Shown here: one piece after another, positions 1 through 64,000 of the stretch
How the letters are laid out: the number at the start of each line of letters is the position of its first letter
Position numbering within the stretch: the stretch's first letter is position 1
Source: Malania oleifera
Taxonomy: Eukaryota; Streptophyta; Magnoliopsida; Santalales; Ximeniaceae
Length of the DNA: 64,000 nt
Assembly: GCF_029873635.1 (NCBI RefSeq)
Contig: NC_080422.1
Location: 1,592,001-1,656,000 of the forward strand
Direction of reading: 5' to 3'
Position numbers and translations under genes: made by a program
Notes under the pieces: model-generated
Seen by the model: only the letters and a program-made list of their open reading frames with translations
What the model was told of the DNA's origin: nothing
Database searches by the model: none

Positions 1-299
1 GCAGGAAAGTGTTGTAAGGTGATGGATGGGCGGCTGAGTCAAGAGTTTGTTGTTCTGTCAATCGTCGACCAAACCAGAAGCCCCTCTCCCCATCATGAGC
101 CGCGCGGAAATTAATCTCAGTCTCTCCGATTATGTGTTTATCTCCATCATTATACTGAAGACGCAATTCCTATCCCTCGTAACGGAATTGCCCCAAGCAC
201 CACAACTTAATTTGGACTTTTATTTATTTATTTATTTATTTTAACATATAATTAATTAATTGAATTCGTATCATCATGTCTAGAGATATAATACGAAAA
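1..299. other. Intergenic, nothing recognised
   Basis: No gene or repeat family is recognised. The only open frame (47-244, +) runs into a TTTA-repeat tail and shows no domain. A short TTTA/TTAA-rich tract at about 220-262 is simple sequence. Confidence 0.4.
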
Positions 300-540
300 A
301 GTGTTTTTTATTATTTATTATTGTTACCGCAAAATATATTGACCTTTCTTGAAGTTTGATGTAATGACATTGATGATCTTTCTTGAAGTTTCGCAAAATG
401 ATACTGACCTTTTTTGAATTTAAAAAATTTGAAAGATATTTCCTGAGGGTGTAAGAATTTTAAAGATATCCCTCGAGATTTGCTAAAAAGACATAAATCT
501 CTACTTGTATCTTGTAAAAAGATAAATTTATTAATTTTTT
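300..540. repeat. MITE-like decayed repeat (gaagtttg type)
   Basis: Short AT-rich element with several interspersed copies of a 'cttgaagttt / gacctttctt' motif on one side and the complementary 'cctgagg / cctcgagattt' motif on the other. The same pattern recurs at about 1340-1530, 7085-7215 and 22086-22390. This suggests a dispersed non-autonomous family whose two halves are inverted versions of each other. Ends and target duplication are not clear. Confidence 0.35.
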
Positions 541-545
541 TTTAA

Positions 546-1340
546 AAAAATTATTAAATATTATATGCTTGCACGCACTATTTGCGGGTTTCACATCCTT
601 AAGCTATATTAAAAAAAATATATAAAATTTTCAATTAACGAGGATATCCGTCCATCACTTTTGACTCTATAATCTTGCAATTTAATTGAGTCACTTTTAC
701 TATTCACAACTATTAAAAGGTGCCGAATACGCGACGTGTCACAGAATCCTATAAAAAAGTATAAGCATCTGACATTTAATTTATATGCTCGGACTAATGT
801 GCGTAAACATAAAATATATATTTTTAAAAAAGGCAATAGTAACAATAGTAATAATAATAATAATAAAAATTCAACCGTTATGGATGTCTCCGTGGGAGGA
901 GGGAGAATAGTCCTACGCATAATGATATATAGGTAGGGAGAGAGAGTTAGCACTAAATACTAATTATAATAAATTGCCAAATTGGCAAACGGGTGGTGGG
1001 AATATCGTGTTATTGTGTCGTCCACAATTCTCCGCCTTTTGTTTTTTTCCGCCTCAGACGTGTGGGAGCGGCCACGTGTCCATTACTGACTTGTTGACTT
1101 GTTGGGGCCCAGTCCGTGGGATCCACACTAATTTTTTATTTATTTTACAATTAATTAATTAATTATTTATTTATTTAAGCATTTCCATGTTGGGGGAATT
1201 GGGCTCTGTGTGTGTGTGTGTGTGTTTTTTTTTAAATTTTAGATTGGACTAATTAAATCTCCAATCCACTCATAAAAAATTCAAAACATTTGGTAAAAGT
1301 AGTTTTGTTTTAAAACACAAAAATACGAAACATAAATTGT
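546..1340. other. Intergenic with an ACGT/W-box cluster
   Basis: No coding region is seen. A short block at about 1050-1115 is GC-richer than its surroundings. It carries ACGTGT at 1058-1063, the G-box CACGTG at 1073-1078, and a TTGAC W-box core at 1094-1098. This would suit a stress or ABA-responsive promoter, possibly of a gene left of the window, but no transcript start can be placed. A short TG microsatellite lies at about 1208-1225. Confidence 0.25.
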
Positions 1341-1535
1341 ATGAATCTCCCATTAGATTTGTCAAACAAGACATAAATATTATCTTGTATTTTACAAAAA
1401 GATATGTCTTTCTATCAAATTTCATGAGAAGTTTGTAATATTTTTGAAATATTAGGAGAGGTCAATGAAAAAAGTCTTTATATTTTTGTTAAACGGTCCT
1501 CATAGGAGATAAGTATCTTTTTCCCTAAATATACT
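1340..1535. repeat. MITE-like decayed repeat (gaagtttg type)
   Basis: Second copy of the pattern seen at 300-540: 'ctcccattagatttgtcaaa' on one side and 'aggagaggtcaatg', 'gttaaacggtcctc' on the other, around an AT-rich centre. Heavily decayed and without a clear target duplication. Confidence 0.3.
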
Positions 1536-1599
1536 ATGGTAATGTCATGAGTTGAGAATAACAGCGTTGAAGTATGAACTAGTTAGATTTAGAGTTTTT

Positions 1600-2235
1600 T
1601 TTTTGTAAAAGAGCGCGGCACCTCCATTTATTTATTAAGAAACCATCACTTTTGGCAGACGAATACTGTAGTTACAAATTAAAACCAACCAACCAAATTA
1701 GGACAAATAAAATAAAATATAACTAACAAAAGAGATAAAAACATAAAAACAACCAAAAACAAAGTGAAATATCACAAACGAAACTCTAGAGGTGAACTAA
1801 CATCGAACGGAAACAAGACCTCACCTATCCATTCAAAGGATACCTTTCAGATAACGTGGTAGAATGTGTTGTTCTTTGTAAATTACATTGTTTCCCATTT
1901 CTCCCTTTTTAGCAAGAAAATCAGCCACACTATTGTCTTCCCTATATTGATGCATCACCATGACATTCACTCATTCTAACTCTGCCACAATCTCCTCTCA
2001 AAATTCCCAAAGATACCACAAAATACATCTACCTTTCCGAAACCAATCAATTACAATTCACGAGTCACTTTCAATAATCACATTAATATAATGCAAACAT
2101 TTACACAAACGAATTTCTTCCCTGATTGCTTTTAATTCCGTACTATTATTCGTACCATTGCCAAAATAACTTGAAAAAATTGCTTTTACCATGCCATGGC
2201 AATCCCGAATAATTCCTCCACCTTCTTTAACTTAT
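1600..2235 (-). mobile_element. LINE 3' end (RNase H region plus 3' UTR)
   Basis: On the minus strand this fragment holds the end of the LINE RNase H domain (about 1915-2190), a 3' UTR, the conserved 'ggaggtgccgcgc' end and an A tract (plus-strand T run near 1597-1607). It aligns by eye over about 600 bp with 35370-36020 (-) and 14930-15530 (+). The frame is interrupted, so it is a dead 5'-truncated insertion. The 5' junction near 2235 is abrupt. No target-site duplication was found. Confidence 0.75.
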
Positions 2236-2239
2236 TTAT

Positions 2240-2495
2240 TTAGTTGTTTCCGTTCATCTAGAAAGGCTAACTAAAATCAAATTATTTCAATAGATTAACT
2301 AGTTTTTTGAGCTAATATCCAATTGCAACCTAATCAGCGAAATTAAAAATGATATGTTTCATGATAAAAAGATTTAAGAATGTATATTTAATCTTGAAAA
2401 AATCACAATTTATCAATATCGAATAAGAATTAATCTCTTCATATATGAAATATAAATGAATAATATCCAAGATTATAGTAGTCCCCAGTTTATGT

Positions 2496-2541
<46 letters not shown>

Positions 2542-3710
2542 ATATTTGTATATTTGAAATCATGGTATTCAAAATCCTTTTTAACATTGGACTAATCCCC
2601 ACTTAAATATCAAACTATTATCTCAAATAAAACACCGTAACCTCCAAAACTCTAACCTTAACAATTTAATACGGAGAAATTCATTTTCTACTTTTCTGAT
2701 TTAATTAGCCTTCTGAAAAATTACTATTGAATCTCTCTCACCTGTTTTGTGTTGTAGGAACAGCTTGGTTTGCTATGTTTAAGATTTGAACAGCAACCCC
2801 CACAATTAGTTCATGTGCCCTTTCTACTTTCTACCATCAAGGATCTATTTTATTGATTTTGTTTCCCAACATGCTTGGAAACAAATATTATATATTTATG
2901 CATTCATGAAACCAAAAAAAAAATATATATATATATTTTATATTATTTTTTAAAAAACTAAATTAAACTTTATGGTCAAAGTTGGACCTGTTGGGCTGGG
3001 GCATAGGAATTTTACCCCCCATAAATAAATAAATAAATAAAGCTAGGGCACAGAAAAAGGGTATAGGGATGATGCATTTAGTAAATTATTTACCCAACTT
3101 TAATTGTATGAATACATTTCTTTCTTTTCCCCTTTAGTTTGATCTTTTTGCCTGTTTATAAAGGGCAGCAATGTTAATTAAATTATAGTGTATTAAATGT
3201 GGTATATACTTTTGAAGGACAATATGTTCTCTGTATCGAAGACCATGAATAATTAAAACATTAATAATACATGTTAGAACTGGATTATGCGTAGAGAAGA
3301 CAGTAAAGTACTGTGGTTGGAAAAGAACAATGAATCAAAACCTTAATAATATAGAGAAGCAATAAAGTAATCATTATGAAAGCATATATTTTATTTTGTC
3401 CTTGATATGTTTATATGAGTTGATATGCAATACATATGTTTTGACCCGCAAGATCCCCTAACAGTTCTTTTGATTGATTAATTTAATCTGTCATGTTCTT
3501 AGAAGAAATTGATAACTTTTTCTTATAATTAAATCTTTATTAGGATGCATAGTTACAAAAATTGTTTATAATTATTAAATGGCAATTCATGACATTTGTC
3601 ATATATGTGCAACAATACTTTTATCTATTGGAGTTTTAAGCTTATAGATTGTAGTATAAGGGAGACATAAAAGCTTACCCTACATCAGAAGTTTGAGACA
3701 AGTAGAAAAT
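2240..3710. other. Intergenic, AT-rich
   Basis: No gene is recognised. It contains an (AT)n microsatellite at about 2500-2537 and short (AAAT)n runs near 3023-3042. The rest is low-complexity AT-rich sequence without convincing open frames. Confidence 0.4.
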
Positions 3711-3715
3711 GTTGG

Positions 3716-3852
3716 GCAGATTTTTTGGGAGGGTTTTTTAGTAATCTATCTTTTACTTATCTTGTAACCACGGTATTTTTTCCGTCAAAAGTGATGGTAT
3801 ATTAATAAATAAATGGAGGTGCCGCCCTATTTTAATAAAAAAAAAAAAAAGT
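3716..3852 (+). mobile_element. LINE tail fragment
   Basis: Only the last ~135 bp of the same LINE family: the 'ttttttgggagggtttt' block, the conserved CCACGGTATT...CCGTCAAAAGTG box (about 3768-3795), 'aataaataaatggaggtgcc' and an A tract at 3837-3851. Extreme 5' truncation is normal for plant LINE copies. Confidence 0.7.
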
Positions 3853-4351
3853 AGATTATCATCATTCTTTGAACAAAATACCTAATGCTAATGCATCTAT
3901 TTTTATTTTTTATTTTTTAATTTTACTATTTCATTTGCTATATGTATGGTTGGTGGGTGTGGGTAGAATAACATTTAGTTTAAAATCTTTATCGATTCGA
4001 GAAAAGAAGTGTTCATAAACCTTTATTATGCATGAAATTTTAAAAATTAAGATATTTTTATAGAACATTTTTCATCTTACTAATTAAAATTGAAATGAAG
4101 TAAAATAGTTATTTATTATAGGACATGTAAAAAGAGAATTTGGCTCCACTTTTTGACTCCAAATTTTATTTTACCCATTTAGATTTATGAGGACTTTTTT
4201 CCCTCCCTTATATTACAATACAAACAATCCTTTGGCAACAACCAACCATGAAAATTAGAGTAATATAAAACACATAAAAAATTATTTGACATTTACAAGC
4301 TATTATGAATTATCAAACATCCAAAATATCAAAGTACAAGTTACAAATCGA
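3853..4351. other. Intergenic, AT-rich
   Basis: No gene, RNA or recognisable repeat is seen in this AT-rich stretch. Confidence 0.4.
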
Positions 4352-4354
4352 TTA

Positions 4355-4631
4355 GAGTCCGTTTGGATCAAAGATTTAATTTGGAAAAAGGAGACGAAAG
4401 AAAAATATAGAGAAAACTCATTTTTCCTTGTATTTTTCTTCTCTATTAAATATTATAAAAAATGAATATTTTCTTTAATACAATTGAAAATTAAGAAAAA
4501 TTAAATATTAATGATATGTAAAATCAAAATTTTATTTGTAAACTTAATAATTTTTATTTTTTTTCTTATTTTTCTTAATAATCAAACATATATATATATA
4601 TATTATAATATTTTTTGAGTTCCAAATAGAG
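4355..4631. mobile_element. PIF/Harbinger-like MITE, TSD TTA
   Basis: A 277-bp AT-rich element flanked by TTA on both sides (4352-4354 and 4632-4634). The ends form imperfect terminal inverted repeats: 'gagtccgtttggatc' against the complement of 'gttccaaatagag'. The 3-bp TTA duplication and GTTTGG-type ends fit Tourist-like elements. Related copies: 16147-16453, about 50690-50965, 51165-51203 plus 58207-58342, and 61925-62240. No coding capacity. Confidence 0.6.
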
Positions 4632-5390
4632 TTAACGGAATACGCGGATTTATGATATATTAAAACTCAATCCCATGCCTTGCTAATTTTCTCTCATAGT
4701 AGACATTTTCCTTTAATTTTCTTCAACTATAAACCTACCAAACAAAAAATAAAAGCTTTTAGGGATTCACAGAAAATCTGGATGAGAGGTAAAATTATTT
4801 ATATAATAAATATGGTCAGCAGTCAATATTCGGAGGAATGACATGCCTAATCATTACCTTGAATTTTGTAGATGGGTTTATTATCAATTGGTTTGACTAT
4901 ACACAGCAGAGACAAAGCTGACTACAATATATATATTTATTTTCTTTCCGCGCAATGCATGCAGTGGTTTGGTTGTCACTTTTCTTTCCTGCCCCCATCT
5001 CTATTCCTTCATTCCCTAAAAATCCCACTTGAATTTGTACACATAATTGTCTCTACGCAAATTCTCGTACCATGTTTGTTCACCTAATTCAAATTCAAAT
5101 TCAAGACGTATTCATGCCTACAAACAAAATTCGTCCTTTATGATTTCATTAGTGTTCCTTTGAGATCCTACAAGTATTCTTTTCTGGTTTCTTCCCCATC
5201 TTTTTTTCTCTTTTATAGTATTTTTGGTGCCATTAGAAATTATTGAATTCAAATTTATACAATACGTACAAGACAATATATATCATATCCCATTTCACCT
5301 ACTCCTAAAATTTGATCCCCAAAATTTTTTGTCCCAAACTATAATAGTAGGGGGTCGATCATTCCCTTAAGGATAAGCTTTTGGGGTGTA

Positions 5391-6072
5391 CAAAAATTAC
5401 TAAAAAATAAAAAATCGGACTAAAAACACAAACGGTTTGATTTTTAGGTTTCGGTTTCAAAATATAACCGAACTGAAAATGCAGAAAAACTTGTTCATAT
5501 AAAAATAAATAAACGTACAAATTAGTATGACTAATTAATATATAAATATATGGGGGGATTAGGGATTTAGGGTTTCACTCCACATTTCTCTTCTAAGTTC
5601 TCTTTGCGTCCGTGCGTCGCCACTCGTCTGTTAGTCCGCAACCCCTAGCCTGTTAGGGCTAGCCACGCTGAATCTCTGAGTCTTAGCTCTCTCCTTCAGA
5701 TCAAACTCTCTCACTCTCGAATCTGATCTTAGCTAGCTAGGTCTCTCTTTGACGTCTCTACCTCTTGTCGTCTCTCTCACTTCGAGTTCGAGCTATCACC
5801 GACTCTGCCTCTCTCAGGATCTCAGTCTCTCTCAGACACTTAGCTTTCGATCTGCACCAGCACCACCTCTGCCTGGCACTTGCGGCTTTGCCTCCCTCCT
5901 CTGTTCGGTTAAAAATCAAAAAATCGTAACCGAATTGCCGAATGTTCGGTTTCCCATGGAAGAACACATTTGGTTCGATTTCACTTCAGTTTTGAAATTT
6001 CAAAAACCGAAAGATTCGATTCGAATTTCGATTTTGGCCATAACTGAACCACACCAAACCGAGTACACCCCT
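5391..6072. mobile_element. hAT-like non-autonomous element
   Basis: About 680 bp bounded by 'ggggtgtac' at the left and its complement 'gtacacccc' at the right. Many AACCGAA/TTCGGTT boxes lie just inside both ends, a layout known from plant hAT-derived non-autonomous elements. The centre (5575-5900) is pyrimidine-rich and resembles a captured 5' UTR. The open frame at 5749-6096 has no recognisable domain. I could not find a clean 8-bp target duplication, so the class is provisional. Confidence 0.4.
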
Positions 6073-6107
6073 GGTTACAACTTAATTTTCATTTGAAATA
6101 ATACCTC

Positions 6108-6428
6108 ATGTCTTGTTTGGTTCAAAGGAATAACTATTCATTCAACTAATTAAGATGGAAATAGTTTATATTTTTTAAATCAAGGGAATAATTATTCTTA
6201 ATTATTTCATTCAACATTTAATGAGAAAGGAATAAATAGTTTCATGATAAAATTTGGGAATATTTATTTCTTGTCTATTGTTCATTATGAACTCACAAAG
6301 TATTTCATATTGTTACTTTCTCTATAGTAATAACATAATTTATTATATAATTAATTGTAATTAATCTGCTAAAACCTATATATATATATATATTCTTAAG
6401 AATAAGCATTCCGCAAACCAAATGTAAT
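6108..6428. mobile_element. MITE-like element
   Basis: AT-rich stretch whose ends look like imperfect inverted repeats: 'ttgtttggttcaaaggaata' on the left and the complement of 'aagcattccgcaaaccaaat' on the right. No open frame. The target duplication is unclear. Confidence 0.35.
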
Positions 6429-6429
6429 T

Positions 6430-8440
6430 TTAGTATTTAAGGGGAGAAGGGTAGGAAGGTAGACTCATCATCCCAATAAATTAATCGAGTGTTTAAAGGG
6501 TTTCGCATATGATCATTTCGAAAAAGAAAAGAAAAGAATAGGGACTTGATTTTCATATTTGTGTATCAATTACATATTTGATGGTCTAGAATTTGAACTT
6601 TAAATATAAATTTATATGAATTTTGAGCAAAATACAAATATGTATCCACACAATATTAAAAATAATTAATGCGAAATAATGGTGCTTCTTGATGCAGTGA
6701 TTAAACATTTTGGATGCCATTTAAGAGAGACCCAAATCACTTTCATCTGCCTTTTGAAGTTTAAATGCTAAAATAAAATGAACTTGTTTGAAACATTACT
6801 AATCAATGAATGAAAGTGCAAAACTTGATTAATGAACCCAATGAAGTATTTAGCACACTTAAACTTAATTAATTAATGCGAAGCATATTGCTAGATATGT
6901 ACATGCATGATGAAGATCTACATCTGTATGTCTCATTGGATTGGGATGGACTGCCATGCTTCCTATAATTAATTTTTTCTCCTTGAATTGCGAAGATTCA
7001 GATGACTCAAAAACTCGCCCCACATGGCATTAATTAATCTCTCCGGCCATGTTTGTGAAAAAAAAAAAGAAAGACTTTGTCCAAAGAAAATTAATATAAA
7101 AAAAGTTTTGAGTCTTTTTGACAAATATGAAACGAGATCTTTGAAATTTTTTAAATTTTAAGAAAGGTTTTTAAAATTTTAGAAATAATTATTATCCTTT
7201 TATCAAACGTAAGTCAATAACTTTTATTCTTATATTTATATTATTTTAAATTACAATTTTAGTAAAAAATTGATTGACCCAAAACAAAAAAATATGTAAA
7301 AAATAATTCTAAACAAATCTAAGCATCTGATCTGCCTCTACTTATATTTTGCATAACCAAAATATTTCCCCAGCGGTGGGGACGTGGCAACGTGAGGCGA
7401 AGCAGCAAGGGTTAGCAAATGTAATGTGTGATATTGACACTATAATAAACAGAAAGATCACACGCCCCAGCACCCCAATGATGGCGCAAAAGTGACAGCA
7501 GCAGCAGCAGATGCCACTGCCTCTCTCTCTCTCTGTGCGTCATGTGTGTGTGTGTTTCTTGCGGAACGGGGCCAATGGAAGGTGCACAGTAACTGATTTC
7601 CTCTGCCTCAATTGTCTCTCTGTTGGGCCCCGGTGGTTGCGGGCAGCGCCACAAGTAAAACAAGAGAGAAAGGGATCATATATATATTGACGGTAAAATG
7701 GATAGTCTGGATCCATCACATATAGTAGAGGTTGAAGGGATTCGAGTTTGTATTGATTTATTTATTAAGATGACTAATTTTTAAATTTAAATTTACTTAT
7801 TTAATAAAAGAGTCATAAATGGTATCCAGTAAGCATTCTTTTAAAAATATAATTTATTTATTTTAATTTTTTTAATATTTTATCAAATTAACTTAGTTTT
7901 TTTTTTTTAAAAGGGTTAATTGACGGGTATCTAATCTAAATTTGTCTAACTCATTTATAAAATGATTAGGTTCAAATGGACTCGTCTATAAACGAATTAT
8001 TTTCTTTCAAAACTATACCTAAAATAATTCACGCATCAAATTTTGACCCATTTTATCACCCATCATCAACCCACAAACACATCCATCTCAATTAGCCATT
8101 AGCTAGCACCACACCACGGCATACATTTATATATATATATATATATATGTATATGTATATAGAAGAATTGAATAGAAACGACTCACCACTCCACAGCATA
8201 TATGTATGTATTCAGAAGAATCGAATAGAAGCGCGAATGGGGACATTCCAGCGGGTAGCGGTGGTTTGAGGGGTGCTTTTCTTCAAGATTGTAAGGTCAT
8301 GCGTCGCACTTCCGATGGGGGCCTGCCCTCCGCCCTCCCTCCCCATGGGACCCTCCACCCCTAACGCCTGCCCTTCTCCGGCCCCACCCACCAGATATAT
8401 ACTCTGGGTCCCACCCTCTCCCCCTGTCCCCAGCACGCCT
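6430..8440. other. Intergenic / distal 5' region of the NAC gene
   Basis: No gene is recognised. A decayed MITE-like repeat (gaagtttg type) lies at about 7085-7215. A GC-richer island at about 7370-7670 carries CAG and CT runs but only non-homologous open frames. An (AT)n tract lies at about 8129-8150. Two imperfect copies of 'agaagaattgaatagaaac' sit at about 8161 and 8214. The last kilobase is probably promoter sequence of the downstream NAC gene. Confidence 0.35.
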
Positions 8441-8448
8441 TTTTCTTC

Positions 8449-8474
8449 CTCTCTCTCTCTCTCTCTCTCTCTCT
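8449..8474. repeat. (CT)n microsatellite in the NAC promoter
   Basis: Uninterrupted CT repeat about 160 bp upstream of the candidate TATA box of the NAC gene. CT/GA tracts are common in plant promoters and 5' UTRs. No function can be read from it. Confidence 0.7.
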
Positions 8475-8633
8475 AGGGCTATAGGGGGGGCTTAGGTAGT
8501 TGGCTCTTCTTGGAAACCTCTTGGCCCCATGCACTAAAGTACACTAATGGCCATTATACCAGAAACTTTTCATGTATCCCTTTGCTTTGGACCCCTCCAT
8601 CTTCTCTCGTCTCTCTTCTTCCCCCTCCCCCCG

Positions 8634-8640
8634 TATAAAT
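8634..8640 (+). promoter_or_regulatory. TATA box of the NAC gene
   Basis: TATAAAT in a pyrimidine-rich context, about 250 bp upstream of the NAC start codon. It predicts a transcript start near 8665 and a 5' UTR of roughly 225 nt that is strongly CT-rich. Confidence 0.55.
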
Positions 8641-8843
8641 TCCCCTGTCCGCATTACCTTTTCCGCACTCCCCTCCCCTTCTTGTTCTCAATCTGTTTTC
8701 CCATTTCCATCTCCCTCTTTCGCTTCTTTCATTTCTTACCATCTCTCTCTCTCTCTCAATCCGTCTTCATCCGGGTTTGTTTTAGTTTCTTGACTTAAGA
8801 AGGGCATCGGTTGGGGCTGCCACTGCCGAGCGACCGTGCGTAT

Positions 8844-8867
8844 ATGCACTTTAGGGAACCTCGCTGA
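8844..8867 (+). promoter_or_regulatory. Short upstream ORF in the NAC 5' UTR
   Basis: ATG CAC TTT AGG GAA CCT CGC TGA encodes seven residues and ends 22 nt before the NAC start codon. It is the only ATG between the predicted transcript start and the NAC ATG. Such an upstream frame could lower translation of the main ORF, but this is inferred from position only. Confidence 0.4.
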
Positions 8868-8889
8868 GGATTTGTGTCAGAAGATCGAA

Positions 8890-10341
8890 ATGAATCTGTC
8901 AGTAAATGGTCAGTCTCAGGTCCCTCCCGGCTTCCGATTTCACCCAACGGAGGAAGAGCTTTTGCACTACTACCTCCGCAAGAAGGTGGCGTACGAGAAG
9001 ATAGACCTCGACGTGATCCGTGACGTAGATCTCAACAAGCTTGAACCCTGGGATATTCAAGGTACGTAATATATTTGTATATGTGCGTCCCTTCTGATTA
9101 ACTTTTTATACTTCACAGAATCAAACAACGAAAAGAGTAGTTAATTAATTAATTTAAGTTTGCTTAAACATTAATTAATTTTTGGGTTTTCTCTTTTGGA
9201 TGTTTTCAGAGAAGTGCAAGATAGGATCCGGCCCGCAAAACGATTGGTACTTCTTCAGTCACAAAGACAAGAAGTACCCAACTGGGACTAGAACGAACCG
9301 CGCCACGGCCGCCGGATTCTGGAAAGCCACCGGCCGGGATAAGGTCATCTACAGCAGCCTCAAAAGAATCGGAATGAGGAAGACCCTGGTGTTCTACAAG
9401 GGCCGAGCCCCCCACGGCCAGAAATCCGACTGGATTATGCACGAATATAGGCTCGACGACAACACCGCTCCCAGCGCCGTCCATGGATCCGCGGTGAGTC
9501 CCCATCCTCATTCTTATTCGAATTTTAAATTCAAGCAGACCCCATTAATTTCAGTGAATGAATGCTGGTTGCTAAAAAATTCTGAATTGAATTAATGAAG
9601 CAGGTTCCAAACTCGAGCGGAGACTCGGCGGCGGAAGACGGGTGGGTGGTTTGCCGAGTGTTCAGAAAGAAAAATTATCAGAAGACCCTGGAGTGTCTCA
9701 AAGGCTCATCCACATCCTCGCAGACGGATTACTCAAGGACAACCCAACTGCCCAACTCGAGCAGCAACGACGGCGTTCTCGACCAAATCCTTCACTACAT
9801 GGGAAGAACTTGCAAGCAGGAAAACGAAACAACCATCAACGGTATCGAAAACAACATGAAATTTATGATCAGTACGCCGAACAACTCCGGAAGCATTGAA
9901 AGATTCATGCACCTTCCGAGACTGGAAAGCCCCAACTCTCTTCCTCCACTCCCCAACATCAATGCTAACGCTGCCTCAGCGGCACCCTTCGATGTCGACG
10001 AGGTGTTCGAAGAAAGTACTGAACCAGGCAGCCACAACTCCGCCAGAGGTAACGAGAATGACTGGGCCGCCTTCGACCGCCTCGTCGCTTCCCAACTCAA
10101 CGGCCATGGCGGCCTCGACACACCCAAACAATTAGCCTGCAGCTTCGGAGACCCAAATTTGTCATTTTTTCTGTCGCCCGAGGATCAAGACGAGGTACAG
10201 TATATGATGACAGAGCTGCGTTCGAACAGGGTAGTGCCGCTGGGGCTTCAACAGGGTTATAGCGGCGAGAGCGATATCTGGAGTTTCAACCGGTCGTCGT
10301 CGTCATCGTCATCCGACCCATTGTCCCATTTGTCGGTATAA
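8890..10341 (+). CDS. NST1: NAC transcription factor, NST1/SND1 (secondary-wall) type
   Basis: Three exons (8890-9061, 9210-9493, 9604-10341) with GT-AG introns of 148 and 110 bp give 397 residues, the usual length for this group. The ATG at 8890 is chosen because it starts the family-typical '[17 protein letters not shown]'; the longer reading upstream has no ATG. The NAC domain spans residues ~11-174: [14 protein letters not shown] (A), LEPWDIQ (B), [20 protein letters not shown] (C), [10 protein letters not shown]...[16 protein letters not shown] (D) and [13 protein letters not shown] (E). The intron positions are those of the family. The C-terminal activation region has family blocks ([23 protein letters not shown]) and ends in a serine run plus DPLSHLSV. 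The family (NST1, NST2, SND1/NST3) switches on fibre and endothecium secondary-wall synthesis through MYB46/83 in the nucleus. Assignment among NST1, NST2 and SND1 cannot be made without a tree. Confidence 0.93.
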
Positions 10342-10491
10342 CAGACGTGTACTTGATCATACCCTGTATCCATGTCCATATGTCATCATATTTGTTCCTC
10401 CTAAAAGTCAAAAAAGGATATCTGTTGATGATATATATTCATATATCGAAATCTATATATATATATATATATAAACATTTGTATTTGCATA

Positions 10492-10497
10492 AATAAA
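10492..10497 (+). terminator. Candidate polyadenylation signal of the NAC gene
   Basis: AATAAA about 150 nt after the NAC stop codon, following an (AT)n tract. Plant poly(A) signals are loose, so this is only the best-looking candidate. Confidence 0.35.
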
Positions 10498-10499
10498 GT

Positions 10500-11140
10500 G
10501 GGTGACATTAAATTTCTTGGCCCAGTTTAATTCAACTATTTATTTATTTATTTTTAGTCAAAAGTCTGCATCGCTGCATAGTAATTTTTATGTGAAGAAA
10601 TTTTTTTTACAGAACATAACCATGATGAGAGTTGGATACTCTCGTTTGGTTGGATTCCAATTTCAAAGCAAAATAAAAAATATGAACTTTCTTATATGTT
10701 TGGGTTCAACTTTCAAAACAATGTTAATCAATACTATTCTCTAGTCAAAACTTGTTAATCTTTCATTGAAGTTAGAAAAATTACGGCTTTAAGTTATAAA
10801 TGTGAAGATGTATTTGATAATTTTAAATATATTATCGTATGTTATAGATTTTAGAATATTGATTGTACCTATTTTATTGTAGGTTTCATAGATGAAAATA
10901 TATAAATGACTATATATTTATCAAATAACAAAGACCTAAGCTGAAATAAAAAACTTGTTTAAAAAAATTAAAAATCTATAAAACCATATTTTCAAATTTA
11001 AAATAGAGGCGAAATATGAGTTATTGGTAATTATGAATGGAGGCTTATATGAGGTATCTTTAGTTGGTTTCTGTTTGGTATTGGTATAGGTCTATTTTCT
11101 TCTTTTTATTCGGTTTGATGCGTGAGATATTTTATTAGTT
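10500..11140. other. Intergenic, AT-rich
   Basis: No gene is recognised. A stretch at about 10640-10720 with GTTTGG motifs may be a MITE remnant, but ends cannot be drawn. Confidence 0.35.
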
Positions 11141-11144
11141 ATTA

Positions 11145-11287
11145 TGTAAGCCTGAAGTGTCTTTTTATTTTCACGATATTTTTTCGCCATAAGTGAGTGT
11201 TATTAGTAAACTTGGGACAGGGCTGCTATGTGGGTGGCTTCAGGCTCTTTGAAAAAAAAAAAGAAAAAAAAGAAAAAAAAAAAGAAT
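11145..11287 (+). mobile_element. LINE 3' end, second subfamily
   Basis: The block 'cgatattttttcgccataag' (about 11173-11192), then 'taaacttgggacagggctgc', 'tatgtgggtggc' and an impure A tract (11251-11284), is the layout of plant LINE 3' ends. It shares the CGGTATT..CCGCCATAAGTG box with the other LINE tails here, but the sequence after it differs, so it belongs to another subfamily. No coding part is visible. Confidence 0.5.
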
Positions 11288-11289
11288 TA

Positions 11290-12370
11290 ACTAGAGTCAA
11301 GAAATATTTATACAATATAAGTTGTGGTGGAGTCGTTATTAAATACTTAGTATCATCTTACATTTTTTTTTTCTCACTTTGAGCCAATATTTATTTAGAA
11401 AATTTTCAACAAAAGCTTAACATAAAAAATAAAAAAAATTCTTATTTTGTGTGCATAGATGAATTAATGCAGTATGAGAATTCCACACTATGTCAGGTGT
11501 AGGCTAAGTAAATCAATGGACAGTCAACTTTCTATTCACTCGTGGATCGGGGGGATCACCACGGCTCCTCAAAGTGCATAAAAATATATTCATTTTTTAA
11601 TTTCATTACTTATACTAATAGCTTGATATTTACCTTTATGTTATATTTTAGAGTATAGATTTCAGACCTTAAATTTGAATGTAGATAGACTTGGATAAAT
11701 TTAAATACAATTTTTATATCACATTTTTTTTTCAAATTCAACACAAACCAAAATTTGAAACCTCTCCAAACACGGAACTATTTTTTAAAAAATGTTTTTA
11801 TTTTTATTTTAAATAAAAAAGTTAAAAATTAATTATTTTAGTCTACCTATAGTCGGCCTTGGCCATAGCTACATGCACAATCTCCAATTTTTACAGTACA
11901 AAATTTTGGGTACCACTAGTGCTTATGCTAATAGAGGTATGAAGAAAAGGTAACAAACTCTAGAAATTAAGATCACATAATATATTTATATGAAAAACTA
12001 TCAAGTATAAAAATTATTCAAAAACTAAGTATGTATATGTTACTTTCGTTTTTTTTTTTTTTTAAATAAATGTCTAAAAAGTTTAAAGACTGGTTCGGAG
12101 ACTAGTTGATGATAGCTAGTTAAAGATTTTTTAGAGCGCGTGAATAAAAAAAGTTTATGCAAGAGTCCTAACTTCTACATGGCCTTATCTTTATGCGGAC
12201 AAAATGTGCACAAAAGGTGATTATCTTTTGAAAATTAAGATGGAGTAAATTTACTTTTTTATATAATAATGCTAAAAATTGTTCAAAACAAATATTACAA
12301 GATCTTTTTTCTTCAAAGATGAAATGTAATCAAATGGGTTTGAAGTATTAAGATTAGCTTTGAAACTTAT
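11290..12370. other. Intergenic, AT-rich
   Basis: Nothing recognisable: no convincing open frame and no complete repeat. Confidence 0.35.
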
Positions 12371-12374
12371 GTAT

Positions 12375-12800
12375 TGCAACTAGTTGAGAGGATTTTCTAT
12401 AGTGCATGGACTTACAAAAGTTTGCGCATAAGACCTTTTGGTGCGTATGGACCAAACAAGTTTATCTGGAAGATCCGTAAATTACGCGCTCTTGCATTAA
12501 CTTTTTGTAGGTCATTTGTGTAAACTTTTGCTCGTTCATATGTTAATATCATTTAATTATGCGTTGACATTTCACAAGTCAGCGAATAGATTGCTGTTCA
12601 TCTATGCATTGACGAGTTTTCCACATTAAGCTTTTATAGGTCAACCACGTAGACTTTTGCTCATCCTTATATTGTAGTACGTTTTTCATTGATTTTTTTG
12701 AAAGTCAATTGGATAGACTTCTGCATCCCATTGCATTTATGGGTATTTTGCGCTGACTTCTTACATGTCAACGCAGCACACATTTCGACCGTCCAAATAT
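12375..12800. repeat. Decayed direct-repeat block of unknown origin
   Basis: Several imperfect repeats of a unit resembling 'taggtca..c.cgtagacttttgctc', each followed by 'atgcattgac' or 'gcattaac' motifs, spaced roughly 60-150 bp. Units are visible near 12480-12560, 12560-12610, 12630-12690 and 12700-12770. The block is richer in GTCAAC/GTTGAC than its flanks and resembles the interior of an old transposon, but no family was recognised. Confidence 0.3.
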
Positions 12801-13079
12801 TTTAAAATTTCTTTAGCTAATTATCCTATGTCAACTCTTTCACTTTATGAAGACTCAAATCTTCATTGATTTTAGGTCTAAATATATGAAATTGATCTTA
12901 ACATACCCGCACAAACTTTATTCGCATTTATTCTATACTTGAAAGTTTGAAACTCAAATCTTAAAAATGAAATTACATGGCTTTCAATAAAATGCAAAAT
13001 AAAATTTAGGTAAATTTTCTTTAAAATCATCTAAATCAAACTTAAAACTCGAAATTCATACTTCCAAACATAATCTTTG

Positions 13080-13510
13080 AAATTATCGCGTCTCCTCACA
13101 ACTACAATGCCTATTATCATTTCTATCCTTTTTTTTTTTCCTTGTGACTAAAACTACAACTTCGACAAGTCCTTCGAACCCACTTTAGCAGCACCAAACC
13201 TGGCGATGAAAATATTATCGTCCACCCATTAACACAATCATAAGTAAGAAATCAGACCTACAATCTTAGGGTCACCAAAACCCAACTTTATCTTTATTAC
13301 TTGAGCAAACTCAGCTTGGCTATTATTTTTTGTATCCTTATTCACCCACAAAAAAAATTCATAAATCTTCCTCAAAATTTTATATGGACCATACTTCTTT
13401 GACTTTAAGCTGCTATCCAATCCTTCTCTGCTTAGGTCAAAATAACAATCTTCAACCCATCCATCTATAACACTTTTGTGCTGCCTTTAAACTTGCATTT
13501 TTCTCTCCTC
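13080..13510 (-). mobile_element. Ty3/gypsy fossil fragment (end of integrase)
   Basis: On the minus strand a stretch around 13360-13430 encodes 'SLKSKKYGPYKIL', typical of the region just after the integrase core in plant Ty3/gypsy elements. No LTRs or other domains of this element were found nearby. It is an old, broken remnant. Confidence 0.4.
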
Positions 13511-13687
13511 TAGGGCACCACTATGAATACAATTAATTAATCATTATTATCTCCTTCAAAAAAAATATAATAATTATTAATTATTATATACCTATAGGAG
13601 CTCTTGCATATTTGTGTGCGACTAGAATAAAATGATATATAATTATGTATTATTAGTGTATATTTGTTGTCTAACGTTTATTTCATT

Positions 13688-13869
13688 ATACTTTTACTTT
13701 ATTACATTTTATCATATGAAACATTGTGTGAAATTTCTCCAACCTAGTGGTTTATCTTTATTAAATTAGGATTCAATTCTTTTTATTAGGAATTGTTAGT
13801 GTTAGATTGCCACTTTACCTAAAAGCTTAAACTTTAGGTTGTGGTTCAATAACGTATATCAAGTTTTAA
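13688..13869. repeat. Direct repeat, copy 1 (LTR-like)
   Basis: About 182 bp, repeated 301 bp further on at 13989-14175 with only a few differences over the first ~115 bp and more after that. Both copies end in 'caag.tttaac'. A 119-bp spacer lies between them. The pair could be the two short LTRs of a terminal-repeat miniature retrotransposon or a tandem duplication. TG...CA ends and a target duplication are not evident. Confidence 0.55.
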
Positions 13870-13988
13870 CATTCCCCCGCATGTGCAGTCCGACAACACG
13901 TGAAGAGATAAACACACGACAAATAGCACAAATGGTAGGGAACAAAGTAATTTTTTAAAAAAACTACCACAATAAATGCTGTGTAACC

Positions 13989-14175
13989 ATACTTTTACTT
14001 TATTACATTTTATCATATGAAACATTGTGTGAAATTTCTCCAACCTAGTGGTTTATCTTTATTAAATTAGGATTCAATTCTTTTTATTAGGAATTGTTAG
14101 TGTTAGATTGTCACTTTGCCTAAAAACTTAAGTTATTAGGTTGTGAGTCAATAATTAATATATATCAAGCTTTAA
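13989..14175. repeat. Direct repeat, copy 2 (LTR-like)
   Basis: Second copy of the 13688-13869 repeat in the same orientation. The first ~115 bp, including 'tcatatgaaacattgtgtga', are nearly identical. The 3' part differs by small substitutions and insertions. Confidence 0.55.
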
Positions 14176-14179
14176 CAGT

Positions 14180-14920
14180 TAGATAGACGAGGGGTTTAAT
14201 TACTGAGAGTTTCGTATTATAGCATTAGTAAAAATAAGATAAAATATAATTGTATTAATGCAGTAGGAATATTAGAGAAAAATGAAAGGTGTAACACATA
14301 GAGTTAAAGTAGGTCCAGTAAAATGAAAGAGTGTTTTTGGTCTCTTGTTTAATTATAAAGTACTAAGAGAATTAAAAAAAAAAAAAGGAAAGTTTTGTAG
14401 GACAAGTATAAGACTAGTTATGTTGTATGGATTAAAATGTTAGACAGATAAGAAATAACATATTGAAGAGAATGGTTACAAGGAAAATGATAAGATGAGT
14501 AAGTAGTACAACTCTAAAAGATAAATGAAGGAATGATAGTAAGGATTTAACGACCTTCTATTGCCGACAAATATTTCAGTATACCGGGTGTATACTCTAA
14601 ATCTAATAAGATTTTACCTTGTATAAAAAATAACTAATTTAGTTAAAATACATACATGTGGCAAAATAATATTAGATTGGGTGTATACATCGAGTGTATT
14701 TAATAATTTTTTTCTCTATTGTAAGGGTATATACTCCATCCATATACCTGACCTCATCTAATAAGACTTAACGCTGATTATTGTTATTATAAAATTTAAG
14801 ATTGTGCTTGGGCGTACTATGGATTTTAAGTATATCTTTGATTTGAAGTTGCGATATTTAAACAAAAATCAATATAAGTTTTTGACATGTTTTATCTAAA
14901 TTCATAGAAATTCAAAACCA
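14180..14920. other. Intergenic, AT-rich
   Basis: No gene or repeat is recognised. A weakly repeated 'gtgtatactc' motif occurs near 14588, 14680 and 14730. Confidence 0.35.
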
Positions 14921-14924
14921 GTTA

Positions 14925-15535
14925 TTTTTGGTAATGGTACGAATAATAGTGTGGAATTAAAAGCTATCAGCGAAGGAATTCGTTTGTGCAAACATTTGCA
15001 TTATGTTAATGTGATTATTGAAAGTGACTTACGAATTGTAACTGATTGGCTTCGAAATGACTCGCGAATTGTAGTTGATTGGTTTCAGAAAGGTAGATGT
15101 ACTTTGTGGTATCTTTGCGAATTTTGGGAGGAGCTCGTGGTAGAGTTAGAAAGAGTGAATGTCATTGTGATAAGGAAGACAATAGTGCGATTGATTTTCT
15201 TACTAAAGAAGAAGAAATGGGAAACAATATAATTTACGAAGAACAATACATTCTATTACGTTATTTGAACGGTATCCTTCAGATGGATAGGTGGGGTCTC
15301 GTTTTCGTTCGTCGTTAGTTCAACTCTAGAGTTTCGTTTGGTGTATTTCGTTTTGATTTTGGTAGTTTTTATGTTTTTATCTCCTTTGTTAGTTATGTTT
15401 AACTTTGTTTGTCCTAATTTTGGTTGGTTTGTTTTAACTTGTAACCATGGTATTCCTCCGCCAAAAGTGTGGGTATATTAATAAATAAATGGAGGTGCCG
15501 CCCTCTTTTAGTAAAAACAAAAAAATAAAAAAATA
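14925..15535 (+). mobile_element. LINE 3' end (RNase H plus 3' UTR)
   Basis: Copy of the same LINE family as 1600-2235 and 35354-36040. The end of the RNase H domain is readable at about 14951-15230, with 'ELKAISEGIRLCKHLHY' and 'VIIESDLRIV'. The frame contains a duplicated 'SRIVVDWF'-like segment and is broken near 'AIDFLTKEE'. The 3' UTR carries the CCATGGTATTCCTCCGCC box at about 15446-15463 and ends in an impure A tract (15516-15540). Truncated at its 5' end and dead. Confidence 0.75.
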
Positions 15536-15540
15536 AAAAC

Positions 15541-15690
15541 ATAACTAACAAAAGAGATAAAAACATAAAAACAACCAACATAAAAAACGAAATAGACCAA
15601 ATGAAACTCTAGAGTTGAACTAACGACGAACGAAAACGAGACCCCACCTATCCATCCGAATGATACCTTTATGATAACGTGGTACTAAGT
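15541..15690 (-). repeat. Inverted copy of the adjacent LINE 3' UTR
   Basis: Directly after the A tract of the preceding LINE tail, about 145 bp is the reverse complement of its own 3' UTR (approximately 15265-15415), for example 'ctctagagttgaactaacg' against 'cgtcgttagttcaactctagag'. The two arms would form a long hairpin separated by about 125 bp. Confidence 0.7.
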
Positions 15691-16143
15691 AAGGATAATT
15701 AAGTTTCCATTATATTTTCTCTTTATATCAAATACTATTAAGAAAGAAAAAAAATTAATTTGTCACTTATATATATGGTAGAATCAGTCAGGGACTGTAG
15801 AGTTAATGGTTTGCCCTATGATGGATGTTAAGAGTCCGCTTATTTTCAATCCGTGAACTTAACTAATACAAAACTATAAGATATGATAGCACTCAATTTT
15901 TCTAATTGGACGGTTGGATCTAAGTTTTTTCCTTCATAAACTTTCATAAGGTTCTTTCGTTTACCATTGCCTTAGTAGGGTATATCACAATCTTAATGTA
16001 AAAGTAACGACCGACCCTCCGTGCGGTTCCCCCGCCACCAGACTTATTGCTGCCTCCCTCCCCCCCCCCCCCTCACCACCGACCCTCCCCCGCAACCACG
16101 GCACACCTTTGTTGTTTGCTCAGTTCAACAACTGAACATGTCC
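15691..16143. other. Intergenic, with a poly-C tract
   Basis: No gene is recognised. A C-rich stretch at about 16049-16095, including a run of about a dozen C, stands out against the AT-rich surroundings. Confidence 0.4.
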
Positions 16144-16146
16144 TTA

Positions 16147-16453
16147 GGCTCTGTTTGAAATTTAGAAAATACTAAGAAAAGAAAAGAAAAAAGAAAATAT
16201 CAGGGAATTCACATTTTTATGTTTGACTATCAAAAAATTGAAAAAAAAAATAAAAAATATACTAAATTTATGAACAATATTTTGATTCTAGACATCATTA
16301 ATATTTGACTTTTTCATATTTTTAATCATATTAAAATAATTTTTCATTTTAAATAGTATTTTATATAGAAGAAAAATACAACGAAAAATGAGTTTCTCCC
16401 TCCTTTTTCTTTCTTTCTTTTCTCCAAGTAAAATCCTTAATTCAAACACACCC
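16147..16453. mobile_element. PIF/Harbinger-like MITE, TSD TTA
   Basis: A 307-bp AT-rich element flanked by TTA at 16144-16146 and 16454-16456. Its ends are imperfect inverted repeats: 'ggctctgtttgaaat' against the complement of 'aattcaaacacaccc'. Same dispersed family as 4355-4631. A further right-end-like arm follows at about 16470-16525, suggesting a second partial copy beside it. Non-coding. Confidence 0.65.
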
Positions 16454-16529
16454 TTAATGATCATGACTTATTTTCCTTTTCTTTCCTTTTTCCCAACCAA
16501 AATCTTCAATCCAAACTGACCCTAACAGA

Positions 16530-17630
16530 AAAGAATTTACAAGAGAGAGAAGTAGAAATTTTTCAAACACTCTCCATGACTAAACAAAAACATAAAAAAT
16601 GCCCAAGAAAAAAAATCATCCAATCAACGTGTTCCTCAATCTCTTTGCACCTCGTAAAAACTTGTCTCTTTAAAAAATCCATACCCGACACACCATGAAG
16701 AGGCCAAATATTTTATTTTCTTTCCCCAAACCAACATCTGATTTAATTTTTTTCTCAAAAAATATTCGAGCATTACATTCAATCCATAAATCCCATGATA
16801 CTTAGAAAAAACCACTCTTATAAAGTTGCCTGTCCTTTCTTCCACCAAAGCCTACCAACAATATTTCTAAAGGGTCTTTTATTACAATACTACTAACAAA
16901 AATCACCTTAAAAAAAGTTTAACCATCAAAATCTTGCCTTTGTTTCTGTGCGTATGTAATATTAGAAAGCTTAAAACTTTGTGATGCATACTGCTTGGCT
17001 TTATGGAAAGTGCTCAAGATTTTTACATACCAATTTCATGGGCCTCATGAGGCCCAAGTCAAACTAGACTGACTGAATTTGGGCCGAGCTTGAAACAAGT
17101 TTTGAGCCCATGATGATGAATCAAAGGCGCAAACATAGAACTGTAAATTTTCAGCCCACCAAACTCGTCTTGTTTCTTCATTGGGCCTTTCAAGCCCATC
17201 AGCAATATTTTTTCTTCTCTCATACACGCATGTTTTGTGTTTTACTAAAAAGAAAATGGCCCATTTCATAATTATTTGAACTTGGTTTGATTAGATATGA
17301 AATATTTTCAATTAAAATTTAAAAATATATATTTTCTAAAAAATTAATTTTAAGAAATATTTTTCATTATTCATTTGATGAAAAGTTATTTTTTTCTCCT
17401 CTCATATGGAAAAATTGTTCCATTGAAATACCTTTTTTTTTTTTTTATTTGTGGTATAAATCAACAACCAGACCAGCTAGAGGTGCTATTTACAATACTT
17501 CTGAACTGCATAGAATTTCACAATAAATAGGGCTGCAAATGAGTTGAATCACGCGGAACTTTACTATCTTCTAGCTTATTCATTAAATTTTTAATCCAAT
17601 TCAAGCTCGAGTTGAATCGAATATTAATAT
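16530..17630. other. Intergenic with a TGGGCY cluster
   Basis: Minus-strand open frames at 16636-16848 and 17045-17269 have no recognisable domain. Between about 17038 and 17265 there are eight TGGGCC/TGGGCT boxes on the two strands, including the palindrome 'tgggcctcatgaggccca'. In plants these 'site II' boxes mark promoters of growth and translation genes, but no gene is visible next to them. A T run lies at 17432-17444. Confidence 0.35.
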
Positions 17631-18078
17631 TGTTACAGAATAAAATCGGTGGTGATCAGCGGGACTACTCTCCGACTTCCGTTGACCTGAAAAGGGGAAA
17701 AGGAAGAAAGACTTGGAGGACCCGGAGTGTACTCCGTGGGATCGCTCCGATGCCTAAGTAAGAGAAATGCTTCAGAGAGACTAAATGCAATAATAAGAAT
17801 GGGTGTTGAATGACTTATCTTAACCTCTTCCCCGTGTCCCTTCTTATAGTGGTTAGAGTTGACCCTTGAGTTGAATTGTCTTTATGGCGTAGGGGCGTGA
17901 ATCACTCTCGGGTCATAAAGTGTCCGTGTGTATAACTCCGAGCGTTTAAGGTGCCAACGTGGATCTCTCTCCCTCTTTATTGGGTTTGAGTTGATTGCTC
18001 CCATGAGAAGGTCTGAGTTGGGGAGTGATGACTAGGTGCTAACTTCCTCCTATTAACTGATATATTTTGGGCATATCA
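17631..18078 (+). mobile_element. Solo LTR, 448 bp, TSD AATAT
   Basis: Starts TGTTACAG, ends ATATCA, and is flanked by AATAT at 17626-17630 and 18079-18083. It is GC-richer than its surroundings and contains 'gggatcgctccgatgcctaa', a phrase I associate with some plant retrotransposon LTRs. Orientation is taken from that phrase. No internal region is present, so it is a recombination product of a vanished element. Confidence 0.75.
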
Positions 18079-18083
18079 AATAT

Positions 18084-20260
18084 GCTTATTTGTTATGCAA
18101 ATGAACGAATTCACAAGTTCTTATTGAGTTGAGCTACCGAGATACTTGTTAGATTAGGTTCTTTTGAAACCTATAATTTTAAGAGACGAGAAGTTTTCTT
18201 AAGCATAAAAAAGTAAAACGTAACTCTTACTAATACTCCCTTAAAGTGAAACCCAATCAAAGTTAGCATATTGGTCTTGAGTGTTAGTCTTATCACCAAA
18301 TTCATGTTATGCAGTTTGAGTTAGATAATCTTATCCATTAAAAAAAAAATCTTAAGTTTTGAGTTCATTATAGGCTATTAACCCTAATTCAACATGGCCA
18401 AACTAGCCCATAAATAATTATAATTCAATCCTATTAAACAACTTCAAACCAAACTTTATAATTGAATCATTCATGAGTTGAAACTAGTTGAGCCGATTTG
18501 TACTCAAGTCTAGTTCGATTACTAAACAAACTAGAAAATTAAACTTGAAAATCACTCATTTATATAGTGAACATGCTTGAACGAACTCTTACCAAACTGA
18601 GCTCCTGAGCCACTCGTAATTAGTTTGGTTCATTTGTGATCCAAACAACAAATTTTATATAATTTATTACACTATTCTACATCTCTGTACAATTTGCATT
18701 TAATTAAATCAACTACTAAAAATAGTTTATTTATATAGATCATATGATACCGTAAGAAAAGTTTCAAGTTAATTAAACGTGAATTTTTGTTTTACCGAAA
18801 GAATTGTCTAGATGTGGACCTTCACGTACACGAACGAACACTAACTCGATCCATTGTTCATCCGTAGCTTACTCATCCTTCAATAGTTATACTTTAACCT
18901 TCAAATCTATACGTTAAAATAAGAGTTGTCAATATAAAAATTGCCTAGAAATTGACCAGGATGATTTGCACGAATAAATTATTATTAGATCTGACAGTTA
19001 ATTCAATAATAAATAAATTAGGGCACGATGCATACGTGGAGAGAGAGAGAGGGAGAGGGAGAGGGAGAGAGCATCAGAATAGGGTAGGGTAGATACAATG
19101 AACAATGCTTGTGTGCCTCGGAAGTCAAAAAAGCTGTGGAGGGAAAATTTAAATCACAAAAGAAGGTAGGTCAATCCATCCCCAATTCATGCCTTAATAT
19201 ATTTCTCAATCTCAACATGAAAAGCTATTCTTGCTGGGTTTTGATTTTGAAAAACCAAAAAAATAAAATAAAGGTGCTTTGCACATTCATATCCTTCCTC
19301 TTGTGGAGAACTGAAATTCTCTTAACGGAATTAGAATGGTCTTAGAATGTTAACGCACCAAATCTTTCATTGTTGTATCCTTGTCCCCGCATGTCAATCC
19401 TATATACTTCATTATAGAAATTTAAGTGAGTTAAGTTTAATTATTTATTATTTGAACTTAATTTGTCCTCTAACTTGACTTGATTTTATTCGAATTCAAA
19501 TCAAATTCGAGCTCAATAATATTACTCGAATTGAGTTTTGAATCTAGTCGAGCTTTTTTATTTTATTATTTTTATGTTATATATGTCATATAATATATTT
19601 ATATTTTATAAACATATTTAATATTACATGTACATTATAAATATTTATGTATGCATTTAATATTAATTTTTATTCGAATTGAACTTGACTTTTATGAATT
19701 TGTAGTTGGAATTTGACGATTATGAAGTTGATTGTGTTTGAGTGGAGTTTTGAACTTAACATTTCTTTAGTTGAGTTACGTTCGAGTATTGTTCAAGTGC
19801 GACTGGAATGCACCCAAAGCTTTTGCACTCTAATTATGAAGGAATGAAAAAGACCTGAATTCAGAGCTCAGGTGACAGGGACTATAGTTCTAAAATAGCT
19901 ATATGGTTCCAGGAAAAGCATTAATTTCCCAAGGTTCCAAAGAGTTGGGACCCTATCTGCAAAAGAGTTGTATAGCTTAGTAGTGTTCATGAATTAACAA
20001 CAAAATCTAGTAATTCTCTGAGAATGAGTGCTGGCTAAGTGATCCTGAAGATGTAGCTTAATTATCTTGCCTTCGTAGGAAAAAGAAAAAACAGAGCACA
20101 ACAAAGCCAGAAACATTGCACAGAAAAGAGAAACATGGAATAAGTTATTCATTGCAGAGACGGGGGAGCAGAGCACATCCTCACACAAATTCAAACTGGT
20201 AATTTGAAACATCTCACTATGTGAAGGAAGGCCAACCAGCGAAGCCTCGCAGTGCATTCA
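18084..20260. other. Intergenic plus 3' flank of the glutaredoxin gene
   Basis: No gene is recognised. Sequence rich in 'gagttgagct / aactcgagct' motifs at about 17520-17630, 18100-18620 and 19480-19790 resembles decayed hAT-type repeats of plants. A GA-rich tract lies at 19038-19070. The open frame at 19109-19345 lacks an ATG start and has no known domain. The last ~400 bp is probably 3' UTR of the minus-strand gene that ends at 20268. Confidence 0.3.
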
Positions 20261-20267
20261 TTTTGAT

Positions 20268-21254
20268 TTAGCTGCAAATTGGGCAGAGCACCAACCCATT
20301 CTCGTTACACTCAGAACACCTCACCACCACCACCTTCCTCCCCCGTTTCTGCCCAGCATTTTCCTTCACCACCATCACCAACTTGCAGCTCCCGTTACAC
20401 CGAAAACAGGGCAAGAACCTCACGCCCCCACACCCCTCGCACGAGACCCCTCCCTTGTTCTTCGGCAACCCATCAAGCAGCTCACTCAAAAACCCCTCTT
20501 CCGCCATCCTCAGCACCTCTTCGGCTCCACCCAAGTATCTTCCCTTCACAAAAACCCTCGGCGGAATCATAAACCCACTCTCTTTCCCCTTCATCAGCTC
20601 CCTCAGCTCTTCCCTAAACCCTCGATCCATCGAAATATCTCTCTCGCAAACCCACACTCCCAGCCCTTCGATGGCCGTCATCACGGCGGCGCAGGCCTCG
20701 AACGTCCTCCGCACGCCCCTCACCGACGTTGTGTACACCACCACCCTGTTCTCACCGTTTGGGGGGCACCGTTTCTCGAACCCCTCCAGCGAGTCCCTCG
20801 TCGCCAACGACGGTCTGCGGAGGCTGTCCTTTAACGGCTTTAGAACGCCCTCTCCTCCAGAAATGGCGGTCTTGCGGACAGATTGATTGGGGTCGGAGTT
20901 CTCTTTGTCGTTGATCATGTAGGCAGCGTCGCTTTTTTTGGTGGCGGAGGACTTTGGGGGTTGTGGGAATGGGAAGAACCGGAAGCTGTCGGTGTCGAGA
21001 CCGGCCATGAGCTCCCAGGAGTTGATGACCTCCGGATCGGAGCGGAGAGACGGAGGCGTGCGGGGTTCAGAGTGAGGAGGCGGGGGAGGAGGAGGAGGAG
21101 GAAGGGGAGGAGTGAGCGGAGGAGGCACAGGGTCGAGGGTGAGGAGGCCGTAGGTGGTGGAGGTGAGAGAGACGACGTGGTGGCCCAGAGCAGAGCTACC
21201 CAGCTGGCGGAATTCGTCATCACCATCAAGGGGATTGGAGGAGACATAGCCCAT
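20268..21254 (-). CDS. Glutaredoxin-like protein with C-terminal CxxC module
   Basis: Intronless, 328 residues. The ATG at 21254 (MGYVSSN) is the start; a seven-residue longer reading would need TTG. The N-terminal half is low-complexity: a conserved HHVVSLTSTTYG block (residues 25-36), a proline run (~45-60), then linker. The glutaredoxin fold is ~169-265: beta strand RVVVYTTS, the active-site loop position occupied by 'SVRGVRRTFEAC' without a CxxC redox pair, and the cis-proline motif IPPRVFVKGRYLGG (230-243). Four CxxC pairs follow (C272/C275, C283/C286, C313/C316, C324/C327), as in DnaJ-like zinc modules. This architecture is known in the plant family of At5g39865/At3g28850 type, whose roles are poorly defined. 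Without the catalytic cysteines a classical glutathione-dependent reductase activity is unlikely; a metal-binding or scaffolding role is inferred. The coding region is GC-rich (proline/arginine codons) compared with its flanks. Confidence 0.9.
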   Translation of the reverse strand: MGYVSSNPLDGDDEFRQLGSSALGHHVVSLTSTTYGLLTLDPVPPPLTPPLPPPPPPPPPHSEPRTPPSLRSDPEVINSWELMAGLDTDSFRFFPFPQPPKSSATKKSDAAYMINDKENSDPNQSVRKTAISGGEGVLKPLKDSLRRPSLATRDSLEGFEKRCPPNGENRVVVYTTSVRGVRRTFEACAAVMTAIEGLGVWVCERDISMDRGFREELRELMKGKESGFMIPPRVFVKGRYLGGAEEVLRMAEEGFLSELLDGLPKNKGGVSCEGCGGVRFLPCFRCNGSCKLVMVVKENAGQKRGRKVVVVRCSECNENGLVLCPICS

Positions 21255-21275
21255 CTTCTTCAATCTTGATTTCAA

Positions 21276-22085
21276 CCTTTATTTCGAATTGGAACTGAAG
21301 CTGAAGCTGAAATTGACACAGAAGAGAGCGACAACAGAGAAGTAGGAAAGAAGAAAGGCGAGGTTGAAGTAGATGCTACAGAAAAGAGAAATTCAGAAAA
21401 ACGCTTTTTAGTTCAATTTAATTTTGAAATGAGTTGCCGCTGTTTGGACACGAGCTTTGTGCGCTCAAGCTTTAATTTTATTTCTAAAAAGAGAAGCATA
21501 CCCCGCGGGGGGCGGGGAGCCTCCTCCACTCAAAGTTTGACAACTCACTACTCCATTTTTAAGGGGGGGGGAAAAAAAAAATAGTGTTCAAAATTTCAAA
21601 CGGCCCTTTTTTATTAGGTTGGACACTCGTCCTAAGGCATTTAAGTCACCATAAAGAAGACCATAGAGGGACACATATATTATTCATCCACGTTTAGTAC
21701 ATTTTTAATGTTATTAATTTGTAATTACCAATTTACCACCCCTCTTTTTAAGAAATCTAATAATTTTTACTCCAACTCAATCTTTAAAATATTAATGGCA
21801 TCCATAAACTACATAAATTTAATTTCATAAATAATCTCAAATACTATAGTTAAAAGTGTAACAAATTTATTTTATTCACAATCATGATGAAAATTTAGGG
21901 TACATTATTTTCAAGTCCCTCCAATATTCAAGGTAAGTTTGTTCAAGAACAAATTTTTATCTATTCAACTCTCACTCTTATACTTGCAATGTCTATTCTT
22001 ATAAACACTGTTATGAATAAAATAAGCATAGTATAAAGTATAAAAAATATAATAAATTATAAAAGATGTAGTGTCATTATAAAAT
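21276..22085. other. 5' flank of the glutaredoxin gene
   Basis: The first ~150 bp upstream of the start (plus 21260-21410) is purine-rich and probably 5' UTR. No clear TATA box could be assigned. Beyond that the sequence is AT-rich and featureless. Confidence 0.35.
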
Positions 22086-22392
22086 AAAGGGTAAAATATA
22101 GTAAACTCTCCTTAAATTTAATAAGGCAACACAAATCTCAAGGGAGGTTTCAAAAATATCACAAATCTCCTCTAAGATTTGTCAAAGAAATACGGACATC
22201 TTTTAAAAAAAAAATATTCTTTTTACAAAATTTAAGAAGAGGTTTGTGTCTTTTTGGAAAATCTTAAGGGAGGTTTTTGAAATTCTTGTAACCTTAAGGA
22301 AGGTTTCTGGTATTTTTCAAACTTTAGAAAATGTCATTGTCTTTTTATCAAACCTAAAAGAAGGTGAACGTCTATTATCCTTAAAAAAAAAA
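22086..22392. mobile_element. MITE-like repeat (gaggtttg type)
   Basis: Best-preserved copy of the pattern at 300-540. The left half carries 'aaactctccttaaattt' and 'aaatctcctctaagatttg'; the right half carries 'aagggaggtttttgaaatt' and 'aaggaaggtttctgg'. The ends 'agggtaaaatatagtaaac' and the complement of 'gaacgtctattatcctt' are roughly inverted. It ends at an A tract (22384-22399). Non-coding. Confidence 0.5.
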
Positions 22393-22665
22393 AAAAAAAT
22401 GACCGAGCCAACGGACATTAGATCTCAGTCAAACTAATGAAAGTTCTTTTTTTTTTCCCCTCCTTAAATCAATGTAAAATGTCTCTTCCCCAAGTTTTGA
22501 GACAAAATCCAAATAGTCTCTATCAACACATTTTCTTCCTTTCAATTAATAGGACAAAATGTTTTAAAAAAATTATGCATCAACCAAGCAGCATGAAATA
22601 TACAAGGGCCATTCGATTGAAAACAAAATTATCCCCTAATTTGAGAAAGATACAACAACAGTATG

Positions 22666-24059
22666 TGTAGTGACTCAAAGAATAATAGTATTTTAATAAT
22701 AAAGAGGGAGGAAAATAGAAATAGGAACATAAGGAGGCAGTAGACTTCGTCGACGAACGTAGCATTCGTCGACGACATCGCACTTTGGAGATAATAATAA
22801 TTTCAAGAAATTTCTAAATTTTGTCGACGAGAAAATACCAAGAGAAGAATTTGGACTACTCTAAATTTCGTCGACGAAGGGTAAGGTTCGTGGACGAAAT
22901 TACTTAAGGACTCGTTGACGAGATGACGTGGCTTGTCGACGAAGCCCACAGTATAAATAGCCCTAAACTCGTTTTAATCACAGAAAATCAGCGCCGCTCT
23001 CTTCCCTCTCTCTCTTCTATGGCCTCTCCCTTTTTTCTCTTCATTTTCGACCCCGTCAGTCACCGGATCGACGATCTGAGGCCACCACGATGTTCCTGGC
23101 GGAGTTTGCTTCAAGTTTGTTGGAGCGGATTATCGGTGGGGCAAAGTTGGAACTCATCCCAAATCCAGGATAAGGTCTTTTATTGAGAATTTGAGTTTCC
23201 ATAAGTTGTAAGAAATGTAATAGACGTAGAAATAGTAATGTTTTGTTATGAGATTTATGATTTTTAGGATATTAAGTGGAGAACCCTGCGGGTGTTGGAC
23301 CCGTTATAGTAGGGAATTTTTAGCAGGAAACAGGTAAGAGAAATATGCTATGCTAGGTTATTTGTGTATGATTTCAGTATAAAATAATAAATGTTTTACT
23401 AGAGTATTATTCACAGTAGAGATTTATACAATTTATCAAGTATGATTAATATGTTATAGAATTACTGTGTGGCTTGAGAATATAGATATAGTATAGAAAT
23501 ATGTTTTATAGTATTTTCTTGAGTTATCTTTTACAGAATATAAAGACAGTGAATATATGTTACAGCAATTACAGAAATACCATTATTATACAGTTTTATA
23601 GTACCACGACATAGATATTTATAGTTAATTACAGAAACACAATTGATATAAATACATTTTTTCACAGCGTCATGGTTTATACAGTTATTACAGAACATGG
23701 TAAAACAGATAGTTGTATATAGAGATATATTATATAGTATCAGACCCTGTTGGATCATACAGTTATAGAGCACGGTACCGTAGCTACATACAGTATATAG
23801 AGTGCAACCACCTATTTAGATAACACGTGGTATAAAGGTTGATCGCATAGAGCCCACGAGTGGACAGACTCTCCATTAGATATGGGTTGAGGAGGGCTGA
23901 TCAGAATATGGAGTATAGTGATTTATTCCTGATTGGTCAGTCAGGGTAAATCCCACCAACGGGCCACACAACCCTATTATGAGGGGTTCAATCATGACAC
24001 ACAGTTATCCACAGGGAAGATTTCAGTTATTACCATATTTATACAGATTTACAGAGACA

Positions 24060-24097
<38 letters not shown>

Positions 24098-24635
24098 TAG
24101 AAGTATTATGAGTAGAAGCCTAAAGTATAGAAATGTTAAGCAACAGATAAAAGATGATTTATATTACTGGTATTGTACTTTACATATTCAGTTATACATG
24201 ATTATATAGTAATAGATTTTCACAGTATTGTAACTTATTTGCCACACACTAGCAATAACATATTTTGTTTTATTGAGCGTTGGCTCATCCCAATTAATTT
24301 AACATTTTTCAGGTGATCCAAATAGGCGAGTAATTAGACTCGCAGGTAAAGGGGCTTTAGTACTGCCCTGTCAGTAGAGAGTGAGTATTTGTTTTGGAGT
24401 ATTTCTGTATAGCCCTGACCAGTCGTGGATATTTTGGGGAACAGTCAAATATGTATACATTGGGAAACATTTTAACACTCTGGTATTGTATATAATTACA
24501 TATGATTATGTTTATTTGATTTCTACTTCTCGCTGCTTAGGTTGATGATTGAGTTTAATCCAGTATGGTATCAGAGCATTTTAAATGTTATAGTATAAAA
24601 AAAGAAAAAAACTAGTTAAATAGCAGGTCGTTACA
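22666..24635 (+). mobile_element. Solo LTR, type I, TSD GTATG/GTATA
   Basis: About 1.97 kb, TGTAGTG...GTTACA, flanked by GTATG (22661-22665) and GTATA (24636-24640), which match at 4 of 5 positions. It is the same family as the chromovirus LTRs at 25253 and 32157: palindromes of the TTCGTCGACGAA kind (22745-22945), TATAAATA (about 22951), a CT-rich stretch, then conserved islands around 'gagcacggtaccgtagc', 'gggccacacaaccctat' and 'ttgagcgttggctcatccc'. The splice-like 'tttttcag/gtga' is at 24312. A primer-binding-site-like TGGTATCAGAG lies inside the LTR at 24566-24576. An (AT)n microsatellite occupies 24062-24093. Confidence 0.85.
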
Positions 24636-24640
24636 GTATA

Positions 24641-24808
24641 TGTGGAATGTAAGGCGACAAATGAATCAAGCTACTCATAAGTAGTTTGGTAAGAACTCAT
24701 TCAACTCATTTATTGTCTAAATTAGAGATTTCCAAGCCTAGTTTGCAAATTTGTTTAAATAAACGAGTCGAGCCTAAACGCAATTGAGTTCGACTCTTTT
24801 TTTTTTTA
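24641..24808. other. Spacer between solo LTR and copia fossil
   Basis: Short AT-rich host sequence with 'caactcatt' and 'gagtcgagcc' motifs like those at 18100-18620. It ends in a T run (24797-24807) that borders the copia element. Confidence 0.3.
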
Positions 24809-25104
24809 TGTAGAATGGAAGACGAAAACGATAAATTTAAAAACAAGGGGAAACAAAGTTGGATTGAAAACTATACTACTTCATTGATAAGGAAATGACC
24901 ATTATATAGGTTAAAAACAAACGGTTAAAAACACAAAAATAGGCACCACTAACATCATGCTAAACAACTCCTAGGCACTACTAACATTATGCTAAACAAC
25001 TTTTAGGCATTACTAACATCATACTACCACTAACATCATGCTAAACAACTCCTACAAACTAGGCAAAAAATAAAACACATTTGTTGCTATTAATTTATTC
25101 AACA
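24809..25104 (-). repeat. Copia 3' LTR
   Basis: 296 bp; the minus-strand ends are TGTTGAAT...CTACA. It matches 47933-48164, but its left half is longer because a ~32-bp unit ('cactaacatcatgctaaac') is repeated three to four times at about 24944-25062. Next to it (25105-25120) lies the expected purine tract on the minus strand (gagggagagttt). Confidence 0.85.
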
Positions 25105-25252
25105 AACTCTCCCTCAAATTGATGTTCCATACATAACATCAGTTTAATAAGACTTAAACTTTAAAGCATCATCCCTCAGATAAAGTCCTTTGAACTACAA
25201 ACACCAAGTAACTCCCTGAGTTTCTGAAATGCTAGAAATTTGAGAGGCTTTG

Positions 25253-27084
25253 TATAGTGACCTGAAGACGCGTTCGTCGACGACATTGCATTTTGGATAT
25301 AATAACCCCAGAAATTTTCCAAGCACTCGTCGACGAACACAGGGGTTTCGTCGACGAGAAGATACCGAGAAAGGATTATTGGGATGTCTGAAATTCGTCG
25401 ACGAGGGGGCAGGTTCGTTGACGAACTTTCTATAGGACTTGTCAATGAGGTGATGTGGCTCGTCGACGAATCCCGCAGTATAAATAACCCTAAACTCAAT
25501 TAATCGCAGAAAAAACGACATCAAACCTTCTCCTTTCTCTCTCCTACGGCCTCCCCTCCATCTCTCGTCGATTTTGGCCTCGTCAGTTGCTGGATCGATG
25601 ATCTGAGACCATCACGACGCTCTTGGTGGAGTTATTTTCAAGTCTGCTGGGGCGGATCATCGGTGGGATTGAGTCGAGTTTCTCCCTAGAATCAGGGTAA
25701 GGTTTTTTATTCAATTTTTGACCTTCTGGTAGTTGTAAGAAATGATGTAGGCCAAGAAATATTGATATTTGGTTCTGAAAAATATGGTTTTCAGGGTGTG
25801 GAATAGGAAGCCTTGTGGGTGTAGGACCAGTATATGATATGGGCTTTTAGAAAGTTTGGTAAGGGAAACATGCTATGCTAGGAAAACCTAGTATGATTTC
25901 AGTATGAAGTTTATGTTTTACTAGATTATTATTCAGAGCAAAAATTTATGCAATTTATTATTGACATTAAAATATTTTAAATTATAGTGTGGCATGAGAG
26001 TATGAAAACATTATAGAAACATATTTTTACAGTATTTTCAGGAATATGTTTTACATAATATACAGACAGTGAAATGCGTTTACAGTATCTTTCAGAATAC
26101 CATGATGTTACAGTTTTACAGCACCATAACAGGTAGATTTACAGTTTATCTAAGAGAAATACAGTTGATATAGTTACAAAATATTAGAGCATCATGGTTT
26201 ATACAGTTATTACAGAATTATGGTAAAACAGTTAGTGTATATAAAAACGTATTACATGGTATTAGACCCTGATGGATTAGACAGTAGAGCACGGTATCGT
26301 AGTTACAAATATACAGATATTCAGTTTAGAGTGCAACCACTTAACTCAGATAGTAAGTGGTATGAGGTTGATTGTGCCTAGTTGTGGACAGGCTCCCCAT
26401 TAGATATGGGTTAAGGAGGGCCGATCTGATCGAGGAGTAGAGTGATTTACTCTGGTCGGCCAGTCAGGATAGATCCAGCCTTCGGGCCGCACAACCCTGT
26501 CATGAGAGGTTAAATCATGACATACAACCATCCAGGGAAATATTCTAAGATATTATGGTATTATCAGATTTTTTGAAATAGTATTATTATTATGAAAAGT
26601 AATTTCATACAGTTTGACATGTTAAATTATGTAGTTAAAGGTTTTATAATATGTTATGTAGTATCAGCATTTTCAGTTTTAGTTATTTGCACTACTCTTA
26701 ACTCGGATTAATTTTTACAGATCCACATCTAAGTAGCCACACACTAGTGATAGCATGTTTCGTCTTACTGAGTTTTGGCTCATCCCAGTGTTGAATTATT
26801 TTTTAGGTGAGCCAGTTGGGCGAGCGGAATAGGCTCGCAAATAGAGGAGCTATTAGTCTGCCCTTTTTAAGGGTGAGTCTTTTTGAGATTCAATTTTGTT
26901 AGTCCTGGTAGTAGTAAGAGTAGTTCTTAAGAGTACAATGAAATATGTAATATTTGTGGAATATTTAGACACTTTGGTATTGTATAATTATATATGGTTA
27001 TGTTTATTTGACTTTCGCTTCTCGCTGCTTAGGTTGATGGTTGGAAAAAAAAAAAAACCCCCAGTTAAATAGCATGTTGTTACA
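25253..27084 (+). repeat. Chromovirus 5' LTR (type I)
   Basis: Contains about seven palindromes of the TCGTCGACGA kind between 25264 and 25470, a TATA box at 25479-25485, and a CT-rich start. A conserved splice-like donor (GGGTAAGG) is at 25697, an acceptor (TTTTTTAG) at 26806 and a second donor (GGGTGAGT) near 26870. It ends GTTACA. Confidence 0.88.
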
Positions 27085-28530
27085 ATTTTGGTATCAGAGT
27101 CTAGGTTGCTAGGTTCTGTAGACTTTAGAGTGCAGTGGAAGCAATACCAGAGTATAGGAAAGGATTTGAGATTGGTTATAGTATCTGGGTATAAGATTTA
27201 CCGTGGTGGTTTCTGTGTTTTTCTTAGGGTGACAATTTCAGGAAAACCATAGTAAACTATTATCGGGTCATGTGTCTAGGTGACAGAACTGGTTATCAAA
27301 TTAAGATCATAGAAGATAGCTAATTTTGAATAGGTATAGGGTAGGTTTGTGTAGGAGATAAAGTTCTTAAGTGTGTTTCTTATTTTTAGAAAAATTCTAG
27401 AAAGCAGCGGCATGAATGTTGGGGGAGATAGTCCAAGATTTTCCAGTATGGGAGGTGCCGATACGGATGCTGTTCTGCACAGCGTCACCCAACAGGTGAT
27501 GGTTGAAATGACTAAGAGTTTTGGGGAGCGTTGCTGTTCGATCAAGCAGTTTACGCGGATGAAGCCCCCATCCTTTGTTGGAGGAGATGACCCGATTGTA
27601 GCTGAGAATTGGGTTGTAGCTGAGAATTGTGTCCAAGATATCGAAGAGACGTTGACTGTGCTTCCTTGTACAGATGAACAGAAAGTGGTATTTGCAGCAT
27701 TTAAACTGATAGGGGAGGTGAAACGCTAGTGGAGAGCAGTGCGATTGATAGAGGAGCAGAGGCCGGTTTCAATGCCAGTGACTTGAGATCGATTCAAGAA
27801 GCTATTCTTCGAGCGATATTTTTTTTTTGTCGTTCGGAGCACGAAGGCAGCAGAGTTTCTGCATCTAGTACAGGGGCAGATGACTGTATCTCAGTATACA
27901 GTTCAGTTTATCGAGTTGTCACATTTTGCTCCATATCTAGTACCTGATGAAGAGAAAAAGGTCAGAAAGTTTGAAGAGGGATTGTGGCAGAATTTGTTTG
28001 AGTAGGTGATTGGTTTCAGAGTTCAGACATTTACGGAGATTATAGACGAAGCTGCAATCATTAAAAGTGGTATACATAGGGGTATAGAGGCTCAGAATCA
28101 GAGGAAGAGGCTTGCGCCTCAGGATTTTCAGGCTGGCTCCAGTAGGGGTCCATGGAAAGGAGGCCGTGATAGAGGAGATCAAAGGCAGACGACAGGACCC
28201 CGTGAGAATTAGGGCACGTTGTTTTTTCAGGTATGTCAGACGTGTGGGAGACGCCACTTGGGAGAGTGCTTGGCTGGGAGAGGTGTATGTTACCATTGTG
28301 GGAGACCCGACTATATGGCATGTGCATGCTTAGGACCGCAGGACCAAGTTCCAGCTCCCAAGCCCTATCGGAGAGGATATCAGGCAGCTCGTGGAGGATA
28401 TCAGGTGCCTCGTGGAGGCCAGCAAAGGAATGTAGCCTCAACGTGAGTTTACGCTCTTACGCTGGGTGATGCTGAGGCTGCTGCGGATGTGGTGACAGGT
28501 ACATTTACTGTTTTATCATATCCAGTCATT
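27085..28530 (+). pseudogene. Chromovirus leader and gag remnant
   Basis: The primer-binding site at 27089-27099 is followed by an untranslated leader to about 27410. The gag remnant contains the capsid-type stretch 'FTRMKPPSF' near 27550 and a zinc-knuckle-like 'CYHCGRPDYM' near 28290 with nearby basic and proline-rich sequence. Broken. Confidence 0.75.
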
Positions 28531-30340
28531 GTTATTTTTGAATCAGGTGCTAATCATTCATTCATCTCTGCATCTTATGTTAAATTATTTGAGAGTGAGA
28601 CCAAGTCATTAGATATAGAACGGTCAGTAGCTACACTATCAGGATCAGTAATCAGATGTTAGAGGGTACTTAGGGGCTATCTAATAGAAATTCAGGGGAA
28701 AGTGTTACCAGTTGATTTGATTGTATTTGATATGTGTGGGTTTGATAAAATACTGGGTATGGAATGGTTGGCTGCCAATCACGCCAGCATTGATTGTCGT
28801 CGAAAAGAGGTAATTTTTAGACCCCCTAGTACGTAGGAATTCATATCCGTTGGTTCACAGGTACGTGCTCCAACATAGTTGGTGTCAGTTGTGCAGGCGA
28901 GCAGATTACTCCTAGATGGAGGTCAGGGGTTTATAACGTTTGTGAAAGAAGTATCTGAAAATGAATTGAAGATTGACAACACTCTAGTAGTACGATAATT
29001 TCAAGATGTTTTTTCAGAGGAATTACCTGGGTTGCCTCCTGTGTGTGAAGTGGATTTTCCTATAGATTTACCTTCAGGGACCGCGCTGATTTCTAAGGTT
29101 TCTTACCATATGGCTTTAGCCAAATTGGAAAATTTAAAGGAACAGTTGCAAGGCTTGCTGGACAAGGGGTTTATACGACCAAGTGTATCGTCGTGGGGAG
29201 ATCCAGTGTTGTTCGTAAAGAAGAAAGATAGGTTTATAAGGATGTGTATCGATTACAAAGAAATCAATAAGGTTACTATTAAGAATAAATATCCTCTACC
29301 CCGTATAGATGATTTGTTTGATCAGCTTCAGGGTACACGGGTATATTCGAAGATCGACCTTAGATCCGAGTATCATCAAGTAAGAGTAAAAGCAGAGGAT
29401 GTCGCGAAGATAGCTTTCAGGACCAGGTATGGGCACTACGAGTTCCTCGTTATGCCTTTTGGTCTGACGAATGCCCCAGCCGTGTTCATGGACTTGATGA
29501 ATAGAGTTTTCCACTAGTATTTAGATCAGTTTGTAGTAGTTTTCATTGATGATATACTGGTGTACTCGAGGAGTTTTGAGGATCATAAGGTGCATTTGAG
29601 GCAATTACTGCAAACGCTCAGGGAAAAAAAGCTCTATGCCAATTTTAGCAATTGTGAGTTCTGGCTTGAGAAAGTTGCATTTTTAGGCCACGTGATCTCA
29701 GGAGATGGTATATCAGTGGATCCCAGCAAGATCGATGTGGTGGTAAGTTGGGCTAGGCCGAGGAATGTGTAGGAAGTTAGGAGTTTCTTAGGACTGATAG
29801 GTTATTACCATTGTTTTGTTGAGGGGTTTTCGGCTTTATCAAGACCACTCATGTGGTTGACTAGGAAAAATACCAGATTTGCGTAGGATGAAGAATGTGA
29901 GCAGAGTTTCCAGGAATTAAAGCAGCGGCTCGTCACTACACCAGTACTGACGATTCCATCGGGAGGTGATGATTATGTTATCTACAGCGTCACGTATTTG
30001 AAAGGGCTCGATTGTATACTGATGCAGCATGGTAGGGTGGTAACATATGCGTCCAGGCAGTTGAAAGAGTATGAAAAGAACTACCCTACTCACGATTTGA
30101 AGTTGGTTCCGGTTGTACATGCATTGAAGATCTGGAGGCATTACCTTTATGGTGAGAGGTGTGAGATATTTTCTGATCACAAGAGTCTAAAATATTTGTT
30201 CACACAAAAAAAAGTTGAACATGCGGCAGAGGAGGTGGTTGGAACTCATTAAGGATTACGACTGCACCATCAGTTACCGTCCAACTAAAGCAAATGTGGT
30301 GGCTGATGCTTTGAGCCATAAGTCATAGGATACAACGCAG
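28531..30340 (+). pseudogene. Chromovirus protease, reverse transcriptase and RNase H remnant
   Basis: A protease-like region at about 28540-28800 ('ANHSFIS', 'ILGMEWL') is followed by the reverse transcriptase from about 29030, recognised by '[19 protein letters not shown]', 'YSKIDLRS', '[12 protein letters not shown]' and the 'FIDDILVYS' core near 29550. RNase H follows at about 29940-30320 ('[18 protein letters not shown]', '[12 protein letters not shown]'). This is the standard Ty3/gypsy order. Broken. Confidence 0.85.
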
Positions 30341-31894
30341 TTAGTAGTAGCAATTCAGCACCCGATTCAAACGATTCAAATGGAATTGGAAAGACTCGGT
30401 GTGGAATTAGTGAAAGGTGATCCTCAGGTGCTTATTTCCAATTTAGTGTTACATCTTGCACTGTATGAGAGAATTAAAGCTGCTCAGAGAAATGATCCAT
30501 AGTCAGTGGAGATGCTTGCTAGAATACAGGATGGTCAGGGAGAGGAATTCAATATTGCCGATGATGGGCCCCTCAAATTTCGCACCAGATTGTGTGTGCC
30601 TACGAATGTCAGCATCAGAAGAACAATTCTAGAAGAGGCACACAGATCTCTATATACTATTCATCCTGACAGTACGAAAATGTATAGGGATCTACGAGAT
30701 TATTTCTGGTGGAGTGACATGAAGAGGGAAATAGCAGAATTTGTGTAGCAGTGCTTGACGTGCCAACAGGTTAAGGCTGAGCACCAGAGACTGGCTAGTC
30801 AGTTGCAGCCACTTTTCATTCCTGAGTGGTAGTGGGACAATGTATCCATGGATTTCATTACTGGGCTGCCGCCAGCGCCGCATGGTCAGAATGCCATTTG
30901 GGTAGTGGTTGACAGGTTGACGAAGACAGCGCACTTCCTGCCCATTAAAGTCAGCTACCCTATGAATAAGTTAGCAGAGTTTTATATATAAGAGATTGTT
31001 CGACCCCATGGAGTGCCGGTATCCATAGTCTCAGACTGTGACCCTCAATTTATATCACGGTTTTGGAAGAGTCTGCAGGAGTCTTTGGGGATTCAGTTAG
31101 CATTCAGCACTGCTTTTCACCCTCAAACCGATGGTCAGACTGAGAGGACAATCCATATATTAGAAGATATGCTTCGTGCCTGTGTGCCAGACTTTGGAGG
31201 TAGCTGGATTTAGTTTTTGCCGCTAGTTGAATTTTCTTATAATAACAGTTATTAGGCTAGCATCGGCATGACACCCTATGAGACATTATATGGTAGGAGA
31301 TGCCGATCTCCTCTTTTCTAGGATGAAGTAGGTGAAAGACGAATTTTGGGTCTAGAGATAATTCAGCAAGCGTGTGATAAAGTCCGACTTATTCAAGACA
31401 GGATCGATGTAGCGCAGAGTCAGCAGAAAAGCTAAGTAGATACTCGCCGCCGAAAACTAGAATTTGAAGTAGGTGATCATGTATTTCTGAGAATAACTCC
31501 ACTGAAGGGGATCTTGAAATTTGGGAAGAAGGGTAAGTTCAGCCCTAGGTTTATTGGATCATTTGAGATACATGAGAAGATTGGGTCAGTAGCCTATCGG
31601 TTAGCCTTACCGCCATATTTATTTCGAGTTCATGACGCATTTCATATTTCCATGTTAAGAAAATACGTCTCAGATCCTTCCCATATCATCAGTCATGTAG
31701 AACTGGAAGTCAGTGAGATTTTAACATATGAAGAAGCTCCAGTACAAATTTTAGATAGAAAAGAACAAGAATTGCGCAGTAAGAAGATACCATTAGTAAA
31801 AGTTCTATGGAAAAACCACGTGATTGAGGAAGCCTCATGGGAGCTTGAAGATGAAATCAGACGGAAAAACCCTCATTTGTTCGATGAATTATAG
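30341..31894 (+). pseudogene. Chromovirus integrase and chromodomain remnant
   Basis: The integrase zinc-binding part is near 30640-30780 ('CLTCQQVKAEH'). The catalytic core follows, with 'ISRFWKSLQESLG' and 'FHPQTDGQTERTI' near 31030-31150. The C-terminal stretch at 31514-31894 has 'KFSPRFIGSFEI', 'FHISMLRKYV' and a chromodomain-like end ('VKVLWKNHVIEEASWELE'). A C-terminal chromodomain defines plant chromoviruses and is thought to steer integration to marked chromatin. Broken. Confidence 0.82.
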
Positions 31895-32156
31895 TATTGA
31901 TGTATATGCTAGGATGATAATTTTATTTTGTTGAGTTTAGTGTAATTGTAATGTAGAGCATAGGTTAGGTAGTATTTTGGTTTTGGGGGAAATTTTCTTT
32001 TATGGTTGTAATCTCCCAGGACTACCTATGTAACCACGGTATTCCTCCGTCATAAGTGAGAGCAAGTAATAATATAAGTAGACCATTTACCTTTAAGAAG
32101 GAAGGATCATATAAATAAGTGAATTTCGAGGACGAAGTTTTATAAGGAGGAGAGAA
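31895..32156 (+). other. Chromovirus 3' untranslated region
   Basis: Non-coding stretch between integrase and 3' LTR. It ends in a purine-rich tract (about 32145-32156) that should prime second-strand synthesis. It contains the box CCACGGTATTCCTCCGTC at about 32034-32051, shared with LINE 3' ends of this window. Confidence 0.7.
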
Positions 32157-32494
32157 TGTAACAACCCGAAGAATAATGTTATTTAAATGATAAAGAGGGA
32201 CAGAAATAGAAATAGGAACAGAAGGAAGTAGCAGACTTCGTCGACGACATTACATTTTGGATATAAAAACCCTATAAATTTTTTCCAAACACTTGTTGAC
32301 GAACACAGGGGTTTTGTCAACGAGAAGATACAGAGAAAGGATTATTGGGATATCTGAAATTCATCGACGAGGGGGTAGGTTCGTCTATGAACTTTCTATA
32401 GGACTCATCGACGAAGTGACGTGGCTCATCAAAGAATCCCGTAGTATAAATAGCCCTAAACTCAGTTAATCGCAGAAAAAACGACGGCAAACCT

Positions 32495-32525
<31 letters not shown>

Positions 32526-34059
32526 CTACGGCCTCCCCTCCATCTCTCTTCGATTTCGGCCTCGTCAGTTGCCGGATCGACGATCTGAGGCCACCACGAC
32601 GCTTCTGGTGGAATTCTCTTCAAGTCTGCTGGGACGGATCGTCGGTGGGATTGAGTTGAGTTTCTCCCTAGAATCAGGGTAAGGTCTTTTATTCAGTTTT
32701 TGACCTTCTGATAGTTATAAGAAATGATGTAGGTCAGGAAATATTGATATTTGGTTCTAAAAAATGTGGTTTTCAGGGTGTGGAATAGGAAGCCCTGTGG
32801 GTGTAGGACCAGTATACGATAGGGGTTTTTCGATAGTTTGGTAAGGGAAACCTGCTATGCTAGGAAAACCTTATATAATTTCAGTATAAAATTTATGTTT
32901 TACCAGATTATTATTTATAGCAAAAATTTATGCAATCTATTATTGACATTAAAATATTTTAAATTATGGTGTGACATGAGAGTATGAAAACAATATAGAA
33001 ACATGTTTTTACAGTATTTTCAAGAATATGTTTTACAGAATATACAGACGGTGAAATGCGTTTACAGTATCTTTCAGAATACCATGATTTTACAGTTTTA
33101 CAGCACCATAACAGGTAGATTTATAATTTATCTTAGAGAAATACAATTGATATAGTTATAGAATATTACAGCATCATGATTTATACAGTTATTACAGAAT
33201 CATGGTAAAACAGTTAGTGTATATAGAAACATATTATATGGTATCAGACCCTGATGGATCAGGCAGTAGAGCACGATACCGTAGCTACAGATATATAGAT
33301 ATTCAGTTCAGAGTGCAACCATTTAACTCAGATAGTAATTGATATGAGGTCTATCATGCCTAGTTGTGAACAGGCTCCCCATCAAATATGGGTTGAGGAG
33401 GGCTGATCTAACCGAGGAGTAGAGTGGTTTACCCTGGTCGGCTAGCCAAGATAGATCCAGCCTTTGGGCCGCACAATCCTGTCATGAGGGGTTAAATCAT
33501 GACATACAGTCATCTAGGGAAATATTCTCAGATATTATGGTATTATCAGATTTTTCAAAATAGTATTATTATTATGAAAAGTAATTTCATACAATTTGAC
33601 ATGTTAAATTATGTAGCTAAAGGTTTTATAATATGTTATATAGTATCAGCATTTTCAGTTTTAGTTATTAGTACTACTCTTAACTCGGATTAATTTTTAC
33701 AGATCCACATCTCAGCAGCCACACACTAGTGATAGCATGTTTCGTCTTACTGAACTTTGGCTTATCCCAGTGTTGAATTGTTTTTCAGGTGAGCCAGTTG
33801 GGTGAGCAGAGCAGGCTCGCAGATAGATGAGCTATTAGTCTGCCCTTTTTAGGGTGAGTCTTTTTGAGATTCAATTTTGTTAGTCCTGGTAGTAGTAAGA
33901 GTAGTTCTTAAGAGTACAGTGACATGTAATATTTGTGGAATATTTAGACACTCTGGTATTGCATAATTATATATGGTTATGTTTATTTGACTTCTGCTTC
34001 TCGCTGCTTAGGTTGATGATTAGGAAAAGAAATACCCAATTAAATAGCAAGTTGTTACA
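32157..34059 (+). repeat. Chromovirus 3' LTR (type I)
   Basis: Starts TGTAACAACC, ends GTTACA. It has the same architecture as the 5' LTR, with a palindrome ladder (32235-32440), TATAAATA (about 32451), a (CT)n run (32501-32524), a donor-like GGGTAAGG at 32679 and an acceptor-like TTTTTCAG at 33788. Confidence 0.88.
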
Positions 34060-34064
34060 CTTTG

Positions 34065-35345
34065 TTAGAATATCAGCAATCTGGTATTCCCTTATGTTCT
34101 AAACCAGATTAATAACTCCATTATTTGTAAGATCTCTCAAGAAATAATACTTCACATCTATATGCTTGCTTCGACCATGTAGAACAGGATTCTTTGAGAG
34201 CTTTATTACTGAACTGTTGTCACAGTAAATGAGAGTAGGCCCATCTTCTTTGAACTGCAGCTCTTCAAGAATCTTCTTCAGCCAAATAGCTTCACAAGCA
34301 CAAGCTGTTGCTGCAACAAATTCTGTTTCAGTGGTTGACAATGTGACAATTGGTTGCTTCTTTAGTGATCACGAAAAAGCTCATGTTCCCAACATGAAAA
34401 CATACGCAGATGTGCTTTTACGATCATCAGAATCTTCTACATAATCACTATCTGTAAAACCAAACAAATCTAACTTTTCTCCCTTTTTAAAGAATAACCC
34501 GAACTCTTTAGTACCTTGCAAGTACCTAAGAATTCTTTTTATAGCCAAAAGATGAATCTCTATTGGACACTCTATGTATCTACTAATGACACTTACAACA
34601 GGCATTATATCAAGCCTTGTGGCAATCAAATACATTAAGCTCCCCACAATATGCTTGCAAAGAGTATTGTTAACCTTCTTTCCTCCATCATCTTTGTTTA
34701 ACTTCAAACCAAACTCAGATGGTGTATTCACAAGATTACAATCCTTCATCTGAAACCTGTCCAAGATTTCTCCTACGTATTTCTTTTGAGAAATAAGAAT
34801 GCCAATAGAAGACTGCATCATGCCAAGATCAAACATTTCAAATCCAGCCATCATGTATTTCTTAAAACTTCCAAACATGGTTATATTACTTCCATTATAG
34901 ATTAGATCATGTACATATAAGCAAACAATGAGCATTTTCCCTCCATCCTCAACTTTTATGAAACGTGTATGTTCATAAGGACATTTTTGAAATCCTTCCT
35001 TCAAAAAATAAATTTCTATATGATTATACCAAGCTCGTGGGGCCTGTTTTAATCCATATAGAGTCTTCTTTAGTCTATACACTTTATGCTAATTTCCAGA
35101 TTTCTCATAACTAGGAGGTTGATCGATAAATACCAGTTCCTTCAAATCTCCATGGAGGAACGCCGACTTCATGTCCAGTTGAAAGATAGGCCATGAGTTC
35201 TGAGCTGCTAATGCAATCACCAATCTGATTGTGTCATGCCTTGCAATTGGAGCAAAGACTTCTTTATAATCAACACCGCACTCTTGCTTATAGCCCTTGG
35301 CCACAAAGCGTGACTTGTACTTGTCTACTTCACCATTCTCCTATA
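34065..35345 (-). pseudogene. Copia reverse transcriptase and RNase H remnant
   Basis: Minus-strand segment of the copia fossil. The reverse transcriptase ('KEVFAPIARHDTIRLV', 'QLDMKSAFLHGDL', 'LYGLKQAPRAWY', 'LYVHDLIYNG') reads from 35304 down to about 34400. RNase H follows, with 'STTETEFVAA' and 'IYCDNSSVI' (34341-34099). Broken. Confidence 0.88.
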
Positions 35346-35691
35346 GCTTTGTCTTTTTTTTTTTTTTAACTAAAGGTGGGTGACACCTCCATTTATTTAT
35401 TGATATGTCCTCACTTTTGGCGGAGGAAAATCGTGGTTAAAAGATAAGCAAAAGGGAGAATACAGATAATGAATTAAAACCCTTCCCAAAAACAACACTA
35501 ACAACCAACCAAACCAATACAACAAATACAAACAATGCTAACTAAGAAACAAGTCTAAGCAGATCTAGAAAAACTTGAGAGTTGAACTAACGACGAAAGG
35601 AAGTGAGATCCAACCTATCCATCTGAAGTATACATTTCAGAGAACGTGATAAAAGATATTATTTTTCGTAAATGACATTGTTTCCCATTTC

Positions 35692-35982
35692 TCATTCTTT
35701 AGTGAGAAAATCAGTCGCACTATTACCTTCCTTATATTGATGGATCACCATGAAGTTCACTTTTTCTAACTCCGCCACAAGCTCCTCCCAAAAATCCCAA
35801 AGATACCACAAGGTACATCTACATTTCCAAAACCAATCAATAATAATTCGTAAGTCACTTTCAATAATGACATTAAAATAATGAAATTGTTTGCACAAAC
35901 AAATTCCTTCCATTATTACTTTTAATTCCGAACTATTGTTCGTACCATTACCAAGATAGCTTGAAAAAGCCACTTTCGCCAT
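35692..35982 (-). pseudogene. LINE RNase H domain
   Basis: About 96 residues open. It contains 'NNSSELKVIMEGI' (the E of the RNase H core), 'NVIIESDLRIIIDWF' (conserved ESD) and 'YKEGNSATDFLTKE' (the His/Asn-Asp end motif of plant LINE RNase H). The first catalytic Asp lies upstream of this open stretch. The domain would remove RNA during reverse transcription. Paralogous fragments are at 14951-15232 and 1915-2190. Confidence 0.75.
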
Positions 35983-36708
35983 GCCATGGTAGTCCCGAAT
36001 AATTCCTCCACCTCCTAAAGTACGGGATTGCCCCTATAACTCCCATCACAATTAAGTTTTATCCATCCTGCTGGAGGTTTAACCCACGAAATAATTTTTC
36101 CAAGCTTGTCGCAAACTCCCTTATGTTTAATTTGAAACTCTTTCAAAATCTTAATGTTTGACATCTTCAATTTTCGAAAAGAATTAGTGCTCTCAGCTAT
36201 AGAACTAACCCAGTATCAAACAATTCTCCACATTTGATCTGCACTTGATATAATCCTTCTATTCTAACTTTGCATCTTCGATTCTAGAGGCACCACGTAA
36301 TCAAACACGGAATCAGTCTGATTAAAATACCTTTAATAGACAATTTTCGAGCATAGTAGAACCAGTTTGCAATTCTGTTTTTTCAGAGAAGGAACCGCTA
36401 GAAAGGAATCCCTAACACCACACTGGCTCGACACCAAACCTATGAAGCCACCTCGCCTAAAGAAAGAATATGATCTGTGTTTGGAATTTCTACAAGTAGC
36501 AATCACAAGCAGAAGCCATCGATATTTCTTTGGTCTGAATTCTATCATCTACTGCCAAGCATCTGAACCAAACTTTCCATAAACACATCGAAATTCTTCT
36601 AGGCAATAAAGAATGTCAAAACCAGTCATTCCACACAAAATTATCACTTCTGCTCCTCACTGTCTCGCAAGTCATTTTTGTAGAGAAATTATCGTCAGGG
36701 GCAGACTT

Positions 36709-36978
36709 CTAAAGGAATATATCCTGCCCACTTTTACCAACCGACACATTATGTAAAATTTCCATTGTTCTATCAGCACCAACTAATTCTAGTAATAAAT
36801 TAGAGTTCCAGTTTTTATTCAGCCAACAATCCTTAATACACAAATTCTTGTTCAAAATATCCTCAGTACTCACAGATAATGGACCTGATGTCAGCCATCT
36901 ATCGGACCAAAAAGACGAGTTCGCACCTCTCACCAAAATTTTAACATTATCCATAACTTTTGAAATGGTGGACATCAT
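36709..36978 (-). pseudogene. LINE zinc-binding (zf-RVT-upstream) region
   Basis: A 89-residue open stretch with 'VRGANSSFWSDRWLTSGPL', the segment typically found between reverse transcriptase and RNase H in plant LINE ORF2 (usual form GDGxxxxFWxDxW). Part of the inactive LINE. Confidence 0.65.
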
Positions 36979-37319
36979 TGATCTCTAGAACCAAGAGTCA
37001 TTTGGTCGCCTATATTTTATTAATAAATGATCATTTCTACAATATTTAGCTCTGAAAAAATCTACCCATAAATTGTTAGAAGTGAGCAATCCGAAGGCAA
37101 ATTTCATAGGAAGAGATTTCTGAATTTCTTTAAGATCTCTCAAGCCTATACCCCCTTTTGAGGTAGGTTTACAAATTTTCCCCTAAGAGTGCAAATGAAT
37201 CTTCCTTTTACCTTTCATCTCTTCTCATAAAAAATTAGCAAGAAGAGAGTTGATACGAGAATATGTGACTTGCGAAACATTAATAACAGACATCAAATGT
37301 ATAGGCATGCTAGGCAACA

Positions 37320-37701
37320 TGTAGAGACCCGGGAAAATAAATTAATAAGAGAAAATGGGAAAAAATGGTTTTTGGCTAGGAAAGGAGAAAACTAGCGACA
37401 ATTTTATGGAGGGAACAGAAAACCGGCGAGGGTTATGGGAATTACCGTGGAATGGTAATAGGTAAATGGTAAAAAGGAAGCCAATTAATAGAAAACCAGC
37501 GACGATTTTCTGGAGGGAACAGAAAATTGGCGACTGTTTTGGAATTACCGTGGAGCGGTAATAGGCAAACGGTAAAAACTAGACCAGTGAAATAGAAAAC
37601 AGGCAACAATTTTCTGGGGGTCAAAGAAAATCGGTGACGGTTTTCTCTATAGTGGGAGCTATAAGGAAAATCGAGAGCATCATTTTATTTAATCAAACAA
37701 A

Positions 37702-37761
<60 letters not shown>

Positions 37762-38433
37762 TAAACTCAAAAAGCTCCCTTTTTCTCTCTTCGATTTCGG
37801 CCTCATTTTAGCCCGGATTGACAATCAGGAACCACCACAGGGTTCTTGGGAAGATTTTCTAAAACCTACGTGGAGCAGATTTTCAGTTTGAGGTTCTAGG
37901 GCACCATCCTAAAACTAGGGTAAGTGATGTATTTCAGGGTTTTAAAGCTAATTTGGAGTATACGAAACCTAAGAAATGTTAAATGAAAATTATTCTGGGA
38001 GTCATGTTGAATAATTTGGGGGTAAATGTGAATTGCAGGTTTTTGGGCTGCGAACGCCGAGGGGCGTAGAAATTGGGTGTTTTAGCAAAATCTCAGTAAG
38101 TCAGGTAAGAGGAATAAGTTATAACAATCAATTTTGAAAAATACTGATTAAGTTATTATGTGAAAACGGTATTATGATATTTTACCTGAAATTTATTTAT
38201 GATATAAATATCAGATGAAACTTGTGTGACATATGATTTATATTGAGATATATTTAAAACTGAGTTAAATTATTTAGCCTGAGAATATGAGATTATGAAA
38301 TGTGAATTGAGATATGAGATTTGAAATAGGGAAAAATAATGAAAGTGAAATGAACTGAAAATGTATATCTTCTGAGAAATAATGATTATGAGATATTGAA
38401 ATGTTTTATTGAGAACAGTGAATTACGTAAAAT

Positions 38434-38476
<43 letters not shown>

Positions 38477-41400
38477 ATATATATGTATGTATTTATGAGA
38501 TGAAGTGAGTATTGAACTAATGAAATACCATTGAAATGATGAAATGAGTTGTGAATACTGAATTGTGAAAGCTGAATTGAGAATATTGCAATGTTAATAC
38601 TGCAATGAAAATAATGAAATGTGAATACTGAAATGAGAATATGAGAATGTGAGTATTGTAATGTGAATACTACAATACAGATATTAAAATGTGGATATAA
38701 GAAATATGAATATGAGAAATATGGTTATGAAAAATGTGAATATGAGAAATGTGAATATTGCAACGTAAAATTTTGCAATATGAATATTGAAATGTGATTG
38801 ATGAAATGCCAACACCGCATAATGATTGCAGGTATGTAGTAATGATAACCCTGATGGATGGATATGGAAACCCTAATGATGGGTTGTGATTTTGAGGTTG
38901 CTAGCGGAGGCAGTGCAACCACGCGGGCTCGTGGAGCGTGTGGCGTGATAGTAGATTGAGCTATATAACAAAGTTGTTGTGCCCACTGAGTCCAGATCAG
39001 GGCTATAGGCCGGCTAGTCGTACAACAAACACGGGATATATGAGATGATATTTTGATTTAACCGGGTCGGCCAACCGCGGTTAGGTCTAGCCTTCGGACC
39101 GCACAACCCTATTCATGGGGGGAAGTATGACGTGGAGAAAAATCCTCAAGGCAGTCATGAGTTACAGACACGGATGTATCGGTTACCAAGGATACTCATG
39201 AGCTAGATGTGAAATGAAAAAAAAATGAAAATGAAATGAAAATGGAAATGAAAATAGAAATGAGGAATGAAATAGTGTGAGTTAATATTATAAATAATGA
39301 AGTGAAGTAAAACACTCTGCCTGAGGGCTTACTGAATAAGGTGAATGCCTTGATAAGTATCAGTTATAGTCGAACCCGAGTTAATCGGGAAAGAACGCAA
39401 ATGATATCAAGGCAGAGGGAAGCTACTTGTATGGACGGGTAAGCTTCCCTATTCTTAGGAACTTCACTGGAAGACAGGGATTGCATGTAAACGAGTTGAA
39501 AATGGATATGATGCTTGTAAAAGCTTGTATTTTATATTTATATAAATATGATTATGGAAATTGTAACGACCTGAAAAATAACGGTATTTAAATAATAAAG
39601 AGATAGGGAAATGGAAACAGAAATAGAAGTCTGAAATTCGTCGACGAGGGATGAAGTTCGTCGATGAAATTATTAAAGGACTCGTCGACGAGGTGATGTG
39701 TCTTGTCGACAAATTCAGCTCTATAAATAGTGAAAACCCGAATTTTTGATGAAATTTTAGTGCAAGAAACCCTCTATTTCTCTCTCTACGTCCCTCCCTT
39801 CTTCTCTTTTTGATCTCGGCCCCGTTTCACGCCGGATCGACGATTTGAAGTCACCATGACGCTCCTAGCGAAGTTTTCTGCAAGTCTACTAGAGCTGATC
39901 GTTGGTGGAATTAGTTTGGATTTCGTCCCAATTTCAGGGTAAGACATTTTATTCAGTATTTGTCTTTCGCTTAGTTATAAGAAATACAATACACGAAGAA
40001 ATACCGATGTTTTGTTTTGGGGGATTTGATTTTCAGGATGTTGAGTGGGGAACCTTGCGGGTATAGGGCTAGAGTACAGTAGGGACTTTTCAGATATAAG
40101 GTAAGGAAAATATGCTATACTAGGAATTTTTATAATGTTAACAGAGATTTTACACATGTATATACTAGCTTTTTACCCAGTTTTATAGAATATGAGTTTT
40201 AAATGCTTATGTGGCCTTAGTAGATAATTATTTGATGAAGAACTTATACAGTTTCTCATACTATACAAAATACATAGATATAGATAGTATATTACAATTT
40301 TATTCAAATCAGTATGTTATAATTTTATATAGATCAGTATATTACAGATTTTCGCCCAGAACAGTATATTGCAAGTTTTACTCAGATCAGTATATTATAA
40401 CTTTATGCAGAACAGTATATACAGTATTTATAGTTTACCATATTTCCTATTACCATAATATACAAAGTATACAGATAGAGTATATAGATAGAGTAAACAG
40501 ACAAATATACAGAGAGAGCATCAAGATGCTACTAATACAGAATATAGAGATTACAGAGTTTATAGTACAGAAAGATAGCGTTGTGGTAATTTTGGAAACA
40601 TGATGAAAACAGTAAAAGAGTATATATGTATATATATAGTATTAGATCCCTGAGGAATGATTATAGATAGATACAAATAAAGAATAAAGAGCACAATACC
40701 GTTGTTAGATACAGATAGAGTGCAACCACATATCTCAGATAGTGTGTGGGTAACGTCAACCGTACTCAGAGAGTATGCAGCTCCCTAGTTCGTTGGGTGG
40801 AGGGGGTCGGTTTGACGAGGTAGCAGCCAGTCTCGTGCCTAGGAGAGTATGCAGTTTGGCTGGACTGAAGTAGTGTAGAGTATATTGACTTATCTAGAGG
40901 GCCGACTAGATTAAGTCCCGTCTACGGGCCGCACAACCATGTCATGAGGGGTCAAATCATGACATACAGAGTTCCAGGGATAAAATATAGTTATGTATAT
41001 GTATACAGTTTTACAGTATATGATGAGTATAGTATGATATTATCACTATGAAAAGTAGAAAATATAGATGATACAATTATATTTTAAATTGCGAAAAGAA
41101 AGATATGCTTTACAGATTTACCATTGTATTATAGTTTAGTTGTTATTTAAACAATATTCCTAACTTAGTTGTCACATACTAGTAATAGCATATTTCCACT
41201 TATTGAGCGTCGACTCATCCCATGACTTTAACATTTTTCAGGTGAGCCAGCTGGGCGAGCAAACCAGGCTCACGGATAGAGAGTACATTGGTTACCCTAG
41301 TTTAGAGGTAAGTTTGTGTAGGATTTTGTTTTTTGGGACAAATATTTTGGAGAGAGATGTATTATATAATTATGGTTTAGAAATATAGATTCCTGGTATT

Positions 41401-42045
41401 GTATGATGTGTATAGATGTATGAATTATGTTTCCGCTGTATAGGTATGATTTATATTCAGATTTACTCTGGTGCCTCGAGGCTCGAATTCCATAGCAGGG
41501 GGTATCAGAACAGTTTATATATATATAATGATGTTAATTTTGAGGTTGTCACAGAAATGATATATATTTTCTCAGAAGATATTATTACTGAAATGAGTAT
41601 ATATGTTATGATATTATGAAACTCATACTGCCATACACCGTAGATAATTTATTTCATCTTACTGAAATGTGTCTCACCCAATCATTTAAATATTTCAGGA
41701 AACTGAGATAAGTTTGGTGATAGAACTCCGAGATAGAGGGGAACAGATACCCTGGGTAGACAGGGTGAGTATTTTGAGGTAGGGAGGTTTGATTCTCCTA
41801 GAGTTTTTGTGGTAGACTTGTATTTATGGATGGTTAGTACTCTGGTATGTGTATTCGCTGTGGTTTGTATATATATATGAATTGACTTCCGTTGTTAGAG
41901 TTGTGTATATGAGTATGATTGTATAGCCGGTACCCACTTTCGGGTCGGGTTATGTATTGTGGTATCAAAGGTTGACGTGGCCGATATGTGATATATATGT
42001 TAATTATATGGAAAAAAAATGGTATGAAAAATCAGGGCGTCACAC
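37320..42045 (+). mobile_element. Solo LTR, type II, TSD CAACA, with a nested LTR
   Basis: Inserted in the LINE. The duplication CAACA is exact (37315-37319 and 42046-42050). Own length about 2.73 kb after removing the nested LTR at 39562-41553. Starts TGTAGAGACC, ends CGTCACA. The upstream part carries a ladder of six imperfect 'gaaaaccggcgacggtttt' palindromes (about 37385-37645) and a (CT)n run (37709-37757). A donor-like AGGGTAAG sits at 37920. Long runs of 'atgtgaatactg' repeats (about 38500-38800) and an (AT)n tract (38438-38468) fill the middle. TGGTATCAAAG, like a tRNA-Met primer site, lies inside the LTR at 41960-41970. Confidence 0.88.
39562..41553 (+). mobile_element. Solo LTR, type I, nested, TSD GAAAT
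   Basis: 1.99 kb inside the preceding LTR, with an exact duplication GAAAT (39557-39561 and 41554-41558). Starts TGTAACGACC, ends GTCACA. It carries the CGTCGACGA palindromes (39637-39715), TATAAATA (about 39722), donor GGGTAAG at 39939, acceptor TTTTTCAG at 41241 and GGTATCAGAA at 41501-41510. It is the youngest layer of a four-deep nest. Confidence 0.88.
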
Positions 42046-42905
42046 AACACATGTCTTAATGAAATGAATCTTTCACCTTGTGAGAGCAACTTAGATTTCC
42101 ATCATACAATTTTCTTTCTAATATTCTCCACCAGAGGCTCCAAGGTCTTAGAAGACAATTTTACAAAAACCAAAGGCACATCCAAATGCGTAACTGGAAA
42201 TTAACCTTCCATGAAACCTGTGATTCTCAATAAATCACGTTTCTGAGCAGGAATGATGTAATTCGAAAGGAATAACGCAGACTTTGTCTTACTGATTTTT
42301 TGACTCAATCACTTCTCATACATCTTCAGAGCGTAAACCAAATTTCTAATAGACCTTTTCCCACCATTTGCGAAAATAAGAATATCATCCGCATATAGCA
42401 AATGCGACACTAAAGGGGAACCAATCGAATGATTAAATTGTCCAATACGACCTATCTCATAGTTTTTCCTAAGTAACCTTGTCAACACCTCCTCCATTAT
42501 GATGAATAAATAAGGAGAATGTGGATCCCCTTGCCGCAAGCCTCTAGTAGATTGAAAAAACTCTTTAAAGGTTCCGTTCATTATAACGAAAAATCACAAG
42601 GACTCCACACAATTTTTTATGAGTTTGCAAAACCTATCAAAGAAACCAAAAGCTTTAAGAACCTCCAGAAGAAAATTCCAGTTTACCCTGTCATAAGCCT
42701 TAGCTATATCAAGTTTTACCATCACATTGCCGCTAGCCATTTTTTTGTGCAAGGAATGAACTCTTTCTTGTGCAAGTGTAATATTCTAAAAAATACTATA
42801 CCCAGGAATAAAAACACCTTGTTCATGCAAGACCAACTTATCAACAACCTTAGTTATTTTAAAAACAATAATCTTGGAAAAAAATTTATAAGCCACAGAG
42901 CATTT

Positions 42906-44694
42906 TGTGCCCTTTTGGAAGATTAGATAATTCCCAAGTGTCATTCTTTTCGATGGCTGCAATTTCAGCATCCATAACCTTCCCGCCATTTTGATTCTTT
43001 GATAGCACTTTCAAACAATGTAAGATCACAATATGAAAATAGCGCAAAATGAGTGATTTGGTCTTTAGATTGATCAATTCTGGTTATCTCATAATCTGAA
43101 ATCCACGCTGGCCTCCTTCAAAAACGATGAGAACGTGATTCAGCTGCTACTTCTGGTGTTGTTGGAGTGACTTTAGAGGTTGCAGGAGTTTCATTTTGAG
43201 GATTCTCAAATGCATCAGTTGCTGGAGCAAGGTGTTGTTGCGGCTGGTTTGCTTCATCACCATCTTCTCCATCAAAACTAGTTGGAATTGGCTCCCCAAC
43301 TACATTTTTTCTCCATTCCCATATTTGATCTTCATAAAAAACAACATCTCGACTGATAAGTATTTTCTTAGTGTTAGGATTATAAAGCTTATAAGCTTTT
43401 GATTGATCACTAACACCAAGAAAAATACATTTTTCTCCCTTGTCATCCAACTTCTTCCTCTTTTGATATGAAATATGGGCATATGGAACACACCCAAAAA
43501 TTCTGAAGTGATCAACAACTGGTTTCCGTCCGCTCCATGCTTCCTCTAGCGTCTTATTTTGAACAGGAAGTGTGGGACTTCTATTCAATATATGAATGCT
43601 TTAGTTAACTGCTTTAGGTTAGAAGCTCTTTAGAATACAACTCCTCATTAAAAGACTTCGCACCATATTTAGAATAGTACGATTCTTCCTATAAGTTGCT
43701 GTAAGCTACCTTTTGATTCCATGAGTCTCACAGAAATTTGCAAATTCATGTGAATTATATTCTCCACCACGATCTGTGCAAAGAATTTTTATGGGACTGC
43801 CAACTTCTTTCTCAACTAGCACTTTATAGCTTTTAAAGGCTAGAAAGGCTTCAGACTTCTCTTGCAAAAAATAAACTTAGCTTTTACGACTAAAATCATA
43901 AATGAAAGTAAGTATATACCTCTTACCTCCATTAGAGCATGGAGTTATTGGCCCGCAAATGTCGAAATGAACAAGCTCCAGTGCAGCCTTCATTCTCCAT
44001 GATTTCCCTTGTGGGAATTGATTATGGTGTTGTTTGCTAACAACACATTCTTCACAAACTTCAGAAGGAGCTGTAATTTGAGGAAGACCTGTCATCATAT
44101 TCTTCTGTTGTAAAGTCTTCAACCTACCAAAACTAAGATGCCCATAGCGAAAATATCATAGCCATTCCTTCTCTCCCAATCTTGTAGAAAGACATCAGTG
44201 AGCAGTGTCATGGAGATACAATGGAAACATTCAGTTGACTGTCATGTTGACTTGAGCTATCAAGCCCAACTTCTCATCTTCAATTCTGTAAACTCCATTT
44301 TTGATAGAGATTCTATATCCCTTTTCTTGTAGCTGACCAACACTGAGTAAGTTTGTTCTCAAATCTGGAACAAAGAGAACATTAGAAATAGTTTGAATAG
44401 AAATTTTGTTGGTTTGAATTGCTACCTATCCCTTTCCCATAACAGAGATTATAGAGCCATTACCGAACTTCACAACATCACAAAAAGCTTCATCCAATTC
44501 AGAGAACACAGACTTCTCTCCACTCATATAGTTGTTGCAGCTAGTGTCTAAGTACCACAAGAATTTATTGTGGGTTTCCTCCACATAACAAGCCATCAAC
44601 AAAGACACTTCTTCTTCCTTCTGAGAAAAATTGGACTGCTTCCCACCATCTCTCCTTAGATTAGTATGACACTCTGACTTGTAGTGGCCAAACT
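42906..44694 (-). pseudogene. Copia protease-integrase remnant
   Basis: Minus-strand segment of the copia fossil. Near 44590-44430 it holds the protease-side stretch 'KFLWYLDTSCNNYMSG'. The integrase zinc region 'CEECVVSKQHHNQFPQG' is at about 44050-43990 and 'ALELVHFDICGPI' near 43960. The integrase end 'LEEAWSGRKPVVDHFRIFG' is at 43545-43490. The region before reverse transcriptase ('IAAIEKNDTWELSNLPKGH') is near 42960-42910. Broken. Confidence 0.82.
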
Positions 44695-44699
44695 TGTGA

Positions 44700-47040
44700 T
44701 GTAACGACCTACTACTTATTTTAGCATTTTTTTTCTTATCTGTAAATCATAATATCTTCTGTTTGAAATACTACTAATAACATCTCAGGCCCAAAGGAAC
44801 ACTAGGGAAGACTCTGTACGTCATACAAAACTAGGCAGCGGTAAACAAAAACTGGGAACTGCTATATACAATATAATACGAGAAAGCTATAGAACTATAA
44901 AATAGATTTACAATACAAAATACCTAGTGACGCCACTATAATCTGAAAACTATTCAAAAACACTGTTATCTCAAAAATACCTAACCTTCCCACAAGGGCA
45001 ACTCAAGTCAACCTCTACCCACGAGCCTGATCTGCTCGCCTAACTGGATCTCCTGAAAAATGATAAGACACTAGGATGAGACAACGCTCAGTAAGTGGAA
45101 ATATGCTATTACTAGTGTATGGCGACTGAGTTACATATTTAAAATACTGAAATAAGACTGAAATCTGATAAAACTGATAAAAGTACAGAATATATCTATC
45201 ATGTAATCTTTAAAATATGACTGTGTATTTGAGTTTTGCTATCTGAAGGTACTGTTAGTATAATAATATAAATTGCTGATGTGTGATATATCTGTACATA
45301 GGAATTTCTTTTATACCTTAGGATCTGTATATCATGATATAACCCCTCATGATAGGGTTGTGAGGTCTGTAGGCTGGACTTATTCTGGTTGGCCTACCAG
45401 ACAAGTCAATATATATTTGTACATCTGCCAATCTAGCCCACTGCAATCTCTCTGGGTAATCTCCAAACTCTAGCATCGTCTAACCAACCACCTCAACCCA
45501 GCTCGCTAAGGAGATTACAATCTCTCCTGACTCGGCTAGACAGAATCCACATACTATCTGAGTTATGTGGTTGCACTCTATTCTATACTAGCAATGGTAC
45601 CGTGCTCTGCTGTATATTTATCTTTCTATAATTTCCATAGGGTTTTGTAACTGTGTAATATTGTATACATATATAAATATATAATAATCTTACTGCTTTT
45701 AATATGATTTCAAAAACAACCATAACATTATAGTTCTGAACTGTATTCATAATATCTGTCTGTATCATCTGTGATTTCTGTCTGTGCTATCTGTAACAAC
45801 TATATATAATATCTGTATATAATATTCGTATACAATATCTGTATATAATATTTGTATATAATATCTGTGTATAATATCTGTGTATAATATCTATAATCTC
45901 TGTATAATTTGATTATAACATCTTGATGCTAAAACTGAATAATCTGTCTATAATATCTATAAAATCTGTCTGAGTGTTATGGTGTAGAAATCATGTTATT
46001 CTAAGAAATACTATAAGTCTCATTCATTACAAATGATATGAAATATCTGAATATTTGTAATACTGAAAAATCTACATACTATACAGTAATAAACTCATGC
46101 CACACATTTGAGTAAACCTATTCTTATGCTTAATTTCTATAATTTTGCTATAAAGATAATATTCATAATTCCCTAGGAAAAATAATCTAATCTGCATGCT
46201 TGTATATACATATTCATAATATTCTGTATACATAATAAAAATTGCTAGCATAACATATTTTCCTTACCTTAAATCTGAAAAGTCCATATAAAATTCTGAC
46301 TCTATACCCGCAGGGTTCCTAACTCAACAGCCTAAAAATAATATTCCCCAAAACAAAACATCAGTATTTCCTTACCTATAACATTTCTTACAACTACAAG
46401 GAAGATATAATCTGAATAAAATGTCTTACCCTGAATTTAGAATGAATTTCAAATCAACTTTCCCCACGATCTGCTTCGACAGACTTGTAAAGAACTTCGT
46501 CAAGAGGGACGTGGTGGCTTCAGATCTTCAATTTGGCGAGAAATGGGGCTAGGATTGAAGAGAGAAGGGGAGGGGGTCGTAGGGGAGAGAGAGAGAGAGA
46601 GATAGAGAGAGAGAGAAAGAGAGAGAAGGGTTTGGCACTGAAGATTTTATTAAGAATCTGAGTTTCAGCTATTTATAGGGCTGGATTCGTTAACGAGACC
46701 GTCACTAGTCGTGAGGTCCTTTAATATTTCATCGACAACCCCTACCGCATTCTCGACAAATCGCATGGGCCAAAAACCCTCTCTCGGTATCTTCTCGTCA
46801 ACGAGGCGTGGCTTCGTCGACAAAGCCTACTTATGCGCTCATCGACGAACTCCCTGTGTTCATCAAGGAGGTCCTGTGTAAAAATCTTCGAGTTATTATA
46901 TTCAAAGTGTAATGTCGTCGAAGAACTCGAATCGACGAACTAGAAGCGTTCGTCGACGAAACCTACTACCTCATTTTGTTTCTATTTCCATTTCCCTCTC
47001 TTTTTATTATTTAAATATCATTATTCTTCAGGTTGTTACA
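44700..47040 (-). mobile_element. Solo LTR, type I, minus strand, TSD TGTGA
   Basis: 2.34 kb inside the copia element, with an exact duplication TGTGA (44695-44699 and 47041-47045). On the minus strand it starts TGTAACAACC and ends CGTTACA. The palindrome ladder is at 46685-46965, CTATAAATAG at about 46670-46680, a GA-rich (CT on minus) run at 46587-46625, donor GGGTAAG at 46429 and acceptor TTTTTCAGG near 45053. The middle contains about ten tandem 'ataatatctgtat' units (45790-45905). Confidence 0.88.
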
Positions 47041-47045
47041 TGTGA

Positions 47046-47932
47046 CACCTGTAGCATTCAACTCTTAATTTGTCCGTTGACTTTAACTTGGAAGGCTTTG
47101 AATGATTGTTGCTGTTGTCATGGCTTTTTCCACTCCCTTGAGAATCAAATCTTCAGATTTCTGATTTTGCAGTGTTTACCGCTGTGGCCACACCCTCTAC
47201 CTCTACCTCTCCTACCTCTGCCTCTTCCTTGTCCATGACCTCCTCCTTTTGATGCTGAGGCTTGTAACGCTTGCTCCTCCTTGTCTTGCTGATTCATTTT
47301 TTGCTTATGAACCAACAAAGAATTCTGCAATTCATCAATGGACATGCTGTTAGTGTCTTTAGATTCCTCAATCGAACAAACAACATAGTTGAATTTTGTT
47401 GTCATCGAACGAAGAATCTTCTAAATGATAGTGACATCTGTCATTTAGTCACCATAGATTCTCATCTTATTTGTGATTGCCATCGTCCTGGAGAAGTAAT
47501 TTGTCACTGATTTTCCAGACTTCATGTGTAAAGTTTCGAAATCACCTCGAAGTGCTTGCAACTGTGCCCTCTTTGCCTTTACTGTCCCCTCATACTTCTT
47601 CTATGTCATAGGAGTCCTCAGATCGGCTTAAATGTTCTTACAAGAATGGGTTTCCAGGATGGAATAACAATTATCTTGAAAGAGATAATTCTTTGTTTTT
47701 GAAAATCCTTCAACTTTTGCCCTCAAGCTTCCACTTCTGTCATCTATTAGCACAAATACCTGTTGCTGTTTTCTCTACTACTTCCAAACAACAACTCCCA
47801 ATTTCTTTGGACCTAAAAAAATTTCCATAGCAGGCCCCCCCTCCAATGGTCACTATTGACCATCAGGGGAATATGCTACACAAGAGTTTCAGAAGCCATT
47901 GTGGAACTCTAACTTGACTCTGATATCACTGA
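47046..47932 (-). pseudogene. Copia gag remnant and leader
   Basis: The gag region contains 'SIDELQNSLLVHKQKM' followed by a glycine/arginine-rich tract (GRGRGRRGRGRG) at about 47320-47170, typical of plant copia gag just before the zinc knuckle. The leader next to the 5' LTR holds a primer-site-like 'gatatcagagtcaag' on the minus strand (about 47913-47927). Broken. Confidence 0.78.
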
Positions 47933-48164
47933 TGTAAAATGGAAGAAGAAAACGATAAATTTAAAAACAAGGGGAAACAAAGTTGGATTGAAAACTCTAC
48001 TCCTTCATTGATAAGGAAATAACCATTATATAGACTAAAAACAAACGGTTACAAACACAAAAATAGGCACCTTTAACATCATACTATCACTAACATCATG
48101 CTAAACAACTCCTACAAACTAAATAGAAAATAAAATACATTTACTGCTATTAGTTTATTCAACA
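47933..48164 (-). repeat. Copia 5' LTR
   Basis: 232 bp. It matches 24809-25104 over its whole length except for the repeat array expanded in the other copy. On the minus strand it begins TGTTGAATA and ends TTTTACA. Confidence 0.85.
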
Positions 48165-48170
48165 TTTTTA

Positions 48171-48708
48171 ACTCATGAGTAACTTGATTATAGGCTAGGT
48201 TGGACTAGTTATTAAACTCAATTAGACTCAAAACCAAGTTTAGTAACCGCTCATTAATAAGGTCAAATAAAGAGCTATATCATAAATAAGGCAACATAGT
48301 TGTTTGATTTTTTTTTTCTGCAGATGATCAAAAGGCCATGCAACAATTTATTACAGCAGAGGACAAATTAATTACCATTACTATATCGTGTTGGAAAGGC
48401 TTGAATTGCATCTCCAGAAATAAGATAGAGACCAGATCCTCACCTTTGGCTTTGGAGGAACTCAGCCTTACCTAAGTGAAAAGAACTTTATATTTAACTA
48501 TTAAATTATGTTTGGGGAGCTCTTAGATTGTGTTGAATTTAGATTAGATGTAATATAAAATTATATTTTTTAAACTCATTCATATTTAAATTTAAAATTT
48601 AAAATTCATACTTCCAAATGCAACATATTGTATTAAAGAGTAATTCACTTGAGTTTGTAAAATATGAAAATGTATCTCATGGAGAATGCAAGGTTCGGAA
48701 GGTATGTA
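48171..48708. other. Spacer host sequence
   Basis: Starts with 'actcatgagtaacttgatta'-like repeats of the 18100-18620 kind. A denser block at about 48320-48485 ('gcagatgatcaaaaggccatg' onward) lacks a long open frame but is less AT-rich, so it could be a remnant of a gene or unknown repeat. The remainder is AT-rich. Confidence 0.3.
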
Positions 48709-48713
48709 GATGC

Positions 48714-50635
48714 TGTAATAACCCCAAAAAATGGGTTTATAGACCAGATTATGTGAGATTTCTAAACAAAACTAAATAATAATTCACTTTATAACAAAGC
48801 ACATAATAAATAGTTTTAAACTTTCTTTTTAATTTTATCATAAAATATATTATTATTAATTAAATATTATTATTATTATTATCATCCTAACATTCACTCT
48901 GAAGCTTCTTTATCAAATTCTGCACAGGAGCCCCCCCTTTCCCTCTGAAGTTTGTTCTCTCTCTCTCTCCTCATTCTCTCTCCCTCTCCTCAGTTCCGTG
49001 ACGGATACCACTGATCGGAATAGCGGATATACCGCGGACTCCATTTTAGTGCCTTCATTTTTTAATCCAGAGCGGATTGGTTGTTAAAGCAGCGTAGGCG
49101 TATCTCCGAGGTAAGCTAATTTCCACTTTATCTCAATTTCTACAATTGTAAGCCTAATCATAATCCGGGACCCACACGAGAATCTAGGGATAATCCTCAT
49201 ACAAGTTAGCGAAACAAATTTCTGCTTGGGTCATCGTATGCATAACCAAACCCCAAATTTGGGATAAGGGGTTAGTAAGGGTCTTATTATTATTATTATG
49301 ATGTTGATTTAGTAATGCTAAATATGAGCCGTTTTGGGTTGAAGTAAGATTTTGAATGTAGATCGAGTGACGTCGCGGTGTTAATTTCTTCGGGATCCCG
49401 CAGACTTAGTTCAGAAAATTAAGTGAGAGTGTTAAATGTTAGTTGGTATAGCCTAGGGAGGATTATATGAGTATTATTTTGGGAAAATGAGTTAATTAAT
49501 CTGAAAAAACATGCAAAACTATAGGATTTGAATTTTGGGCGCCAAAGGCGTAGGATCTGAGTTTTAACGAGATTCTCAGCAAATCAGGTAAGGGAAATAA
49601 ATTATAACAGTATTTTTAGAACTACTATTTGAATTAATATGTGAAAATGAGCATATGATATTTTATCTGAAAATTATTACGATATAAATATCAGATAAAT
49701 GTTGTGGCAGTTGATAATATTACTTTATGATATTTTGAGTGTGAATTATATATTATGAATAATAGATGAAAACTGTTGGCATATGACTATATTGAACAAT
49801 GTGAAATATAACGATGAGTAATTTCTGAAAAATAAATAATTCAAATGAGAATTATGATGGATTTAGTGGAAAATAATAAATATGTATTTATATGTGGAAG
49901 TAAACCTGTTTTGCCATGAAAACATGAGATTTTGCAAATTACTGATATGGGTTATTTTGAGAAAAAGAAAGAGCTACTTGTATGGGGCGGTAAATCTTCC
50001 CCTATTCTCAGAACTTCATGGGAAATATGTGTTGAAATGATTGACATTTGACGACAATGATTTTAAAGCTTATAACAGCTTGTGTTTGTATATTCTATAT
50101 GAATTTACAGAGAATATGTTTATCAGTGTATTTTTCTCATGATGAAATGTTGATTTTGGAAAGTACATGCGTTTAACTGAACGCAATGTGACCACACATT
50201 GTAAATAATTTATTCTTTCTTACTAAAATGTGTTTCACCCAAAATTATCTAAATTTTTCAAGAAATAGGTATAGGTCAGGCGATAGAGTTCCAAGACTTA
50301 AGGGAGTTGAGACCTTGACAAACAGGGTGGGTTCTTGGACTAGGGAGGTGTAATTCCCCTAGGGTTGAGTTGTTTTGAGTATGAGATGGTAATGTATTTA
50401 TATATGTATATTGATACTTTGGATATTGTGTTCTGGTTGTTAAGTATATATTATCTTCCGCTGTTAAGTTATATAAATGAAATAACTCTTTACCCGGTAC
50501 CCAATGCGGGTCGGGTCATATGAATGGTAATAGAGTTGTTGACGTGGCCGATTTGTGAATGTTGTTGATGATGAGTGAATTTTTATTGTTTTTATTATTA
50601 TAAAAAAAATTGGTACAAAAATCGGGGCATCATAG
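48714..50635 (+). mobile_element. Solo LTR, type II, TSD GATGC/GATAC
   Basis: 1.92 kb, TGTAATAACC...CATCATA, flanked by GATGC (48709-48713) and GATAC (50636-50640), 4 of 5 matching. The body follows type II LTRs: donor GAGGTAAG at 49111, 'gttttaacgagattctcagc' block, 'tgtttcacccaaaatt', and the end 'acccggtacccaatgcgggtcgg'. Unlike its relatives it has no palindrome ladder at its 5' end. A primer-site-like TGGTAATAGAG lies at 50525-50535. Confidence 0.82.
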
Positions 50636-50689
50636 ATACGATATAAGATGTTGAACCAAAATCAAAATTTTTCGAAGTTTTGAAGGTCT

Positions 50690-50965
50690 CGTTTGGAGTT
50701 TGAAAAGTATGATGGAAAGGAAAGTAAAACATGAAGGAATCTAATTTTTCACGTTTGATTATCAAGGAAAGTAAAAAATAAAATAAAAAATATATCAAAT
50801 TAATGAACAAAAATTTAGTTTTATATGCCATTAATGTTTAATTTTTCTTAATTATTAACCATAATAGAATAAATTTTATTTTTAATAATATTTGATATAG
50901 AGAGGATATATAATGGAAAATGAATTTCTTCTCATTTTCCTTTCCTTTCTTTTCCACCACGAAAA
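50690..50965. mobile_element. Harbinger-like MITE copy (reverse orientation)
   Basis: AT-rich stretch starting 'ggtctcgtttggagtttg' and ending near 'cattttcctttcctttctt'. It resembles the reverse complement of the 4355-4631 family. Ends are not exact. Confidence 0.4.
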
Positions 50966-51164
50966 AAGTTATTCTTACTTTTTCTCATATTGTATTTTTC
51001 TATTTGCTATGTGGGCATAATCTTATAGATCTACTCAACAAATTTTTTATTTTTCATTTCATTTTTAAGGTGTGCCTGGATCAAAGATTTGACTTGCAGA
51101 AAGAAAAGGAAAGGAAAAGGATCAGGAAACTCATTTTCCATTGTATTTTCCTTTTACATTAAAG

Positions 51165-51203
51165 GTCTGTTTGGATCAAGGATTTTATTTGAAAAAAGGA
51201 AAG
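51165..51203. mobile_element. MITE left part, split by the gypsy insertion
   Basis: 'ggtctgtttggatcaaggat' and following purine-rich sequence continue at 58207 after the inserted element (51209-58206). A parallel unbroken stretch at 51068-51160 shows how the site looked before insertion. Confidence 0.5.
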
Positions 51204-51738
51204 GAAAGTGTGACACTGTTTTTTTACAGTTAACCTAGGCTCTGCTACCAAATTGTGACTCCCTAAAAAGGCTGGAGGATTCATCCTGGTGAACTACTCT
51301 ATAGTGTAGCCCTAGTCCACTGATGGATATCCTTGCTCCCTAGAATTTCGTGCTATCTCAAACATGACCTATTGAGCAACACTGTGCAGGACTGCATCAG
51401 AATCACTACCATCTATACTAGAAGGCCTCACATCATCACCACCTCCAGGATGAGCGTTGCTATTTCTTGCCTTTCCTGAAACAAGGTTCGACGATAGTTT
51501 ACCATAACTTTCCTGAAATTGTCACCCCCAGGAAAATTACAGAAACCACAACGGAATTTTCTGCCTCCAGGCTGCAAGACAGAACCGTAAATTCTAGTCT
51601 TAATCCTCACAAAAATCCATGCCTATACTCTGGTATTATTATCCGCTTACCCTAGAATCTGCAAAACCTAACAACCTAGGCTCTGATACAAAACTATGAC
51701 GTCCTCTTTTTTTTTAATAGTCAAATACCTTTGATACC

Positions 51739-51739
<1 letters not shown>

Positions 51740-51809
<70 letters not shown>
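51740..51809. repeat. (AAT)n microsatellite
   Basis: About 23 uninterrupted AAT/ATA units inside the LTR of the minus-strand gypsy relative. Likely hypervariable in length. Confidence 0.85.
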
Positions 51810-52873
51810 CGGACCCAAGGTGGGGTGCTGGGGAAACACCCGTCCATATCCATTTTATTTATGCAGCGGAAAACATAATCCAATTAAACTTTAAGTACAA
51901 TACCAGAGTGCTACTGTCTCCCAAAAATATCCATACCAACCCCCGAAAATCATCAAATCCTCAAAGTCTATACAAACATATACCCAGTCCCAAAATGGAA
52001 ACATATCCTGACCAACAGAAATCTACTCCTCTGCTATTTCGGAGCTCGGTCTATCTGACACCCTGGATTTCTTTAAATGTTAAGATCTACGGGGTGAGAC
52101 ACCTTTCAATAAGCGGGAATAAATTATTATCAGTATTTGACAATGAGTTTTAGTGTATCACATCATTTTCATAAAAATATGAATTTAACTGAGAAATCAT
52201 GGAAATTTGTTCTCATATCCGTACACACACACACACACACACATCTGCAACCATATATTATTCTCAAAATATAATCATGCTCAACAAATATTTCTATGTA
52301 CAAAGTAACATAACTATCAAGTACAATCATATGAGTGTTTCGCGTCTATAATAAGAAAACTCATTCATATCATCGTCATGTAATAACCCCACATGACCGG
52401 GTTGTGCGGCCCGAAGGCGGGACTTGACCCTAGTTGGCTTACCAAGTTAAGTCAAAATACCTTGTCTGTAGTACGATTGGCCCACCGCAACCTGGTCCAA
52501 ACCCAGGGGCAGCCAACATCTCTTCGAAGGCTCAATCAACTTCCATTACCATCACGCTCTCCGAACTGTGTGGTTGCACTAACTCAATCACTAGCAACGG
52601 TACCGTGCTCTCATATCATTAAACAATCGGGTTCTCATTTCCTCACTCGTTATACATTAAGTTTATTTCCAAAAATTTTCCATTTCTCACTAACTAGGCT
52701 CAAGCTCTAAGTATCCATGTGATTATCACCCAAAATTTTTTCTTTTTCTCGTCTATAACTCATGGCTCATTTCTCAGAAATATGCACAAGCTCATGAGTA
52801 TCCATGTGTATGTATCACATCTTGTTTGTAACTCATGACTATACATCATATCTAATAAAAACATGTATGTATA

Positions 52874-55800
52874 TGTAGAGACCTGGAAAATTTAATTAAT
52901 AAGAAAAATACAGAAAAGAAAGAAATTTGGTTTGGAGAAGACCAAACCGTTGGCGGTTTCATGGAGCTTATAAAAACCGTCGACGGTTTGGTGGGAGGTC
53001 AGAAAACCATTGACGGTTTTGTCTGATAGTGTTTAATAAAGGAGATCCTGCAGCCTTATTTGTTTAAACAAAAATAAATTTCTCTCTCTCTCTCTAAAGA
53101 AACCTACGAAACCCTCTCCCTTCTCTATTTGATTTCTCTCCGATTTCAGTTTGATTTGATGATCAGACATCACCACGGGGTCCTAGGAGCGACCCTGAGC
53201 AAATTAGTCGGAGCAGATTTTCGATTTAGGCATTCTAGGCACCACTCCAAAGTTAAGATAAAAGAGATGAATTATCAATTGTTTTACAGTTTAACTGCTT
53301 ATTTGGAGTATATTGGCCTTGGGAAAATGTGAATGTAATCATTATTTTAGGATTGAATTGATTGAACTGAGGAAAAATGATATCCAGGTTTTTGAGCTCC
53401 GAACGCGCGGGGGTGGGTTTAGGATCTTCACAGGAATTTTCTCAATAAGCAGGTAAGGGGAATAAATTGTAACGGATATTTTTGAGAAATTTACTGGTTG
53501 ATTAAAGTATGTGAAATTGAGAATATGGATATTTTCCCTGTGATTATTATATTATGATTTATCAGACTAAATTTGTGTGGCATGAGAAATATGAAATAAC
53601 TACTTTATACTGAGAATGTGATGAAATGAGATATATACATATATATAGAAATGATGTTACGAGATATACGAATACGTTTTTTTTTATGCATATGCTAATA
53701 TGAGATAAATTGACATGTTTTATACGAATATGAAGATACGAGAACACAATAGGGTTTTAGTAGAATGTAATTATGGATATACAATTTATTTTTTCAGAGA
53801 AATGATGAAATATGATTTACATATATGTTTTATATTAAATATGATAAAATGTGAGATACATATATGTTTTACCTGAAATTGATTTTATAACGTTGGGGGG
53901 TTTTTTTTTTTTTACGCACAAAGATGGTTTATACAGAAATGTGAATATGAGAGACAAGACCAATATGCGATAAAGTGAATACAGATATGATGAAAATGAT
54001 ACAAAAATGATGAGAATAATACTGATATGATGAGATATACAGACGTAATGAAATGTAAATACAGAAATGTGGAAATGAGAACCCTAATGGACCATGGTAT
54101 ACAGAGCATGATACTGTTGCCAGTATTTGGGATTAATGCAACCACACATCTGGTATAGAGTGTGGCGAGGCAGTCAATTGGGTCTGAGAAGGGTTGTGTT
54201 ACCCCCTAGAGTCCGGACCAGGATTGGGTAGGCCAATCGTACTACATACGCGTTCCCCGTTTTGATCTAAGCGGGAAAGGCTAACTGCAGTTAGGTCCAG
54301 CCTTTAGACCGTACAACCCGGTCATGTGAGGTGAATACATGATAATGTGATGTGAATATCTTCAGGATGATTACTCATTACAAATGTGATAATTGTATAT
54401 CTCAGATATGATGAACAGTCATGAGTTATAGACGTGTAGCGCTATATGCTGGTGGACACTAGTGGGCTAGAATATGGATATAGGGAAATGAAATGAGAAT
54501 GAACAGCCGTGAGTTACAGACGTATTATGCTATATGCCGGAGGATACTCACGAGCTAGAATATGAACATGAGAAATGATATGAAAACCTATGAGAATATT
54601 GGCTAGAATGTGATTATAAATATAAGAAATATAAGAGTACGTATATGACACAGAATGAATCGATATGTTATATGAATCTGAAAAGGCAAAGAGCATGAAT
54701 ATGGTATGAGATATGAAAGCTTATGTATATGATTATGAAAATAATATGAAAGTTTATGAAATTATGTTTATATGTATATAATTATGAGTACAAATCTGTA
54801 TGTATTTTCTAGTGGATATAATTATTTAAATGAATGTGTTATGATATAACCTAAATCTTGTTGCCACACACTATGAATAATTTATTCCATCTTACTAAGA
54901 GGTGTCTCACCCAGAATTTAAACAATTTAGAAACTAAGATAGAGTAGCAGAGAGAGCTCCAACGGAGAGGAGACCATAGTACCCTAGTACTCAGGGTAAG
55001 TGTTTTGAGCTGGGGATGTGTTTTGTATGACCCTCAGAGTATTTTGTGGATTTTTGAGATATATGTATATAGAGGTTATAGCACTCTGGTATTGTATTTT
55101 GAGATCCAAACACTTTATGTATTTCACTACATAGTTTGTGTGTATTGATGGTCAGATATGTAGTGACCCGAAGAATAATAGTATTTTAATAATAAAGAGA
55201 GAGAGAGAGAGAGAGAGAGAAAATAGAAACAGAAACAGAAGGAAGCCGGCGCTCGTCGATGACATTGCATTTTGGAGATAATATTAAATAATCATAAATT
55301 TAGGAAATTGCCAAGTTTCGTTGACGAACACAGGGTTTCGTCGACGAAGACCTTAAGAATTTCGTCGACGAACACAGGGCTTCGTCGACAAGAAAATACC
55401 GAGAGAGGTTCTGGGGCGGTCTGAATTTCGTCAACGAATACAGGGCTTCGTCGACGAATTTATTCAAGGATTCGTCAACGAAGTGACGGGCCTCGTTGAC
55501 GAATTTAGCAGTATATAAGGAGGAAAATTGGGATATTTCTCATTTCTCTCGCCGTTCTCTCTCTCCTCTCTCTCTCTCCTACGACTCTCTCTCCCTTCTC
55601 TCTTCCTAGTCGCCGGATCGACGCTCTTGGCGGAATTCTTTACAAGACTGCCGAAGCGGATCGTCAGGAAAACGAAGTTGGATTTCATCCCAAATTCAAG
55701 GTAAGACCTTTTAGCCTCTTTTTAGTCTCATGGCAGTTATAGGAAATAATGTAGGTAGAAAAATACTGATGTTTAGTTCTGGAAAATATCGTTTTCAAGG

Positions 55801-57277
55801 TATTGTATAGGAGGTCCTGTGGGTATCGGGCTAGAGTACAGTAGAGGCTTTTTAAAGTTAAGGTAAGGGAAATATCCTATGTTAGGAAATTTCTAAATAT
55901 TATACAATGTATTTATTTATGAAAATTATGTATTAAAGTATAGCGTGACTTGTGAATATGTATGTAGTACGGGGATATGTTTTATGAATTGTAGTTTCAT
56001 GATTTTTATGAATTTCAGTACCATGATTTTACGAATTTAAGTACTATGATTATGTGAACTTCAGTACAATGATTTTATGGATTTTAGTACCATGATTATA
56101 CGAATCTCAGTACCATGATTACACGAATTCTAGTATTACGAATATGCAGTTCCATGTTATGATTATTCAGATTTCAGTACGTTATGCAGCATCAAGGTTA
56201 TTATGATTACTTCAGAATCATGGTAAATCAGATAGATATGTATAGAAATATATTATACGATATCAGACCCTGTTGGACTTGTAACTACAGAGCACGGTAC
56301 CGTTGCTACAGATATTATGTTACTTTATGAGTGTAACCACCTATTCAGATAATACGTGGTAAGGTCGACCACCTAAGCCCTTAAAGAGGTTAGACTCCCC
56401 ATCCAGATATGGGTTGAGGTGGGCAAGTCGACTGACGGAGTTCGGTGATTTATTCTTGGTTGTCCAGCCAGGGTAAATCCAGCCTACGGGCCACACAACC
56501 TTGTCTTGAGGGGCATGTCATGACACAGATAACCATAGGGAACAGTTTTAGTTACTATTACATATGTACAGATTTACAGAAACAGGGATCCTACTTATGT
56601 ACACTAGAAGTATTTTGAAATTATAACCTACAATACTGTTATGTTAAGCAACATGGAAAGGGGATGCATTTTCTTACTTATACTGTACTTAACATATCTA
56701 GTTATACATGTTTATATGAAATCAGATTTTGCGTAATATTGTTAGCTCATTTGTCACACACTAGTAATATCATATTTCTTCTTACTGAGTGTTGGCTCAT
56801 CCTAGTGTTGAAACATTTTTCAGGTGATTCAGGTAGGCGAACAGACCAGGCTCGCAGATAGAGGGACGTCTGTAGTGCCCTATCAGCGAAGTGAGTATAT
56901 TTTGAGAGAATTTTTTGTATACTCTAGCTAGTTGAGGGTATTTTTAGGGAAGAGATATATGTGTATATTTTGGGATACATGTAGTACTCTGGTATTGAGT
57001 GGTATTGGTTTTGTATTGTATATGATGGTTTATGATTATGTTTGTACGATTTCTGCTTCCTGCTGCTTAGGTTAATACTGTGGTATCAGAGTATGTTAAT
57101 TGTTACAATGTAAAAAAAAAAAAAAAAATCAATTAATTAAGCAAGTCGTTACAAGATATCTGGTATCCCATTTCGGGCTCGGCTATATTGATACATGGTA
57201 TCAGAGATATGTGGTAAATGATGGAATGTCATTATTTATTATTGTATAAAAAAATGGTAGAAAATCGGGTCGTCATA
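52874..57277 (+). mobile_element. Solo LTR, type II, TSD GTATA, with a nested LTR
   Basis: Exact duplication GTATA (52869-52873 and 57278-57282). Own length about 2.40 kb without the nested LTR. Starts TGTAGAGACC, ends CGTCATA. Three 'aaaccgtcgacggttt' type palindromes lie at about 52945-53025. The middle has AT-rich 'gaaatgtgaatatgag' repeats. An island 'gcctttagaccgtacaaccc' is near 54300. A primer-site-like TGGTATCAGAG is at 57196-57206. Confidence 0.87.
55159..57153 (+). mobile_element. Solo LTR, type I, nested, TSD AGATA
   Basis: 2.00 kb, with exact duplication AGATA (55154-55158 and 57154-57158). Starts TGTAGTGACC, ends CGTTACA. Best palindrome ladder in the window: nine units of the TTCGTCGACGAA type between 55250 and 55505. 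TATA-like 'agtatataag' is at about 55511, donor AAGGTAAG at 55701, acceptor TTTTTCAG at 56823 and a primer-site-like TGGTATCAGAG at 57081-57091. Confidence 0.88.
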
Positions 57278-57843
57278 GTATAAAATCTCATTTCATCATA
57301 TCGGTGTAAAACATATCTATACATATCTCAATAATCGCAATCGTTTCTCATGCCACACATATTTTCAATAATATTTAACCTTATAATAATTATCCACTAA
57401 AACATTGGATATTTCCAAAACTACCATTTCATATATATATATATATAAGTCAAAAAATTCACATATAATATTTTCATATTATACTTCAATTTAATCAGTT
57501 AAATTTCCCAAAAGTCCTAATATAATTTATTCCCCTTACCTATTTCTCGAGGAAACGCTCACAGGGATCCAAAATCAACGTCTGCGGCGTTCACACAAAA
57601 CCCTGAATTCCAAAAATCCTAATTTAGTCAGCTCAATCCCAAGATGCATACCATCCTAGTATTCCAAAGTCCACACAAATCAAATAACTAATTAAGCTTA
57701 GGAAAACTCTCTTACCCTAGTTTTGGAGTGGTATCTGAGATCCTCAAAACACGAATCTGTCCCGGTTAACTTGATGAGGATCACCACTAGAACCCCGTAG
57801 TGGTCTCTGATCGTCAATTTGGACGATTTTTGAGTGAGAAAAT

Positions 57844-57846
<3 letters not shown>

Positions 57847-57920
<74 letters not shown>
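57847..57920. repeat. (GA)n microsatellite
   Basis: About 36 GA units within the minus-strand LTR. On the LTR's own strand this is the CT-rich tract that follows the TATA region in nearly all LTRs of this family, here greatly expanded. Confidence 0.85.
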
Positions 57921-57923
<3 letters not shown>

Positions 57924-58206
57924 ATCCCACAACCTAAAGAGAGGAGGAGGAAAGGAAATGAATTAATCAATAAAATGAGTTGCGGGATCTATATATTCAA
58001 CCTACGCCTAGACGAAACCGTCCACGGTTTTGATTTTTTAACCCCTATGTTTTTTCACCATTTTACCGTTACTGGGCCGCGGTAACACGAAACCGTCGAC
58101 GATTTTCTGGCCTCCCACCAAATCGTCAATGGTTTGGTCTTCATCAAACTAAATTTCCCTCTTTTCCTTATTTATATTTATTCTTATTATTTTCTGGATC
58201 ACTACA

Positions 58207-58342
58207 GAAAGGGAAATGGGTAAGAAACTCATTTTCCATTGTGTTTTCCTTCTATGTTAAAAAGGAGTTAGAAACTCATTTTCCATTGTGTTTTATGTTA
58301 AATACTATTGAAAATAAAAATTTATTTTAATATAACTGAAAA
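58207..58342. mobile_element. MITE right part and second AT-rich arm
   Basis: Continuation of the MITE begun at 51165, with 'aactcattttccattgtgtt' occurring twice. It ends where the next LTR starts at 58343. Confidence 0.5.
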
Positions 58343-58775
58343 TGTAGAGATCGAGAAATTTAAATAATAAGAAAATAGGAAAAGGAGGAAATTCGGTTTG
58401 ATGAAGACCAAACTGTCGATGGTTTGGAGAGGGGTGCAGAAAACGGTTGACGGTTTTGTGAGTGGTGCAGAAAATAGTTAATGATTTTCTCAGCAGTGCT
58501 AAAATTAAAGAAGAACCGCGAGCCATTTTTGTTAAATCAAAACAAAACTCTCTCTCTCTCTCTCTAAACCCTACGGCCCTAACACCCCTTCTCTCTTCTT
58601 TTTCGCTCCGTCTTAGCCCGTTTCAATAATGAGGAACCACCACGATGATCTAAGGGTGATTCTCTACAAGTTAACATGAGCGGATTGTTGAGTTGGGGTT
58701 TCGAGGCACCACTCCAAAACCAAGATAAGTAAGGTATTTTAGGGTTTAATTGTAGAGACCTAGAAAATTTATTCA

Positions 58776-58819
<44 letters not shown>

Positions 58820-61800
58820 GGAAAGAGAAAAGAAAAAAAATTTAAAAGGGATATCAACAAGGGTTCGTCGATGAACCTAGGGTCTTCATCGACAAATGTC
58901 CCTATAGGACTCGTCAACGAAGTACATGTGTCTCGTCGATGAGAAGATACCGAGAGTCTAGGAATTTCAGAAAATTTCAAGTTCATTAACGAACCAACCT
59001 CATCGTCAATGAAGTGCCTTCGTGGACTTGTTAACGAATCACTTGAACTCGTTGACGAACGCCGGCCTATAAATAGGTAAACCCTCATTTTCAGCGAGTA
59101 TTTTCTCTTTCCTCTTGCTCTCTCTCTACCCTACAGTTCTCTCTCTCTCTCTCTCTTCGATTTCGGCTTCATTATAGAACGAATTAATGATTAGGAACCG
59201 CCACAAGGTTCGTCAGGAGATTCTCTACAACTTAGTCAAAGTAGAATTTCAATTTGGAGTTCCAAATCATCATCCCAAAATCAGGGTAAGTGAAGTATTT
59301 TAAGGTTTAATGGGTAATTTGGAGTATATGGGGCCTAGGAAGAGTTAAATGAGAATTATTCTGGGAGATGAGTTGATTAATCTGGAAAAAAAATGTGACT
59401 TTTAGGGTTTTGAGTTTTGGATGTTGCGGGCATAGGATTTGGGCTTTTAACGGACTCATCCGTAAGTCAAGTAAGGGGAATAAATTATAACAATATTTTA
59501 GAAATTATGAGTTGAATAAATATGTGAAAATGGTGATATAATATTTTAACTGTATATATTATGATATGAATAACAAACGAAACTGTGGCATATGAGTTAT
59601 ACTGAGAATATGTTTGAAACTGGGTTGTGTGACCTGCATGGTGAATTATGAGAATATGAAGTAAACACATATTGAAATGTTTTAGTGCAGAAAAGAATGT
59701 AAGAGAAACCCAATGATGTTTTGGGATTTGAAAGTTATGAAATGATGAATTATGTTTTATTGATAAATGTTGAAATATGCGAAATGTAAATTATACTATT
59801 ATGAGAATGGAATATATATTGAAAAATGAGAAAGAAACAGAAAATGATGAGAATATTGAAATGTGATATATACCATTATGAGATGAGATATGAATACTAA
59901 AATGTGAATATGAAAATATGAATATTGCAATGTGAAATGTGAATAGTGGAATATGAATATTGTAATGTGAATACTGCAATGTGAATGTTGAAATGTGAAT
60001 ACTGGAAATGTGAATATTGCAATGAGAATACTACAATGTGAATAATGAAATGTGATATTGAGTACCCTGATGGACGATTGTTGATAATGAGCATGGTACC
60101 GATGCTAGCAGATGATAGGTGCAACCACACGATCTTGTGGAGAGTGTGGTGTGACAATTGAATGAGCCAATGAGAAGGGTAGTTTTGCCCCTGGAGTCCG
60201 GACCAAGGTTGAGCAGGCCATTTGTACTATAGATGGGTATATGAATTGTTTATTTTGATCTAACTGGATAGGCCAACCGCGGTTTAGATCTAGCCTTCTA
60301 ACCGCACAACCTCGACCATGGGGGGAACCATGGCGTGGAGAATATCCTTAAGGCATCCATGAGTTACAGACGCACATGTATTGGTTACTGAAGACACTCA
60401 TGAGTTAGATGATGAAATGGTAATGAGAAAAGAAAGAGTGTGAGTTTAATAACATAAATAATTAGGGAGAAGTAAAACTCTCCGCCTGAGAGCTTACTGA
60501 GTAAGGTGAGTGTCGTATCAATTGTAGTCATACCTGAGTTAATAGGGTAGGGTCACAAACGATATCAAAATAGAAGGAAGCTACATGTATGGGTTTGAAA
60601 TCTCCCTTATCCTCGGGAACTTTTGCTGATAAATATGGGTTGCACGTGAATGAATTGAAAAATAGAATTAAAACTTATAAAAGCTTATGTTTTATATCTA
60701 TATGAATATGAGTATAATTAGTATATTTTTCTAAGATGGTATTATGACTTAAATGAGTATTTTATGATATAACGAAACTCATACTGTCACACACTGTAAA
60801 TAATTTATTCCGTCTTACTGAAATGTGTCTCATCCAAATATTTAAATAATTCAAGGAACTGTGACAAAGCAGGAGATAGAACTCCGAAATAGAGAGGAGC
60901 TAGAATCCCTGATAGACAAGGTGAGTGTTTTGAGTTAGGGATGTATGATTCCCCTAGAGTTTTTGGTTGATTTTTGAGGATGTGTTAGATATGTATATAT
61001 ATATATATGTATATGGATGTTTAGAATTCTAATTATTTGTATTCTGGATGGTATGTATATATGGACTTCCGCCGTTAGGTATGTATTTATATGATGGATT
61101 GATTACTCAGTATCCCACTTCGGGTCGGATTATGTTTAAATGGTATCAGAGTTTTTGACGTGGACGATGTTTGATTAATGGTTATTTACGGGAGATTAAA
61201 AAAAAATGGTATGAAAATCTGGACGTCACATTAATTGTTAATTTGAAGTATATGGGGGCCTAAGAAATGCTACATAAGAAATATTCTAGGGGTTGAGTTG
61301 ATTAATGTGGGGAAAATGTAATTTCAGGGTTTTGAACTTCAAACGCCGTGGGGCGTGGATTTAGGGTTGTCAGTAGGCTTCTCAGTAAGGCAAGTAAGGG
61401 GATAGATTAAGTCAGGTATTTTCAATAAATTAATCATTAAATATACAATATTTGATTCGGAAAGGTATATATGAATTAGTATAGTTTTTTAGAATACTAA
61501 TGTTGAACTCAGGTAACTTTGAAAACAGATTTAATATTATTTTGTTAGCAAAATATGTTTTCCCAAACCAGATAATTTATTACAGAGTAGTACTCACTTG
61601 TGTGTGACATGAGTATAAATTTTATTGCAAATAATTGTATGTTAGAATATTTTATGAATTCACAGTACAAGCATGATTTGACGATAGTTTTTAAAAAAAC
61701 TCTAACAATACAGAAATTATAGTTTTAGTATATTAATGATATTCAATCGAAGCAGATGCCGTGATTATTCAGTCGGCACAAATGCCATAATTATTCAGCC

Positions 61801-61820
61801 GGCCCAGATGCCGTAAACAG

Positions 61821-61860
<40 letters not shown>

Positions 61861-61925
61861 GCATATAATAGTTTATTCAGGAATTATGATAGGACAAATC
61901 TTATGCGAAATGAGAAATGTTTCAG
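58343..61925 (+). mobile_element. Damaged LTR, type II, with a nested LTR; right end unclear
   Basis: Begins TGTAGAGATC with three 'aaaccgtcgacggttt' relatives (58406-58490), a CT run (58549-58564) and the 'ccaccacgatgatctaa' island. It is interrupted by the LTR at 58751-61230, then continues with 'cgccgtggggcgtgg' and 'ctcagtaaggcaagtaagg' as in other type II LTRs. The remainder to about 61925 includes three imperfect 27-bp repeats around 'cagatgccgt.attattcag' (61748-61813) and an (AT)n tract (61823-61859). No typical LTR end or target duplication was found, so the right boundary is approximate. Confidence 0.6.
58751..61230 (+). mobile_element. Solo LTR, mixed type, TSD TTAAT
   Basis: 2.48 kb, exact duplication TTAAT (58746-58750 and 61231-61235). 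Starts TGTAGAGACC, ends CGTCACA. The body is type II ('caggccatttgtactat', 'acgcacatgtattggttac', 'ctccgaaatagagagg'), but the upstream ladder is of type I TCGTCGATGA kind (58863-59063), followed by CTATAAATAGG at about 59068. Donor GGGTAAG at 59286. Primer-site-like TGGTATCAGAG at 61141-61151. An (AAT)n tract lies at 58780-58818. Confidence 0.87.
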
Positions 61926-62240
61926 TTATATATTATTAAAGAACGAAAATAGAAGAAAAAATGAATTTCTTTCTTATTGTTTTTCTTTTTCTTTTACCAA
62001 TTAAAATCCTAGATCCAAAAGGATTCTAAATACTGTTAAAAATAAAAATTTACTTTAATATGATTAAAAATATGAAAAAATCAAATATTAACGATAATAA
62101 AAATCTTGTTCATAAATTTGATGTATTTTTTATTTTTTATTTTTATTTTATTTTTATTTTTTTGATAATTAAATATGAAATAATAATTTTATAATATTTT
62201 CCTTTTCTTTTCTAAGTATATTTAAAGTTTCAAATGCAAC
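61926..62240. repeat. MITE-derived AT-rich tract
   Basis: Two abutting partial copies of the Harbinger-like MITE family. The first resembles the right end of a reverse copy (to about 62015); the second resembles the centre of a forward copy ('ttgttcataaatttgatgta'). Confidence 0.4.
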
Positions 62241-62730
62241 CTTATTTTTGTGTGATTGTAAAAAAGCATCAGTTTCAGAAAATACAAAAGGGGAATCAAA
62301 ACAAAACAGTATGACCAGTCCACCGGGAAATGAAGCCTGCGGGCTCCTTTACCCCAGGCCCAGTTTGGATTCCTCCTCTCGGACCAATTACACATTGGTG
62401 GGCAGTCTTCGAGGACTTTCCAGGACAAAAAATAAGCCATAGGAGCTTCAGTACTCTTCCACACAAATATCCATGCAAAGTTTTTTAAGACCAAGTCACC
62501 AAACCCCGCTCATCAGCTGTTGACAGCATTTACAAGAGCACCAAAGCATACTCAATCAAAACCCCACCTCTTTCTCTCTCTAACCCACTTTGGATTCTTG
62601 TGTGGCTCTGCCAAAGTTCTTGACAACCTCTGACACCTCCATTAGTTTCGACAGTGCCACTAGAAAACACCGAGGCCCGGCAGACAGGAGCCAGAGATAT
62701 TGAAGCTCGTACCCTGCAGTAGATATGCCA
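62241..62730. other. Upstream region of the IQD gene
   Basis: Less AT-rich than the transposon zone. No repeat is recognised; open frames on both strands at 62222-62494 lack domains. Probably promoter sequence of the IQD gene. Confidence 0.35.
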
Positions 62731-62734
62731 CAGA

Positions 62735-62743
62735 TATATAAAA
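62735..62743 (+). promoter_or_regulatory. TATA box of the IQD gene
   Basis: TATATAAAA about 90 bp upstream of the chosen IQD start. It predicts a transcript start near 62770 and a short 5' UTR of about 60 nt. Confidence 0.55.
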
Positions 62744-62831
62744 CACCTTTTCCTCTCTTCTACCCATGCCTTTATTTCCTCTACGCCTTCAGGTTTTCTG
62801 TGAATGCATCAAAGTAATCTCACACCCGTCC

Positions 62832-63961
62832 ATGGGAGTTTCCTCGTGGTTAACTCTACTGAAAAGGGCCTTCAGGTCTCCTACTAAGGAACATACTGAG
62901 AAAAGGAGCAGCAGAAGAAGAAAAGAGCAGGAGCAAGAAGAAGGAGAAGATGAAAAGGTATAGAACAAATTAGTTTTTAACGTTGTTTTCCAAAGTATTC
63001 AAAGTTCATTTAATTTAAATCTTGAGCTCGTGCAGCGGCAAGAGAAACAAAGATGGGTTGGCGGGAAACGTACTTACCAGGTTCAGCAATGTGGAGTTAA
63101 GGTAGCAGCAAATAATAGTTATGCACCTATGAATCCCATGGTGGCTGCTGAGGAAAGGCATGCAATTGCAGTGGCAGCAGCCACTGCGGCGGCAGCTGAA
63201 GCTGCAGCGGCAACAGCTCAAGCAGCGGTTGAGGTTGTTCGTCTCACAAGACCCTCCAGTTTTGTTAGAGAACACTACGCTGCTATTGTCATTCAGACAG
63301 CTTTCAGAGGTTACCTGGTGAGTCGAGTTAAAATGGGGTCTAAGAAGAGAAAATGACCAAGAAAAGGGTATCACCAGCGCAATGTTACTGCACTTTATAT
63401 CCCCATTTGCTGCTTCTTCGATTCTTTCTCGTTTCTTGAACCTCGATTTGAGTCCTTCATGCTAAATAGAGATTCATTGTGTAAAGGCAAGGAGAGCTCT
63501 TCGAGCGCTTAAGGGACTTGTGAAGCTTCAAGCTTTCGTGAGAGGACACAACGTTCGTAAACAAATGAAGATGACACTAAAATGTATGCAAGCTCTGGTT
63601 CGAGTGCAGAGTCGGATGAGGGATCACCGCACAAGGCTTTCCTACGAAGGAAGCCGGAGATCCATGTTTGCTGAAACCAACAACATCTGGGAGTCCAGAT
63701 ATCTTGGGGACATACGGAATAGAGTATCCATAGTAAGTAGTTAATTCCTTTCAAGTGGTAATTTTTTCATATTAAACTTAAGCATAGCCTTCTTTCACGT
63801 TTTGTTAGTAATCAACTTCTGTACCACAGTCCAGAGATGGGAGTTTCTTTGCTAAGGGTTTGGACCACCACCCTCATACAACAGAAGAAGTAGAAGCCAT
63901 GGGAAGGAAAGAAGCCGCGTTAAGACGAGGAGAAGCCCTGGCTCGTGCCTTCTCTAACCAG
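62832..63961 (+). CDS. IQD: IQ67-domain (IQD) calmodulin-binding protein, 5' part
   Basis: Four exons in phase 0 are visible: 62832-62957, 63036-63317, 63487-63732 and 63830-63961 (262 residues); the gene continues past the window edge. All introns are GT-AG. The start [14 protein letters not shown] is typical of IQDs; an in-frame ATG at 62766 lies close to the predicted transcript start and is less likely. A basic stretch ([10 protein letters not shown]) and an alanine-rich helix (~85-107) precede the IQ67 domain (~121-187): '[23 protein letters not shown]' crosses the exon 2/3 junction at the position conserved in the family, followed by '[16 protein letters not shown]' and '[15 protein letters not shown]'. 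Exon 4 ends in '[10 protein letters not shown]', as usual before the next intron. IQDs bind calmodulin and attach to microtubules or membranes as scaffolds influencing cell shape; the subgroup is not assigned. Confidence 0.92.
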
Positions 63962-64000
63962 GTTAATTAAATCCCATCTCTCCATCTCTTTAGACATCTT

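Follow-up and report, generated by a model that had tools for sequence, protein, structure and literature searches.

Why do several long terminal repeats (LTRs) of Malania oleifera carry rows of short palindromes just upstream of the TATA box, and what might read them? We addressed this question in a window of 64 kb, meaning the whole stretch of DNA that was analysed (GCF_029873635.1, NC_080422.1, positions 1,592,001-1,656,000, forward strand), from which all copies described here were taken and within which positions are counted. Allowing up to two mismatches, the palindrome TTCGTCGACGAA occurs 37 times across the whole window, compared with 1.03 sites expected and a maximum of 6 in 100 shuffles; 22 sites remain at up to one mismatch and 6 are exact. 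Nearly all of them (35 of 37) fall inside the U3s of seven LTRs, which together amount to 2,000 bp, and the two beyond the U3s are at positions 61 and 32125. Individually, the U3s hold 3-8 sites against shuffle means of 0.02-0.08 and maxima of 1-2 (1,000 dinucleotide shuffles each), and all seven exceed their shuffles. The core of the site, CGTCGACG, ranks fifth by raw count among the 8-bp palindromes of the window and first by its ratio to base composition (17 observed, 0.20 expected), a ratio uncorrected for CpG content, unlike the TTCGTCGACGAA shuffle tests, which do correct for it. Ladder units were accepted at up to four mismatches with at least 5 of the 8 core bases, a few of the weakest being doubtful.

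All seven ladders of the original prediction are present, within about 10 bp of where it had placed them (Table 1), and its placement of the type I ladders in U3 upstream of the TATA box holds: every one of them is located between the LTR start (TGTARYGACC-like; TGTAGAGACC in G) and the TATA box. Other particulars required amendment. The ladder at 46685-46965 is carried by a minus-strand LTR, and the one at 58863-59063, described as type I, by an LTR whose body is not type I. Up to nine units per LTR had been described, where our unit criterion gives 4 to 10, and the spacing, given as roughly 20-35 bp, is instead mostly 19-25 bp with additional gaps of 45-50 and 52-65 bp. The earlier description did not include a second type of ladder, carried by another group of LTRs (H, J, K and L). 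Since LTRs B and C form the pair of a single element, the seven ladders represent six independent insertions.

Table 1. Positions of LTRs, ladders and associated features within the 64 kb window.
Feature	Positions	Strand	Remarks
LTR A, solo	22666..24635	+	imperfect TSD GTATG/GTATA (one mismatch); ladder 22746-22943
LTR B, 5' LTR of element with C	25253..27084	+	TSD CTTTG; ladder 25273-25470
gag, protease, RT, RNase H, integrase and weak chromodomain fragments	27787..31894	+	Pfam; between LTRs B and C
LTR C, 3' LTR of element with B	32157..34059	+	TSD CTTTG; ladder 32237-32436, decayed
LTR H, type II, solo, host of LTR D	37320..42044	+	TSD CAACA; AAACCGTCGACGGTTT-like ladder 37389-37643, centre altered
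LTR D, solo, nested in LTR H	39562..41553	+	TSD GAAAT; ladder 39637-39713, four units
LTR E, solo	44700..47040	-	TSD TCACA; ladder 46686-46960
LTR J, type II, solo, host of LTR F	52874..57277	+	TSD GTATA; units 52944, 52974 (perfect) and 53004 (span 52944-53019)
LTR F, solo, type I, nested in LTR J	55159..57153	+	TGTAGTGACC ... GTCGTTACA; AGATA TSD on both sides
Ladder F, nine TTCGTCGACGAA-like units	55252..55503	.	unit starts 260, 195, 175, 151, 131, 85, 65, 41 and 20 bp before TATA
TATA box of LTR F (TATATAAG)	55512..55519	+	
LTR L, start and U3 only, other end not located	57960..58206	-	three type II units within 58015-58135
LTR K, part preceding nested G	58343..58750	+	type II units 58410, 58441 and degenerate 58472 (span 58410-58487)
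LTR G, solo, chimera, nested in LTR K	58751..61230	+	TSD TTAAT; type I ladder 58864-59059, type II body
AARATACCRAGA copies	22832, 25359, 55393, 58944	+	
AARATACCRAGA copy	46793	-	

The coding region between LTRs B and C identifies the element that carries these two ladders as a Ty3/gypsy chromovirus. When all 21 stop-to-stop open reading frames of at least 70 aa in this interval were searched against Pfam as separate pieces, 8 matched Pfam families (reverse transcriptase in two pieces) and 13 matched none. The families found were Retrotrans_gag, RVP_2, RVT_1, RT_RNaseH, Integrase_H2C2 and SH3_Tf2-1, with Chromo (20.2 of 25.1 bits) and rve (20 of 32.6 bits) below the cut-off, and the sub-threshold chromodomain is on the same piece as the clear Tf2-1 SH3 domain. 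The resulting order, gag-PR-RT-RNaseH-INT-chromodomain (Chromo and rve being sub-threshold), is that of a chromovirus, and the assignment to Ty3/gypsy follows because protease, reverse transcriptase and RNase H precede the integrase, the SH3 domain and the chromodomain-like end; in Ty1/copia elements the integrase comes before the reverse transcriptase. We take the lineage to be Tekay/Del-like, and TGGTATCAGAG, a PBS-like sequence that directly follows LTR B, is presumably a Met-tRNA primer site. An env gene was not recognised by Pfam among the 21 reading frames, and since the only families present are those of gag, protease, reverse transcriptase, RNase H, integrase, SH3 and chromodomain, nothing points to a regulator encoded by the element itself. 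The two LTRs have diverged by a K2P distance of 0.10, which corresponds to about 4-7 million years if rates of 1.3e-8 or 7e-9 are assumed. A Ty1/copia reverse transcriptase fragment (RVT_2; 34381-35088, minus strand) lies just downstream of LTR C. Elsewhere in the window, a 336-aa open frame with glutaredoxin and GRXCR-type C-terminal domains in Pfam (20268-21278, minus strand) is likely a host gene, and a 251-aa open frame (9586-10341, plus strand) resembles by eye the C-terminal part of a NAC protein and has no Pfam match.

The units of the type I ladders recur at near-fixed distances from the TATA box. Measured to the unit start on the bare, unaligned sequences, with one TATA box per copy, units stand 20, 62-66 and 83-86 bp before the TATA box in all seven copies and 41 bp before it in five (A, C, D, F and G), B and E having no unit at this last position within the unit criterion. 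Further upstream, units start at 128-136 bp in six copies (all except D), at 147-158 bp in B, C, E, F and G, at 172-183 bp in E, F and G, and at 193-195 bp in E and F, with additional distal starts at 187 and 206 bp in A, 206 bp in B, 208 bp in C and 204 bp in G. A gap of 45-50 bp separates the units near -131 and -85 in the six copies that have both, while the gaps of 52-65 bp lie further upstream. Relative to F, the distal units are 2-4 bp nearer to the TATA box in E and 5-9 bp further out in G, and the distal part of the ladder is therefore less rigid than the proximal part. Spacings of 20-24 and 30-31 bp suggest two and three helical turns; phasing was not significant at 10.5 bp (Rayleigh p = 0.24, seven type I intervals) and we do not claim it, the values of p = 0.044 at 11.5 bp and p = 0.025 at 12 bp for the same intervals being post hoc.

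Judged from comparisons among the copies, conservation of the motif exceeds what shared ancestry of the LTRs would provide, so that the motif survives the test by which the original prediction could have failed. Over the last 90 bp before the TATA box, copies A, B, D and F can be compared without gaps across four units (C, the sister LTR of B, was left out, as were E and G, which have indels). Here all 16 columns that hold T2, T5, A8 and A11 are invariant, compared with 16 of 42 spacer columns (Fisher p = 1.1e-5), as are 14 of the 24 CpG columns and 5 of the 8 outer positions. A MAFFT alignment of six copies (without C), itself partly guided by the motif, gives a pairwise identity of 0.773 in the motif and 0.558 in the spacers; among 253 circular mask shifts the largest difference was 0.195, short of the observed 0.216. 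Across the 52 units of the seven copies, T2, T5, A8 and A11 have changed in 2 of 208 cells, a figure biased downward because the units were chosen by similarity, whereas the gap-free column test involves no such selection.

At their CpG positions the same 52 units show 57 changes, 48 of them CpG transitions; the founder copies therefore probably had near-perfect sites. Between B and C, positions in CpG context differ in 16 of 48 cases in the U3 and other positions in 22 of 186, the corresponding values for the body being 16 of 72 and 115 of 1519. The CpG observed/expected ratio is 1.26-2.10 in the seven U3s and 0.40-0.71 in the LTR bodies; these U3s have a GC content of 36-48%, below the usual cut-offs for CpG islands. 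Outer positions 1 and 12 are variable, and symmetric covariation between them, which we looked for in the 52 units, was not seen (G12 is present in 4 of the 18 units that have C1 and in 10 of the remaining 34). The sites therefore look conserved in the source copies despite faster decay after insertion.

In the second type of ladder, carried by LTRs H, J, K and L, AAACCGTCGACGGTTT-like units recur every 30-31 bp, and two of these LTRs (H and L) also have wider gaps of 73-75 bp. Type I and type II units have the 8-bp core CGTCGACG in common and differ in their flanks (TT/AA in type I, AAAC/GTTT in type II), and most units of H have GGCGAC or AGCGAC in place of the central GTCGAC. A TATA box was not recognised downstream of the type II ladders of H, J and K; in L, a TATATAG-like match lies 35 bp after the start of the last unit. 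The ladder of H is multiplied by a 104-bp tandem repeat (37386-37644, 2.5 copies), and perfect CT and GA runs of 26 and 37 units occur downstream of ladders H and L (37707-37758 and 57847-57920, respectively).

By its sequence matches, LTR G is a chimera in which a type I U3 sits on a type II body, with the switch near the TATA box. At the threshold used, its first 300 bp match only type I (the first 40 bp also match J at a looser one), positions 301-360 match both groups, and beyond about 360, up to the LTR end, the best matches are to type II, at 291-670 bits compared with at most 95. The spacer word AARATACCRAGA, which directly follows the unit near -131 in A, B, E, F and G, may be a second binding site. 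That G has both the units and this word in common with type I LTRs argues for exchange of a U3 module, or else for an ancestral type I U3 having been replaced in H, J, K and L.

We consider it likely, on the strength of these sequence patterns, that the ladders are U3 enhancer arrays read by a sequence-specific, probably dimeric, host protein. The non-CpG bases stayed nearly unchanged while their surroundings drifted, as would be anticipated if the ladder is, as it probably is, a docking array for a host control protein. Under such a mechanism, the LTRs of a Ty3/gypsy chromovirus would present 4 to 10 palindromic putative binding sites at near-fixed distances upstream of the TATA box; a host DNA-binding protein, either a homodimer or one reading the core CGTCGACG from both strands, would occupy several of these sites together, and the occupied sites would drive transcription of the retroelement. 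After insertion and silencing, CpG methylation and deamination would erode the sites. The symmetry of the unit suggests a dimer or a protein able to read either strand.

As to which protein this might be, we know of no factor for CGTCGACG, nor of any NAC, IDD, WRKY or TGA-bZIP site that is a good fit to the intact unit; a resemblance to W-box cores (GTTGAC) is seen in some decayed units. A heat-shock element was considered and rejected, as TTC and GAA are 6 bp apart in the unit, unlike the canonical spacing of 2 bp. We name AP2/ERF proteins of the DREB/CBF type as no more than one candidate, because GTCGAC fits the barley DRE/CRT-type AP2/ERF element (G/a)(C/t)CGAC quoted in the available text of PMC3602543; being palindromic, GTCGAC could be read on both strands. 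GTCGAC itself is absent from PMC3602543, and the conserved unit, unlike the DRE/CRT element, is longer, with CGTCGACG flanked by TT/AA or AAAC/GTTT. In open-access literature on candidate factors, no motif match was present among the matches listed, the one in a paper on WRKY50 being, in the part seen, a cloning primer, and the text of PMC10670769 contains no CGAC.

Several other explanations have to be set against an array of protein-binding sites. The type I U3s are mutually homologous, TRF reports for F a tandem array with a period of 20 bp (3.5 copies at 72% matches), and the spacer word ACAGGG recurs in ladders, as might be expected if a short repeat in an ancestral U3 had been duplicated in tandem and then inherited without function. 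Such a neutral remnant is very improbable in our estimation: the spacers have diverged and the non-CpG site bases have not, the gap-free column test speaks strongly against it, and the same core recurs within different flanks in the second LTR group. The original prediction had offered either a dimeric host factor or a CpG-dense methylation target. With three CpGs per unit, the ladder might indeed be a patch read for its CpG density, by the methylation machinery or by methyl-CpG proteins, and both the CpG excess of the U3s over the LTR bodies and the more frequent B-C differences at CpG contexts in the U3 fit this reading. We nonetheless find it quite unlikely, as CpG density needs no invariant T or A, no fixed palindrome and no near-fixed distances to the TATA box. 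Conservation is highest at the T and A lying between and beside the CpGs, which favours a site read by its sequence over mere CpG density, and it is the symmetry of the unit that points to a dimer.

A role at the RNA level deserves separate consideration, since U3 also forms the 3' end of the RNA, where adjacent palindromes could pair into long hairpins that are diced to small RNAs and recruit silencing. There is precedent in the hairpin and small-RNA proposal for maize Sirevirus palindromes, as described in the available part of PMC10760457. Ladder F is predicted to fold far better than its shuffles (z = -5.4; the adjoining downstream stretch gives z = +1.5), and ladder parts of 111-150 nt from A, B, E, H and J reach z of -3.0 to -5.0, whereas the parts folded from C and G are not clearly better than shuffles (z of -0.5 and -1.2). 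The fold is equally expected if the sites bind a protein, because any row of DNA palindromes folds likewise. Pairing alone would moreover permit T-A to become C-G, yet T2, T5, A8 and A11 hardly changed in the 52 units, and in none of the 16 gap-free columns. Hairpins would explain a cost to the element and not why the sites are kept, and we regard them as an unlikely reason for the ladders. Since most ladders fold strongly, the array of putative protein-binding sites may come at some cost through silencing as well, in line with the argument made for Sireviruses.

The original prediction knew of no named element with this signature, which needs qualification: the repeated-motif (RM) boxes of Sireviruses are similar in architecture, even if superfamily and core differ. 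In the text available from PMC2829016 (Bousios et al. 2010), palindromic RMs are described from 13 Sireviruses (the core being CGG-CCG in 12), where they form CpG islands close upstream of the TATA box, with at least 8 copies per element (LTR and linker combined in some). The ladders resemble these boxes in that many palindromic CpG-bearing motifs are clustered in the LTR a little way upstream of a conserved TATA box, CpG is high, and a core is common to otherwise differing families. Like the RMs, too, they are numerous and lie in the upper half of the LTR: the LTRs measure 1.8-2.5 kb, and their 4-10 units fall within the initial 160-363 bp. The Vitis RM, CGGTCGACCG in that text, even contains GTCGAC, as do ladder units here. 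Strong predicted RNA folding, in 6 of 8 ladders tested here, is a further likeness to the palindrome clusters in the LTR cis region of maize Sireviruses (PMC10760457 and PMC5311732, in the parts available).

The differences are as clear. Sireviruses are Ty1/copia elements, whereas the host element here is a Ty3/gypsy chromovirus, and the core is CGTCGACG rather than the CGG-CCG given in the text seen of PMC2829016; type II units hold CCG...CGG, the reverse of that order. Unlike the RMs as described there, the units stand at near-fixed distances from the TATA box and form no cluster outside the LTRs (a single match, 32125). The same text calls the RMs Sirevirus-specific and absent from the classic Ty1/copia elements compared, and Ty3/gypsy is not treated in the portion seen. 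According to the part seen of PMC10760457, maize Ty3/RLG elements are generally without an obvious peak of such structures; the palindromes at insertion sites treated in PMC6911290, likewise seen in part, are a separate matter. As superfamily and core differ in spite of the similar layout, the type I and type II ladders are not members of the Sirevirus RM family, and by analogy they seem to work alike.

Searches for the motif elsewhere gave little. By titles and the beginnings of abstracts, no report of palindrome arrays in chromovirus LTRs was found in the open-access literature, and the motif words returned nothing on plant LTRs among the matches listed. For palindromes in LTRs, the directly relevant paper among those returned was the Sirevirus study (PMC2829016), accompanied by two papers that cite it. 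The two-unit type I pattern had 0 matches in viral contigs, and the type II 16-mer occurred at one place in each of 5 viral contigs. A looser two-unit pattern matched at least 120 stretches in genome contigs, of which the 80 listed are bacterial or archaeal with one place each, and these we take as chance. A broader proposal, which we advance tentatively and with considerable doubt, is that Ty3/gypsy chromoviruses and Ty1/copia Sireviruses converged on, or exchanged, a GTCGAC-like palindrome enhancer answering to one host factor family, the cassette being swapped between LTR groups with its core kept and its flanks changed.

These observations extend the palindrome-array promoter, known from Sireviruses, to a Ty3/gypsy chromovirus, a class of element abundant in many plant genomes, and the chimeric LTR G suggests that such arrays can travel as modules. 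The invariant bases give a precise, testable motif, with YTCGTCGACGAR and AAACCGTCGACGGTTT as the forms of the ladder unit for queries of transcription-factor motif libraries. Because CpG positions decay fast and the non-CpG bases appear frozen in the source copies, intact ladders could mark young or competent copies. If a single host factor lies behind the arrays, retrotransposon activity would be linked to a specific signal.
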